Source of the DNA: an uncultured Lachnospiraceae bacterium
Lineage (GTDB): Bacteria; Bacillota; Clostridia; Lachnospirales; Lachnospiraceae
Reading direction: 5' to 3'
DNA length: 43,165 nt
Assembly (NCBI GenBank): GCA_948470755.1
Contig: CAOKPU010000019.1
Location: 1-43,165, forward strand
The notes beneath the pieces are model-generated. The model was given only the letters and a program-made list of their open reading frames with translations. It did not search any database and was not told the origin of the DNA. A program made the translations under genes and the position numbers. Below, piece after piece: positions 1 to 43,165 of the stretch (positions are counted from its first letter, which is position 1; the number at the start of each line of letters is the position of its first letter).

Positions 1-52
1 TTCTTCGCGAAGCAGCCTCTGCTGCGAGTGATTAGAAGTTCTTCTCACGCTA
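1..52. repeat. Terminal copy of a dispersed hairpin repeat (left end)
   Basis: This 52-bp segment is the exact reverse complement of 43112-43163 at the other end of the window. It contains a stem GCAGC-agag-GCTGC with flanking complementary AGAAGT/ACTTCT arms. A diverged third copy lies at 42961-43026. It overlaps the stop codon of cobS (45-47), so on the minus strand it forms a 3' hairpin right after cobS. The outer part of the hairpin is cut by the window edge. Confidence 0.9.
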
Positions 53-815
53 ACCGCCATATTTCGCACGCTGCTGCCGCCACAATCATAAAGGCCTCAC
101 AGATCAATATAAAATATCCTGCTGTATCGCCTGTAATTCCACCAAACTCCTTCTTACTACTATAAAAATAATAAACAAACGCTGCCACAGCCGCCACAGC
201 AATAGTCAATCCTGCCGGAGGCGACCAGAAAATCATAAATCCAATACACGCCGCGCTTTGCAGATACAATGAACCTTTCACAATCTTTTTCCGGGAACTG
301 TCTGCAAAGAGCGTAAGCGTTCCATCTTTTTTTGCCAGCGGGAAAGAAACTGCACTGATGCCGCAAAGACACCGTGAAAGAAAAAAAACGCTGCATGTGA
401 TTATTAACATCTCTCTGCTTTCTACTTCTGAAAACGCCCCAAAATAAACCAGCCCATATACCGCCAGCATAATAACCGCAAATGCCCCGATATGGGAATC
501 CTTCAAAATTTCCAGTTTTCTTTCCTTCGGGCTGTAAGAATGCAGGGCATCCATGGTATCCATAAAACCATCCACATGAAGCCCCCCTGTAAGAAAGAGA
601 GGAATTGCGGCGTCTACCGTTGTCCGGCACAAAATCCCAATACGACAGCAATCACACACTACATTCCAGAAATAAATGCATATACCAATCACTGCCCCGA
701 CCCATGGGAAGAAACAGAAAATATACCTCATATCCTCTTCCTTCCACTCAAACGAAGGAACGGGAATTTTAGAATACATGGAAACTGCTATAAAAAAGGA
801 TTTGATTATCTGCAT
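45..815 (-). CDS. cobS: Adenosylcobinamide-GDP ribazoletransferase (cobalamin synthase)
   Basis: The 256-residue membrane protein joins adenosylcobinamide-GDP to alpha-ribazole (phosphate) in the last assembly step of the cobalamin nucleotide loop. The sequence shows the family hallmarks: an N-terminal 'FFIAVSMYSKIPVP' stretch, an Asp-rich segment 'LHVDGFMDTMDAL' near residues 78-91 followed by 'DSHIGAFAV' (metal and substrate site), and several hydrophobic helices. Length fits the usual 240-260. The start overlaps the cobU stop by 10 nt, which indicates translational coupling. It is the last gene of the cbiK-to-cobS operon; its stop codon sits inside the terminal hairpin repeat. Assignment is firm from motifs and operon context. 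Confidence 0.93.
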   Translation of the reverse strand: MQIIKSFFIAVSMYSKIPVPSFEWKEEDMRYIFCFFPWVGAVIGICIYFWNVVCDCCRIGILCRTTVDAAIPLFLTGGLHVDGFMDTMDALHSYSPKERKLEILKDSHIGAFAVIMLAVYGLVYFGAFSEVESREMLIITCSVFFLSRCLCGISAVSFPLAKKDGTLTLFADSSRKKIVKGSLYLQSAACIGFMIFWSPPAGLTIAVAAVAAFVYYFYSSKKEFGGITGDTAGYFILICEAFMIVAAAACEIWRLA

Positions 816-1393
816 AACCGCTCTCCTTCCTGTTTTATCATTACCGGAATTCCTGCCACGACTTCCACCACCTGATCTGCCATAACTGCCAGTCTCCGGT
901 TGATTTCCCCCATTGCATGAATATAGTCCATGGTTGTCTGATCATAGATGATTCCGTCCTCAAACACATTATTACTGACCACCACCAGATTTTCTGTGTT
1001 TTCCTTTAGTATTCCCACACCACTGACAACGCTTTCCACCACCTGTATTTCCGGTTTGGAGGATCTCCCTGCAAACATCTCATTGGCAGTCAGGTTTGAT
1101 ATACACTCCAATAACACCGTCTTCCTTCCTTCATCCATTTTAACAAGCGCTTCCTGTATCTTTACAGACTGCTCAATGGTCAAAAAACCTTTTCCATTTC
1201 TTAGTTTTCTGTGCTTCTCTACTTTTTTCTTCCCCTCTTCATCAAAAACCTGCATGGTTGCCAGATAATATTTTTTTATGTCTTCCAGAGAAATATTTCT
1301 TAGAGAAGTACTTCTCTTGGGTACGGAACAAGCAACTTCCTCTGCATACGCAGATTTTCCGCTTCCGCTCCCTCCAATGACCAAAACCATCAT
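806..1393 (-). CDS. cobU: Adenosylcobinamide kinase / adenosylcobinamide-phosphate guanylyltransferase
   Basis: The 195-residue P-loop enzyme phosphorylates adenosylcobinamide and then attaches GMP, giving the AdoCbi-GDP used by CobS. The Walker A motif 'GGSGSGKSAYAEE' is at residues 7-19. A 'KHRKLR' segment near residues 60-65 holds the His expected to be guanylylated, and 'TVLLECISNLTANEMF' matches the Walker B region. Length is slightly above the typical 180. Two adjacent ATGs (1393 and 1390) are possible starts, with AAAGGT upstream. It sits 2 nt after cobT and overlaps cobS, in the standard cobTUS order. Confidence 0.92.
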   Translation of the reverse strand: MMVLVIGGSGSGKSAYAEEVACSVPKRSTSLRNISLEDIKKYYLATMQVFDEEGKKKVEKHRKLRNGKGFLTIEQSVKIQEALVKMDEGRKTVLLECISNLTANEMFAGRSSKPEIQVVESVVSGVGILKENTENLVVVSNNVFEDGIIYDQTTMDYIHAMGEINRRLAVMADQVVEVVAGIPVMIKQEGERLCR

Positions 1394-1395
1394 AA

Positions 1396-2490
1396 TTATG
1401 AATACCTTTCATACGGTTTTACCTGAATATCCGAAAACAGGGTTCTTCCCTGATAGACACTAAGCGCCATGTCAAGGAGCGAAAACATCATAACTGCCCC
1501 TGTCCCTTCCCCCAAAGCCAGTTCTGCGTCTATCACCGGTTTCATGTTCAGTTCCCTTATCAGCCCTTCCACTGCCGGCTCCTTTCCCTTATGGGAAGGG
1601 ATCAAATACTGCACGGTTCCCGGTACAAGCCTTTCGGCAAGCAGCGCTGCCGTCATGCTGATTACCCCGTCCAGAACAATTGGCATATGGTAAACCCCTC
1701 CGCCAATACAGATACCTGCAAGCCCTGCAATATCCAATCCCCCCACCGTTTCCAGCACTTTCAGAGGTTTTGCCTCATATAGATGATACTTTTCGATTGC
1801 TTCCGCAATAATCTGTTTTTTATGACACAGTTTCTCATCACAAAGTCCTGCTCCCCTTCCTGTAACTACATCCGCTTTACATCCTAAGAATGCCGCAGCC
1901 ACAGCGCTGCTTGTGGTAGTATTGCCAATTCCCATCTCACCCGTAGCGAGAATGTGATAACCTTTCCGCTTACATTCTTCTACGATTTCTATGCCGGTAA
2001 AAATTGCGGCCATGGCTTCCCTGCCGGTCATAGCCGGTGTAATTCTAAAATTCCGGGTGCCGCAGCGAATCTTACAATCTAATATCCCTGCAATCGGTTC
2101 CTTTGCATTTATTCCAATATCCACCGGAATTGTATCCGCTCCGATAACCGCTGCCATTTTCCCCACGGAGGAAGCGCCTTTTGCCATTTGCTTTGCAACT
2201 GCCGCAGTGACCTCCTGACCAGACTGGCTGACGCCTTCCTCCACAATGCCATTATCCGCACACATGATAATGATTGCTTTTTTTGAAAGTTCTATTTCCT
2301 CCGTACCTAAAATAGCGCCAATCTGCGCCATAAGAGTTTCAAACCTGCCCATTCCATCAAGAGGCTTTGCTATCTGATCCCAACTTTCCAATACTCTTTG
2401 ATAGACTTCTTTATCCGGTTTTCCTGCCTGCAGCTTATTTAAATCATCTTCCGTGTAATTACCTGATATGCGCTTCCTTAAGCATTCCAT
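1396..2490 (-). CDS. cobT: Nicotinate-nucleotide-dimethylbenzimidazole phosphoribosyltransferase
   Basis: CobT makes alpha-ribazole phosphate from the lower-ligand base and nicotinate mononucleotide. The open frame extends upstream to 2583, but the ATG at 2490 has a GGAGGA site six bases ahead and gives 364 residues, close to the 350 usual for the family, so that start is chosen. Its first 32 nt then overlap the end of cobQ. Conserved blocks include '[17 protein letters not shown]', '[19 protein letters not shown]', '[14 protein letters not shown]' and the C-terminal '[10 protein letters not shown]' with the catalytic Glu. Which base it activates cannot be read from the sequence. Confidence 0.93.
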
Positions 2491-3931
2491 AGATTTCCTC
2501 CATATCCAGATATTCCGATAAAACATCTGACAGCTTATCATATTGTTTTTCTTTATAATCCTTGTAATCCATGCAGTTTCCATTCTCCACGCAGGTAAGG
2601 ATAACGCCCCTTTTTTCTGCCAGTGTTTTTACGAGAGCATCTGCAACCACCCCTCTGTCAAATATCCCATGGACATAAGTTCCGTACACATTCTGATTCT
2701 CCCCGGTCATAAATACAGCTTCCCCTTCCCCGCTTCTGCCCATATGAATCTCATATCCTTCAAAATCAAGTCCAGCGAGTACGGAAAAAATCCCTTCCGT
2801 CCGGTTGATCGTTCCATAAGTTTGACGGCGTATTTTTTGGTGATGCAAACGGGTAGTGACAGGCAATAGCCCTATCCCCCGCATGGTCCCTCCCCTCTCC
2901 ATCCCTTCCGGATCAGAAATTTCTTTTCCCAGCATCTGATATCCCCCGCAGATGCCGCAGACTGGTATTTTCTCTGCTAACTTTCTTACCGCATCTGCCA
3001 GTCCGTTTTGATACATCCATTCCAGATCGCTCATGGTATTTTTGCTGCCGGGCAAAAAAATCATATCCGGTTCTCCCAATGTCTCCACCGATGTGATATA
3101 ACGTACAGATGTCTCCGGTATCTGTTCAAATACATTAAAGTCTGTAAAATTAGAGATTCTGGGATACCGGATAACTGCCAGATCAACCTTCCCTTTTTCC
3201 CTTCTGGAAAAACGTCCTGTCAGGGAATCCTCATCTTCCAAATTGATTTCCACATAAGGAACAATTCCCCTTACCGGAATACCTCCCTTTTTTTCCAATA
3301 TTGCAATACCGGGATCAAGAAGCGATGCATCTCCCCTGAATTTATTGATAATAAGACCCTTTACCCTTTCTTTTTCTTCTTTTGTAAGCAGGAGCAATGT
3401 TCCAAGGAGCTGTGCGAATACCCCGCCCCTGTCAATATCCCCCACCAGAAGCACCGGTGCGTCAACAATCTTGGCCATCCCCATGTTGACAATATCGTTT
3501 TCACGCAGATTAATTTCCGCCGGACTTCCCGCCCCTTCAATGACAATAATATCCGCTGTCTTTTCTAACTCCCTGAATGCTTTTATAATATCCGGGATCA
3601 GCTTTCGTTTGTAAGAAAAATATTCCCTTGCGCACATATTCCCAAAGACTTTTCCATTTATGATTACCTGAGAGCCTGTATGATCCGTAGGTTTTAACAA
3701 AATCGGATTCATGCAGGCCATCGGACGAATCCCTGCCGCCTCTGCCTGCATAACCTGCGCTCTTCCCATTTCCAGCCCTTCCTCTGTCACAAAAGAATTA
3801 AGCGCCATATTCTGGGATTTAAAAGGAGCCACCCTGTACCCATCCCGCCTTATCAACCTGCAAAGCCCAGCCACCAGAAGGCTTTTTCCCACGCCGGACA
3901 TTGTCCCCTGAACCATAATCACCTTTGCCAT
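2459..3931 (-). CDS. cobQ: Cobyric acid synthase (glutamine-hydrolysing)
   Basis: The enzyme (also called CbiP) amidates four carboxyl side chains of adenosylcobyrinic a,c-diamide using glutamine and ATP. The N-terminal dethiobiotin-synthetase-like domain has the P-loop 'GTMSGVGKS' at residues 9-17 and 'KSQNMALNS'. The C-terminal class-I glutamine amidotransferase domain has the nucleophile Cys in '[10 protein letters not shown]' and the catalytic His in '[10 protein letters not shown]'. The ATG at 3931 is preferred over 3943 because GAGGAAAA precedes it, giving 490 residues, normal for the family. cobT begins inside its 3' end. A 97-nt gap with two inverted repeats separates it from the ABC ATPase gene. 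Confidence 0.94.
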
Positions 3932-3943
3932 ATTTTTCCTCAT

Positions 3944-4028
3944 TCCTGCGCTGCTTTCTGCGCATCACGGAGTTTGTGGATGCAACGCAGACACAAACTC
4001 TTCGGAGTGAAAGATATATCTTTCGCTC
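3944..4028. other. Spacer with two inverted repeats between ABC ATPase and cobQ
   Basis: The gap holds GAGTTTGTG...CACAAACTC (about 3970-4000) and a near-palindrome around 'GAAAGATATATCTTTC' (about 4007-4025). Neither is followed by a clear T-run on the minus strand, so they look more like RNA processing or partial attenuation hairpins within the operon than a full terminator. Confidence 0.4.
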
Positions 4029-4820
4029 TTAACTCCATTCCATCATCTGCCTGATATAGGCAAGGAATTTTGTATTCCCCGGAAAACTGCTTTCATTTAT
4101 TCCAAAAAGCCGCTCCATAAAGTCGGCTTTGTAAATTTCCTCTGGCGTTCCAAACCCTTCCACATACTCTCCTCTAAGGCAGAGTATTTTATCAGAAATC
4201 ATCTTCGCAAGCTCTAATTCATGCAGGGACATGATAACCGTAAGTCCCTTTTTTTCCCTCATTTCCTGTAGGATAGATAAAAATTCCAGCTTATATCTGA
4301 TATCAAGATAAGAGGTCGGCTCGTCCAATACCACGATTTCCGGTTCCTGACAGATTGCCCTGGCCAGCATTACCCTCTGCCTTTGCCCGTCACTGACCCT
4401 CTCAAATTCCTGCCCGCCAATCTCCGTGATATGCGTAAGTTCCATTACTTCATCCACAATACTCTCATCTTCCTTTGACAGTCCCCCAAACCAGCCGGTG
4501 TAAGGATATCTTCCCGTTGCCACTACATCCCGGCAGCTTTTCATTTCTGCTCTTAACTTCTCGGTAAACACCACTGCCATTTTTTTTGCCAGTTCTCCCG
4601 CTCTCATTTCCGCCAGATTGCTTTCTTCTAAATACACCTTTCCGCAAAGCAGCCGCAGTTGTCCCGCAATACTCTTTAAAACCGTGGACTTTCCTGCGCC
4701 ATTTGGACCAATCAGTGTTAAGATTTCCCCTCTGGGCAGATAAATTTCCATATCTTTTATCAGAGGTTTTCCATCATACCCTACACACATTTTTTTTGTG
4801 GAGAAATAATAGTTTGTCAT
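4029..4820 (-). CDS. ABC transporter ATPase, FecE/BtuD family (corrinoid, siderophore or metal uptake)
   Basis: This cytoplasmic ATP-binding subunit of 263 residues pairs with the FecCD-type permease upstream. Walker A 'GPNGAGKST' is near residues 38-46, the signature appears as 'VSDGQRQRVMLAR', Walker B as 'EIVVLDEPTSYLD', and the switch His as 'SLHELELA'. It lies 28 nt from the permease gene in an operon of cobalamin genes behind a cobalamin riboswitch. This makes a corrinoid or a cobalt-bearing ligand the likely cargo, though the ATPase sequence itself cannot tell B12 from ferric siderophore or haem systems. Confidence 0.9.
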   Translation of the reverse strand: MTNYYFSTKKMCVGYDGKPLIKDMEIYLPRGEILTLIGPNGAGKSTVLKSIAGQLRLLCGKVYLEESNLAEMRAGELAKKMAVVFTEKLRAEMKSCRDVVATGRYPYTGWFGGLSKEDESIVDEVMELTHITEIGGQEFERVSDGQRQRVMLARAICQEPEIVVLDEPTSYLDIRYKLEFLSILQEMREKKGLTVIMSLHELELAKMISDKILCLRGEYVEGFGTPEEIYKADFMERLFGINESSFPGNTKFLAYIRQMMEWS

Positions 4821-4848
4821 GTCACCATCCCATCGACCATGTAAATCT

Positions 4849-5862
4849 TCATCTCTTAGCTACCACCCAAAGCACCACAGGCGCTCCAAAAATGGCTGTC
4901 ACCGTACTGATGCTAAGTTCCGTTGGAGAGAGCATCGTCCTTGCAAGCAGATCGCAAAACAGGCAGAAAACACTCCCTCCCAAAAAGCAGGATGGTATCA
5001 TCCAGATAGGTTCCGCTGTATGAAGAAGCCTTTTAACCAGATGCGGGGCCGCAATTCCCACGAAGGAAATCGGACCTGCAAACGCCACCACAGATGCAGA
5101 TAAAATACTGGAAAAAATCACAATACATACCCGAAGAAACCGTATATCCACCCCCACATTCCGGGCATAAGCCTCTCCCAGCCTGTATGCTGCAAGCGGC
5201 TTTGACATAAGGAAAACCGCAAAAAAAGTCATAAATACCACAACTGCCATGACTTTCACGTTGTCCCAGGTCATTCCGGAAAAGCTTCCCCTTGACCAGT
5301 TGTGCAGATTTACAATGTCTGCATCATCTGCAAAGGTAACAACTAATTCCGTTATTGCCGAACAGATATAACCAATCATAACTCCACTGACCACCAGCAT
5401 TGACATACTGCTGATCCTGCCTGACAACAAAAGCACAAATCCCATGGAAAGCATAGCGCCGATAAATGCGCCAAAGATCATAGCTCCTGATGTCACCCTT
5501 ATTTCCCTGCCAAGGAAAAAAACCATGATAAGCGCCACCACCATTTTTGCCCCGGAAGAAATCCCCAACACAAACGGACCGGCAATAGGATTGTTAAAAA
5601 AGGTCTGTAAAAGATACCCCGCAAGGGACAGGGCTCCGCCCAGAATCAAAACTGCTGCCGCCCTTGGAAGCCTGATGTCCATTAAAATCCTTTCCGGAGT
5701 CTCACCAAGCCCGTCCCTGGAAAATATTCTTATCATATCCAAAAGCCTAATCTGGACACTTCCAATACAGATATTTAATACAAAAAAGACGGAGGTCCCT
5801 ATTCCAAGCAAAAGAAACACTGTCATATATCTGCTTTTTCTGTTTTCCTGCATTTCAATCAT
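4849..5862 (-). CDS. FecCD/BtuC-family ABC transporter permease
   Basis: A polytopic membrane protein of 337 residues. It has about ten hydrophobic helices and the typical FecCD blocks: 'DIRLPRAAAVLILGGALSLAG' near residues 61-81 (arginine-proline motif), 'NPIAGPFVLGISSGA', and C-terminal 'AGPISFVGIAAPHLVKRLL', the cytoplasmic coupling segment. One gene suffices for a homodimeric channel. It is 16 nt from the substrate-binding protein gene and 28 nt from the ATPase gene, so the three form a complete importer. The start at 5862 follows GGGAAAGG; an ATG three codons later is a possible alternative. Substrate is inferred from the operon to be a corrinoid or metal chelate. Confidence 0.92.
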   Translation of the reverse strand: MIEMQENRKSRYMTVFLLLGIGTSVFFVLNICIGSVQIRLLDMIRIFSRDGLGETPERILMDIRLPRAAAVLILGGALSLAGYLLQTFFNNPIAGPFVLGISSGAKMVVALIMVFFLGREIRVTSGAMIFGAFIGAMLSMGFVLLLSGRISSMSMLVVSGVMIGYICSAITELVVTFADDADIVNLHNWSRGSFSGMTWDNVKVMAVVVFMTFFAVFLMSKPLAAYRLGEAYARNVGVDIRFLRVCIVIFSSILSASVVAFAGPISFVGIAAPHLVKRLLHTAEPIWMIPSCFLGGSVFCLFCDLLARTMLSPTELSISTVTAIFGAPVVLWVVAKR

Positions 5863-5878
5863 GGCGCCTTTCCCTTTA

Positions 5879-7093
5879 TTAATTTACAGGAAAGAGATAA
5901 TGCATATCTTCATTCTCTCCCCGGAGCATTCCATAGATATCTTCCATCAGATAGCCGATGGAAAGAGACTGCTGGTACATATCATTTGTCGTACACCACA
6001 CATTTCCTTCCTTAACCGCTTTAAAATCCGCCAATACCCCGCATTTATCAAGAAGCTCTTCCACGCTGGAAATACCGCCATCTATGGAGCTGTTATAAAT
6101 GAGGAAATCTGCGTCTTTTGCACCGGAATAAAATTCCTCTATCTGCATATTCATGGTGGAACGTCTTGCTTCCGAATCTCCTAAACCTTCAAAAATATAT
6201 TTCCCGCCTGCAATCTCTATCATCTTAGGAATATAATCCGATGACTGCCTTATCTGCACCAGGCCATTAGAGGTAATAAAAAAGAATGCCACTGTCTTAT
6301 CTGTTTTTTCATCCGTACTCACTCTCTCAAGAATCGCCATTTGCTCCTCAAAGATTTTTTCCGCTCCCCTTTCCTTCCCAAGCAGCGCCCCGTAAAATTT
6401 TACCCACTCCACCCTGCCAAGGGGATGGGGTTCATAGCTTGAATACTCTATCATGACGGGAATGCCAAAGTCATCCAGCTTTTCTATAACTTCCGGGGAA
6501 TGAGAAATCATCATATTTTCTATGGCAAGAGAGCAGTTCCCTGAAACAATCAGCTCGTAGTCCGGCTTATTATATTTGCCTGCATAAAGAATATCTCCCC
6601 TTGCCATAGCTTCCCTCGCCGCATCTATGTACCATCCCTCTTCCTTTTGTCCTGAGAATGCAATGGCTTCCAGTCCATCCAATTCACTAAATGCATCCAT
6701 GGCGGAAGAAGCAACCAGATAAATATCCTTTACAGGGCGCTTTAGCACTACTATCCTGCCATCTGAAACTTCTATGCCGGGAATTTCTTTCTCCGGATTC
6801 TGTGGCGCTTCCTTATCCTCTGGTACAATCAGATAATGCGCACCATCTACTGTTGTCGTCAGCAGCGTATATCCTCCTTCAAAATAGTCCACTTTAAAAT
6901 TTTCTGCACATTGGATTTCCATGCTTCTTTCATAAACCAGTCCTCTCTCCCGTCCCGGATCCATCTCTGAATCCGCCTCTGCTTCCAGGCTTCCCTCAGG
7001 CATAGCGGCAGAATTAGGAGAAGGACTATTGCAGCCATACAGCCACAGCAATCCCACCAAAAACAAAACAACTGCCTTTTTTCTCCCTCTCAT
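5879..7093 (-). CDS. Substrate-binding lipoprotein of the FecCD-type importer (BtuF/FepB-like)
   Basis: A 404-residue class III periplasmic-binding-type protein. It has an N-terminal signal peptide ending in the lipobox 'LWLYGC' (Cys21), so it should be tethered outside the membrane. Residues about 95-390 show the two-lobed fold: 'DIYLVASSAMDAFSELDG', 'DYELIVSGNCSLAIENMM' and 'ADFLIYNSSIDGG' lie where the family binds ligand. Its ATG overlaps the stop of the upstream lipoprotein gene (ATGA), a mark of coupling. It is longer than BtuF (about 270) because of an extra N-terminal segment (residues 45-105) that may be specific to clostridial relatives. Corrinoid, haem or siderophore cargo cannot be separated by sequence alone. 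Confidence 0.85.
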   Translation of the reverse strand: MRGRKKAVVLFLVGLLWLYGCNSPSPNSAAMPEGSLEAEADSEMDPGRERGLVYERSMEIQCAENFKVDYFEGGYTLLTTTVDGAHYLIVPEDKEAPQNPEKEIPGIEVSDGRIVVLKRPVKDIYLVASSAMDAFSELDGLEAIAFSGQKEEGWYIDAAREAMARGDILYAGKYNKPDYELIVSGNCSLAIENMMISHSPEVIEKLDDFGIPVMIEYSSYEPHPLGRVEWVKFYGALLGKERGAEKIFEEQMAILERVSTDEKTDKTVAFFFITSNGLVQIRQSSDYIPKMIEIAGGKYIFEGLGDSEARRSTMNMQIEEFYSGAKDADFLIYNSSIDGGISSVEELLDKCGVLADFKAVKEGNVWCTTNDMYQQSLSIGYLMEDIYGMLRGENEDMHYLFPVN

Positions 7094-8061
7094 CTTCCTC
7101 TCTCTTCTATTGTGCCTGAATGAAACGTAAGGGTATATTCCACCTCGTGGGGCTTACTCATTGCCACAGTGTCCCCTATCACAATCACAGGTTCATCAAA
7201 TAAAAGAACCGGAACTTCAAACACAGAGTCCCCCTCTGTGTTTACCGGAAGATACTTTTCCCCGTCCACGATCATATAATCATAATTAGGGCTGCTCCAC
7301 CTAAGTACTGCCATCGCCCGTCCGTCAGCCACTGTCATTTCCACGGGTGATAAAATCCCCGCTTTTCCGCTCCCTCCTTCAAAGGTAATCTCTATGCTAT
7401 ATGTACCGTCTTCCAAATCCTTTATGTTTTTGGCGTCTGGAATTTCAGTCTGTATACCTTCCTCCGACAAAACCGGATTGGAAACACTTACCTTATGGTC
7501 ATACCATTTCCCTTTTGTTCCAATCAGCGCCAGATCAAATTCTTTCCCAAGATAAGGGACCGGCACATCAAAGCCATAGACTTCCTCGGTCAGTCCGTCA
7601 CGATATGTAACCGTATCCTCCGTGGGCGTTAGCAGCTCTGCCCCCTCTTCTTCTGCATCCTGCGCCAGCCCGGGGTAAAGATTTATAATCTTTTTTGAAC
7701 CCAGGGAAATGTGGATTGTCATCTTTCCATTTTCTACAGTCAACGTTCCTTTTCCCTCACAAGTCTCATTCACACGGAACATACTGCTGTCTGTCGTAAA
7801 ATCTGCGGTATAAATCCCGTCAGCCAGTTCTGATCCTGACAGTTCAGATCCAGGACTTCCACTGCTCCCAAAATTTTCTTCTTCCGATGCAACAAACGAT
7901 GTCTCTGGTACAGCTCCTACCTCTTCTCCCTGATCTTCTTTGACCAAAGCTGATGTATCCGCAACAGAATCCGGCTTCTGTATATCACCCTTATTGCCAC
8001 AACCTCCAAACAACACCGCCAAAAGGCCCATCACTGCAACTGCCATCTGTTTCTTCTTCAT
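7090..8061 (-). CDS. Two-repeat lipoprotein of the corrinoid importer operon, function unknown
   Basis: A 323-residue lipoprotein with lipobox 'LFGGC' (Cys21). The ATG at 8061 is taken as the start because the longer frame begins with a GTG inside the cbiK stop region; GGGAG precedes it. After an acidic, Ser-rich linker there are two related beta-rich segments. The first starts at 'DGIYTADF' and the second at 'DGTYSIEITFEGG', and each carries a following 'mTVxdGrm' strand. The second has the Tyr-rich stretch 'SSPNYDYMIVDGEKY'. This is suggestive of NEAT-like immunoglobulin folds that bind haem or other tetrapyrroles, but the match is by eye only. Position between CbiK and the binding protein argues for a surface ligand-capture role. 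Confidence 0.7.
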   Translation of the reverse strand: MKKKQMAVAVMGLLAVLFGGCGNKGDIQKPDSVADTSALVKEDQGEEVGAVPETSFVASEEENFGSSGSPGSELSGSELADGIYTADFTTDSSMFRVNETCEGKGTLTVENGKMTIHISLGSKKIINLYPGLAQDAEEEGAELLTPTEDTVTYRDGLTEEVYGFDVPVPYLGKEFDLALIGTKGKWYDHKVSVSNPVLSEEGIQTEIPDAKNIKDLEDGTYSIEITFEGGSGKAGILSPVEMTVADGRAMAVLRWSSPNYDYMIVDGEKYLPVNTEGDSVFEVPVLLFDEPVIVIGDTVAMSKPHEVEYTLTFHSGTIEERGR

Positions 8062-8077
8062 AATTTTCTGCTCCCGC

Positions 8078-9370
8078 CTATTCCTCACCTAATACTTTTG
8101 CCGTATGTTCTATATAAAGCTTCTGAATATCCTCAATCGAGCCAAGGCCGACAATCTGGGCATCCACGCTGTCAAAATTACCTGAGGCTTTAAACATGCT
8201 AAGCCATGAGTCTTCCTCTTCACCTGCCATATCGTTATTCGCATGATCCCCTGCTACCACCATAAGCGGACGCAAAATTACTTTCTTATAGCCTGCCTGA
8301 GCAACCGCATCGATGACTGCCTCACAGGAAGTCTCTTCCGGCTCTCCTTCTACTGTCCCGATGAACACATTGCCATATCCAAGCACTTCCATCTGGGACT
8401 GCATTTGGCTGTAGGACACCTTCGCTGCATGGGAGGTTCCATGCCCCATAAATACAAATGCAATGCCATCTTCTTTTGCACTGTCCGGGCTGTCATATCC
8501 TGCATCCTCCACGGCTGCCTGTGTAAGCGCTTTGGCAACTGTCTCTTTATCCGCATTGATTACTGTTGCGTCCGCGCCAACCTCACCAAGAAGCGGCTCC
8601 GCAACCTTAACCGTTTCAAACTGATCCTGATAAGCCTCGACGGATTCCATTAACTCATCATACTCTGCGCCATGCATCAGATGGGTGGGCTGTACTATCA
8701 AATTCTTTACCCCGTTTGACACTGCGCGCTCCATTGCCTGATCCATATTGTCGATAAACTCTCCATCCCGCGCCTGCACATGGTTGATAATGATCTGTGC
8801 TGTAAATGCCCTTCTCACCGACCAGTCCGGATTTGCCGCCTGTATGGCGTCTTCAATTCCCTTAATATCGGCCACCCTGCTGTCATTAAAAGAAGTACCG
8901 AAACTGACCACCAGAATTTCATTTTCCCCAATATCATCCTGATTCCTTGGATCATCCTTAGATGCGTCTCCGGTATCCCGCCCAAAATAATCAGGATCCG
9001 CCTCCTCACCTTCCACAAGCTCTTTCTGGGCATCTGTAAGCGCGTCCCATGCCGCCTTTGCCTGAGCGCACTGCTTATCCGTATTTTCTGTCCTTTTCTG
9101 CACATAAATTGCATCAATTAATGCGGCGACCTCATCGGCTGCCGCCTGATCGGCATCTGCTTCGCTCTCTACACTGTCTGTATCAACCCGGCTCCCATCC
9201 TGCTCTTCATCATTCCCGTTTTCTGCCTGTACATCCGCACCAGCCTCATTGCTTCCCTGCGTCTGTACGGTATCTCCGCCAGTCTCCGAAGTCCCTCCCG
9301 CGCAGCCTGTCAATGCCAGCAGGCAAGATGTAATGCCAATCAATAGTGCTGTAACTGCTTCCTTTTTCAT
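8078..9370 (-). CDS. cbiK: CbiK-type sirohydrochlorin cobaltochelatase, predicted surface lipoprotein
   Basis: The 430-residue protein has a lipobox 'ALTGC' (Cys23), an Asp/Glu/Gln-rich spacer (24-80), a short helical segment 'WDALTDAQKELVE' (108-120) and a complete CbiK domain (about 150-430). CbiK inserts Co2+ into sirohydrochlorin. The two catalytic metal-binding histidines of the family are present, H310 in 'FMGHGTSH' and H376 in 'VAGDHANND'. Cytoplasmic CbiK is about 260 residues; here the export signal and spacer place the domain outside the cell, as in the periplasmic CbiK form known from Desulfovibrio. A GAGGAG site precedes the ATG. It is first in the importer-cobQTUS operon downstream of the cobalamin riboswitch. 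Acting on a tetrapyrrole outside the membrane is inference. Confidence 0.88.
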   Translation of the reverse strand: MKKEAVTALLIGITSCLLALTGCAGGTSETGGDTVQTQGSNEAGADVQAENGNDEEQDGSRVDTDSVESEADADQAAADEVAALIDAIYVQKRTENTDKQCAQAKAAWDALTDAQKELVEGEEADPDYFGRDTGDASKDDPRNQDDIGENEILVVSFGTSFNDSRVADIKGIEDAIQAANPDWSVRRAFTAQIIINHVQARDGEFIDNMDQAMERAVSNGVKNLIVQPTHLMHGAEYDELMESVEAYQDQFETVKVAEPLLGEVGADATVINADKETVAKALTQAAVEDAGYDSPDSAKEDGIAFVFMGHGTSHAAKVSYSQMQSQMEVLGYGNVFIGTVEGEPEETSCEAVIDAVAQAGYKKVILRPLMVVAGDHANNDMAGEEEDSWLSMFKASGNFDSVDAQIVGLGSIEDIQKLYIEHTAKVLGEE

Positions 9371-9421
9371 CCTTTTGTCTCCTCTTTTCTCCCTGCATTG
9401 TTATAAGGGTATCAATTTTTT

Positions 9422-9522
9422 ATAAAAAAGTGTGCGTCTTAACGCACACTCGCGCCGGAGCGCGGCTGTGACAGCAGCCATTTTTCTCTTGCGCGCAGTG
9501 CGCATCCTCCCGGAGGGTTTTT
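9422..9522. repeat. 101-bp multi-hairpin dispersed repeat, copy 1
   Basis: This segment aligns without gaps to 21030-21130 with only five mismatches, all transitions (about 95 percent identity). It folds into several short stems: GTGTGCGT/ACGCACAC, CGCG/CGCG, GGCTG/CAGCC, TGCGC/GCGCA and CTCC/GGAG. Two mismatches fall in the first tetraloop, leaving the stem intact. No ORF of note is inside. It sits between the riboswitch terminator and cbiK. Confidence 0.92.
9423..9449 (-). terminator. Intrinsic terminator within the 101-bp repeat, upstream of cbiK
   Basis: On the minus strand an 8-bp GC-rich stem GTGTGCGT-TAAG-ACGCACAC is followed directly by TTTTTTAT. This is a textbook Rho-independent terminator lying between the riboswitch and the cbiK start at 9370. 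Confidence 0.7.
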
Positions 9523-9523
9523 G

Positions 9524-9558
9524 TATCATAGGTAATTGCAGAGCAATTTCCTATGATA
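9524..9558. repeat. 16-bp-arm inverted repeat next to the 101-bp element
   Basis: Arms at 9524-9539 and 9543-9558 are complementary with one mismatch around a 3-nt loop (AGA). No T-run follows on the minus strand, so it is a hairpin without terminator features. Confidence 0.7.
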
Positions 9559-9559
9559 T

Positions 9560-9608
9560 AAAAAAATCCTTTACCATAGCTTCTCATTCAGCTACGGTAA
9601 AGGATTTG
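9560..9608 (-). terminator. Terminator of the cobalamin riboswitch expression platform
   Basis: Arms 9564-9581 and 9590-9607 form an 18-bp stem with an 8-nt loop, followed on the minus strand by a run of seven T. The single non-Watson-Crick position is G-U on the minus-strand RNA but C-A on the plus strand, which points to the minus strand as the functional one. It lies about 110 nt after the aptamer and would stop transcription when cobalamin is bound. Confidence 0.8.
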
Positions 9609-9720
9609 TACACAAAATAAGCCTGCAAAGCATACCCAGATAAGCAAAAACCTGTTATGCTTTTTGCAAGTTCAACGTACAGCCAATTACTCGTGGCCTG
9701 AAACAAAGTTTCCGTACAAC

Positions 9721-9885
9721 ATGCAGGCAGGTCTCCCGGCTTATAGATCATCACATCGGCCATCTTCCCAGGAATAAATTTGCTTGTCTCCCAGTGATAT
9801 ATCGGCTCCTGCTCCCTAATTACGGTGACGAGTTCGTACAGGAATTACACCTGTTTCCCTTTTCACCAAAACCAATGCATACTTA
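9721..9885 (-). promoter_or_regulatory. Cobalamin riboswitch aptamer
   Basis: Reading the minus strand from 9885 the conserved elements come in order: 'TTTTGGTG', 'AAAAGGGAAACAGGTG', 'AATTCC', then 'CACTGGGAGAC', 'CCTGGGAAGATGGCC' (the B12-box region) and the closing 'AAGCCGGGAGACCTGCC'. Size and order match the Rfam-type cobalamin riboswitch. Downstream lie a strong terminator and then the cbiK-to-cobS operon, so high cobalamin should repress corrinoid uptake and synthesis. The region 9612-9720 between aptamer and terminator has 'GCAAAAA...TTTTTGC' and 'AAGCATA...TATGCTT' pairings that may serve as antiterminator. Confidence 0.92.
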
Positions 9886-9940
9886 CGCCCATATTTTTCC
9901 AAATACAAACGTTTCCTGAAAAGCGGGTACAAGTATTTGG

Positions 9941-10056
9941 ATTCACAGCGTGTACGCTCAGCGCAGCAAGTGCGCAGAGCTGATTCATAGGCATTCTTTT
10001 CATACTTTAATCATGCATCGTTTTGACACCTGTATGTTATCTATTCAATTGTTCAA
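9941..10056 (-). other. Leader segment between the riboswitch promoter and aptamer
   Basis: This is transcribed ahead of the aptamer. It carries small inverted repeats (AGCGT/ACGCT, and GCGC/GCGC near 9970-9990). A CCAAATAC/GTATTTGG pairing (about 9899-9940) flanks the aptamer on its 5' side. No reading frame with a credible ribosome site was seen. Confidence 0.4.
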
Positions 10057-10084
10057 AGTATATCATATTTTTTTCTTATGTCAA
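10057..10084 (-). promoter_or_regulatory. Sigma-A promoter of the riboswitch-cbiK operon
   Basis: On the minus strand TTGACA (10079-10084), a 16-nt spacer and TATACT (10057-10062) with an upstream TG (extended -10) form a near-consensus promoter. Transcription would start near 10050, about 165 nt before the aptamer. It lies after the stop codon of the upstream gene (10098), so the cobO pair and the riboswitch operon are separate units. Confidence 0.8.
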
Positions 10085-10097
10085 TACTTCGTCCTTT

Positions 10098-10790
10098 TTA
10101 AAATTTCCCAAAAATCCTGCTATATCCATAACTCAGCGGCATATCTGCTACCCTTGCAAGCATATTCCCTCCGGGAATATCCCTCTCTACCCTGTTCGGG
10201 CAATGCCTGTTATGGCATCCCTCACAAATACTCTCACATTGAATCTGCTTGTTTTTAGTCAGCTCCGCCACAAAAACCACACTCTTTTTCGGAATGATGC
10301 AAAAAGCACTGTTGCAGATAATCTGGTTCTGAAACCCCTTTAGCAATTCCGGCACCATCTCCAGCGGAAAATTTTCCTCACTGCCGGGAAAATGATATCT
10401 GGCAACATGCCAATCCTTTTTTTCTTTTACGTAACAGTTATATGCTCCATAGGATATAAACAGCAATTCTCTTGCCAATGCTTCCAGTATATAGCTTTCA
10501 GATAGTTGGCCCTTCTCATGGTAGCGCTCCTGCAGGCTGTCCAGACTGCTTCCCAACGACATGATAACATCTTCATATGCTGCGTCCGCCGTCCTTTTCT
10601 GTCCTCCGCAAAATAAACTGGATTCCGTGCTTTCCCAGAATGCTTCCTTAAGCATCAAAGGAAGCATTTCCTCCGCCACTGCCCTAAGTTCCATTTCCTG
10701 TTCTTTTCCATAATGATATTTTCTGCATACGTCTTTTAAAAAAGCCGCATCCACAAAACGTTCCAATAACTCAGGGAAAAAATCTGCCAT
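10098..10790 (-). CDS. B12-dependent methionine synthase activation-domain-like protein with Cys cluster
   Basis: The 230-residue cytoplasmic protein starts after a clear AGGAGG site. Residues about 105-200 follow the pattern of clostridial MetH reactivation-domain proteins: a helix 'EALARELLFISYGAYNCY', then 'RYHFPGSEENFPLE', a hydrophobic 'IIPKKSVVFVAEL' strand and the Cys-rich tail C185-x3-C189-x2-C192-x4-C197-x2-R200. The family transfers an electron and methyl group from SAM to reactivate oxidised cobalamin. Here the Cys cluster could bind Zn or FeS. It is 22 nt downstream of cobO, a fitting partner. The match is by pattern, not by search, and the usual 'SPGYGDW' motif is altered, so activity is uncertain. 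Confidence 0.55.
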   Translation of the reverse strand: MADFFPELLERFVDAAFLKDVCRKYHYGKEQEMELRAVAEEMLPLMLKEAFWESTESSLFCGGQKRTADAAYEDVIMSLGSSLDSLQERYHEKGQLSESYILEALARELLFISYGAYNCYVKEKKDWHVARYHFPGSEENFPLEMVPELLKGFQNQIICNSAFCIIPKKSVVFVAELTKNKQIQCESICEGCHNRHCPNRVERDIPGGNMLARVADMPLSYGYSRIFGKF

Positions 10791-10812
10791 CTTATCTGTC
10801 CTCCTTCCTATT

Positions 10813-11340
10813 CTAAAATTCTATTCCTTTTCTTGCCGCTATCCCTTTCTCATAAGGATGGCGCATACACTCCATTTCTGTGACATAATCCGCTATATCG
10901 CGCATAAAATCCTGAGCGCCTCGTCCGGTAAGCACAATCTCTGTTTCCTTATCTGTCCCCTGCTGTCCTAATGCAAGAAGCCGATTCAGTTTTTCCATAT
11001 CCAATAGTCCCCAATTGACCGGATATGTAATTTCATCCAAAATAACCAGCCTGCAGTTCCCGCTTTCCACAAACTTTAAAATCCTGTCCAAAACACGATT
11101 ATGTATTTCCGCAAGTTCTTCCTTGTCCAATTCTGACATGGAATGATAAAAGCCAAAATTTTTTTCACTACGGAAAATGGTAATTCCCGGCAAATTCTCC
11201 AATATATGCAGTTCCCCCGTATCATTGCCTTTCATGAACTGGGCAAAACACACCTGCTGATTCCAGCCTGCGGCTCTGACACAAAGCCCTATAGCAGCGG
11301 TTGTTTTCCCTTTCCCATTGCCTGTATATAAATGTATCAT
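10813..11340 (-). CDS. cobO: Corrinoid adenosyltransferase, CobO/BtuR type
   Basis: The enzyme adds the 5'-deoxyadenosyl group from ATP to reduced corrinoids. The P-loop 'GNGKGKTTAAIG' is at residues 7-18 of the protein that starts at the ATG at 11340 (175 residues). The open frame reaches 11367, but the nine extra residues lack family support and GGAAAGG precedes 11340. Further family marks are 'FMKGNDTGE' and 'CRLVILDEITYPVNWGLL' (Walker B). The C-terminus shows the typical 'MRHPYEKGIAARKGIEF' ending. It is the first gene of a two-gene unit with the MetH-activation-like protein. Confidence 0.94.
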   Translation of the reverse strand: MIHLYTGNGKGKTTAAIGLCVRAAGWNQQVCFAQFMKGNDTGELHILENLPGITIFRSEKNFGFYHSMSELDKEELAEIHNRVLDRILKFVESGNCRLVILDEITYPVNWGLLDMEKLNRLLALGQQGTDKETEIVLTGRGAQDFMRDIADYVTEMECMRHPYEKGIAARKGIEF

Positions 11341-11415
11341 GATGCTTTGCCCTTTCCATATATACAAACTGATTTTTTAATCTGCATTGACTGCTAACAA
11401 AAAATGTATAGGTTT

Positions 11416-11445
11416 ATTGTATCGTATACGTCCATCTATTGTAAA
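11416..11445 (-). promoter_or_regulatory. Putative promoter of cobO
   Basis: On the minus strand TTTACA (11440-11445), an 18-nt spacer and TACAAT (11416-11421). It is about 75 nt upstream of the cobO ATG. One base in each box departs from consensus and no riboswitch was seen in the leader. Confidence 0.5.
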
Positions 11446-11572
11446 TCGACAGAAACATTCAAAATGGGGATAAGGTCTTTTGACTTAAAACCAAAAGATT
11501 TGAACCGGAATATATCGGTAAATTAAATTTTTATGTAACACCGGAGTCTAAGATCGCAAAAATGACAGGCAT

Positions 11573-11601
11573 AAAATAGTCTGCAAGTTGTAGACTATTT
11601 T
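11573..11601. terminator. Possible weak bidirectional terminator
   Basis: A perfect 10-bp stem AAAATAGTCT/AGACTATTTT with a 9-nt loop, whose own arms give a four-T 3' end on either strand. It lies 146 nt beyond the protease stop codon. The T-run is short, so the call is tentative. Confidence 0.35.
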
Positions 11602-11746
11602 GTACCTATTAGTTTTTCGTGGGATAATTTCCCCTGCACCTCCTTAGGGCATACTTGTCCCGTTCCTGACAGCTTTATGGTAATTTAGTGTCAAGTAGTA
11701 TGATTTTCAGTTTCAAGATTAAAAACAGGCCTGTCCCAATCCTTTT

Positions 11747-13504
11747 TTACTGCTTTTGCAGTGAAAAAATATTTGGACTAAACCAGCGGAACACCTTGAT
11801 TTTACTGGCTCCCTGCTGACTTGACACTATAATATCATAATCCCCCCAAGACCGGCTGGGATAGACAATATCCGGGCTGCGTACCGCTCCTCTGATAAAA
11901 TAGGCCTTCACCTCCATGCTCTGGGCCAGCAAATCATTTTTTTCAATAACCGCCCATTGCATAAATTGGGCCGCGCCCCCCGTTGTAATCGCAGCGGCCA
12001 TACAAGATCCGGTACGGCTCCCCAAAGCCGTCGATACGTTCACCCCCGGCGCCGCGATTTCCGGCTTCAATCCGCCGTCCCTGGCAAAACCCCTTCCCGA
12101 TTCGATGTAAAAACTGTTGTTTCCCGCATTATAAGATGATACCGTAATAACATTTTCCGCAAGGGAAGGCTCCGTCAGCGTAATATAAGGAGTAGGCTTC
12201 AGGAAATAGGTTTCCGTTTTCAAAAACTGGGTAATCGGCAGCCACATGCTGATAAAACCATAATCCGCACCTTTCCTCACAGTAATGTCAAACGTCCATA
12301 CTCCTGCCGTAGGCTGCTCCATGCGGAATACCACCAGTTCATCCCCTCCGCCCTGCTCCACCAATACATGATCCACCGAGATCTTTGTCCTTTCGTAAAT
12401 AAAACTGAAATTTCTCGTTTCCCTGCTTCTGAAGTCAAAATAAGGAATCCTTTCCCCGCCCGGAGAACGGATGGATACGCTCATCGTGTTGGGAACCGCG
12501 CCCCAAAGTTCCATTACGAAACCCGGCTCCCCCTCTCCTACCCGTATCTCTACCGTCTTTGTAACCTCGCCGCTGTCTATTGCAAATGCGCTGCTGAAAT
12601 GATGGGCTGCATTGCCCTCGTTCCCGCCGCCCACCACTACCACGCGGTTCCTCTTTCTGGCTATCCTGTCCAGATATCTGCCCAATACGGAATTCCCGGC
12701 ATGATCCCCCCAATTTGTTCCCATACCTATACATATGACCACAGGCCGTTCCCCTACCTTCGTAAAACCGTCCAGATATTTTACGGCCATACCGATATCC
12801 ACATCGGAATATGCCGGCACGCCCTCCGGTATAAAATAAAAATCCTTTAGATATTGTTTCGCTTCTTTACATTTTACCATCACAATATCCGCATCCGGCG
12901 CCGCGCCTATGAAATCCAGCCCATATCCAAGGCTGCTTCCTGCTGCTACGCTGGCTATCGCCGTCCCGTGTCCGTCCGTATCCGTAGACGGAACCACTGA
13001 AAGAGGATTCCCGCTTCGCAGCGCCTCGTTAATCTGTTCATTCGTATATTCCGTCCCATAGGAAAAACCTTCCGGCGGCATCCCGTCCTGGATCGTCTGA
13101 TCCCATATGGACAGTATCCTTGACGTGCCGTCCGCCCTTTTGAATACATCCAGATTATAGCGGATCCCCGTATCAATAAACCCTATCACAACCCCCTTCC
13201 CCGTCAGGGAAAGCGGCGGGTTCTGTATCTGGGAAATCCCCGAACGCATCAGGTTCAAAGGATCGTAATCCGCCATAACAGGCGGTGCATCCTGCATCAG
13301 CCCATAAAGCTTTGGGATAGAATTATAAGTATAAGCACTGATACTGATCGGCGCAAGGTTCAACCTCCGGAAATATATCACTGCAAACTGGTCATCGATA
13401 ACCTCCACGCAATAATCCATCCCATCCAATTCATCCTCCCTTAGGATGTAATCCACCAATGCTTCCCCATACTCATTTGACAGTGCCTGTTCTCTGCAAG
13501 CCAT
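11747..13504 (-). CDS. S8 (subtilisin) family serine protease, CspC-like
   Basis: The 585-residue protein has an intact triad: D111 in 'VIGFIDTGIRYN', H179 in 'DTDGHGTAIASVAAGS' and S500 in 'GSRTGSCMAAAITTGG', plus the oxyanion Asn in 'GGGNEGN'. The Ser motif is 'GSCMAA' in place of the usual 'GTSMAAP'. An insertion of about 130 residues between Asn and Ser (beta-rich jellyroll, near 310-440) is typical of the clostridial Csp germination proteases and related S8 peptidases. No signal peptide is visible; the first 90 residues look like a short prodomain. It begins 36 nt after clpX, so the two are likely cotranscribed. Substrate is unknown. Confidence 0.88.
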   Translation of the reverse strand: MACREQALSNEYGEALVDYILREDELDGMDYCVEVIDDQFAVIYFRRLNLAPISISAYTYNSIPKLYGLMQDAPPVMADYDPLNLMRSGISQIQNPPLSLTGKGVVIGFIDTGIRYNLDVFKRADGTSRILSIWDQTIQDGMPPEGFSYGTEYTNEQINEALRSGNPLSVVPSTDTDGHGTAIASVAAGSSLGYGLDFIGAAPDADIVMVKCKEAKQYLKDFYFIPEGVPAYSDVDIGMAVKYLDGFTKVGERPVVICIGMGTNWGDHAGNSVLGRYLDRIARKRNRVVVVGGGNEGNAAHHFSSAFAIDSGEVTKTVEIRVGEGEPGFVMELWGAVPNTMSVSIRSPGGERIPYFDFRSRETRNFSFIYERTKISVDHVLVEQGGGDELVVFRMEQPTAGVWTFDITVRKGADYGFISMWLPITQFLKTETYFLKPTPYITLTEPSLAENVITVSSYNAGNNSFYIESGRGFARDGGLKPEIAAPGVNVSTALGSRTGSCMAAAITTGGAAQFMQWAVIEKNDLLAQSMEVKAYFIRGAVRSPDIVYPSRSWGDYDIIVSSQQGASKIKVFRWFSPNIFSLQKQ

Positions 13505-13540
13505 ACATTTACTCTTTACCTTTTTTTGCTATTGTATGAC

Positions 13541-15136
13541 TCATTTGTCAATAATGTTAAGATTATCCGGCAGTTCCAGGCTATTGCTCCGTATATCGAT
13601 CAACGGCCCTCCCGTATTTTCAATATATTCCCTCGTAATCGTCACCTTGCCGATATTATCGTCTTTCGGTATTTCATACATAATATCCAGCATAAATTCC
13701 TCAATGATGGCCCGCAGCGCCCTCGCTCCGGTATCCTTTTCCATCGCCTTTTTTGCGATAGCCTCCAAAGCCCCCTCATCGAATTCCAGTCTTACTTCAT
13801 CCAGCTCCAGCAATTTTTGGTACTGTTTTAAAATCGCATTCTTAGGCTCCTTTAATATTTTTACCAGCATTTCCTGCGTAAGCCCCTCCAAGGTGCAGAT
13901 AATCGGCATACGTCCTAAAAATTCCGGGATCATGCCGAATCTACGGATATCCTCCACCACGACCTTGCCCAGGATATTTTTATCCTTATCGTATTTGTCT
14001 TTTAACTGCGCCCCATAACCAATGGAAGTCCCTTTATTCAAACGCTGTTTGATAATCTCCTCCAGATCCGGGAATGCGCCCCCACAGATAAAAAGTATAT
14101 TTTTCGTATTGATCGTCGTCAAAGGGACCATGGCATTCTTGCTGTTTGCTCCTACCGGCACTTCCACTTCCGCCCCTTCCAGCAGTTTCAACATCCCTTG
14201 CTGTACCGACTCCCCGCTCACATCCCGGGAGTTCGTATTTTTTTTCTTGGCGATTTTATCAATTTCATCAATAAAGATGATTCCCTGTTCCGCTTTTTCC
14301 ACATCATTTTCCGCCGCCGCCAAAAGCTTGGACACTACGCTTTCAATGTCATCCCCTATATATCCCGCCTCTGTCAAAGAAGTCGCATCCGCAATCGCCA
14401 ACGGGACGTCCAAAAGCCTTGCCAGAGTCTTCACCAGATACGTTTTACCGCTTCCGGTCGGCCCGATCATCAGGATATTGGATTTTTCAATCTCGATTTC
14501 ATCCATCGTTCCCGTTGCCACTCTTTTGTAGTGGTTATATACCGCCACAGAAATGATTTTCTTTGCCTTCTCCTGCCCGACTACATAATCATCCAACTGT
14601 GCCTTTATTTTATGAGGGGCAGGGATATTCTTAATATCAAGGGCAGGCTTTGCCTTATCTTTTGCCTTCTTCCTCTTCAACTTCTGTTTATTGGGTATCC
14701 CTCCATCCCCTTGCAGATCCGCCAGGTTCACAAAGCTGATATTAGGAAAACCCTTCCCTTTTCCCCATTTATCAATTTCTTTATTCCAATCCGTATTGCC
14801 AAGCATCCCTTGGTAGTCGAACTGGCTGACCGTATCCATTGTCTTGTGCATACAATCGTTGCACACCGAAATATTGTTCGGCAGCTTAAACATCTTCCCT
14901 GTCTTGCTTTCCGGGCGGCGGCATATAAAACAAACATCTTCGTATTCGCTTTCCTTTTTCCCGGATGCTTTTCCTTCGCCGTCTCCCTTCTTTTGCGCAG
15001 GAGGCTGCTGCCCGGCCCCGTCTTCCCCTTCTTCGTCATCGTCTTCATAATCATCTTCGTTGATTTCCGTATCTTTCATATCCAACTCGTCATCATGGAT
15101 TTCAAAATCATCGTCTTTATTATCAAAACCGTTCAT
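13541..15136 (-). CDS. clpX: ClpX-type AAA+ unfoldase with acidic N-terminal extension
   Basis: The protein (531 residues from ATG 15136; a GTG at 15148 is an alternative) unfolds substrates for ClpP. A four-Cys zinc-binding domain (C69, C72, C92, C95), Walker A 'GPTGSGKT' (225-232), pore loop 'GYIG' (258-261), Walker B 'IIFIDEID' (286-293) and a ClpP-docking 'SIGYGAQL' loop (IGY instead of IGF) are all present. The first 68 residues are strongly acidic, where E. coli ClpX has about 14. The zinc domain to AAA+ linker is about 45 residues longer and ends in the basic run 'KQKLKRKKAKDKAK'. No clpP or tig neighbour is present, so this may be a second, divergent ClpX. Confidence 0.9.
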   Translation of the reverse strand: MNGFDNKDDDFEIHDDELDMKDTEINEDDYEDDDEEGEDGAGQQPPAQKKGDGEGKASGKKESEYEDVCFICRRPESKTGKMFKLPNNISVCNDCMHKTMDTVSQFDYQGMLGNTDWNKEIDKWGKGKGFPNISFVNLADLQGDGGIPNKQKLKRKKAKDKAKPALDIKNIPAPHKIKAQLDDYVVGQEKAKKIISVAVYNHYKRVATGTMDEIEIEKSNILMIGPTGSGKTYLVKTLARLLDVPLAIADATSLTEAGYIGDDIESVVSKLLAAAENDVEKAEQGIIFIDEIDKIAKKKNTNSRDVSGESVQQGMLKLLEGAEVEVPVGANSKNAMVPLTTINTKNILFICGGAFPDLEEIIKQRLNKGTSIGYGAQLKDKYDKDKNILGKVVVEDIRRFGMIPEFLGRMPIICTLEGLTQEMLVKILKEPKNAILKQYQKLLELDEVRLEFDEGALEAIAKKAMEKDTGARALRAIIEEFMLDIMYEIPKDDNIGKVTITREYIENTGGPLIDIRSNSLELPDNLNIIDK

Positions 15137-15226
15137 TTCCTGCCACACCTTTCCCTTACCCCGTAAGTTCCTTATTTTTTGAATTCATTATTTTAAATGC
15201 GTATTGCTCTTTATACTCTGTAATTC

Positions 15227-15255
15227 ATTATAAAGCATGATATATTGATACACAA
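15227..15255 (-). promoter_or_regulatory. Promoter of clpX
   Basis: On the minus strand TTGTGT (15250-15255), 17-nt spacer, TATAAT (15227-15232). It is 91 nt upstream of the clpX ATG. It is back to back with the tetR promoter 35 nt away, so the two divergent units share one control region. Confidence 0.65.
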
Positions 15256-15289
15256 GTGAACATTTTCTAAAGTATTTTTTTCCAACTGC

Positions 15290-15318
15290 TTGACAAAATA
15301 TTGGAAGGCCCTTATACT
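15290..15318 (+). promoter_or_regulatory. Promoter of the tetR-like gene
   Basis: TTGACA (15290-15295), exactly 17 nt, then TATACT (15313-15318). This is a near-perfect sigma-A promoter 34 nt ahead of the TTG start. Confidence 0.85.
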
Positions 15319-15330
15319 GAACACTGTTCA
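15318..15330. promoter_or_regulatory. Putative TetR operator (13-bp perfect palindrome)
   Basis: TGAACACTGTTCA is a perfect inverted repeat around a central C. It begins at the last base of the -10 box and covers the expected transcription start of the downstream TetR-family gene. This is the classic layout for autorepression. Confidence 0.65.
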
Positions 15331-15351
15331 TTATGGAAAGGAGGATGCCTT

Positions 15352-15912
15352 TTGAATACCGTCATCACTTCCAAAGAAGCCATTTTAAGCGCCAGCAGGC
15401 AAATAATAAAAGAACAGGGATGTGCCGCATTGAATATCAGGAATGTTGCTGCCGCCTGCGGCGTCTCCGTAGGTTCCATCTATAATTATTTTCATTCCAA
15501 ATCAGATCTGGCCGCAGCATCCGTAGAAAGCATATGGAAAGATATTTTCCATTTTTCTGGCTCAGAACCTGATTTCTGTGATTTTACCAATTGCATCCGA
15601 TGGGTTTTTGACTGCATGAAAAAAGGTGAAGAAAAATATCCCGGCTTTTTTACTTTACATTCTATGATTCTCTTAGAAGAAGACAGGAAAAACGGACAGC
15701 GTCTGATGCATCAAGCATGGGGGCATATCAGGGATACCCTCTATACCATTTTGATGAAGGATAAGAAAATCCACCCGAAGGCTTTCAACGAGAAGTTGAC
15801 CCGGGAACAATTTATCGATTTCATCTTTTCATTAATCCTTGCCGCCCTGATCCGCCAGGATTACGACGACAGCGCGATTCTTGAAATCATAAAACGAAGC
15901 ATTTATTCATAA
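15352..15912 (+). CDS. TetR/AcrR-family transcriptional regulator
   Basis: A 186-residue repressor-type protein. The start is the TTG at 15352, seven bases after AAAGGAGG; the frame is open further upstream to 15301 but that runs into the promoter. An N-terminal helix-turn-helix of the family is clear: 'LSASRQIIKEQGCAALNIRN' leads into 'VAAACGVSVGSIYNYFHSKS' at about residues 10-50. The C-terminal ligand domain is helical and not recognised. It should bind the palindrome over its own promoter and so control itself and the membrane protein 110 nt downstream. The nearby clpX promoter could also be affected. Confidence 0.9.
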   Translation: MNTVITSKEAILSASRQIIKEQGCAALNIRNVAAACGVSVGSIYNYFHSKSDLAAASVESIWKDIFHFSGSEPDFCDFTNCIRWVFDCMKKGEEKYPGFFTLHSMILLEEDRKNGQRLMHQAWGHIRDTLYTILMKDKKIHPKAFNEKLTREQFIDFIFSLILAALIRQDYDDSAILEIIKRSIYS

Positions 15913-16022
15913 AAAGAGTCCCGGATGCCAAAAAATTATCGCACTGCCTTTTTCGGGCGGCCAGCCGCCCCATATCCCGACATGCGGCTTTTGGCTCCCG
16001 GCTCCGGAAAGGAAGGAAAAAT
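15913..16022 (+). other. Spacer between tetR-like gene and membrane protein gene
   Basis: A 110-nt gap with a GGGCGG-CCAG-CCGCCC hairpin (about 15955-15970). No T-run follows, so read-through into the membrane protein gene is expected. An AAGGAAGG ribosome site sits directly ahead of the next ATG. Confidence 0.5.
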
Positions 16023-16697
16023 ATGCAGGCTATTGTAGAAACTTTATTCGACTCCATTTATCTCATTACGGTGATTACCCTTGGCATCTTTATGATCGCT
16101 AAAAGCCGCGGGGACAGGCAGTACCGCTTATTCGGCGTTATGGCTATTGTCTTAGGTCTTGGCGATTCTTTTCATCTGATCCCCCGCGCTATTGCATTAT
16201 GCACCTTGGGATTAGACGATTTTACTGCCGCACTTGGCATCGGAAAGTTGATCACATCTATCACCATGACTGTTTTTTATATACTATTGTACTATGTTTG
16301 GCGAATCCGTTATCATATCACGGAAAGCCGCACAACGACGGCTGCCGTGTATCTATTATCCATACTCCGCATCCTGCTATGCCTCTGCCCGCAAAATCAA
16401 TGGCTAAGCGCAGCCCCGCCGCTGCAATGGGGCATTTACCGCAATATTCCCTTTGCACTGTTAGGCCTGCTGGTCATCGTCCTGTTTTTCCGAAAAGCAA
16501 AGGAGCAAAAAGATGTTGCATTCCGTTGGATGTGGCTTACGATCGTCCTCAGCTTCGGTTTTTATATCCCCGTCGTACTCTGGGCTGAAGCGGTTCCTAT
16601 GATCGGTATGCTGATGATACCCAAGACCTGCGCTTACGTATGGACGGTTCTCATTGGCTACCGGGCAATGCGCCTTGAAGTCTGCCCGCGGGAATAA
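16023..16697 (+). CDS. Seven-helix integral membrane protein, function unknown
   Basis: The 224-residue protein is almost entirely hydrophobic, with about seven predicted membrane helices (for example 'LITVITLGIFMIA', 'ITMTVFYILLYYVW' and 'IPFALLGLLVIVLFF'). No catalytic motif was recognised, apart from a conserved-looking 'GDSFHLIPR' at the end of helix two. The gene follows the TetR regulator on the same strand and behind the same promoter, so it is probably what the regulator controls, perhaps in response to a membrane-active ligand. It is followed by a 15-bp tandem repeat and a hairpin. Confidence 0.75.
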   Translation: MQAIVETLFDSIYLITVITLGIFMIAKSRGDRQYRLFGVMAIVLGLGDSFHLIPRAIALCTLGLDDFTAALGIGKLITSITMTVFYILLYYVWRIRYHITESRTTTAAVYLLSILRILLCLCPQNQWLSAAPPLQWGIYRNIPFALLGLLVIVLFFRKAKEQKDVAFRWMWLTIVLSFGFYIPVVLWAEAVPMIGMLMIPKTCAYVWTVLIGYRAMRLEVCPRE

Positions 16698-16698
16698 A

Positions 16699-16758
16699 AC
16701 GGAAAAGGTTTACACGGAAAAGGTTTACACGGAAAAGGTTTACACGGAAAAGGTTTAC
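16699..16758. repeat. Four perfect tandem copies of a 15-bp unit
   Basis: The unit ACGGAAAAGGTTTAC is repeated four times head to tail (16699-16713, 16714-16728, 16729-16743, 16744-16758) right after the stop codon of the membrane protein gene. The unit length keeps frame, but no coding use is visible. Confidence 0.95.
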
Positions 16759-16785
16759 GCGGAACCATGATAATCCATGATTCCG
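16759..16785. terminator. Convergent-gene hairpin, possible terminator
   Basis: GCGGAACCATGA and TCATGGATTATC-type complementary arms (5' GCGGAA..CATG, 3' CATGATTCCGC) form an imperfect stem between two convergent genes. Only scattered T follow on the plus strand (TTATTTATTTTTAA, about 16804-16817), so it is a tentative terminator. Confidence 0.4.
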
Positions 16786-16814
16786 CGCACCATTCCTCCA
16801 ATCCTTATTTATTT

Positions 16815-18398
16815 TTAATCAAATTTCTCTCCCAGCGTTACTGTCACCGTCTTGCTTTCCCATCCATCCTGGCTTCCATGCATTACCGTCACATCCACCG
16901 TATCTCCTACCGCATAATATTCCATTACCCGGAGCAGATCCTCTGCGCTGCCAATCTTGTTGCCGTCGAACTCCGTAATAATATTCCCTTTCCGTATACC
17001 GGCCTCATACGCCCCTGTACCTTCATATACCTGGGCCACATAAACGCCTTTCGGCATTCCGTAAATTTCCGTCATTTCATCCGCTACCGTACGGGGAGAA
17101 ATGCCAAGATAACCTTTGTTTTCTTCCGACACCTTCGCTCTGGTTTCCTTCAGCATAAGATTTTCAATGATCGGCTTTGCAGCGGAAATCGGAATGGCAT
17201 ATCCCATGCCTTCTATGGCATTCCCACCTATTTTACTGGAATTGATACCGATCACTTCGCCTTTGATATTCAGCAAAGCCCCGCCTGAGTTCCCGGGGTT
17301 GATCGCCGCATCCGTCTGGATAAAGGAAGCCCCATTCGTTCCATCCTCCCCACTGCCCACAGGGGAAGCCAAATCAATAACCCTGTCCAATGCACTGATG
17401 ACGCCTAAAGTCACCGATTGCCCATATCCCAAAGCATTGCCTATCGCGATAGCCGGCTCCCCTACGGTCAAGCTGTCCGAATCCCCCAAGGCCGCTACCG
17501 TAATGGCTTCCCGCGTTACCGCACTGACATCTTTCATGGATACCGCTATTACTGCCAGATCCATATCCGGATCGGAACCTTTCATCTGCGCTTCCGCTTC
17601 CGTCCCATCCACAAACTGGACTACCAGCTTATCTGCAGACTCCACTACATGATAATTGGATACGATCAACAGCTCTTCCGCATTTTCCCCTACAATAATC
17701 CCTGAACCGGCGTTCGTGGATTCACTTTTCAACGTCTGGCCGAAATAAGACATCGTCTGCGTGAACGTATTGTTAATAGAAACGATGGCCGGCATCACTT
17801 CCGAAGCCACATCGCTGACATCCATCACAATGGCCTTCCCTTGCGTATCCTGCGTCCCCGTCTGCGTACCTTCCGTGCTTGCGATGCTGCCTGCGGCCTC
17901 TTTGCCATCTTCTGCCGCTTCATCAACCGTTTCCTTTGCCGCCTCTGCAATTTCCTCTTTGCCGCCGTTGCCCGCCCATCCGGAAGCGGACTCGACTGCG
18001 TAAAATCCTATCCCTGCAAAAACGCCAAACAACAGGCCAAGGCTTACCATAACCAAAGCCTTTTTCCAATAGCCGCCCCCGCCCTTTTTTTCTTTTTTAG
18101 GCGGTTTCTTCCCCGCTGTATCATCCTGCCCATATGTTCCTGTGTTTCCATATCCGTTCTCATTGCCGCCGTAACTATTCCGGCCGCTTCCATAAAACCG
18201 GCTCTGGCTGTCGTCATAACGATAGCTTCCGTAGACATTCCCCTTCATACTTCCGCCGTCTGTGCCGCCATGCCCCCCTTCCTGACAGCCGGAAACGCTT
18301 TGCCCGCTGAAATTGCCTCCTTCCGGCTTTACTTCCCTTGCCGTGGCGTCAATTATATTTTTATTGTCATAATCATTGGGATAATTATTTCCATACAT
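16815..18398 (-). CDS. htrA: Membrane-anchored HtrA/DegP-like serine protease with PDZ domain
   Basis: The 527-residue protein starts at ATG 18398 after GAGGTAA; the frame open to 18605 is not supported. Residues 1-110 are a Gly/Asn/Tyr-rich cytoplasmic tail ending in a Lys cluster. A single membrane helix follows (about 113-135), then an Ala/Glu-rich linker and a trypsin-like domain with the triad H250 ('SNYHVVESA'), D280 ('DPDMDLAVIAV') and S371 ('NPGNSGGALLN'). A C-terminal PDZ domain spans about 425-527 ('KGYLGISPRTV', 'GVYVAQVYEGTGAYEAGI'). It acts on misfolded proteins at the outer face of the membrane. It stands alone, with palindromic DNA upstream. Confidence 0.93.
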   Translation of the reverse strand: MYGNNYPNDYDNKNIIDATAREVKPEGGNFSGQSVSGCQEGGHGGTDGGSMKGNVYGSYRYDDSQSRFYGSGRNSYGGNENGYGNTGTYGQDDTAGKKPPKKEKKGGGGYWKKALVMVSLGLLFGVFAGIGFYAVESASGWAGNGGKEEIAEAAKETVDEAAEDGKEAAGSIASTEGTQTGTQDTQGKAIVMDVSDVASEVMPAIVSINNTFTQTMSYFGQTLKSESTNAGSGIIVGENAEELLIVSNYHVVESADKLVVQFVDGTEAEAQMKGSDPDMDLAVIAVSMKDVSAVTREAITVAALGDSDSLTVGEPAIAIGNALGYGQSVTLGVISALDRVIDLASPVGSGEDGTNGASFIQTDAAINPGNSGGALLNIKGEVIGINSSKIGGNAIEGMGYAIPISAAKPIIENLMLKETRAKVSEENKGYLGISPRTVADEMTEIYGMPKGVYVAQVYEGTGAYEAGIRKGNIITEFDGNKIGSAEDLLRVMEYYAVGDTVDVTVMHGSQDGWESKTVTVTLGEKFD

Positions 18399-18762
18399 AA
18401 CGATTACCTCTTTTCTTTTTAAATGATAAACATAGTATATTTTTAAGATGTGTTCTTTTTGTGACAAAATTATGCGTTTTTTGTGACTAAAAACCCATGC
18501 CAGACGGCGTAAAAAGGCCCATCCAGCGGCCCCGGCCGGCAGATGGCACAATAGATTTGTGAGCACTCTGTTGCACGGGACATTCCGATGAGCCTCGGAA
18601 AGCAAAAATCGTGTTCAGCAGAGGCTTCCACGATTTTAGAGTCTCCTCTCCATCGTGCAAAAGCCGTTTGCACAAATCTTTTGTGCCATCTGCCGGCCGG
18701 GGCCGCTGGATGAACCTTTTGACGCCCGAATCCTATAAAGTAAAAATACGGAGAACGGCATT
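18399..18762. other. Intergenic region upstream of htrA
   Basis: A 364-nt gap. The first 80 nt is AT-rich and should hold the htrA promoter; TATACT is visible near 18433-18438 on the minus strand but with no well-spaced -35. The rest is the 221-nt nested palindrome and the terminator of the glycosyltransferase gene. No credible ORF. Confidence 0.5.
18506..18726. repeat. 221-nt nested palindromic element (MITE-like or structured RNA)
   Basis: The core arms 18520-18561 and 18671-18712 are 42 bp each with one mismatch. Weaker complementarity continues to 18506 and 18726. Inside are further stems: TTGCACG/CGTGCAA (18571-18577 and 18654-18660) and AAAATCGTG/CACGATTTT (about 18605-18637). A 21-bp block at 18651-18671 recurs exactly, in opposite orientation, at 38601-38621. 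Confidence 0.9.
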
Positions 18763-18774
18763 TTACCGTTCTCC
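18741..18774 (-). terminator. Intrinsic terminator of the GT2 gene at 18763
   Basis: On the minus strand GGAGAACGG-taaaatg-CCGTTCTCC (18750-18758 and 18766-18774) is followed by GTATTTTTA. The stem overlaps the last codons and the TAA stop. Confidence 0.8.
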
Positions 18775-19761
18775 TTCCGCTTTCCCGTATCCCCTTGCCG
18801 CATCTATCCTATCGCCGGAACGCCTCCGCTGATCCTGTTCCCAATATTCTTTGCTCGTTGTGCATTTCAACACGAGTTTTTCCGGAAGCATCTTATAATG
18901 CTTTCCTAAAAAAAAACCTAAAAATTTATAAGCACTGTTTATGTAAAGCTTAGGGATCAGACGCTTATTTCCTGATTTCCATAAATGCTTTGTCGTTTTC
19001 TTTATCAATGCAATCCCTTCGCCTTCCGGAGGGACACAAGCAAACACTTCCGGATAGTCCGCTTGGGAGACTCCCAGGTCAAAATTCCGGTGAAACTGCT
19101 GCCTGCACGTATAATTATGAAAATGCACGACTTTGGCTTCCGCTTGATATGCGATTTTATATCCCGCCTTTACCGCACCGGCAGCATATATCATATCCTC
19201 ATTAAAAAGCGTATGCTTCACGAACCCGCCCAAAGCTTCGTATACATCCCTCCGATATGCGGCGCATACATCGGAGCAGAAAAAAGTTTTAATCCCCAGC
19301 CTGTCCATATCCTCCATGGATTTTTCGCTGCTTTTCTCCGGATAATTGAACTTTCGCGTAAAACGTTCAATTTCGTTGCATCCCTCCGCCGTCATTTGCC
19401 TCGCATAAGCCACCGCAACTTCTTTCCGCTCCAACGGCGCTGTCAGTTTTTCTATCAGGTATTCATCCACAGGCATGGCATCCATCGTCATCATCACAAA
19501 TATAGGGGCATCCGACTTTTTTACCCCCTGCCTTCTTGTCATGCCATGGTTAAATTCCTTTTTCGACAGATGCATCACATAGATATTATGATATTTTTCC
19601 AAAAACGACGTCCCGTAAGTCAACCTGTCAAAATATTTTTGTTCCGTATTCATCAGGATGATCTTACGGACGGCTACTGTTTGATGTTCCAGTTTATCAA
19701 TCAATGCAAGAAAGTTTTCATCCGGCTTATATACCGGTATAATTATGTCAACTTCTTTCAC
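18763..19761 (-). CDS. GT2 family glycosyltransferase, rhamnosyltransferase-like
   Basis: A 332-residue cytoplasmic GT-A enzyme. 'VDIIIPVYKPDENFLALIDKL' opens the nucleotide-sugar domain, 'FVMMTMDAMPVD' gives the DxD-like metal motif, and 'FFCSDVCAAYRRDVYEALGG' with 'FNEDMIYAAGAVKAGY' are typical of RfbF/RgpB-like rhamnosyltransferases, as is 'EFNHGMTRRQG'. Two in-frame GTG codons (19770 and 19761) can start it; the second is better spaced from GGGAG. It follows the LCP gene on the same strand and ends in its own terminator. It is thus the last gene of the polysaccharide locus, probably adding rhamnose to the same polymer (inference). Confidence 0.85.
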   Translation of the reverse strand: MKEVDIIIPVYKPDENFLALIDKLEHQTVAVRKIILMNTEQKYFDRLTYGTSFLEKYHNIYVMHLSKKEFNHGMTRRQGVKKSDAPIFVMMTMDAMPVDEYLIEKLTAPLERKEVAVAYARQMTAEGCNEIERFTRKFNYPEKSSEKSMEDMDRLGIKTFFCSDVCAAYRRDVYEALGGFVKHTLFNEDMIYAAGAVKAGYKIAYQAEAKVVHFHNYTCRQQFHRNFDLGVSQADYPEVFACVPPEGEGIALIKKTTKHLWKSGNKRLIPKLYINSAYKFLGFFLGKHYKMLPEKLVLKCTTSKEYWEQDQRRRSGDRIDAARGYGKAEGER

Positions 19762-19807
19762 CCTTACCACTTCTCCCGTTATCTATGGCTCCAAATACTA
19801 TGATGCA

Positions 19808-19836
19808 ACAGAAGGGCCTGCCAAAGGCCCTTCTGT
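19808..19836 (+). terminator. 12-bp hairpin between LCP and GT2 genes
   Basis: Arms 19808-19819 and 19825-19836 are perfectly complementary. TATTTTT follows on the plus strand, while the minus strand, the coding strand here, has no T-run. It could block antisense transcription or act as an mRNA stability hairpin. Confidence 0.5.
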
Positions 19837-19855
19837 ATTTTTAAGGATATTCCCG

Positions 19856-20983
19856 CTATTTTAAATATGGGCTTGTATCGCTTTTAATCTTTTCGCTATA
19901 AGATTCCACTTCGGAGGAAACGGAATAACTTTCGTCAAACAGGAACTGATGCAGCCATTCCACATTTTCTTTCAGATCCACCGGAATGACGCAGCTTCCT
20001 TTCGACCCAATCGTCCCCGTCGTCCTGTACTCTTCATTAGGGAATCCCGCCTGATCCACGATATTATAATTGCTGATGCTTCCAAGCAGTTCCACAATCT
20101 CCGTCAGATCCAAAGATGTGTATATTTCGTTAAAAACATCGCTGGCAATCTGGTTCAATGTCGCAACGGACGCCGTCTTCGCTTTTTCCGCCATAGCCAT
20201 AAGGACTTCCCTCTGACGTTCCGTACGTTTAAAATCATCCCCCGCAGTATAACGGATACGGCAGTAAGCGGTAGCCTGAAGACCGGTCAACTGCTGGTAT
20301 CCCGTACTCGTCACTTCCTTATAAGTACGCTTCAAATCTTCCGCCATTGTAAACTGATAGCTGTTCAAATGATGGATTTCCGATTCATCCACATCAATCA
20401 TGACACCGCCTAATGCATCGATCGTATCAGCCAGCCCGGCAAAACCAACAGTGACAAAATCCGTAATGTTCATATCAAGATTCATATTCAGCATATTGAT
20501 CGCCATTTCCGGGCCGCCCTTCATATAAGCCGCGTTACATTTATTGTAAGTATCATTGCTCAGATTCAGGTAGGTATCACGGTATACGGAAACCAACTTG
20601 CAATCCCCGGTATCCAGATTGATGGACGCAATCATAATTGTATCGCTGCGCGTATTCTTTGCCAATGCCCCGGTAGTCGAATCCACGCCAAAAAGGGCAA
20701 TATTACGGTATCCCTTCATCTTTGTCGTTTCTTCCCGTTCCTTGACTTCCTCATTGATCACAAGCTTCTCTTCGTTCAGCTCGACTTTTCCGACTTTTTC
20801 CACTTTTAATACGGCGTACAGTACTGCAGCCATAATCAACAGGACAAAAATCTCCACAATGAAAAGAATGATCTTGCCCCTTTTCTTTTTCTCCCTTTCC
20901 CTGGCGGACATTTTCTTTCCCTGTCCGTTTTTGGAAGATTTCACATCCTGCTTTTTTTTCTTCTTTTTAGAATTCTCAGCCAT
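19856..20983 (-). CDS. LCP (LytR-CpsA-Psr) family cell-wall polymer ligase
   Basis: The 375-residue protein has a very basic cytoplasmic N-terminus (residues 1-35, Lys-rich), one membrane helix ('IILFIVEIFVLLIMAAVLYAV') and an extracellular LCP domain. The family's ligand residues are visible: 'RNIALFGVDSTTG', 'RSDTIMIASINLDTG', 'LVSVYRDTYL' and the 'RIRYTAGDDFKRTERQREVL' block with its Arg pair. LCP enzymes move lipid-linked glycopolymers onto peptidoglycan. Between the glycan-synthesis operon and a rhamnosyltransferase gene, it is well placed to attach the exported polymer to the wall. GGGAGAAAG precedes the ATG. The 101-bp terminator-bearing repeat lies directly upstream. Confidence 0.92.
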   Translation of the reverse strand: MAENSKKKKKKQDVKSSKNGQGKKMSAREREKKKRGKIILFIVEIFVLLIMAAVLYAVLKVEKVGKVELNEEKLVINEEVKEREETTKMKGYRNIALFGVDSTTGALAKNTRSDTIMIASINLDTGDCKLVSVYRDTYLNLSNDTYNKCNAAYMKGGPEMAINMLNMNLDMNITDFVTVGFAGLADTIDALGGVMIDVDESEIHHLNSYQFTMAEDLKRTYKEVTSTGYQQLTGLQATAYCRIRYTAGDDFKRTERQREVLMAMAEKAKTASVATLNQIASDVFNEIYTSLDLTEIVELLGSISNYNIVDQAGFPNEEYRTTGTIGSKGSCVIPVDLKENVEWLHQFLFDESYSVSSEVESYSEKIKSDTSPYLK

Positions 20984-21029
20984 TTTCTTTCTCCCTTCCC
21001 GTTATACCGTCCGCCGGTATGAACCATCC

Positions 21030-21130
21030 ATAAAAAAGTGTGCGTCCTGACGCACACTCGCGCCGGAGCGCGGCTGCGACAGCAGCCATTTTCCTCTTGC
21101 GCGCAGTGCGCATCCTCCTGGAGGGTTTTT
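21030..21130. repeat. 101-bp multi-hairpin dispersed repeat, copy 2
   Basis: Aligned without gaps to 9422-9522 with five transitions. Same stems are preserved. It fills most of the gap between the initiating phosphotransferase gene and the LCP gene. Confidence 0.92.
21031..21057 (-). terminator. Intrinsic terminator in repeat copy 2, after the polysaccharide operon
   Basis: On the minus strand GTGTGCGT-CAGG-ACGCACAC is followed by TTTTTTATGG, closing the operon that ends with the phosphotransferase gene at 21178. LCP is then expected to have its own promoter within the short 21000-21030 stretch. Confidence 0.75.
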
Positions 21131-21177
21131 CTTCAATTTTTGTCCGTCTGACGACGGAATTCCCTTATTGCATAAAC

Positions 21178-22587
21178 TCAATATGCATTCTTATTGATAA
21201 ACCCTTTGAAAATCGTTAAAAACATTATTTTAAAATCAAGCCCCATCGACCAGTTTTCTATATAAAATATATCATATTCGATCCGCTTGCGGATCGAAGT
21301 GTCCCCTCTGTATCCGTTAATCTGCGCCCAGCCTGTAAGCCCCGGACGGACTTGATGCTTTATCATATAACGCGGCACTTCTTCTTTGAACTTTTTTACA
21401 AAAAGCGGCCGTTCCGGCCTCGGCCCCACCAGGCTCATCTCACCGGCAAGAATGTTAAAAAGCTGGGGAAGCTCGTCCAAACTGGTCTTCCTCAATATCT
21501 TACCTACCTTTGTCACGCGGGGGTCATCCTTTACCGTCCATGCCTTTTTTTCCTGGGAAGGCTTCTGCAATTCCATTGTCCGGAACTTATACATATAAAA
21601 GGTTTTATTATGCAGCCCTACTCTTTCCTGTTTAAAAATCACAGGCCCAGGGCTGGAAACCTTTACAAAAAAAGCCGATAAGAGCATAACCGGGGAGGCG
21701 ATGATCAGGCCGCAAAGCGCCCCGACTACGTCTACCGCCCGTTTCGCTATCCAATTTAACGTATTTGTCAACGGGACATAACGGATATTGATCACCGGCA
21801 GCCCCATCAGGTCTTCCGTATACGGCCTGCTTGGCACAAAACTGTTGTAATCAGGGATAAACTTTGTATGCACCCCCGATTTTTCACATAAATCCACGAT
21901 CTTTTCCAACCGGTTATAATCCTCCAGGGCCAAGGTAACGGCAATCTCGTCCAATTTATTTTCCGGCAGGATATAAAGAAGGTTCTCAATCCTCCCAAGC
22001 ACCTTCACGCCTTTATACAACGTACCGCCAGGCACCCTATCGTCAAGAATCCCCCTTACTACATATCCCCATTGAGGATTTGCATTGATCCTGGTAATAT
22101 ATTCCTCAGCCGCGCGGGAATATCCCACCAGCAGTACATACTTTAGATTATACCCCTTTTTACGGAAATATTGCAGGCTGTTCCTCATCATCGTTTTGGA
22201 GAACGTAGAAAGCATAATATTGATGATATAAAAAAGCCCTACCAAAAGACGGGAAAAATGTTCAATCTTAAACGCATATAAAACCACCATAAACAACATA
22301 GTGCCTGTGGTATTGGCCTTGATAATGCCTGCAATCTCATACTTTCTTCTCGTCGTCCGTTTCGGCGTATACATGTTAAAAAAATAGTATAATAAAACAT
22401 AGCCGGGTACAATAAAATAAAGCGCGCTGAAATATGTCTCGACAGACAACGCAGTCACGCCCGGTTCCGTATCTGCAAGCGGCGTTGCAAACTTTATTAA
22501 CCATGCCAGTGAATAGGAAAGGGCAATAACAACCGCATCCACCAGCAGGTGCAGTCTATTAAAATATTTTTGGTTATCTTTTATCAT
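21178..22587 (-). CDS. Polyprenyl glycosyl-1-phosphate transferase (WbaP/EpsE/CpsE type)
   Basis: The 469-residue enzyme starts polysaccharide synthesis by moving a sugar-1-phosphate onto undecaprenyl phosphate. Four N-terminal membrane helices (about residues 10-125) are followed by a nucleotide-binding-like central domain ('YVLLVGYSRAAEEYI'), one more helix (about 280-300) and the PF02397-type catalytic domain. That domain shows 'ASPGPVIFKQERVG'-like and 'MYKFRTM' motifs, 'LRKTSLDELPQLFNILAGEM' and 'SLVGPRPE'. A GGTGA site precedes the ATG. The sugar, glucose or galactose, cannot be told from sequence. It resembles the initiating transferase of bacterial rhamnan and S-layer glycan clusters, in keeping with the neighbouring rhamnose genes. 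Confidence 0.93.
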   Translation of the reverse strand: MIKDNQKYFNRLHLLVDAVVIALSYSLAWLIKFATPLADTEPGVTALSVETYFSALYFIVPGYVLLYYFFNMYTPKRTTRRKYEIAGIIKANTTGTMLFMVVLYAFKIEHFSRLLVGLFYIINIMLSTFSKTMMRNSLQYFRKKGYNLKYVLLVGYSRAAEEYITRINANPQWGYVVRGILDDRVPGGTLYKGVKVLGRIENLLYILPENKLDEIAVTLALEDYNRLEKIVDLCEKSGVHTKFIPDYNSFVPSRPYTEDLMGLPVINIRYVPLTNTLNWIAKRAVDVVGALCGLIIASPVMLLSAFFVKVSSPGPVIFKQERVGLHNKTFYMYKFRTMELQKPSQEKKAWTVKDDPRVTKVGKILRKTSLDELPQLFNILAGEMSLVGPRPERPLFVKKFKEEVPRYMIKHQVRPGLTGWAQINGYRGDTSIRKRIEYDIFYIENWSMGLDFKIMFLTIFKGFINKNAY

Positions 22588-22634
22588 AATTTCACCAAAT
22601 TTCCTATACTGATATGTATTTTACAATATTATCA

Positions 22635-23642
22635 TTAAAAGTACAACTTAATTTTCCATAAAAATGGAAGCAGATCCATTGCCCGCAGCATATTCCCCCA
22701 CAGCTCCAACTGTATCTTCATATAATTTCCCATGCATTCCCGGCGGAAATGCACCTTCTGCCTTTTCCCTTTTTCCGACATGCACAAACGGACTCCTTCC
22801 GCAAGCCCTTTCAGATAAATCCGGCCCAGCCCTTTTTTAGCAAAAAAAACTGTCTTTACCAGTATTCCCGCTACAATAAAACCTGAATTCAGCAAAATCT
22901 GGAAAAAAGGCATATTTTTATAGATAAGGTAGATATTGTTCCGGGCGGAAAGCCTTACCTTAAATTTATTATGACGGGAGCCGCTGACTGCGCTCCCTGC
23001 ATGATACACAATAGCGCCAGGCTCAAAATAATTGGAAAAACCGGAAATCTTTGCCCGGTATCCGATGTCGATATCCTCCAGATAAGCAAAATGATTTTCA
23101 TCAAAATACCCGATCACATCAAAAACGCTTTTCCGGTATATAGCAGCCCCTGCACAGGATGCGAAAACCTCAGCCGGCTTTGCATAAAGCGCCTCATCCT
23201 TCCCTTTTCCCAAAGCAAACGCCCATCCTAGGGCGCAGTATGAGTCCCCCGCATCGTCGATGAGCTTTGGATTTTGCATGGAAAGCATTTTCGCGCTGAC
23301 CGAAAAAGCATCTTTTCTTTTTTGAATCGCTTTCCATAAGCGATATACATATTCTTTATCCACCCTTGTGTCATTATTCAAAAGAATCACATATTCTGTG
23401 TCCGAAAGACGTATCCCTTCATTTACTGCGCGGCAGAATCCCTTGTTTTCCTTAAAACGCACCACCTTGCACATAGGGTACTTCTTTTCAGCCAGTTCTG
23501 CGCTCCCATCCGCAGATCCATTATCTATGAGGATCACTTTCGGTGCTGCGCTTCCTTCATAAAGGGATTCCAGGCATTTATCTATATATTTTATTCCGTT
23601 ATAATTAGGTATCACTACCGTTACATCCGCTATCTCTCTCAT
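22635..23642 (-). CDS. GT2 family glycosyltransferase, rhamnosyltransferase-like (single domain)
   Basis: A 335-residue enzyme with one GT-A domain: 'VTVVIPNYNGIKYIDKCLESL' (residues 8-28), 'VILIDNGSADGSAELAE', 'ENKGFCRAVNEGI', and DxD region 'YVILLNNDTRVD'. The acceptor part has 'HFAYLEDIDIGYRAKI'. Near the C-terminus it has a hydrophobic segment ('ILLNSGFIVAGILVKTVFF') that may dip into the membrane. The start codon lies 38 nt inside the upstream glycosyltransferase gene, with GAGGGAG ahead, indicating coupling. Probably adds a rhamnose or other deoxyhexose to the lipid-linked chain. Confidence 0.9.
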   Translation of the reverse strand: MREIADVTVVIPNYNGIKYIDKCLESLYEGSAAPKVILIDNGSADGSAELAEKKYPMCKVVRFKENKGFCRAVNEGIRLSDTEYVILLNNDTRVDKEYVYRLWKAIQKRKDAFSVSAKMLSMQNPKLIDDAGDSYCALGWAFALGKGKDEALYAKPAEVFASCAGAAIYRKSVFDVIGYFDENHFAYLEDIDIGYRAKISGFSNYFEPGAIVYHAGSAVSGSRHNKFKVRLSARNNIYLIYKNMPFFQILLNSGFIVAGILVKTVFFAKKGLGRIYLKGLAEGVRLCMSEKGKRQKVHFRRECMGNYMKIQLELWGNMLRAMDLLPFLWKIKLYF

Positions 23643-25071
23643 TGCTCCCTCTTTCCCATTCCGGCGTCCAGATTACCGTATATCCTGCCTTCCGCACCCG
23701 TCTTCCGAACTCAAGGCAAAGCCTCCTAAGCTCTTTTTCCGTTTCCTGCCGTGCTTTTCTGCTGCTTTTCCCCTGTTTACGGCATTTCCCTTCCCATCCG
23801 CAGGGACGGTTTTCTTTATACGGAAATTGTTCCCGCCCTTTTATCTTTCTTTCCCGATAAGGCGTCCCGAACACTTCTTCAAACAGCCCCCATAATTCTT
23901 CCCTCACCTGCATACATCTTAGATCTACGGCGTACGCCTCCTGGCTAAGACAGGCCCTGTGCATATATCCGCTAAAGTTCCGGTTCAGGCCAAAATATGG
24001 ACAATCCCCTCCGGCGTTATATATACCGCCTACAATACGGCCGGCCCTGTCCACCAGCTTTCCACCGATCACGCCCACTTCCTTCCTTTGGGCAAAAATA
24101 TGATGTTCGTATTGGATATGGTAAAACCCTAAATGAGGCGTGTGAGACACCTTCCCTCTCCACCCCCGGCTCTCCATAAAGTCTTCCAGCGCCCGTTTTC
24201 CCGCTTCATATGCATAACGCTTGCTTTCCGGGTTTTCTGCAGTGGAAGCTTCATGGCACCTCCAATGATAAAGGATTTTAGGGATATGGACTATCGATCC
24301 CCTGCCCCTTCCCCCGTCATATGCCAGCTTCCCTACCGCCCGCAATACCAAGTCGTAGTCCTGCGCCCCATTATACTTTGACCGGAATCCAAGGCTTTGC
24401 ATCAATTCCCTTTCCATCACAAGAAAATGGCAGATATAATTATTGGAAAAAAGCAAGTCCAAATTCAGCCCCGGCTTCCTATGAGGTTCATAGAATTCCA
24501 TCATATCCCCATCCGATTTATCTTCATCCGAATAAAGCATCCGGACATCTTTCCCTTTTTTCTTTCCCTCTAAAATCGCTTCCGCCATTTCAAAAAGCGC
24601 GTCAGGAACCAGCACGTCATCATGATCCAGCAGGCCTACATAGTCCCCTGCCGCCTCCGCTAAAGCTGCATTCGTATTTTCCGCTATTCCTTTATTTTCC
24701 CCTAAACGGATATATTTAATCCTCTTGTCCTTATAACCCTCCACGATTTCCTGCACTTTCGTTGTTTTGCCGGCGTCCGCAAGGATCAGTTCCCAGTTAT
24801 CGTAGCTCTGCCCCCGGACGGAATCCAGCATTTCCCGCAAATATCTTTCATCCGTTTCATAAGCCGGCACAAGGATGCTGAATTGATAGGGCTTTTCCCC
24901 TCCCTTCTGTCTCTCCAGGGCTTCCTTGCCCGGCGGCTCATAACGGTACTTCCTCCCTTTTCTGTCAAGTACCCTCTCCAGGACAGCATAATATGTGTTT
25001 TTCCAACCGTTTTTTTTCAAATAATAGTATGTCTTACGAACATTGCCCGCTTTGAAAATTCCAAATGCCAT
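23605..25071 (-). CDS. GT2 glycosyltransferase with one intact and one remnant GT-A domain
   Basis: The 488-residue protein opens with a helical segment (1-70), then a full GT-A domain: 'FSILVPAYETDERYLREMLD', 'YVGLLDHDDVLVPDALFEMA' (DHDD metal site) and 'LLFSNNYICHFLVMER'. After residue 330 the stretch 'KEVGVIGGKLVDRAGRIVGG' through 'DLRCMQVREELW' matches the acceptor half of the second domain in the neighbouring 664-residue paralog. The nucleotide-binding half of that domain is absent. The tail is rich in Lys/Arg. It overlaps the next gene by 38 nt. It follows the pgm terminator, so read-through or a promoter in the 25080-25140 stretch is needed. Confidence 0.87.
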   Translation of the reverse strand: MAFGIFKAGNVRKTYYYLKKNGWKNTYYAVLERVLDRKGRKYRYEPPGKEALERQKGGEKPYQFSILVPAYETDERYLREMLDSVRGQSYDNWELILADAGKTTKVQEIVEGYKDKRIKYIRLGENKGIAENTNAALAEAAGDYVGLLDHDDVLVPDALFEMAEAILEGKKKGKDVRMLYSDEDKSDGDMMEFYEPHRKPGLNLDLLFSNNYICHFLVMERELMQSLGFRSKYNGAQDYDLVLRAVGKLAYDGGRGRGSIVHIPKILYHWRCHEASTAENPESKRYAYEAGKRALEDFMESRGWRGKVSHTPHLGFYHIQYEHHIFAQRKEVGVIGGKLVDRAGRIVGGIYNAGGDCPYFGLNRNFSGYMHRACLSQEAYAVDLRCMQVREELWGLFEEVFGTPYRERKIKGREQFPYKENRPCGWEGKCRKQGKSSRKARQETEKELRRLCLEFGRRVRKAGYTVIWTPEWERGSNERDSGCNGSDT

Positions 25072-25140
25072 GTCTTCCCACCTATCTTATTTTTTCCATC
25101 TCATCCTTGCCCGTCCTTAATCCAAGCCTTTCTATTCCCT

Positions 25141-25178
25141 GAAAAACGGGAAGAAACGCGCCCTGCGCATTTCTTCCC
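25141..25178 (-). terminator. Intrinsic terminator of the phosphoglucomutase gene
   Basis: On the minus strand GGGAAGAAA and TTTCTTCCC (25148-25156, 25170-25178) enclose an inner GCGC/GCGC pair and are followed by GTTTTTC. It is 20 nt past the stop codon. Confidence 0.8.
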
Positions 25179-25197
25179 TCCCATAACCTCTTATCCG

Positions 25198-26919
25198 TTA
25201 AATATGAGACTTCAAGGCCTCTGTCAGTTTTTCCACTTTATCCTGCGCATCTTCCAAACCGGTCCCCTTTACTCCCATGTAAAATTTCAGCTTCGGTTCC
25301 GTACCGGACGGGCGGGCGCAGCACCATGAATCATTCGTTAAATCAAAGTAAATGACATTGGACTTAGGAAGCCCGGTTTCCCTCTCTTCCCCGCTCTCCA
25401 TATTCACGATCCTGTTCTTGTCATAGTCCCTGGCTTCCACCACCTTAAGGCCGCCAAATTCTTTAGGCAGGTCGTTCCTCAATTTATCCATGATCCCTGC
25501 AATCTGTTTGGATCCTTCGATCCCCTTTAACGTGATCGTATACTGAGTTTCTTTAAAGTAACCGTATTTCTCATACAGCTCCAGCATCTGATCCCATACG
25601 GTCTTGCCGTTTTTCTTGCACCATGCGGCCATCTCGCACAGGCACATAACAGCCACTACCGCGTCTTTATCCCTCGCATGGGTGCCTGCAAGGCATCCGT
25701 AGCTTTCCTCCAGGCCGAATACATAATGGTTGGAACCGCTTTGTTCAAACCATTTGATCTGTTCGCCGATATACTTAAACCCGGTCAGGACTTCGATGCA
25801 TTTTACTTGATAAGCGTCGCAGATCGCCTTCGCCATATTGGTAGTAACGATCGTCGTTACCAATGCAGGATTCTCCGGCATCGTCCCTGTCGCCGTCCGT
25901 TCCCTTAAAATATATTCCGCAATCAGCATTCCCGACATATTGCCGGTAAAGGGAACATATTCGCCGCTCTTTGTATCCAGCGCATAAATCCCCAGCCTGT
26001 CCGCATCCGGGTCAGTGGCAAGGACGATATCCGCATTTTTTTCCTTTGCCAGCTTAAGCGCAAGGGTAAAGGCTTTCGGGTCTTCCGGGTTCGGGTAATC
26101 CAATGTGGTAAAATCAGGATCCGGCAGTTCCTGTTCCGGCACCACATACACATGTTTGAATCCTAATTCGGACAAAATGCGCCTTACCGGTATGTTGCCG
26201 GTCCCATGGAACGGGGAATATACGATCTTAATGTCATCCGCCATTTCTTTGATGATTTCCGGATGGATGATCTGCTTTTTCAGCTCCGCCATATATGCAT
26301 CGTCTATTTCTTCCCCGATCACCTGGTACAGGCCTGCTTTGACCGCCTCTTCCTTATCCATCGTCTTTACGTCATGATAATCGGTTACGTTTTTTACTTC
26401 CGTAATAATTTCCTTATCCTTAGGAGCCGTTACCTGCGCCCCGTCCTCCCAATAAGCTTTATAGCCGTTATATTCCGGAGGGTTATGGCTTGCAGTAATG
26501 ACAATACCCGAAATACATCCAAGCTTCCTTAACGCAAAAGATAATTCCGGGGTCGGGCGCAGCGAATCAAAAACATACGCCTTAATACCGTTTGCCGCCA
26601 GGCAAAGGGCCGCTTCATCCGCAAATTCCGGCGATTTCCTCCGGGAATCGTAAGCAATGGCAACGCCTTTTTCCTTGCCGCCCTGCTTTAAGATATAATT
26701 GGCAAGCCCCTGTGTCGCTTTACGCACCGTATAAATATTCATGCGGTTTGTTCCGGCCCCGATTACGCCTCTTAAACCGCCGGTCCCGAATTCCAGTTCT
26801 TTATAGAAACGGTCTTCGATTTCTTTTTCATCATTTCTGATCGATAGAAGCTCGTTTTTGGTGTCTTCATCGAAATACGGATCGTTTAGCCAGAAATTAA
26901 ATTCTTCCTGATAGCTCAT
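25198..26919 (-). CDS. pgm: Phosphoglucomutase / phosphomannomutase
   Basis: A 573-residue alpha-D-phosphohexomutase that interconverts glucose-6-phosphate and glucose-1-phosphate. Family sites in order: 'GTGGLRGVIGAGTNRMN', the phosphoserine loop 'GIVITASHNPPEYNGYK', the metal loop 'ATDPDADRLG', the sugar loop 'GLEESYG' and the phosphate loop 'RPSGTEPKLKFY'. Length fits the Gram-positive PgcA-like group. AGGAGGAAG precedes the ATG, and the gene has its own promoter and terminator, so it can be expressed apart from the polysaccharide genes. In this place it likely supplies glucose-1-phosphate for RfbA and hence dTDP-rhamnose. Confidence 0.95.
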   Translation of the reverse strand: MSYQEEFNFWLNDPYFDEDTKNELLSIRNDEKEIEDRFYKELEFGTGGLRGVIGAGTNRMNIYTVRKATQGLANYILKQGGKEKGVAIAYDSRRKSPEFADEAALCLAANGIKAYVFDSLRPTPELSFALRKLGCISGIVITASHNPPEYNGYKAYWEDGAQVTAPKDKEIITEVKNVTDYHDVKTMDKEEAVKAGLYQVIGEEIDDAYMAELKKQIIHPEIIKEMADDIKIVYSPFHGTGNIPVRRILSELGFKHVYVVPEQELPDPDFTTLDYPNPEDPKAFTLALKLAKEKNADIVLATDPDADRLGIYALDTKSGEYVPFTGNMSGMLIAEYILRERTATGTMPENPALVTTIVTTNMAKAICDAYQVKCIEVLTGFKYIGEQIKWFEQSGSNHYVFGLEESYGCLAGTHARDKDAVVAVMCLCEMAAWCKKNGKTVWDQMLELYEKYGYFKETQYTITLKGIEGSKQIAGIMDKLRNDLPKEFGGLKVVEARDYDKNRIVNMESGEERETGLPKSNVIYFDLTNDSWCCARPSGTEPKLKFYMGVKGTGLEDAQDKVEKLTEALKSHI

Positions 26920-26968
26920 GATTTGCTTCCTCCTATAAAAATAAGTTTTCCGAATTACGGTTTTTTCC

Positions 26969-26977
26969 AGTATATCA
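26969..26977 (-). promoter_or_regulatory. Extended -10 promoter of the phosphoglucomutase gene
   Basis: TGATATACT on the minus strand is a TG-extended -10 with only a weak -35. It is about 50 nt upstream of the ATG, in the short gap between this gene and the preceding glycosyltransferase gene. Confidence 0.6.
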
Positions 26978-27021
26978 CATTTCCTTTTGCACCGCTATAG
27001 ACGGCCTGCAGATTTCCCCTT

Positions 27022-29016
27022 TCAGGCTTTATTTTTTTCATCCACCTTCAAAGAAAAATCGCTTCTGTCCAAAGAAAAATTAGGATTGTAATAGGGATCC
27101 CCTTTCTCTAAGACCTTCTTCCATTTTTCCCGGAACCGGGCCGATTCTTCCTCATACCGCTTCGCCTTTTCCCCCTGATCGTCCAGCCCTCTTGATATGG
27201 ACTCGTAATGATACAGCTCCGCAAAAGGGGTAAACACGTTTAAGTATCCCATCTCCCTAAGCCTGATGCAAAAATCCACGTCGTTTAACGAGACTGCAAA
27301 AGACTCGTCCAAGCCGCCGGCTTTTTCAAAAAGCCTTTTAGATACCATCAGACACGCCCCGGTTACAGCGGACACATTTTGGGCGTAGCAGAGCCTCCCC
27401 ATATATCCAAGATTTTCCCGATGCTGTTTATAATGGCTATGTCCGGCGGTACGGTGGGCGCCAAGCCCTAAAACAACGCCCGCATGTTGGATCGTTTTAT
27501 CCCCATAATAAAGCTTCGCCCCCACAGCGCCTACATCCTGACGCTGGGCGTACATTAACATCTCTTCCATCCAATTGACAGTAATCACTTGCGTATCATT
27601 GTTCAATAACAGGATATAGTCTCCTTCCGCCGCTTTTACCCCAAAGTTGTTTACGGCGGAATAATTGAATCCCCCTTCATAAACAACCACTTTTACTTTT
27701 TCATTTTCTTTCAGTTCCTCATAATACTTCCATATTTCCGGCGACTGACTGTTATTCTCCACCACAATCACTTCAAAATTATCATAAGTGGATTTTTCAA
27801 AAATGGAAGCCAGGCATCGGCGCAGATCCGCTTCATGGTCTTTATTGGCAATCACAATGGAGATTTTCGGATTACCGATAATCTGATAACTGATCTTAAA
27901 GATCGTCTCAAACGCCCGCGTACCTGTAATCTTAAAATGTTCGCAGCCATGTTTGCGCAGATGCTCCGACACCGCCCCTTTGGCCGCATCCACGGCATAC
28001 GTCTTTGCCTGTATGCCGCTGGCCGTACTTCCCGCATGGGAACGCCAATAATACATCAGCTTTGGCACATGGACTACTTTCTTTGCCTTGTCGGTAAGGC
28101 GGAGTATCATGTCATGATCCTGGCTGCCGTCATATTTGCTCCGGAACAGCTCATTCCCATCCAGAAGCCTCCGGTCAAAGACGCTGAAATGGCAGATATA
28201 ATTATTCGCCCGCAGATTATCAATGGCATAGTCCGGCTTAAAATGCATGGTCAGCATCTTGTTGATATTGTTGTTTTTAAAGGTCGCCTCATCACAGTAT
28301 ATATAATCCGCGTCCTGTTCATTGATCGCTTTTACATATTCATACAGCACGGAAGGATGCAGGATATCATCATGGTCGAACAGCCCGATATATTCACCCG
28401 TTGCCATAGCCAGGCACTGGTTTGTATTGCCCGATATCCCTTCATTTTTCTCCAGCTTTTTATATACGATCCGTCCCGCGCCTCCCCTCCTGCCTTTATC
28501 CGCCTTCTGGTATTCCATGCACACCTCCCCTACATAGGCATGGTCGTCCCCGGAACCGTCCGCTAAGCAAAGTTCCCAGTTTTCATAAGTCTGCCCCACT
28601 ACCGAATCCAGCATATCAGCCAAAAATTCCCGGGGCGTATTATAAAGAGGGACAAGTATGCTGAATTTCACCATATGAGGAAAAACCGCCTCCGTCTCTC
28701 TGCGCCGCCTTTCCTCGTCCGGGAAGCTGGCCGTGCCATAGCGTTCCATAGCGTCCCGTTCCCTCTGTTTATACCTTAGCTTCGCCCATACCCCCCTCAC
28801 ATTGCCGCAGTTTTTCAACCGGTCTTTCTGGCGTATACAGTAATGCATCGCTTTCCGAAGGGGCGCGCTTATTTTCCAAGCCGGGTTATTTTTAATCCGG
28901 TTGATCTTAAAATTCAACTCTTCATTCTTCTCCTCCAGCTCCGCTATCCGCCCTGCCAGATCCGCGCACTTCATATGCTCCTTTTCGTAAGCCTCTTTAT
29001 AATCCATTGTTTCCAT
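27022..29016 (-). CDS. Two-domain GT2 glycosyltransferase with N-terminal coiled coil
   Basis: A 664-residue protein. Residues 1-45 are a Glu/Lys-rich coiled coil. GT-A domain one (about 115-340) has 'VKFSILVPLYNTPREFLADM', the DHDD site 'IGLFDHDDILHPSVLYEY' and 'NNYICHFSVFDRRLL'. GT-A domain two (about 385-640) has 'KISIVIANKDHEADLRRCLA', 'VVENNSQSPEIWKYYEEL' and DxD-like 'ILLLNNDTQVITVNW'. Its acceptor part has 'SAVTGACLMVSKRLFEKAGG' and 'VSLNDVDFCIRLREMGY'. Both active sites look intact, so it could make two linkages of the repeat unit. It overlaps the upstream 692-residue paralog by 20 nt. Confidence 0.9.
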   Translation of the reverse strand: METMDYKEAYEKEHMKCADLAGRIAELEEKNEELNFKINRIKNNPAWKISAPLRKAMHYCIRQKDRLKNCGNVRGVWAKLRYKQRERDAMERYGTASFPDEERRRRETEAVFPHMVKFSILVPLYNTPREFLADMLDSVVGQTYENWELCLADGSGDDHAYVGEVCMEYQKADKGRRGGAGRIVYKKLEKNEGISGNTNQCLAMATGEYIGLFDHDDILHPSVLYEYVKAINEQDADYIYCDEATFKNNNINKMLTMHFKPDYAIDNLRANNYICHFSVFDRRLLDGNELFRSKYDGSQDHDMILRLTDKAKKVVHVPKLMYYWRSHAGSTASGIQAKTYAVDAAKGAVSEHLRKHGCEHFKITGTRAFETIFKISYQIIGNPKISIVIANKDHEADLRRCLASIFEKSTYDNFEVIVVENNSQSPEIWKYYEELKENEKVKVVVYEGGFNYSAVNNFGVKAAEGDYILLLNNDTQVITVNWMEEMLMYAQRQDVGAVGAKLYYGDKTIQHAGVVLGLGAHRTAGHSHYKQHRENLGYMGRLCYAQNVSAVTGACLMVSKRLFEKAGGLDESFAVSLNDVDFCIRLREMGYLNVFTPFAELYHYESISRGLDDQGEKAKRYEEESARFREKWKKVLEKGDPYYNPNFSLDRSDFSLKVDEKNKA

Positions 29017-31075
29017 CGTCCATCCTCGTATTCAAATATCTGTTCGTCCAGCAATACAGCTTCTGCCCGGAACAAACCTCCTTCACAAATATCCCAATCC
29101 GGTAACTGCCCTCCGCCAGCGCACTGCCGTCTATTACCGCGCCGAACCCGGTTAATCCCACATGCTCCTGATCGGGCAGATTTTCTTCCACATCCTTACG
29201 TCTGAAAAGTTCCGGCCGTACAGCCATTAATTTCCCGCCGTTTTCCTCCGCGTCTTTTTCCGGTTTTAAAAGTATCCGCTTCTCAAACAAAGCATTGTCC
29301 GATCCCGATACAAAAGAATATCCCTGCAGGAAATATTCCGCGTTTTTTCCTTCCGCACCGTTAAGAAAGGCCGCCGGGCCGGCATATTCCAAGCTTATCA
29401 TCACGCAGGCGTCTTCCCTCGCCCCCGACAGCAGATTCCCCGCCTCCAGCGCCCGGGTACGCACCGCGCCGTATTCCAGCCCATATTCCGCCTGCAGGTC
29501 AAAGCCGGCGCTTAATATATCATTTGCCAGATATTTATGATAAAAGGGATCTTTCCCATACAGCCCGGGATGCCTCTCATACAGCTTATCCCTCTCCCGT
29601 AAAAGCCGTTCCAGCTTATCCCTTTCCCCGTCATCGCCCCGGCTTAGGGATTCATGATGATACAGCGCAAAATCCTGCAGCACTACATTATAATACCCCT
29701 TTTCAAAGAGGGAAAAGCAAAGATCCACATCGTTAAAGGCCACAGGAAGCTCCTCCGGGAACCCGCCGGCTTCAAAAAACCTATCCTTCTCCACCGCAAG
29801 ACATGCGCCAGTTACCGCAATCACGTTGCGTCTTCTCCTGTTCCAGCCATAATAATAGCTAAGCTTGTCTTCTTTAAACTGCAGCTTGTGTACCGGCCCT
29901 GGTTTTGAATTCACGATCCCCGCATGTTGTATCCTGTGCGAACCCGGATAGTACAGCTTTACCCCTACGGCTCCCGCATATGGAAGACGCGCCATATATA
30001 CAAGGGTTTTAAGAAAATTATCCCTCCCGCTGTCGGCAAGATCCGGCAGTTCCACATCATCATTTAAAAACAACAGCACTTCCCCCGCTGCCGCCTTCGC
30101 GCCCATATTGCACATCCTGGAAAAATGAAATGGCATCTTCTCATAAAAATACGTAAAAGAAATCCCCAGCCCTCCTAACCAATGTTCCAGTTCCCTCTTC
30201 ACATCCTCTTTGCTTCCATTATCAACAAGGATAATCTCATAATCCCTTCCATACCCTCTTTCCGCTTCCGCCGCCACGGAAAGGATGCAGCGTTTCAACA
30301 CATCCGCATTATCCTTGGAAGGGATAATGACCGACAACTTCCCTTCCCCGCCTTTTTCCGGCCTGCCAATATCGCCAGGGACCGATTCTTGTTCCAACAT
30401 GGATTCCCTGTTCCATTTCCCATGGAACAACACTTCATCCAGGTGCCCGATGGGAAAATTCCATTCTCCCCCTGCACTTTCTTTCCGCCGTTTGAATCCC
30501 CCGCATTTTCTTGCCAACAAGAAACACAGTCTATAGGCCGCCTCCCCGTCTTCTCCTTCGTCCGCCTCCTTCAGCCACATCCTTTCTTTCTCCGTCAATT
30601 CCCTAAGCATGTTTGTCCTAACCGCAAATAAACTTCCAAAATAAAAAAAGGATAAGAACGTATCCGGCGACCAGTCCGGCTTAAACCAGGGAGTATAACG
30701 GATGCCCTCAGGGCTTAATACATCTTCATCCCCATAAAGCATCCGTATCTCCCCATGGGAGGAAAAATATTCCGCCACTTCCTCCACGGCCCCGTCTCTT
30801 ATGCGGCCGGAAGAATCCGTAAACAGAATGATATCCGCCGTTTCCTGCCTCAGGGAATTCCCCAGGCAGTAATCCATACAGGCCTCATAGGGTACTTCCT
30901 TTACCGTCAGGCTGCCGCCCCCATCCCGTCCGCCTGCCCTTTCTTTCTCCTTCTCTCTTATCCAGGAATCATATGTCACCGTCTTTTTTTCCAGCAGCCT
31001 TTCATATTTCTTACGCTGCCTGTCCGCCAACAGTTTTTTGATCCCTTGCTTTACTCTATAAAACATTCTTATCAC
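28997..31075 (-). CDS. GT2 glycosyltransferase with degenerate first domain and C-terminal beta domain
   Basis: A 692-residue paralog. The first domain has lost its nucleotide-binding opening motif but keeps 'ILFTDSSGRIRDGAVEEVAE', 'MLYGDEDVLSPEG' and 'PWFKPDWSPDTFLSFFYFGS'. The second (about 245-505) is intact, with 'KLSVIIPSKDNADVLKRCI', 'ILVDNGSKEDVKRELEHWL', 'VLLFLNDDVELPDL' and 'AVTGACLAVEKDRFFEAGG'. The last 150 residues form a beta-rich region ending in 'SYRIGIFVKEVCSGQKLYCW' like that in other polysaccharide assembly proteins. It starts 3 nt after the MTase-kinase gene. The second domain is expected to be the active one. Confidence 0.87.
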   Translation of the reverse strand: MIRMFYRVKQGIKKLLADRQRKKYERLLEKKTVTYDSWIREKEKERAGGRDGGGSLTVKEVPYEACMDYCLGNSLRQETADIILFTDSSGRIRDGAVEEVAEYFSSHGEIRMLYGDEDVLSPEGIRYTPWFKPDWSPDTFLSFFYFGSLFAVRTNMLRELTEKERMWLKEADEGEDGEAAYRLCFLLARKCGGFKRRKESAGGEWNFPIGHLDEVLFHGKWNRESMLEQESVPGDIGRPEKGGEGKLSVIIPSKDNADVLKRCILSVAAEAERGYGRDYEIILVDNGSKEDVKRELEHWLGGLGISFTYFYEKMPFHFSRMCNMGAKAAAGEVLLFLNDDVELPDLADSGRDNFLKTLVYMARLPYAGAVGVKLYYPGSHRIQHAGIVNSKPGPVHKLQFKEDKLSYYYGWNRRRRNVIAVTGACLAVEKDRFFEAGGFPEELPVAFNDVDLCFSLFEKGYYNVVLQDFALYHHESLSRGDDGERDKLERLLRERDKLYERHPGLYGKDPFYHKYLANDILSAGFDLQAEYGLEYGAVRTRALEAGNLLSGAREDACVMISLEYAGPAAFLNGAEGKNAEYFLQGYSFVSGSDNALFEKRILLKPEKDAEENGGKLMAVRPELFRRKDVEENLPDQEHVGLTGFGAVIDGSALAEGSYRIGIFVKEVCSGQKLYCWTNRYLNTRMDDGNNGL

Positions 31076-31078
31076 GTC

Positions 31079-33163
31079 CTAAAACCATTTTTTTGCCGCA
31101 TCCGCCATATCCCGGGCAATGGAAGAAGGCAGCCTTACGATTTCCATTTCCGCCTCCAGTTCATTCCTTTCCCTTTTTTCCATATCCTCCAGCCGGATAT
31201 TTATGTTTGGATCCTCCGTGGCGAACACATAGCTTCCTTCTCCCAGCCGCCTGCCATTCGTCACAATCCGCTTTCTTCCGTTCCCTATAGCGGTTCCATT
31301 GAATAAAAGCTTTTTTATTTTCACCGCACAATAATCCATGGCCGGATCTATGCGCAATATTTTCACATCCTTGTCCACGGGCAGCGTCAAACGGATCTCC
31401 CGGCCCGCCCCATAAGCGTCCTTTACAAAATAAGAATCTTCCTCGCTGAATCCTTTTCCTCTATCCACATAAACCTGAACCTTATCTTCCTTCGAGGATC
31501 CATCGAATTTATGCAGCCATTTCCCCGGTTCCATCACCTGGTTCCCGATCGCTTCCCTGATCTCTCCCATTGATTTGCGGCTGCCGGTCACGAATTTCTG
31601 GAATTCCATCTCCCTGGCCCTGCAGGCTTCCTGCTCTTCCACAGTCAGGCCGAGTTCCTGCGCCATAGCGGATAGATCCAGCTTTTCCCTTTTCTTATTT
31701 TCCAGTACATAACAGTAAAGCGCCCGGTACGCCGTTTCGTTCGCACTGATAGGCTTTCCAAACGTCCATTCATAATCAATAACCGTCCAAGGCACGGCCT
31801 TCACCGCTTCCGGATCACCCCATGCCCTCTCTTCCTGCAGTGGAACCAATAAATTAGCAAAGATTAAATCATAATCCGCCACCGGAAGATCTTCCCTGTA
31901 AGATATCCTATCCTTATATTCATGAAACAAAACAGAAAAACCATCCAAATCATCCCTGTCCAGAAAACCGTCCAGGATTTCTTCCAGCGTAACGCCTTCT
32001 ACATATTCAAATTCCGCGCCGGCCCCGTCTTCCAGGATCCGGCACTTATTCATTTCCAACATGCTGCCTTCAAACCGTTCCGCCAGATCCAGATAGGCTG
32101 CGCCCATCCCCCGGATATGCTCTGCCGCTGGTTTTGACAAGGCCCTTTTTCTTATTACCATACCCTGACCCTCTATCCGCAGCTCGGTGCGGATGGCGTA
32201 TTCCTCCGCCCGGTCATTGGAATATTTGACATAGGCTATATCCGGTTCGGGGCCGATGATCACTGCATAAGAATTGGAAAAAACAGGGAAAAGCCCGTCT
32301 TTAGCGATTCCGTCGAACGCCTGTTTTTCATCAAAAAACAGCATTCTTTCCCTGTCAAAATTCCTTAGATTATCATATAATTCCCCGGGCTTTGGCAGAC
32401 GCCTGTCGGAATACAGCGCCGTCATAAACTTATAATCCGGATATGGGTAATAAAAAGAATATTCCGCAAGGCCGCTTTCCTGCAGCATCTGTTCCAGACG
32501 TCCCCTTACAAAAGTCCGTACGCCGCCTCCCCCGGCATAATCTTCGATGCCGGAAAAATAAGACCCCAAATGATCCTCCATACATCCGGCAAAATATTTC
32601 AACCCAAGCCTGTTTTCTATCGCAATGACAATCCTGCCGTTCTTCTTCAGATGGCCCCGCATCATCTTCAGCCAGTCCACGTAGGGGTTTTGTGTATCAA
32701 TATAGCTTTGCCCGTATTCAAAAACCCCGATAAAACATATATAATCAAAGTCCGCAGGCAAATCCGGTTCGATATCCTTAAAATTGCCCACATGTATCGT
32801 TACATTCCCGCAATCCTGATGACGGTATGCATTGATCAGGCTCCGTTTTTTCGATAAATCAATACTGGTCACGCTCCCCGCCTTCTGCGCCAGCTTTCCG
32901 GTAATCGCGCCGCAGCCGGAACCGATTTCCAGCACTTTATCCGATTTTCCCACCGGAAGCCAGTCCACGATATTCTCGCGAAGCGGCGACAGATGATACA
33001 GGATCGGCCATTTTGCACGTTCTTCTATTATCTTCCGGAATTCTTCCGGGGAATGATTTTTTACGATCTCCAGCAATTCGTCTTCCACATCCCCGTCGCA
33101 GTAAAAATCTTCCCCCGGATAATGCTTATAATCCAGCGTAACTTTCCCTATCTTATCCTTCAT
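31079..33163 (-). CDS. Methyltransferase-kinase-like fusion, candidate glycan chain terminator (WbdD/WsaE-like)
   Basis: A 694-residue protein with three parts. Residues about 50-240 are a class I SAM methyltransferase with motif I 'KVLEIGSGCGAITGKLAQ' (76-93) and 'VTSIDLSKK' (98-106). Residues about 300-480 resemble a protein-kinase or phosphotransferase fold: a Lys/Arg segment 'MVIRKRAL', a catalytic loop 'YDLIFANLL' with D432 and N437 at the D-x4-N spacing of HxDxxxxN, and 'VIDYEW' (D463) where DFG lies. Residues about 560-694 are beta-rich. Its stop overlaps nothing downstream, and its start overlaps wzt by 4 nt. In WbdD such a pair caps the O9a chain and stops growth; the kinase reading here is by motif only. 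Confidence 0.75.
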   Translation of the reverse strand: MKDKIGKVTLDYKHYPGEDFYCDGDVEDELLEIVKNHSPEEFRKIIEERAKWPILYHLSPLRENIVDWLPVGKSDKVLEIGSGCGAITGKLAQKAGSVTSIDLSKKRSLINAYRHQDCGNVTIHVGNFKDIEPDLPADFDYICFIGVFEYGQSYIDTQNPYVDWLKMMRGHLKKNGRIVIAIENRLGLKYFAGCMEDHLGSYFSGIEDYAGGGGVRTFVRGRLEQMLQESGLAEYSFYYPYPDYKFMTALYSDRRLPKPGELYDNLRNFDRERMLFFDEKQAFDGIAKDGLFPVFSNSYAVIIGPEPDIAYVKYSNDRAEEYAIRTELRIEGQGMVIRKRALSKPAAEHIRGMGAAYLDLAERFEGSMLEMNKCRILEDGAGAEFEYVEGVTLEEILDGFLDRDDLDGFSVLFHEYKDRISYREDLPVADYDLIFANLLVPLQEERAWGDPEAVKAVPWTVIDYEWTFGKPISANETAYRALYCYVLENKKREKLDLSAMAQELGLTVEEQEACRAREMEFQKFVTGSRKSMGEIREAIGNQVMEPGKWLHKFDGSSKEDKVQVYVDRGKGFSEEDSYFVKDAYGAGREIRLTLPVDKDVKILRIDPAMDYCAVKIKKLLFNGTAIGNGRKRIVTNGRRLGEGSYVFATEDPNINIRLEDMEKRERNELEAEMEIVRLPSSIARDMADAAKKWF

Positions 33164-34452
33164 TCCGGCTTCTCCTCATCTTCGTCATATACCCTGGCCA
33201 CCGTTCCCATATCATAGAAACCAACCGTATCCTTATCGGAGATGACAGTCAGGTTCAATACATCATACAATCTATGATACACTTCAAACTTATCCCTTTC
33301 ATATCCTGTCACCCCCAGGGAAAGAAGATACTCCCCGCCCTGCAGGCTCATTTTCTGGGTAAATGCAACTTCCTTTTTCTCCCCTGCCCCCACCGGCTCC
33401 AAAAATGCCTTCTCCACCATCGTATTGGTTCCTGTAATCTCCGTCCCCTTAATGTTTTTAATGGTAAAAGCGAAAATAGGGGCCGGCACATCTTCCGCAA
33501 AATCTACCTTCATATGGATAGTAAACTCCTGCCCCTTAATGACAGCAGTGGTATGTATCCCTTTATCGTCCGTAATATAATATTCCGTAATCTTCGCTGC
33601 ATTTGTGCCATATTCCAACAGTTTTGGGTTTATGCCCGCCTTCGCCGCAGCCGCATCCGTCACTTCCCTGTCATTCAGCAGGCCGCCGCCCTCGTCTTCC
33701 GTTACCTCATACTGTCCTACCAGCACGCGTTTATAGACGTCGATCATTTCCTTCGGCGCGCCTTCCCCCAGCTTCACTCCTTGGTTTAAAAGCACCACCC
33801 TGTCGCAGTATTTACTGATACTGCTCAAATCATGACTGACGAACAAAATTGTCTTCCCCATCCGTTTGAATTCTTCAAACTTATGGTAACATTTCGCCTG
33901 GAAAAATACATCGCCCACGGATAAAGCTTCGTCCACTATCAATATTTCCGGTTCGATATTAATCGCAACCGCAAAAGCAAGGCGGACGAACATCCCGCTG
34001 GAATACGTTTTTACCGGCTGATACACATAGTCGCCGATATCCGCAAACTCTAAGATGGCATCCATCTTTTCATCAATTTCCTTTTCGGAAAAACCAATCA
34101 TCGTTCCATTCAAATATATATTTTCAATCCCGTTATATTCCTGGTTAAACCCCGCCCCCAGTTCCAAAAGGGCGGATATACGGCCATTTACTTTCACTTC
34201 CCCTGCAGAAGGGTTCAACACCCCTGTAATAATCTTTAAAATTGTGGATTTCCCCGACCCGTTCGTACCGATGATCCCCACCGTTTCCCCTTGGTAGACC
34301 TTCAAATTGACCTGATTTAAGGCATGATGCTCCTTATACTTTTTTTTCCTGGATAAACCCAGCGCTTCCATCATCCTGTCCGAAGGTTTATCATACAGTC
34401 TATATACTTTATCCAGATCTTTCACCTGGATCGCTACTTTTTTCTTATTCAT
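33160..34452 (-). CDS. wzt: Polysaccharide ABC exporter ATPase with C-terminal cap domain
   Basis: A 430-residue ATPase. The N-terminal half (1-245) has Walker A 'GTNGSGKSTILK', the exporter-type signature 'YSSGMFVRLAFA' and Walker B 'EILIVDEALSVGD'. The C-terminal half, about 260-430, is a beta-rich Wzt_C-like domain ('YYITDDKGIHTTAVIKGQEF', 'FAFTIKNIKGTEITGTNT'). In O8/O9a systems the cap reads the modified chain end before export. Plain capsule or teichoic-acid exporters of this family may lack it. It overlaps the MTase-kinase gene by 4 nt (ATGA), and wzm is 65 nt upstream, giving a complete export module. Confidence 0.93.
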   Translation of the reverse strand: MNKKKVAIQVKDLDKVYRLYDKPSDRMMEALGLSRKKKYKEHHALNQVNLKVYQGETVGIIGTNGSGKSTILKIITGVLNPSAGEVKVNGRISALLELGAGFNQEYNGIENIYLNGTMIGFSEKEIDEKMDAILEFADIGDYVYQPVKTYSSGMFVRLAFAVAINIEPEILIVDEALSVGDVFFQAKCYHKFEEFKRMGKTILFVSHDLSSISKYCDRVVLLNQGVKLGEGAPKEMIDVYKRVLVGQYEVTEDEGGGLLNDREVTDAAAAKAGINPKLLEYGTNAAKITEYYITDDKGIHTTAVIKGQEFTIHMKVDFAEDVPAPIFAFTIKNIKGTEITGTNTMVEKAFLEPVGAGEKKEVAFTQKMSLQGGEYLLSLGVTGYERDKFEVYHRLYDVLNLTVISDKDTVGFYDMGTVARVYDEDEEKPE

Positions 34453-34517
34453 CCTGCCATTTCTCCATTCCCAATCTGCCGCCGCCTCATCCTGCGGCCC
34501 AAACCACAGCGTCCCGC

Positions 34518-35570
34518 TTACAGGACATCGGCAAAATGCACTTTCAGCCGCTTAAAAATCAAGGATCCTATACAAAACAGCGTCACCGTAAAAATCCAAA
34601 AGTATGTGGAAGAATAAAAATGTTCAAAAAACCATTCCTGCTCATAAATCGCACTGCGGTACCCATTTACGATATAGACCATCGGATTCAGCTTAAAGAT
34701 CGGCTTCATGCGGTCGCTTAAAACCGAGATATCCCAAAGGATCGGCGTCGCCCACATCCCAATCTGGAGGACAATGCTGATGATCTGCTGCAAATCCTTA
34801 AAAAACACCACGATTGCACAAGTTAAATAGCTAATTGCCAGCACAAGCACAAATTCACAAAAACTGTAATAGAAAATCTGCAGCGTATAGATACTCGGAT
34901 AATATCCATAGGCAATAGCGATCACAAATAACACCAATACAAAAAAGACATGGACGAAAGTAGCCGCAATCACTTTTATAATGGGCAGGATGCTGATTTT
35001 AAATACTACCTTTTTTACCAGATAATTGTATTCCAGCAAAGCGGTCGTCCCATTGGTCAGGGCTTCCGTAAAATAGAACCAAGGTACCAGCCCCGCGGTA
35101 AGATACAGTACATAAGGGACTTCGATCCCTCCGGCCACAAGCTGGCTTCTCGTATCGAATACCCGGTCAAATACGATCCAATACATGACCACCGTTACCA
35201 CCGGCTGGACAAACGCCCATACCATGCCAAGATAAGAACCCGCATACCGTTTCTTAAAGTCATTCTTTGCCAGTTTCCATATCAACCGCCTGCTCTGGTA
35301 GAGTTCCTTTGGAAGGACCGTCAGCCGGTCATAAAAAATCCCGAAAATAGCGCAGGTAAATGAAATCAGCAAGCAGGCCATCACTTTCTTCATGACTTCC
35401 GTCGTCTGATCCGCCAATGGGTTATGATGAAGAAGCACTACCGCCGCCAGGACCGCGGCAAGAAAATAGAAAAGTCCTATAAATGCCTTTTTCGTTATAT
35501 CCCCATCCTGTTTCCTTCTTTTCTTATTTCCCTTTTTCACAAACTTTTTCGTCTTCTTTTCCGCTTCCAT
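34518..35570 (-). CDS. wzm: Polysaccharide ABC exporter permease with N-terminal extension
   Basis: The 350-residue membrane protein has the ABC-2 permease core (about 100-350): 'LIWKLAKNDFKKRYAGSYLG', 'MVWAFVQPVVTVVMYW', 'VPYVLYLTAGLVPWFYF', 'GMWATPILWDIS' and 'FKLNPMVYIVNGYR'. Typical Wzm/TagG proteins are about 260-275 residues. Here about 85 residues precede the core, a Lys-rich tail and two extra helices ('AFIGLFYFLAAVLAAVVLL', 'KVMACLLISFTCAIFGIFY'). It is 9 nt downstream of rfbC and is followed by wzt. It exports the lipid-linked polysaccharide across the membrane. Confidence 0.93.
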   Translation of the reverse strand: MEAEKKTKKFVKKGNKKRRKQDGDITKKAFIGLFYFLAAVLAAVVLLHHNPLADQTTEVMKKVMACLLISFTCAIFGIFYDRLTVLPKELYQSRRLIWKLAKNDFKKRYAGSYLGMVWAFVQPVVTVVMYWIVFDRVFDTRSQLVAGGIEVPYVLYLTAGLVPWFYFTEALTNGTTALLEYNYLVKKVVFKISILPIIKVIAATFVHVFFVLVLFVIAIAYGYYPSIYTLQIFYYSFCEFVLVLAISYLTCAIVVFFKDLQQIISIVLQIGMWATPILWDISVLSDRMKPIFKLNPMVYIVNGYRSAIYEQEWFFEHFYSSTYFWIFTVTLFCIGSLIFKRLKVHFADVL

Positions 35571-35579
35571 ACAGTATCC

Positions 35580-36137
35580 TTACTCGCCTGCAACATAATC
35601 TTTTATGCCGCCCCACTTTTTATCTTTCTCGGACATGACCAGTTCCATCCCTTCCGGGATCGGCCACTCCACCCCGATCGCCGGGTCATTATAAAGGATT
35701 CCCCCTTCGTCATTAGGATGATAAAAATCCGTACATTTATAAGTAAATTCCGCATAATCCGAAAGGACCAGAAAACCATGGGCAAAATTCTTCGGGATAA
35801 AAAACTGTTTTTTGTTTTCCGCAGAAAGCGTCACCCCGAACCACTTGCCGAATGTACTGCTCCCCTCCCTTAAATCCACCGCTACATCGAACACTTCCCC
35901 GCTGATTACCCTGACCAGCTTGTCCTGAGGGAACTCTTTTTGAAAATGAAGGCCCCGGAGGACGCCTTTTTTGGAAGAGGATTGATTATCCTGCACAAAC
36001 ACCTGGCCAATCCCGGCTTCCTTATAAGCCTCATAATGATATGTCTCCATAAAATATCCCCTCTCATCCCCAAATACGGCGGGCGTGATTACCTTAAGCC
36101 CTTCTATCCCGCAAGTTTCAACCGTTATTTTACCCAC
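35580..36137 (-). CDS. rfbC: dTDP-4-dehydrorhamnose 3,5-epimerase
   Basis: A 185-residue cupin-fold epimerase, the third enzyme of dTDP-L-rhamnose synthesis. Conserved marks are 'DERGYFMETYHYEAYKEAGI', 'FVQDNQSSSKKGVLRGLHFQ' (with the catalytic His), 'VRVISGEVFDVAVDLREGS', 'FGKWFGVTLSAENKKQ' and 'FIPKNFAHGFLVLSD'. Length is as usual. It sits between the GH25 gene and wzm on the same strand, a little apart from rfbA and rfbB. Confidence 0.95.
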   Translation of the reverse strand: MGKITVETCGIEGLKVITPAVFGDERGYFMETYHYEAYKEAGIGQVFVQDNQSSSKKGVLRGLHFQKEFPQDKLVRVISGEVFDVAVDLREGSSTFGKWFGVTLSAENKKQFFIPKNFAHGFLVLSDYAEFTYKCTDFYHPNDEGGILYNDPAIGVEWPIPEGMELVMSEKDKKWGGIKDYVAGE

Positions 36138-36224
36138 TTTCCTTACTCCTTTTCTTTCCTATGCTTTTCAAAATCCCTGCCTGTTTACCGCCTCAACGGC
36201 AGGACGGCCCATTGTCCGCTGCCT

Positions 36225-37595
36225 CTACCACTCCGCGTTCACGGCCCCTTCTATCGGCTTTGGCTCCTCCACCTCTTCCGGAGCGATATCTTCCTCCCCG
36301 GCCATGGTTCCTTCTTCCTCCTGCTCCTCATTTTGGGCGTTATTTTCTATTTTCAGATAACTTAAATTGAAGTCCACTTTCCCTTCAATCCCATCCACGC
36401 TTCCGCTGGAAGTGTATTGCCACATATGGTAGTATCCCTGATAAATAGGCACATCCCTATATTCCGCCAGCCATACCACATAATCCCTTAATTTATCCAT
36501 ATCAAGCATCTGGTTGAGCCAATTCCTGGAAGAATATACGCCGGCGCGATATCCTGCGCTTTCTATCGTTGCGCAGAAAGCTTTGCTGACCGCCGTCCTT
36601 GCCTCCACATCCAGCCCGTCCGCCCGTCCGCTGCCTCCAAGCCCTTCTACGTCAATAAACACCGGATATGTAACCTCATAGTCTTTGCACAAGGCAATTA
36701 CCATGCTGGCCTCTTCCACCGCTTCTACCGGGTCTAAGGCCTGCGTAAAGAAATATACCCCTGTCGGGATCCCTGCACGGGCCGCCCCCTTTATATTAGC
36801 CTCAAAATAAGGATCTTCCACCAAAGCGCCTGTTGTCGCCCCCCGGTAGCCTACCCGGATAATGGCAAACTCCACTCCGGCCTTTTTCACCTTATCCCAA
36901 TCGATCTCCTTATTCCATTTGGAAACGTCAATCCCCATTTTTGCACCAGGATTCCCCTCCTGCATCTTGGTGATCTCCGACGGATCGGCATCCTCCAAAG
37001 CTTCATTGGCTTCCAGATCCTCCAACTCCGCATTGACCTCATCTTCGGATAAGATCAGCAGATCTATATCGTCAATGACCACATATTCCACGCTTTGCTT
37101 TACCGTTATCTTCGCTTCCGTATCCGGCACGCGGTAGCCTTCCACTTCCTTCAGCGCCACAGCGTACTCCCCCGCACGGAGATATTCGATATAGATTACG
37201 CCGTCCTGATCCTCATCCGTATATTCTTTATCCCCGTTCAACACGACCGAGAAATTCTCCCCTTCCACAAGCTTCCCTGCATTATCCACGATCTGAATAC
37301 GCAGATCCTTCTGTACCGAAGTCATCAACAGCGACAGATTCTTCCCTTCCATCTTCTCAATGGATGAGTAGGGCTGCTTGTCCGGTTCAAAAAAAGTCTC
37401 GTCCTCCAGAAATGCACGGGTATTATCCCCTATCTGCATCGTGCCAGCCTCTTCCGGCCTGCTTTCCTGCTCCGGTTCCTGTTTCTTCGCGCTCTCATCG
37501 CCGGAACGGATATTGGCGTACAGGACAATCCCCCCTACTGCCACAAACATCAGGATAATCATTAAAATAATAATCCGCTTTACATTAGAGCCCAT
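36225..37595 (-). CDS. Membrane-anchored GH25 (lysozyme-like) protein
   Basis: A 456-residue protein. The start at ATG 37595 follows AGAGG and overlaps rfbA by 11 nt; a TTG at 37601 is less likely. Residues about 5-30 form a membrane anchor ('[19 protein letters not shown]'). Residues 80-170 look like a beta-sandwich ('[20 protein letters not shown]', '[15 protein letters not shown]'), then the GH25 barrel from about 220: '[18 protein letters not shown]', '[10 protein letters not shown]', 'GVYFFTQA', 'PVFIDVEG' with the catalytic Asp/Glu, and '[20 protein letters not shown]'. GH25 enzymes cut the MurNAc-GlcNAc bond of peptidoglycan. Lying inside a rhamnose operon, it may open the wall for glycan attachment or passage. 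Confidence 0.9.
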
Positions 37596-38454
37596 TTGCA
37601 ACCTCTATCATATATTTTCCATAATCCGTCTTCATCAGCGGTTCTGCCAGTTTTAAAAGCTGTTCCTTTGTAATGAATCCCCTTTTATAAGCGATCTCCT
37701 CAATGCAGGAAATATAAAGCCCCTGCCTTTTCTGGACAGCCGCCACGAAGTCCGCCGCGTCCAGAAGGGAATCATGGTTCCCTGTATCCAGCCATGCAAA
37801 CCCTCTCCCTAACGTTTCCACCATCAGGCTGCCCCGATTCAAATACTCGTTATTAATACTTGTAATCTCCATTTCCCCTCTGGCGGAAGGCTTCACGTTC
37901 TTTGCAATTTCCACCACATCGTTATCATAAAAATACAAGCCCGGCACCGCATAATTGCTTTTGGGCTTTTCCGGCTTCTCCTCAATGGAAAGGGCCTTTC
38001 CCGTCTCATCGAATTCCACCACCCCATACTCTCTGGGATCCCTGACGTAATATCCGAAAATCGTCGCCCCTTTCTCCCTGGATACCGCTTCTTTCAGCAC
38101 CCTGGAAAAACTCTGCCCGTAAAAGATATTGTCCCCAAGCACCAGGGCCACGCTGTCTCTCCCGATAAAATCCGCCCCTATGATAAAAGCATCCGCCAGG
38201 CCCCTTGGATATTCCTGCACCGCATACTCTATCCTAAGCCCAAGCTGCTCCCCCGTTCCAAAAAGATCCTCAAACACAGGCAGATCCCTCTTTGTGGAAA
38301 TGATCAATATTTCCCGGATCCCTGCCAGCATCAATGTAGATAAAGGATAATAAATCATGGGTTTGTCATAGACCGGCATAATCTGCTTTGAAATCGCCTT
38401 CGTCAATGGATAAAGCCGCGTCCCGCTGCCCCCTGCTAATATAATTCCCTTCAT
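37585..38454 (-). CDS. rfbA: Glucose-1-phosphate thymidylyltransferase
   Basis: A 289-residue nucleotidyltransferase that makes dTDP-glucose from glucose-1-phosphate and dTTP, the first step toward dTDP-rhamnose. It has the family opening '[18 protein letters not shown]', then '[16 protein letters not shown]', '[13 protein letters not shown]', '[17 protein letters not shown]' and '[19 protein letters not shown]'. Length is typical. It lies downstream of rfbB across a 177-nt gap that contains the half-copy palindromic repeat, and overlaps the GH25 gene by 11 nt. Confidence 0.96.
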
Positions 38455-38560
38455 ATATGCTGAATCCTCCTTCGTTTATCCATAATAAACAGAAACATTT
38501 AGATATTAGTATACCACAAATACGCCGTCTTTGAGCATTGAATCATATCGCCAAAAATGT

Positions 38561-38621
38561 GTCAAAAGGCCCATCCGGAGGCTTTGCCCGACAGATTGGC
38601 GCAAACGGCTTTTGCACGATG
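38561..38621. repeat. Half copy of the palindromic element of 18.5 kb
   Basis: Positions 38601-38621 match the reverse complement of 18651-18671 over 21 of 21 bases. The flank 38561-38600 matches the 18.7 kb arm more loosely (GTCAAAAGG, CATCC, CAGAT, GGC in order). Only one arm and part of the spacer are present. It lies in the 177-nt rfbB-rfbA gap. Confidence 0.8.
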
Positions 38622-38631
38622 ATCCCCTGCC

Positions 38632-39708
38632 CTATTGGTACATTTCCTCATAATATTTCTGATAATCGCCGCTTGTTACATTCTTCATCCAGTCTTCGTG
38701 TTCAAAAAACCACTGGATCGTCAGCTTAATGCCTTCCTTAAACATGGTTTCCGGTTCCCAGCCGATCTCCTCCTTAATCTTGTCCGGCGCAATTGCATAC
38801 CGCCTGTCATGGCCCTTGCGATCTTCCACATAGGTGATCAGATCCTTGCTGACCAGTTTTTTCCTCGGGTCTGTTTCCGGCAGCATTTCCTGCAAAGTAT
38901 CAAGAATAATATGGATAATCTCTATGTTCTGCTTCTCGTTATGCCCGCCGATATTATAAGTTTCAAACAAACGCCCCTTTTCCTGTACCATATCAATGGC
39001 CTTTGCATGGTCTTCCACATACAGCCAGTCCCTTACGTTCTTCCCATCCCCATATACCGGAAGCTTTTTCCCTTGCAGCGCGTTATTGATAATCAACGGG
39101 ATCAGCTTTTCCGGGAACTGGTACGGACCGTAATTATTGGAACAGTTCGTAATATTAGCCGGGAACTTATAAGTGTCCATATACGCTTTTACCAGCATGT
39201 CCGAACTCGCCTTGCTGGCTGAATACGGGCTGCGAGGCGCATACGGCGTCGTTTCATAAAAATATCCCCCATCCTCTTCCAGGGAACCATAGACTTCATC
39301 TGTGGAAACATGCAGGAATTTCTTTCCCTCCTTAAAAGTCCCGTCCGGAAGCTCCCATGCGTCTTTTGCGCAGTTTAGCATAACGGCGGTGCCTAAAACG
39401 TTTGTCTTTACAAATACTTCCGGGCTGCGGATGCTTCTGTCCACATGGCTTTCCGCCGCAAAATGCACCACCCTGTCAATATCATTTTCCGCAAAAACCT
39501 TTGCAATCGCTTCCTTATCGCAGATATCCGCTTTCACAAACGTATAATTTTCCTGATTTTCCACGCTTTTCAGATTCTCCAGGTTTCCCGCATACGTCAG
39601 GGCATCTACATTGATGATGCGGATTTCATCCCCATACTTTTTCAACATATAATGAATATAATTAGAACCGATAAAACCAGCCCCTCCTGTTACCAAATAA
39701 GTCCTCAT
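38632..39708 (-). CDS. rfbB: dTDP-glucose 4,6-dehydratase
   Basis: The 358-residue short-chain dehydrogenase-type enzyme converts dTDP-glucose to the 4-keto-6-deoxy sugar. 'YLVTGGAGFIGSNYIHYML' binds NAD, 'HFAAESHVDRS' and 'STDEVYGSLEEDGG' hold catalytic residues, and 'YSASKASSDMLVKAY' gives the YxxxK pair. The ATG at 39708 is chosen: GGAGGAAG is eight bases ahead, and the longer frame to 39750 runs into the -10 box of the promoter just upstream. It is the first gene of the rhamnose and polysaccharide cluster. No rfbD follows in the window. Confidence 0.96.
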   Translation of the reverse strand: MRTYLVTGGAGFIGSNYIHYMLKKYGDEIRIINVDALTYAGNLENLKSVENQENYTFVKADICDKEAIAKVFAENDIDRVVHFAAESHVDRSIRSPEVFVKTNVLGTAVMLNCAKDAWELPDGTFKEGKKFLHVSTDEVYGSLEEDGGYFYETTPYAPRSPYSASKASSDMLVKAYMDTYKFPANITNCSNNYGPYQFPEKLIPLIINNALQGKKLPVYGDGKNVRDWLYVEDHAKAIDMVQEKGRLFETYNIGGHNEKQNIEIIHIILDTLQEMLPETDPRKKLVSKDLITYVEDRKGHDRRYAIAPDKIKEEIGWEPETMFKEGIKLTIQWFFEHEDWMKNVTSGDYQKYYEEMYQ

Positions 39709-39745
39709 TCTTTCTTCCTCCATACCGAAGCGTTTTCTTTCTCCC

Positions 39746-39774
39746 ATCATAACTTCTTATCCCTCTGCCGTCAA
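39746..39774 (-). promoter_or_regulatory. Promoter of rfbB and the polysaccharide cluster
   Basis: On the minus strand TTGACG (39769-39774), 17-nt spacer, TATGAT (39746-39751). Transcription would start near 39739, leaving a leader of about 30 nt before the ATG at 39708. Confidence 0.75.
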
Positions 39775-40102
39775 TATGCACGCACGTCTCTTTTATGCAA
39801 TCCGCCCTTCTTTTTTTATTAAAATACCGCATTTTTTACACTCAAAAAACGCGAAGGGGACAACGGGTCCCTACATCTTCCCTTCCAATCCCGGGATGCC
39901 TTCCGAAGGCGCTTTTTTTGCATTCCTTATGTAAACTTATTCGTTAAAAGCCATTGTCTCTATTTTCACATAATTCCTTATTTCTACGCTATTTATCCAC
40001 ATTTTTATTTACTCTTGTCCACTTTACATAATTTATTTATGTTATTTTATTTAAAAAAGGCCTTTTTATTCATTTTGTCGATGAATTACTATCATTAAGT
40101 TA
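39775..40102. other. Divergent intergenic region upstream of rfbB
   Basis: About 330 nt with no credible gene. Structures seen are GGGAC-aacgg-GTCCC (about 39857-39871) and a tight GCCTTC-c-GAAGGC stem followed by GCTTTTTTT on the plus strand (about 39898-39919), which looks like a plus-strand terminator. The segment from 39930 to 40100 is very AT-rich and probably holds further control sites. Confidence 0.5.
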
Positions 40103-40131
40103 TTGACTTTTTTCGTCATAACTGACACAAT
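40103..40131 (+). promoter_or_regulatory. Promoter of the zinc-ribbon gene
   Basis: TTGACT (40103-40108), 17-nt spacer, CACAAT (40126-40131), about 60 nt ahead of the ATG. The -10 is off consensus in two positions. Confidence 0.5.
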
Positions 40132-40191
40132 CAAAGGGTAACAAAAAATTATTGCAATAGGTCGCAATTTGGAAAAGGGGAAGAATAACTC

Positions 40192-40440
40192 ATGATGTAT
40201 ATGCACTACTGTAAGCCTTGCCACCGTGTCCATATGTTGAATGGACACAAGATGACATGTCCCAAATGCGGTGGAACTATTACTGAACTTCGCATCCCGT
40301 ACATGGAATATGTCAGCATGGATATCGACGAACGAAACGCCTTCAAAGCGCGGTGCGCTGATGATGAACAGCTCAAAGAACTTGGTACTACCTACCGGAT
40401 GTACAAATACAGTAAGTGGTATAAAGAACTGCATGGATAA
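40192..40440 (+). CDS. Small zinc-ribbon protein, function unknown
   Basis: An 82-residue protein with two Cys pairs, 'CKPC' (residues 7-10) and 'CPKC' (about 23-26). These are spaced as in a rubredoxin-knuckle zinc ribbon, followed by a charged helical tail. An AAGGGGAAG site precedes the double ATG, and a putative promoter lies upstream. No further motif indicates a partner. It is divergent from the polysaccharide cluster. It may be a nucleic-acid or protein-binding adaptor, but no function is assigned. Confidence 0.75.
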   Translation: MMYMHYCKPCHRVHMLNGHKMTCPKCGGTITELRIPYMEYVSMDIDERNAFKARCADDEQLKELGTTYRMYKYSKWYKELHG

Positions 40441-40558
40441 CTCTGCCCGCTTTGTTTGCCGTCTACATAAAAAGCGCGTGGTTTCTGTTATAACAAAAGT
40501 AGATTTTTTCTGTAAATCATAGTACAATAAGAAAAGCTTTTCACTATGGAGGATTCAC

Positions 40559-41563
40559 ATGAAAAAATCAAATACAAAAAAGCACCGAAAAAAACATAAG
40601 GGGACGGAAAAACAATTCCGTCTAAACGGCCACATCCTGCTGCTCGCTGCTATCCTGATCATTGCCGCGATCGCTGCTATCAAATTAGCTATATGGAACA
40701 AGGGCGTAAAATCCGATTTTGACCCTGACAATATTGCTGAAGGATACGATGTCGAAGCGCTCGATACCATTATACCTTTAAGCGAATCAAAACTGGAAGG
40801 ACATGAAGATGACGGAGTCACTACTATCCTCTGTCTGGGGAACAACCCCCTCACGGATGAAACCGGGGAGAAGGGGCTTACTTCCTTACTCTCTTCTAAA
40901 ACAAACGCCATCGTATATAACGGCGGTTTTCCTGAATCCACGGTCGCGGCCAGGTATTCCTCCTATAATGAAGGGTATCCGAGGGATAATTTTAATCTTC
41001 CATATGTCGCGCAAAGCATCTGTACAGGGGATTTCTCACGTTTGGAATCTGCCGCCGCCATTGAAGAAAACAGTCTGTATATGCAGACGGTAGAAACTTT
41101 AAAATCCATTGACTACAGCAAAATAGATATGATTGCCATTATCTATGACGGTACGGATTATCTGGCAGGCATCCCCTCCGATAATCCCAACGACCCCCAT
41201 GAACTCAGCGCTTATACCGGCGGGCTTAGGGTGGCTATCGAAACAATCCAGGAGACCTATCCTTATATCCGCATCGTCGTTATGTCGCACACCTATGCCC
41301 AATCCATCGATGCGGACGGCAATTACCAGAACGGTGGCATGGCGGATTTAGGGAACGGGGCGCTCCCGCATTATTTGATAAAAGAAATTGATGTTGCCAT
41401 TTCCTGCGGCGTTTCCATTATCGATAATTATTACGGGACGATCAACGAAGACAACTACCTCGATTATATGATCGACAACATTCATTTGAACGATGCAGGC
41501 CGTGAAGCCATGGCGGACAGGCTGGCGGAATTCGTAAACACCGGAAGGACATCGGCCAGATAA
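40559..41563 (+). CDS. Membrane-anchored SGNH/GDSL-like protein
   Basis: A 334-residue protein. Residues 1-22 are strongly basic, residues about 27-47 form a membrane helix ('ILLLAAILIIAAIAAI') and the rest faces outward. From residue 85 the order of blocks fits an SGNH hydrolase: 'TTILCLGNNPLTDE' at block I, 'NGGFPESTVAARYSS' at block II, 'IDMIAIIYDGTDYLAG' near block III, and 'MIDNIHLNDAGREAMADRLA' at block V with the Asp-x-x-His dyad ('DNIH'). The nucleophile position shows 'GNN' where GDS is expected, so activity is uncertain. A role in O-acylation or deacylation of wall glycans is conceivable but unproven. GGAGGATTCAC precedes the ATG. Confidence 0.7.
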   Translation: MKKSNTKKHRKKHKGTEKQFRLNGHILLLAAILIIAAIAAIKLAIWNKGVKSDFDPDNIAEGYDVEALDTIIPLSESKLEGHEDDGVTTILCLGNNPLTDETGEKGLTSLLSSKTNAIVYNGGFPESTVAARYSSYNEGYPRDNFNLPYVAQSICTGDFSRLESAAAIEENSLYMQTVETLKSIDYSKIDMIAIIYDGTDYLAGIPSDNPNDPHELSAYTGGLRVAIETIQETYPYIRIVVMSHTYAQSIDADGNYQNGGMADLGNGALPHYLIKEIDVAISCGVSIIDNYYGTINEDNYLDYMIDNIHLNDAGREAMADRLAEFVNTGRTSAR

Positions 41564-41701
41564 TTGCCAAAAACAATTGGAAATCCTTCTCACCCTAACC
41601 AGCATTTTGCCGCCGTGCCGCCGGTCAATGGTTCTTCCCGCCCGGAGCGCGGTTGCCTTTTTCATGGAAGGAAGCGGAATTAACGTAAAGGAAATCATAA
41701 C

Positions 41702-42958
41702 ATGTCAAGCAAATATTTATCAACTATTTATATCATTATCTGCCTGCTTTTATCAGGCTGCGGAATGCGGGATCATTCAGTGAAAAATGTCACTACTGCG
41801 CTACAGAATGAGGAAGAAACAAGCGATCCCAATAAAATGACTGAGGATTTAAAGGAACGGGAGACTTCTAACGCCGTCCAACCATTTTTTGTAAAAAGGG
41901 AAGATGAATACCCAAGGGGAATTCAAATAAGTGATCAGACTTTTGATGTGGAATTGAAGCCATTTGGAGAGGTGACATTTGCTTCTTATGCACCAGATAC
42001 CTGGGACAACGATTACGCCGATGCAGTGTTTCTCGTAGAGCAAAACGGCGATATACTTTCTCAGCTTCCTGCGGCTTTTGAAAACAACATCGGCACAGAG
42101 TCTTTTCATTCGGTAGATGCAGTGTCTTTTCTTGATTATAATGGGGATGGCTTTGATGATATCATCATCATTTTAAGTTATATCCTCGATAACGGACAAT
42201 CAACCCTGCATAATGTGGTTCGTTATTATAGCGGGGCCGAAAATGGAATTTTCACTTATGAACAAGAAATGTCAGAGAGTGGATCCTCCGCTTTAGCAGA
42301 CATAACGATCGCTTCCGCCAAAGATTTTATTGGTTATAAAAGGTTGCCATATGACGATACTCCAGCAGACAAAACCAATATTTATAATGATGTTTTAGCA
42401 CAATATCAAGACATGGTTCTAAACGATTTTTATAGGAGTCTTATAGATTCCGATAAATATGATAGCAGTTTCGGGGACGCGATTGGGTCGGAAATCCGTC
42501 ATTTTGAACAGGATATTTATTATGCGCTTTATGATATAGATGGCAACGGAATCATGGAGCTTATTATTGCAGGCGGGGAAAACCGTCACGCAAATCCTGA
42601 TCATTCACCTTGGAATTATGACTTGTATGGTTATGACGGAACTAATGTAGTTCATATTTTTTCAGATATGGAATTTGGCTACAGAACTAATTTTTCACTT
42701 TATGAAAATGGAGTGATAAAAGTGTTTTACAGCAACAGCGCCGCAGAATCCGGCATTGATTTTTATAAAATAGGTGACGATGGATTTACTCCTGAAAAAA
42801 TTGATTCTTTTGCTGTAGTTGGCCGCCTTGAAGGAGAAAATCCTGTATTTGCCTATTCGCAAAATGGCAATGAAATAACAGAGAATGAATATAATGAAAA
42901 CATTCAAAACTATGAAATAACCCTTGCAAAAAAATTGGATTGGATCCTGATTCAATAA
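41702..42958 (+). CDS. Lipoprotein with two Asp-rich EF-hand-like loops
   Basis: A 418-residue exported lipoprotein with lipobox 'LLLSGC' (Cys20). Two similar Ca-binding-type loops are visible: 'LDYNGDGFDDIIIIL' (about residue 140) and 'YDIDGNGIMELIIAGGEN' (about 280). Each is a DxDGxG-like turn inside beta sheet, as seen in VCBS/FG-GAP-like and dockerin-type loops. No enzyme motif was found. GGAAATC precedes the ATG. It is the last gene and is followed by the hairpin repeat and a terminator. Base composition looks more AT-rich than the polysaccharide genes, which may point to a different origin. Confidence 0.72.
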   Translation: MSSKYLSTIYIIICLLLSGCGMRDHSVKNVTTALQNEEETSDPNKMTEDLKERETSNAVQPFFVKREDEYPRGIQISDQTFDVELKPFGEVTFASYAPDTWDNDYADAVFLVEQNGDILSQLPAAFENNIGTESFHSVDAVSFLDYNGDGFDDIIIILSYILDNGQSTLHNVVRYYSGAENGIFTYEQEMSESGSSALADITIASAKDFIGYKRLPYDDTPADKTNIYNDVLAQYQDMVLNDFYRSLIDSDKYDSSFGDAIGSEIRHFEQDIYYALYDIDGNGIMELIIAGGENRHANPDHSPWNYDLYGYDGTNVVHIFSDMEFGYRTNFSLYENGVIKVFYSNSAAESGIDFYKIGDDGFTPEKIDSFAVVGRLEGENPVFAYSQNGNEITENEYNENIQNYEITLAKKLDWILIQ

Positions 42959-42960
42959 TA

Positions 42961-43026
42961 GTGTGAGAAGTGCTTCTAACCACTCGCAGCAGAGGCTGCT
43001 TCGTGGAGAAGCACTAAGTCTCACAC
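42961..43026. repeat. Internal copy of the terminal hairpin repeat family
   Basis: A 66-nt near-perfect hairpin: GTGTGAGA, AGTGCTTCT, CCAC and GCAGC on the left pair with GCTGC, GTGG, AGAAGCACT and TCTCACAC on the right around an AGAG loop. Compared with the copies at the window ends, both arms differ together, so pairing is kept. It begins 2 nt after the lipoprotein stop codon. Confidence 0.9.
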
Positions 43027-43051
43027 GGGAGAATGCCTAAAATACGGCATT

Positions 43052-43083
43052 ATCCCAGACAAGCTTGCTTGTCTGGGGATTTT
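43052..43083 (+). terminator. Terminator-like hairpin after the lipoprotein gene
   Basis: CCCAGACAAG-cttg-CTTGTCTGGG is a perfect 10-bp stem followed by GATTTTGC. A second small hairpin, GATTCCGC-gca-GCGGAATC, lies just beyond it. The T-run is short but the stem is strong. Confidence 0.55.
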
Positions 43084-43111
43084 GCGATTCCGCGCAGCGG
43101 AATCATAGGGG

Positions 43112-43163
43112 TAGCGTGAGAAGAACTTCTAATCACTCGCAGCAGAGGCTGCTTCGCGAAGAA
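43112..43163. repeat. Terminal copy of the dispersed hairpin repeat (right end)
   Basis: It is an exact reverse complement of positions 1-52. The preceding 40 nt hold unrelated small hairpins. The last two bases (43164-43165) extend beyond the part matched at the left end. Confidence 0.9.
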
Positions 43164-43165
43164 GT

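Follow-up and report, generated by a model that had tools for sequence, protein, structure and literature searches.

A predicted stop-and-export module for a rhamnan-type wall glycan in Lachnospiraceae couples a methyltransferase-kinase to a Wzt cap domain

A locus from an uncultured Lachnospiraceae bacterium appears to encode a module that stops a cell-wall glycan chain and then ships it. In the stretch of DNA analysed here (positions 1 to 43,165, hereafter the window), wzm, a wzt with a C-terminal Wzt_C cap domain and a gene for a methyltransferase-kinase of 694 amino acid residues (MTK) are found on the minus strand of the same rml/LCP cluster. We consider it probable, at roughly three chances in four, that this module caps the finished rhamnan-type wall glycan with methylphosphate and that only capped chains are exported. 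That a chain-terminating methyltransferase-kinase is coupled to a cap-reading Wzt, as proposed in a first-pass annotation of this DNA, is well supported by three kinds of sequence evidence, namely the invariant catalytic residues of the kinase, the co-occurrence of kinase and Wzt, and the arginine at the Wzt cap site.

The coupling of the three genes was borne out by their coordinates, their Pfam matches and an ATGA overlap of wzt with the MTK gene; a gap of 65 bp separates wzm from wzt. The features of the cluster are as follows.

18763-19770, minus strand: GT2 glycosyltransferase after the LCP gene
19856-20983, minus strand: LCP family glycopolymer transferase, predicted ligase to peptidoglycan
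21178-22587, minus strand: WcaJ-type undecaprenyl-phosphate glucose phosphotransferase, the predicted starter
22635-25071, minus strand: two GT2 glycosyltransferases (335 and 488 residues), candidate adaptor or side-chain enzymes
25198-26919, minus strand: phosphohexomutase family protein
27022-29016, minus strand: dual GT2 protein (664 residues), candidate rhamnan polymerase
28997-31075, minus strand: GT2 glycosyltransferase (692 residues), candidate polymerase component, directly after MTK
31079-33163, minus strand: MTK (694 residues); methyltransferase families match within residues 72-233
33160-34452, minus strand: wzt, ABC ATPase with C-terminal cap-binding domain (430 residues; Wzt_C, PF14524, at 280-415)
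34518-35570, minus strand: wzm, ABC permease (350 residues; ABC2_membrane, E 4e-15)
35580-36137, minus strand: rmlC, dTDP-4-dehydrorhamnose 3,5-epimerase
36225-37601, minus strand: linked GH25 muramidase-like protein, between rmlA and rmlC
37585-38454, minus strand: nucleotidyltransferase (Pfam NTP_transferase), read as rmlA, a name assigned by inference
38632-39750, minus strand: NAD-dependent epimerase/dehydratase, likewise tentatively named, as rmlB

The starter, previously taken for WbaP-like, proved to be of the WcaJ type (TIGR03023; 502 bits, cut-off 411). The 664-residue dual GT2 protein, which has a short coil-like stretch at residues 16-44, shares 38% identity across 546 aligned positions with the C-terminal dual GT2 region of a Pseudomonas fusion protein. 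MTK itself divides into a methyltransferase (residues ~1-300), an APH-like kinase (~300-545) and a C-terminal CBM-like domain (~560-694).

Profile evidence points to a kinase fold for residues ~300-545 of MTK. D432, N437 and D463 (in 'VIDYEW') occur at the residues claimed earlier and are invariant in all three alignments, A1 (22 sequences), A2 (51 sequences) and A3, a kinase-only alignment of 44 sequences that have 21-69% identity to the window MTK. The invariant columns of A3 number nine (R318, T326, K339, D432, N437, D463, E465, W466 and R480), and the set K339/D432/N437/D463 holds in all 44 members, kinases encoded by separate genes included. Outside A3, a Citrobacter relative has Glu in place of D463, the distant relative L141 seemingly has Asn at both Asp positions as judged by eye, and a search for the motif pattern in the distant relative from G186 (L200) gave no match. 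This pattern, fitted to the MTK family's own motif, matched 1 of 120 stop-to-stop frames of at least 150 residues from the window and an E. coli HS stretch, the match being MTK. Against a set of 26 APH-family proteins, the kinase profile settled on the APH motif without guidance, bringing D432, N437 and D463 into register (score 39.9). Reduced to its match columns, as it was for shuffling, it scored 36.7, compared to a maximum of 19.5 from 199 column shuffles, 20.9 on reversal and 15.6 and 14.0 for the other two MTK domains. The window MTK matches no Pfam kinase family, and a Pfam scan of A3 returned Pkinase in one of the 44 members (L095), under the curated cut-off. PDB sequence matches to kinases were weak (E 0.001 to 0.03), those of the A3 profile reaching E 0.03 at best over profile positions 30-122 only, and all 23 matches retrieved from the PDB with the single MTK sequence were methyltransferases or their kin. 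An ArsR reading of residues 461-541 (E 0.046; 0.008 with the kinase region alone) was rejected because the match was below the cut-off and overlapped the kinase motif.

The described protein that MTK appears to fit most closely is ORF6-N of Klebsiella pneumoniae O7, the link running through the sequence of a Pseudomonas relative. The O7 report describes proven methylphosphate capping of rhamnose, the order methyltransferase, cryptic APH-like kinase and CBM-like domain, and the SAM-site residues Y28, Y66, G91, G93, E112 and Y158 (PMC11231755). The Pseudomonas relative carries these six residues at identical numbers and can be aligned with the window family from window residue 15 to 681 (26% identity, probability 100), the corresponding window residues being Y21, Y56, G81, G83, D102 (Asp for Glu) and Y150; in this relative the catalytic Asp of the alignment is at position 443 rather than 441. 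MTK shares with the O7 type the domain order, these SAM-site positions and a catalytic Asp in an APH-type D-x4-N motif. A wzm/wzt partner and a dual GT2 rhamnosyltransferase part are likewise common to both systems, whereas O7 holds coil and GT2 modules within one protein (PMC11231755) and the window has its GT2s in separate genes and an MTK in which no coil was found. O7 belongs to LPS; the host of the window is Gram-positive and has an LCP gene instead.

The earlier label 'WbdD-like' suits the job of MTK, that of chain terminator, but not its family. Membership of the WbdD family was rejected, since A2 matched WbdD in no more than part of its methyltransferase (probability 53%) and the kinase profile scored 19.8 with the catalytic loop not covered, both being insensitive comparisons with a single WbdD sequence. 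No coiled-coil ruler of the WbdD kind was found in MTK. The WbdD kinase matches the APH set (score 46.9), and the MTK and WbdD kinases may therefore be remote relatives within a single superfamily. The E. coli O9/O9a system resembles the window in the order wzm-wzt-terminator-polymerase, in the joining of methyltransferase to kinase and in its Wzt (36% identity over 423 positions, same Arg); it differs in the long coil of WbdD, in a kinase catalytic loop that the profile does not match, and in a polymerase that makes mannan where the window has a candidate rhamnan polymerase. The coil expected after the kinase could not be found in the window MTK by a crude heptad score, which detects the coil in WbdD and in the Pseudomonas and Citrobacter proteins but picks out stretches of Wzt and of the 664-residue protein as well; by the same score, 3 of the 51 A2 sequences have a coil-like segment after residue 540. 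No relation was seen between the C-terminal domain of MTK and Wzt_C.

Residues 280-415 of the window Wzt match the cap family as predicted (PF14524; E 3e-41; 141 bits, cut-off 30) and place R394 at the cap-site position. Aquifex aeolicus Wzt has a related ATPase and cap domain and is described as reading a neutral methyl cap by stacking Trp362 on it, at the position where the window has Arg (PMC9445017). Trp occupies this position in the Aquifex and E. coli O8 proteins. In contrast, Arg was found in 78/78 MTK-linked Wzt (the window plus 77 of 80 named MTK loci, the other three yielding no usable match), in a further 30/30 Wzt beyond these, and in the Wzt of E. coli O9, O99, Pseudomonas and Citrobacter, whereas all 18 unlinked Wzt_C proteins tested, of 41 matches, were aromatic there. 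The Arg/Trp split could partly reflect Wzt phylogeny.

Across 200 Lachnospiraceae genera, the kinase and the high-scoring Wzt_C subfamily were both present in 99, both missing in 94 and discordant in seven (1 and 6), the 130-bit line dividing the Wzt_C groups having been drawn after the scores were seen. Low-scoring Wzt_C displayed no such association with the kinase; one member of that group, in G023 (121 bits), has Arg and is adjacent to an MTK, with the gene order reversed. Three genomes initially counted as Wzt_C without MTK all retained the kinase. WcaJ and then LCP genes follow downstream in the 12 of 12 genera read. LCP lay within 10 kb in 7 of 51 loci with full flanks, a count attributable to the flank limit, as the LCP gene of the window is just over 10 kb from MTK and the 12 genomes read further have LCP. 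Among the new aspects are gene fission, MTK domains being also found apart in relatives, and gene fusion, the kinase being joined to RgpF in two lineages. Also new are two lineages, represented by G153 and G178, in which no recognisable SAM motif was found next to an intact kinase motif; both have an Arg-type Wzt.

We infer the acceptor sugar, cap chemistry, order of steps and wall attachment as follows. WcaJ would transfer glucose-1-phosphate to undecaprenyl phosphate, and the 664- and 692-residue GT2 enzymes would use dTDP-rhamnose to extend a chain that contains rhamnose. The kinase domain of MTK would then phosphorylate the sugar at the non-reducing end, in all likelihood a rhamnose, and the methyltransferase would methylate the terminal phosphate, thereby blocking elongation. 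The charged cap would be bound by the C-terminal domain of Wzt, in a pocket with Arg394 where methyl-cap readers have Trp, and Wzm/Wzt would export capped chains only. Finally, the LCP enzyme would attach the chain to peptidoglycan by its reducing end, and the cap would stay free.

A cap made of methyl alone has a precedent in the Geobacillus WsaE system, which is described as likewise building a Gram-positive rhamnan, with wzm/wzt beside a methyltransferase protein and a polyprenyl-phosphate sugar transferase as starter; WsaE, compared here by description only, joins a methyltransferase to two glycosyltransferases and caps an S-layer rhamnan by 2-O-methylation, with a protein acceptor (PMC2943079). 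The window differs from this type in its kinase motif, its separate glycosyltransferase genes and its LCP. If MTK acted as in WsaE or E. coli O8, the terminal rhamnose would be methylated and the kinase would be inactive or regulatory, in keeping with known families matching the methyltransferase of MTK and none matching the window kinase. The catalytic residues invariant throughout A3, the kinase retained in the two relatives without recognisable SAM motif, and a Wzt with Arg, at the position where both methyl-cap readers in the comparison have Trp, make this unlikely.

Wall polysaccharides frequently bear phosphate groups, and MTK could place methylphosphate on internal residues or side chains without ending the chain, as the missing coil ruler might also suggest. 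We find this just as improbable, given that the kinase is tightly paired with one Wzt cap-domain subfamily and not with the rest, and that the O7 relative caps terminal rhamnose (PMC11231755). Slightly less probable still is a phosphate cap carrying another group or none, with a methyltransferase that is optional or acts elsewhere, which G153 and G178 would favor and which the O7-named SAM-site positions kept in the window methyltransferase (D102 for Glu) argue against.

To our knowledge, stop-and-ship glycan systems have so far been worked out mainly in outer-membrane bacteria. What is new in the proposed methylphosphate-capping module is its Gram-positive, LCP-linked setting and a terminator without a long coiled-coil ruler, which raises the question of how chain length is set. 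Evenly poised, in our estimation, is the broader proposition that around half of the genera in Lachnospiraceae make a rhamnan which is attached to peptidoglycan and capped with methylphosphate (or bare phosphate where the methyltransferase has decayed) and lack such a ruler in the terminator, the Trp-to-Arg difference in Wzt distinguishing phosphate- from methyl-reading exporters in Gram-positive and Gram-negative bacteria alike. If the proposed capping and export hold true, a one-residue signature in Wzt may predict cap chemistry from sequence, gut-commensal rhamnans would have a testable chain end, and the cap-and-export logic of O-antigens would extend to the way in which a large family of Gram-positive gut bacteria assembles its cell wall.

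The glycan cluster of the 43-kb window, whose closest named relatives are mostly Lachnospiraceae or Acetatifactor, runs on the minus strand in the order rmlB-like, rmlA-like, GH25, rmlC, wzm, wzt, a methyltransferase-kinase gene (MTK, 694 aa), a 692-aa GT2, a 664-aa dual GT2, phosphohexomutase, two GT2, a WcaJ-type starter, LCP and one further GT2, the names rmlA and rmlB being our reading of Pfam families. The features discussed here are:

36225-37601, minus strand, GH25 muramidase between rmlA and rmlC
34518-35570, minus strand, wzm
33160-34452, minus strand, wzt
31079-33163, minus strand, MTK
28997-31075, minus strand, 692-aa GT2
27022-29016, minus strand, 664-aa dual GT2

The end of wzt overlaps the start of MTK by ATGA, and the genome holds one MTK match. 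The GH25 muramidase is apparently membrane-anchored, with a weak SpaA-like domain; a GH25 match (E 1e-8 or better, position unchecked) was present in all 51 loci with full flanks. An HtrA-like protease (Trypsin_2 and PDZ; 16815-18605) adjoins the end of the cluster, and the segment 45-9370 holds cobalamin genes (CobS, CobU, DBI_PRT and CbiA/GATase_3 families) with a FecCD-type ABC transporter and a CbiK-like chelatase alongside.

When the MTK protein was searched against Pfam and NCBIfam, the methyltransferase alone was named and no kinase family. The first-pass annotation had read kinase motifs at D432, N437 and D463, and this reading is borne out in so far as the three residues are kept without exception in family alignments of 22, 51 and 44 sequences (A1, A2 and A3) and lie in register with the APH motif. 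A3, restricted to the kinase region, extends down to 21% identity and takes in kinases encoded by separate genes; K339, one of its nine invariant columns, would fit the ATP-site lysine of kinases. When 46 kinase regions, combined in a profile, were compared with 26 APH-family proteins taken from genomes, the best local alignment fell exactly over D-x4-N and the following ID motif (score 39.9). With match columns only, the score was 36.7, against at most 19.5 in 199 column shuffles and 20.9 for the reversed profile; the control domains reached 15.6 (methyltransferase) and 14.0 (C-terminal domain). Weaker support came from the PDB, where the A2 profile matched GCN2 (E 0.001) and JAK2 (E 0.008), both ranked behind methyltransferases; the only kinase matched by the A3 profile was JAK1 (profile positions 30-122, E 0.03), and in Pfam one of the 44 A3 members matched Pkinase (E 4e-6, short of the curated cut-off). 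Residues of about 300 to 545 are predicted from profiles to adopt an APH-like kinase fold. Outside A3, a Citrobacter relative has Glu at the D463 position, and the fitted kinase pattern was not matched in one fetched stretch (L200). A distant MTK relative (L141, 904-2550) has, by eye, an apparent Asn at both catalytic Asp positions and is a possible pseudokinase.

Among 200 Lachnospiraceae genomes, each from another genus, 101 had an MTK match (E 1e-10 or better), as had 13 of 398 drawn across the phylum. Eighteen MTK stretches were fetched, most of them chosen for looking split or fused: in 13 the methyltransferase (~300 aa) and the kinase form two adjacent open frames, mostly directly after wzt, and four (L117, L119, L124, L125) have the kinase joined to a part resembling the 664-aa protein. 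In two relatives the fusion partner of the kinase is an RgpF domain for rhamnan synthesis (L121, E 1e-52; L192, E 1e-46). These split genes and kinase fusions support the view that MTK would be two enzymes in one protein, acting on a rhamnan acceptor. The MTK match of Kineothrix alysoides (L083, 1934-4167) is in two pieces in its record.

The C-terminal cap domain earlier ascribed to Wzt was recovered by a search with its tail, which gave Wzt_C over residues 280-415 (E 3e-41). Of 80 named relatives' loci, 72 had at least 2.6 kb of upstream sequence and 67 enough downstream sequence. The end of wzt lay within 200 bp of MTK in 64 of the 72; in the remaining eight, wzt was on the strand of MTK but farther upstream, by up to 3.7 kb; a glycosyltransferase resembling the 692- or 664-aa protein followed within 1.5 kb in 63 of the 67. 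Wzt_C matches in the 200-genus sample were divided, by a line drawn after the scores were seen, into a high group (at least 133 bits; 100 matches) and a lower group (at most 121 bits; 41 matches), and MTK lay within 6 kb downstream of 93 of the former versus none of the latter. Per genome (kinase profile, n = 200), kinase and high-group Wzt_C occurred together in 99, Wzt_C alone in one, kinase alone in six and neither in 94 (Fisher p 3e-48, phylogeny left uncorrected); in the sole Wzt_C-alone genome, G170, the MTK match ends at the contig end. Lower-group Wzt_C showed no association with the kinase, which occurred in 17 of the 35 genomes that have such a Wzt_C and in 88 of the 165 that lack one.

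Aquifex Wzt reads a neutral 3-O-methyl cap, with Trp362 stacked on its methyl group (PMC9445017, in excerpt). The equivalent position is Arg in 78 of 78 Wzt, namely that of the window (R394) and those of 77 of the 80 named MTK loci, the other three giving no usable match. Arg was likewise found in 30 of 30 further Wzt from stretches L114-L143 and L191-L201, including L143, from another family of the phylum, where the kinase is by eye the next gene. Pseudomonas and Citrobacter Wzt also have Arg, as do those of E. coli O9 and O99, both next to methyltransferase-kinase genes. Trp occupies the site in E. coli O8, whose 425-aa methyltransferase is without the kinase motif, and in O60, where the next two genes are without it; lower-group Wzt_C have Tyr, Phe or Trp in 18 of 18 tested (of 41 matches, G023 not included). 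In genome G023 (L201, 4388-7391) the order is reversed, MTK lying directly upstream of wzt, and its Wzt_C is of the lower group (121 bits), yet has the Arg cap site. The genome of the window has another Wzt_C exporter (G000:C2:48147-48542, L202), which belongs to the aromatic group and is unlinked to MTK. According to excerpts of PMC3482155 and PMC9445017, the O9a cap is methylphosphate and O8 has a methyl cap and no kinase. A charged (methyl)phosphate cap would be expected to need Arg rather than Trp at this site.

The E. coli HS O9 locus shares the window's gene order, wzm-wzt-terminator-polymerase. The match between WbdD and the window family is confined to part of the methyltransferase, and the WbdD catalytic loop was not found by the window-family kinase profile; the earlier label "WbdD-like" therefore suits the job of the protein but not its family. 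Since WbdD, taken as one sequence, scored 46.9 against the APH set, both kinases likely belong to one superfamily. The K. pneumoniae O7 terminator, as described in excerpts of PMC11231755, combines a methyltransferase with an APH-like kinase that had escaped annotation (AmiN being the closest fold, D441 the catalytic residue), followed by an Ig-like CBM, a coil and two rhamnosyltransferase modules; it was shown to place methylphosphate on O3 of the terminal rhamnose, and a D441A mutant left the polymer unexported. In a 1457-aa protein from a Pseudomonas plasmid, all six published O7 SAM-site residues recur at identical numbers, and the counterpart of D441 is an Asp at 443. The alignment of this protein with the window family spans window residues 15-681 (26% identity, probability 100), and the dual GT2 part at its C-terminus shares 38% identity with the 664-aa protein. 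D-x4-N is kept in a Citrobacter plasmid protein whose gene neighbourhood is the same and includes rml genes; 72,556 plasmid records held no MTK-family match beyond these two. Drawn through the Pseudomonas relative and the published residues rather than the O7 sequence, the likeness would make the window MTK WbdD-like in job and O7 ORF6-N-like in build. The words Gram-positive, Firmicutes, Clostridi-, Lachnospir-, WsaE and Geobacillus do not occur in the main text of PMC11231755, and among the literature matches listed, in their excerpts, there was no such terminator from Gram-positive bacteria or Lachnospiraceae.

A coil is a hallmark of such terminators according to a 2024 paper (PMC11127046, in excerpt). 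By a crude heptad score, which also flags stretches in Wzt and the 664-aa protein, a coil follows the terminator in WbdD and in the Pseudomonas and Citrobacter proteins; none was detected in the window MTK, and three of 51 A2 members had one. Because the score finds no coil in MTK, the long ruler would seem to be absent from, or relocated out of, the terminator, and the short coil-like start of the 664-aa protein (residues 16-44) could be a vestige. Three genomes that gave no methyltransferase match at the first threshold still have the kinase beside wzt; G153 and G178, two of the three, keep the Wzt Arg while their SAM motif is unrecognisable by eye, which suggests phosphate-only caps. Such a methyltransferase-like region, lacking a recognisable SAM motif beside an intact kinase motif, is that of L192 (8460-9020) and of L193 (5219-8905), where a phosphate-only cap is possible.

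R. gnavus belongs to the Lachnospiraceae. Its surface bears a glucorhamnan with a rhamnose backbone (PMC10112845, in excerpt). In all 12 further genera read, of the 101 with an MTK match, the downstream sequence holds WcaJ and LCP genes, in that order and on the strand of the operon; for L180, one of the 12, the best glycosyltransferase matches adjoining MTK are on the opposite strand. LCP enzymes carry out transfer to peptidoglycan, and we infer that the glycan of MTK loci would be joined to peptidoglycan by an LCP enzyme.
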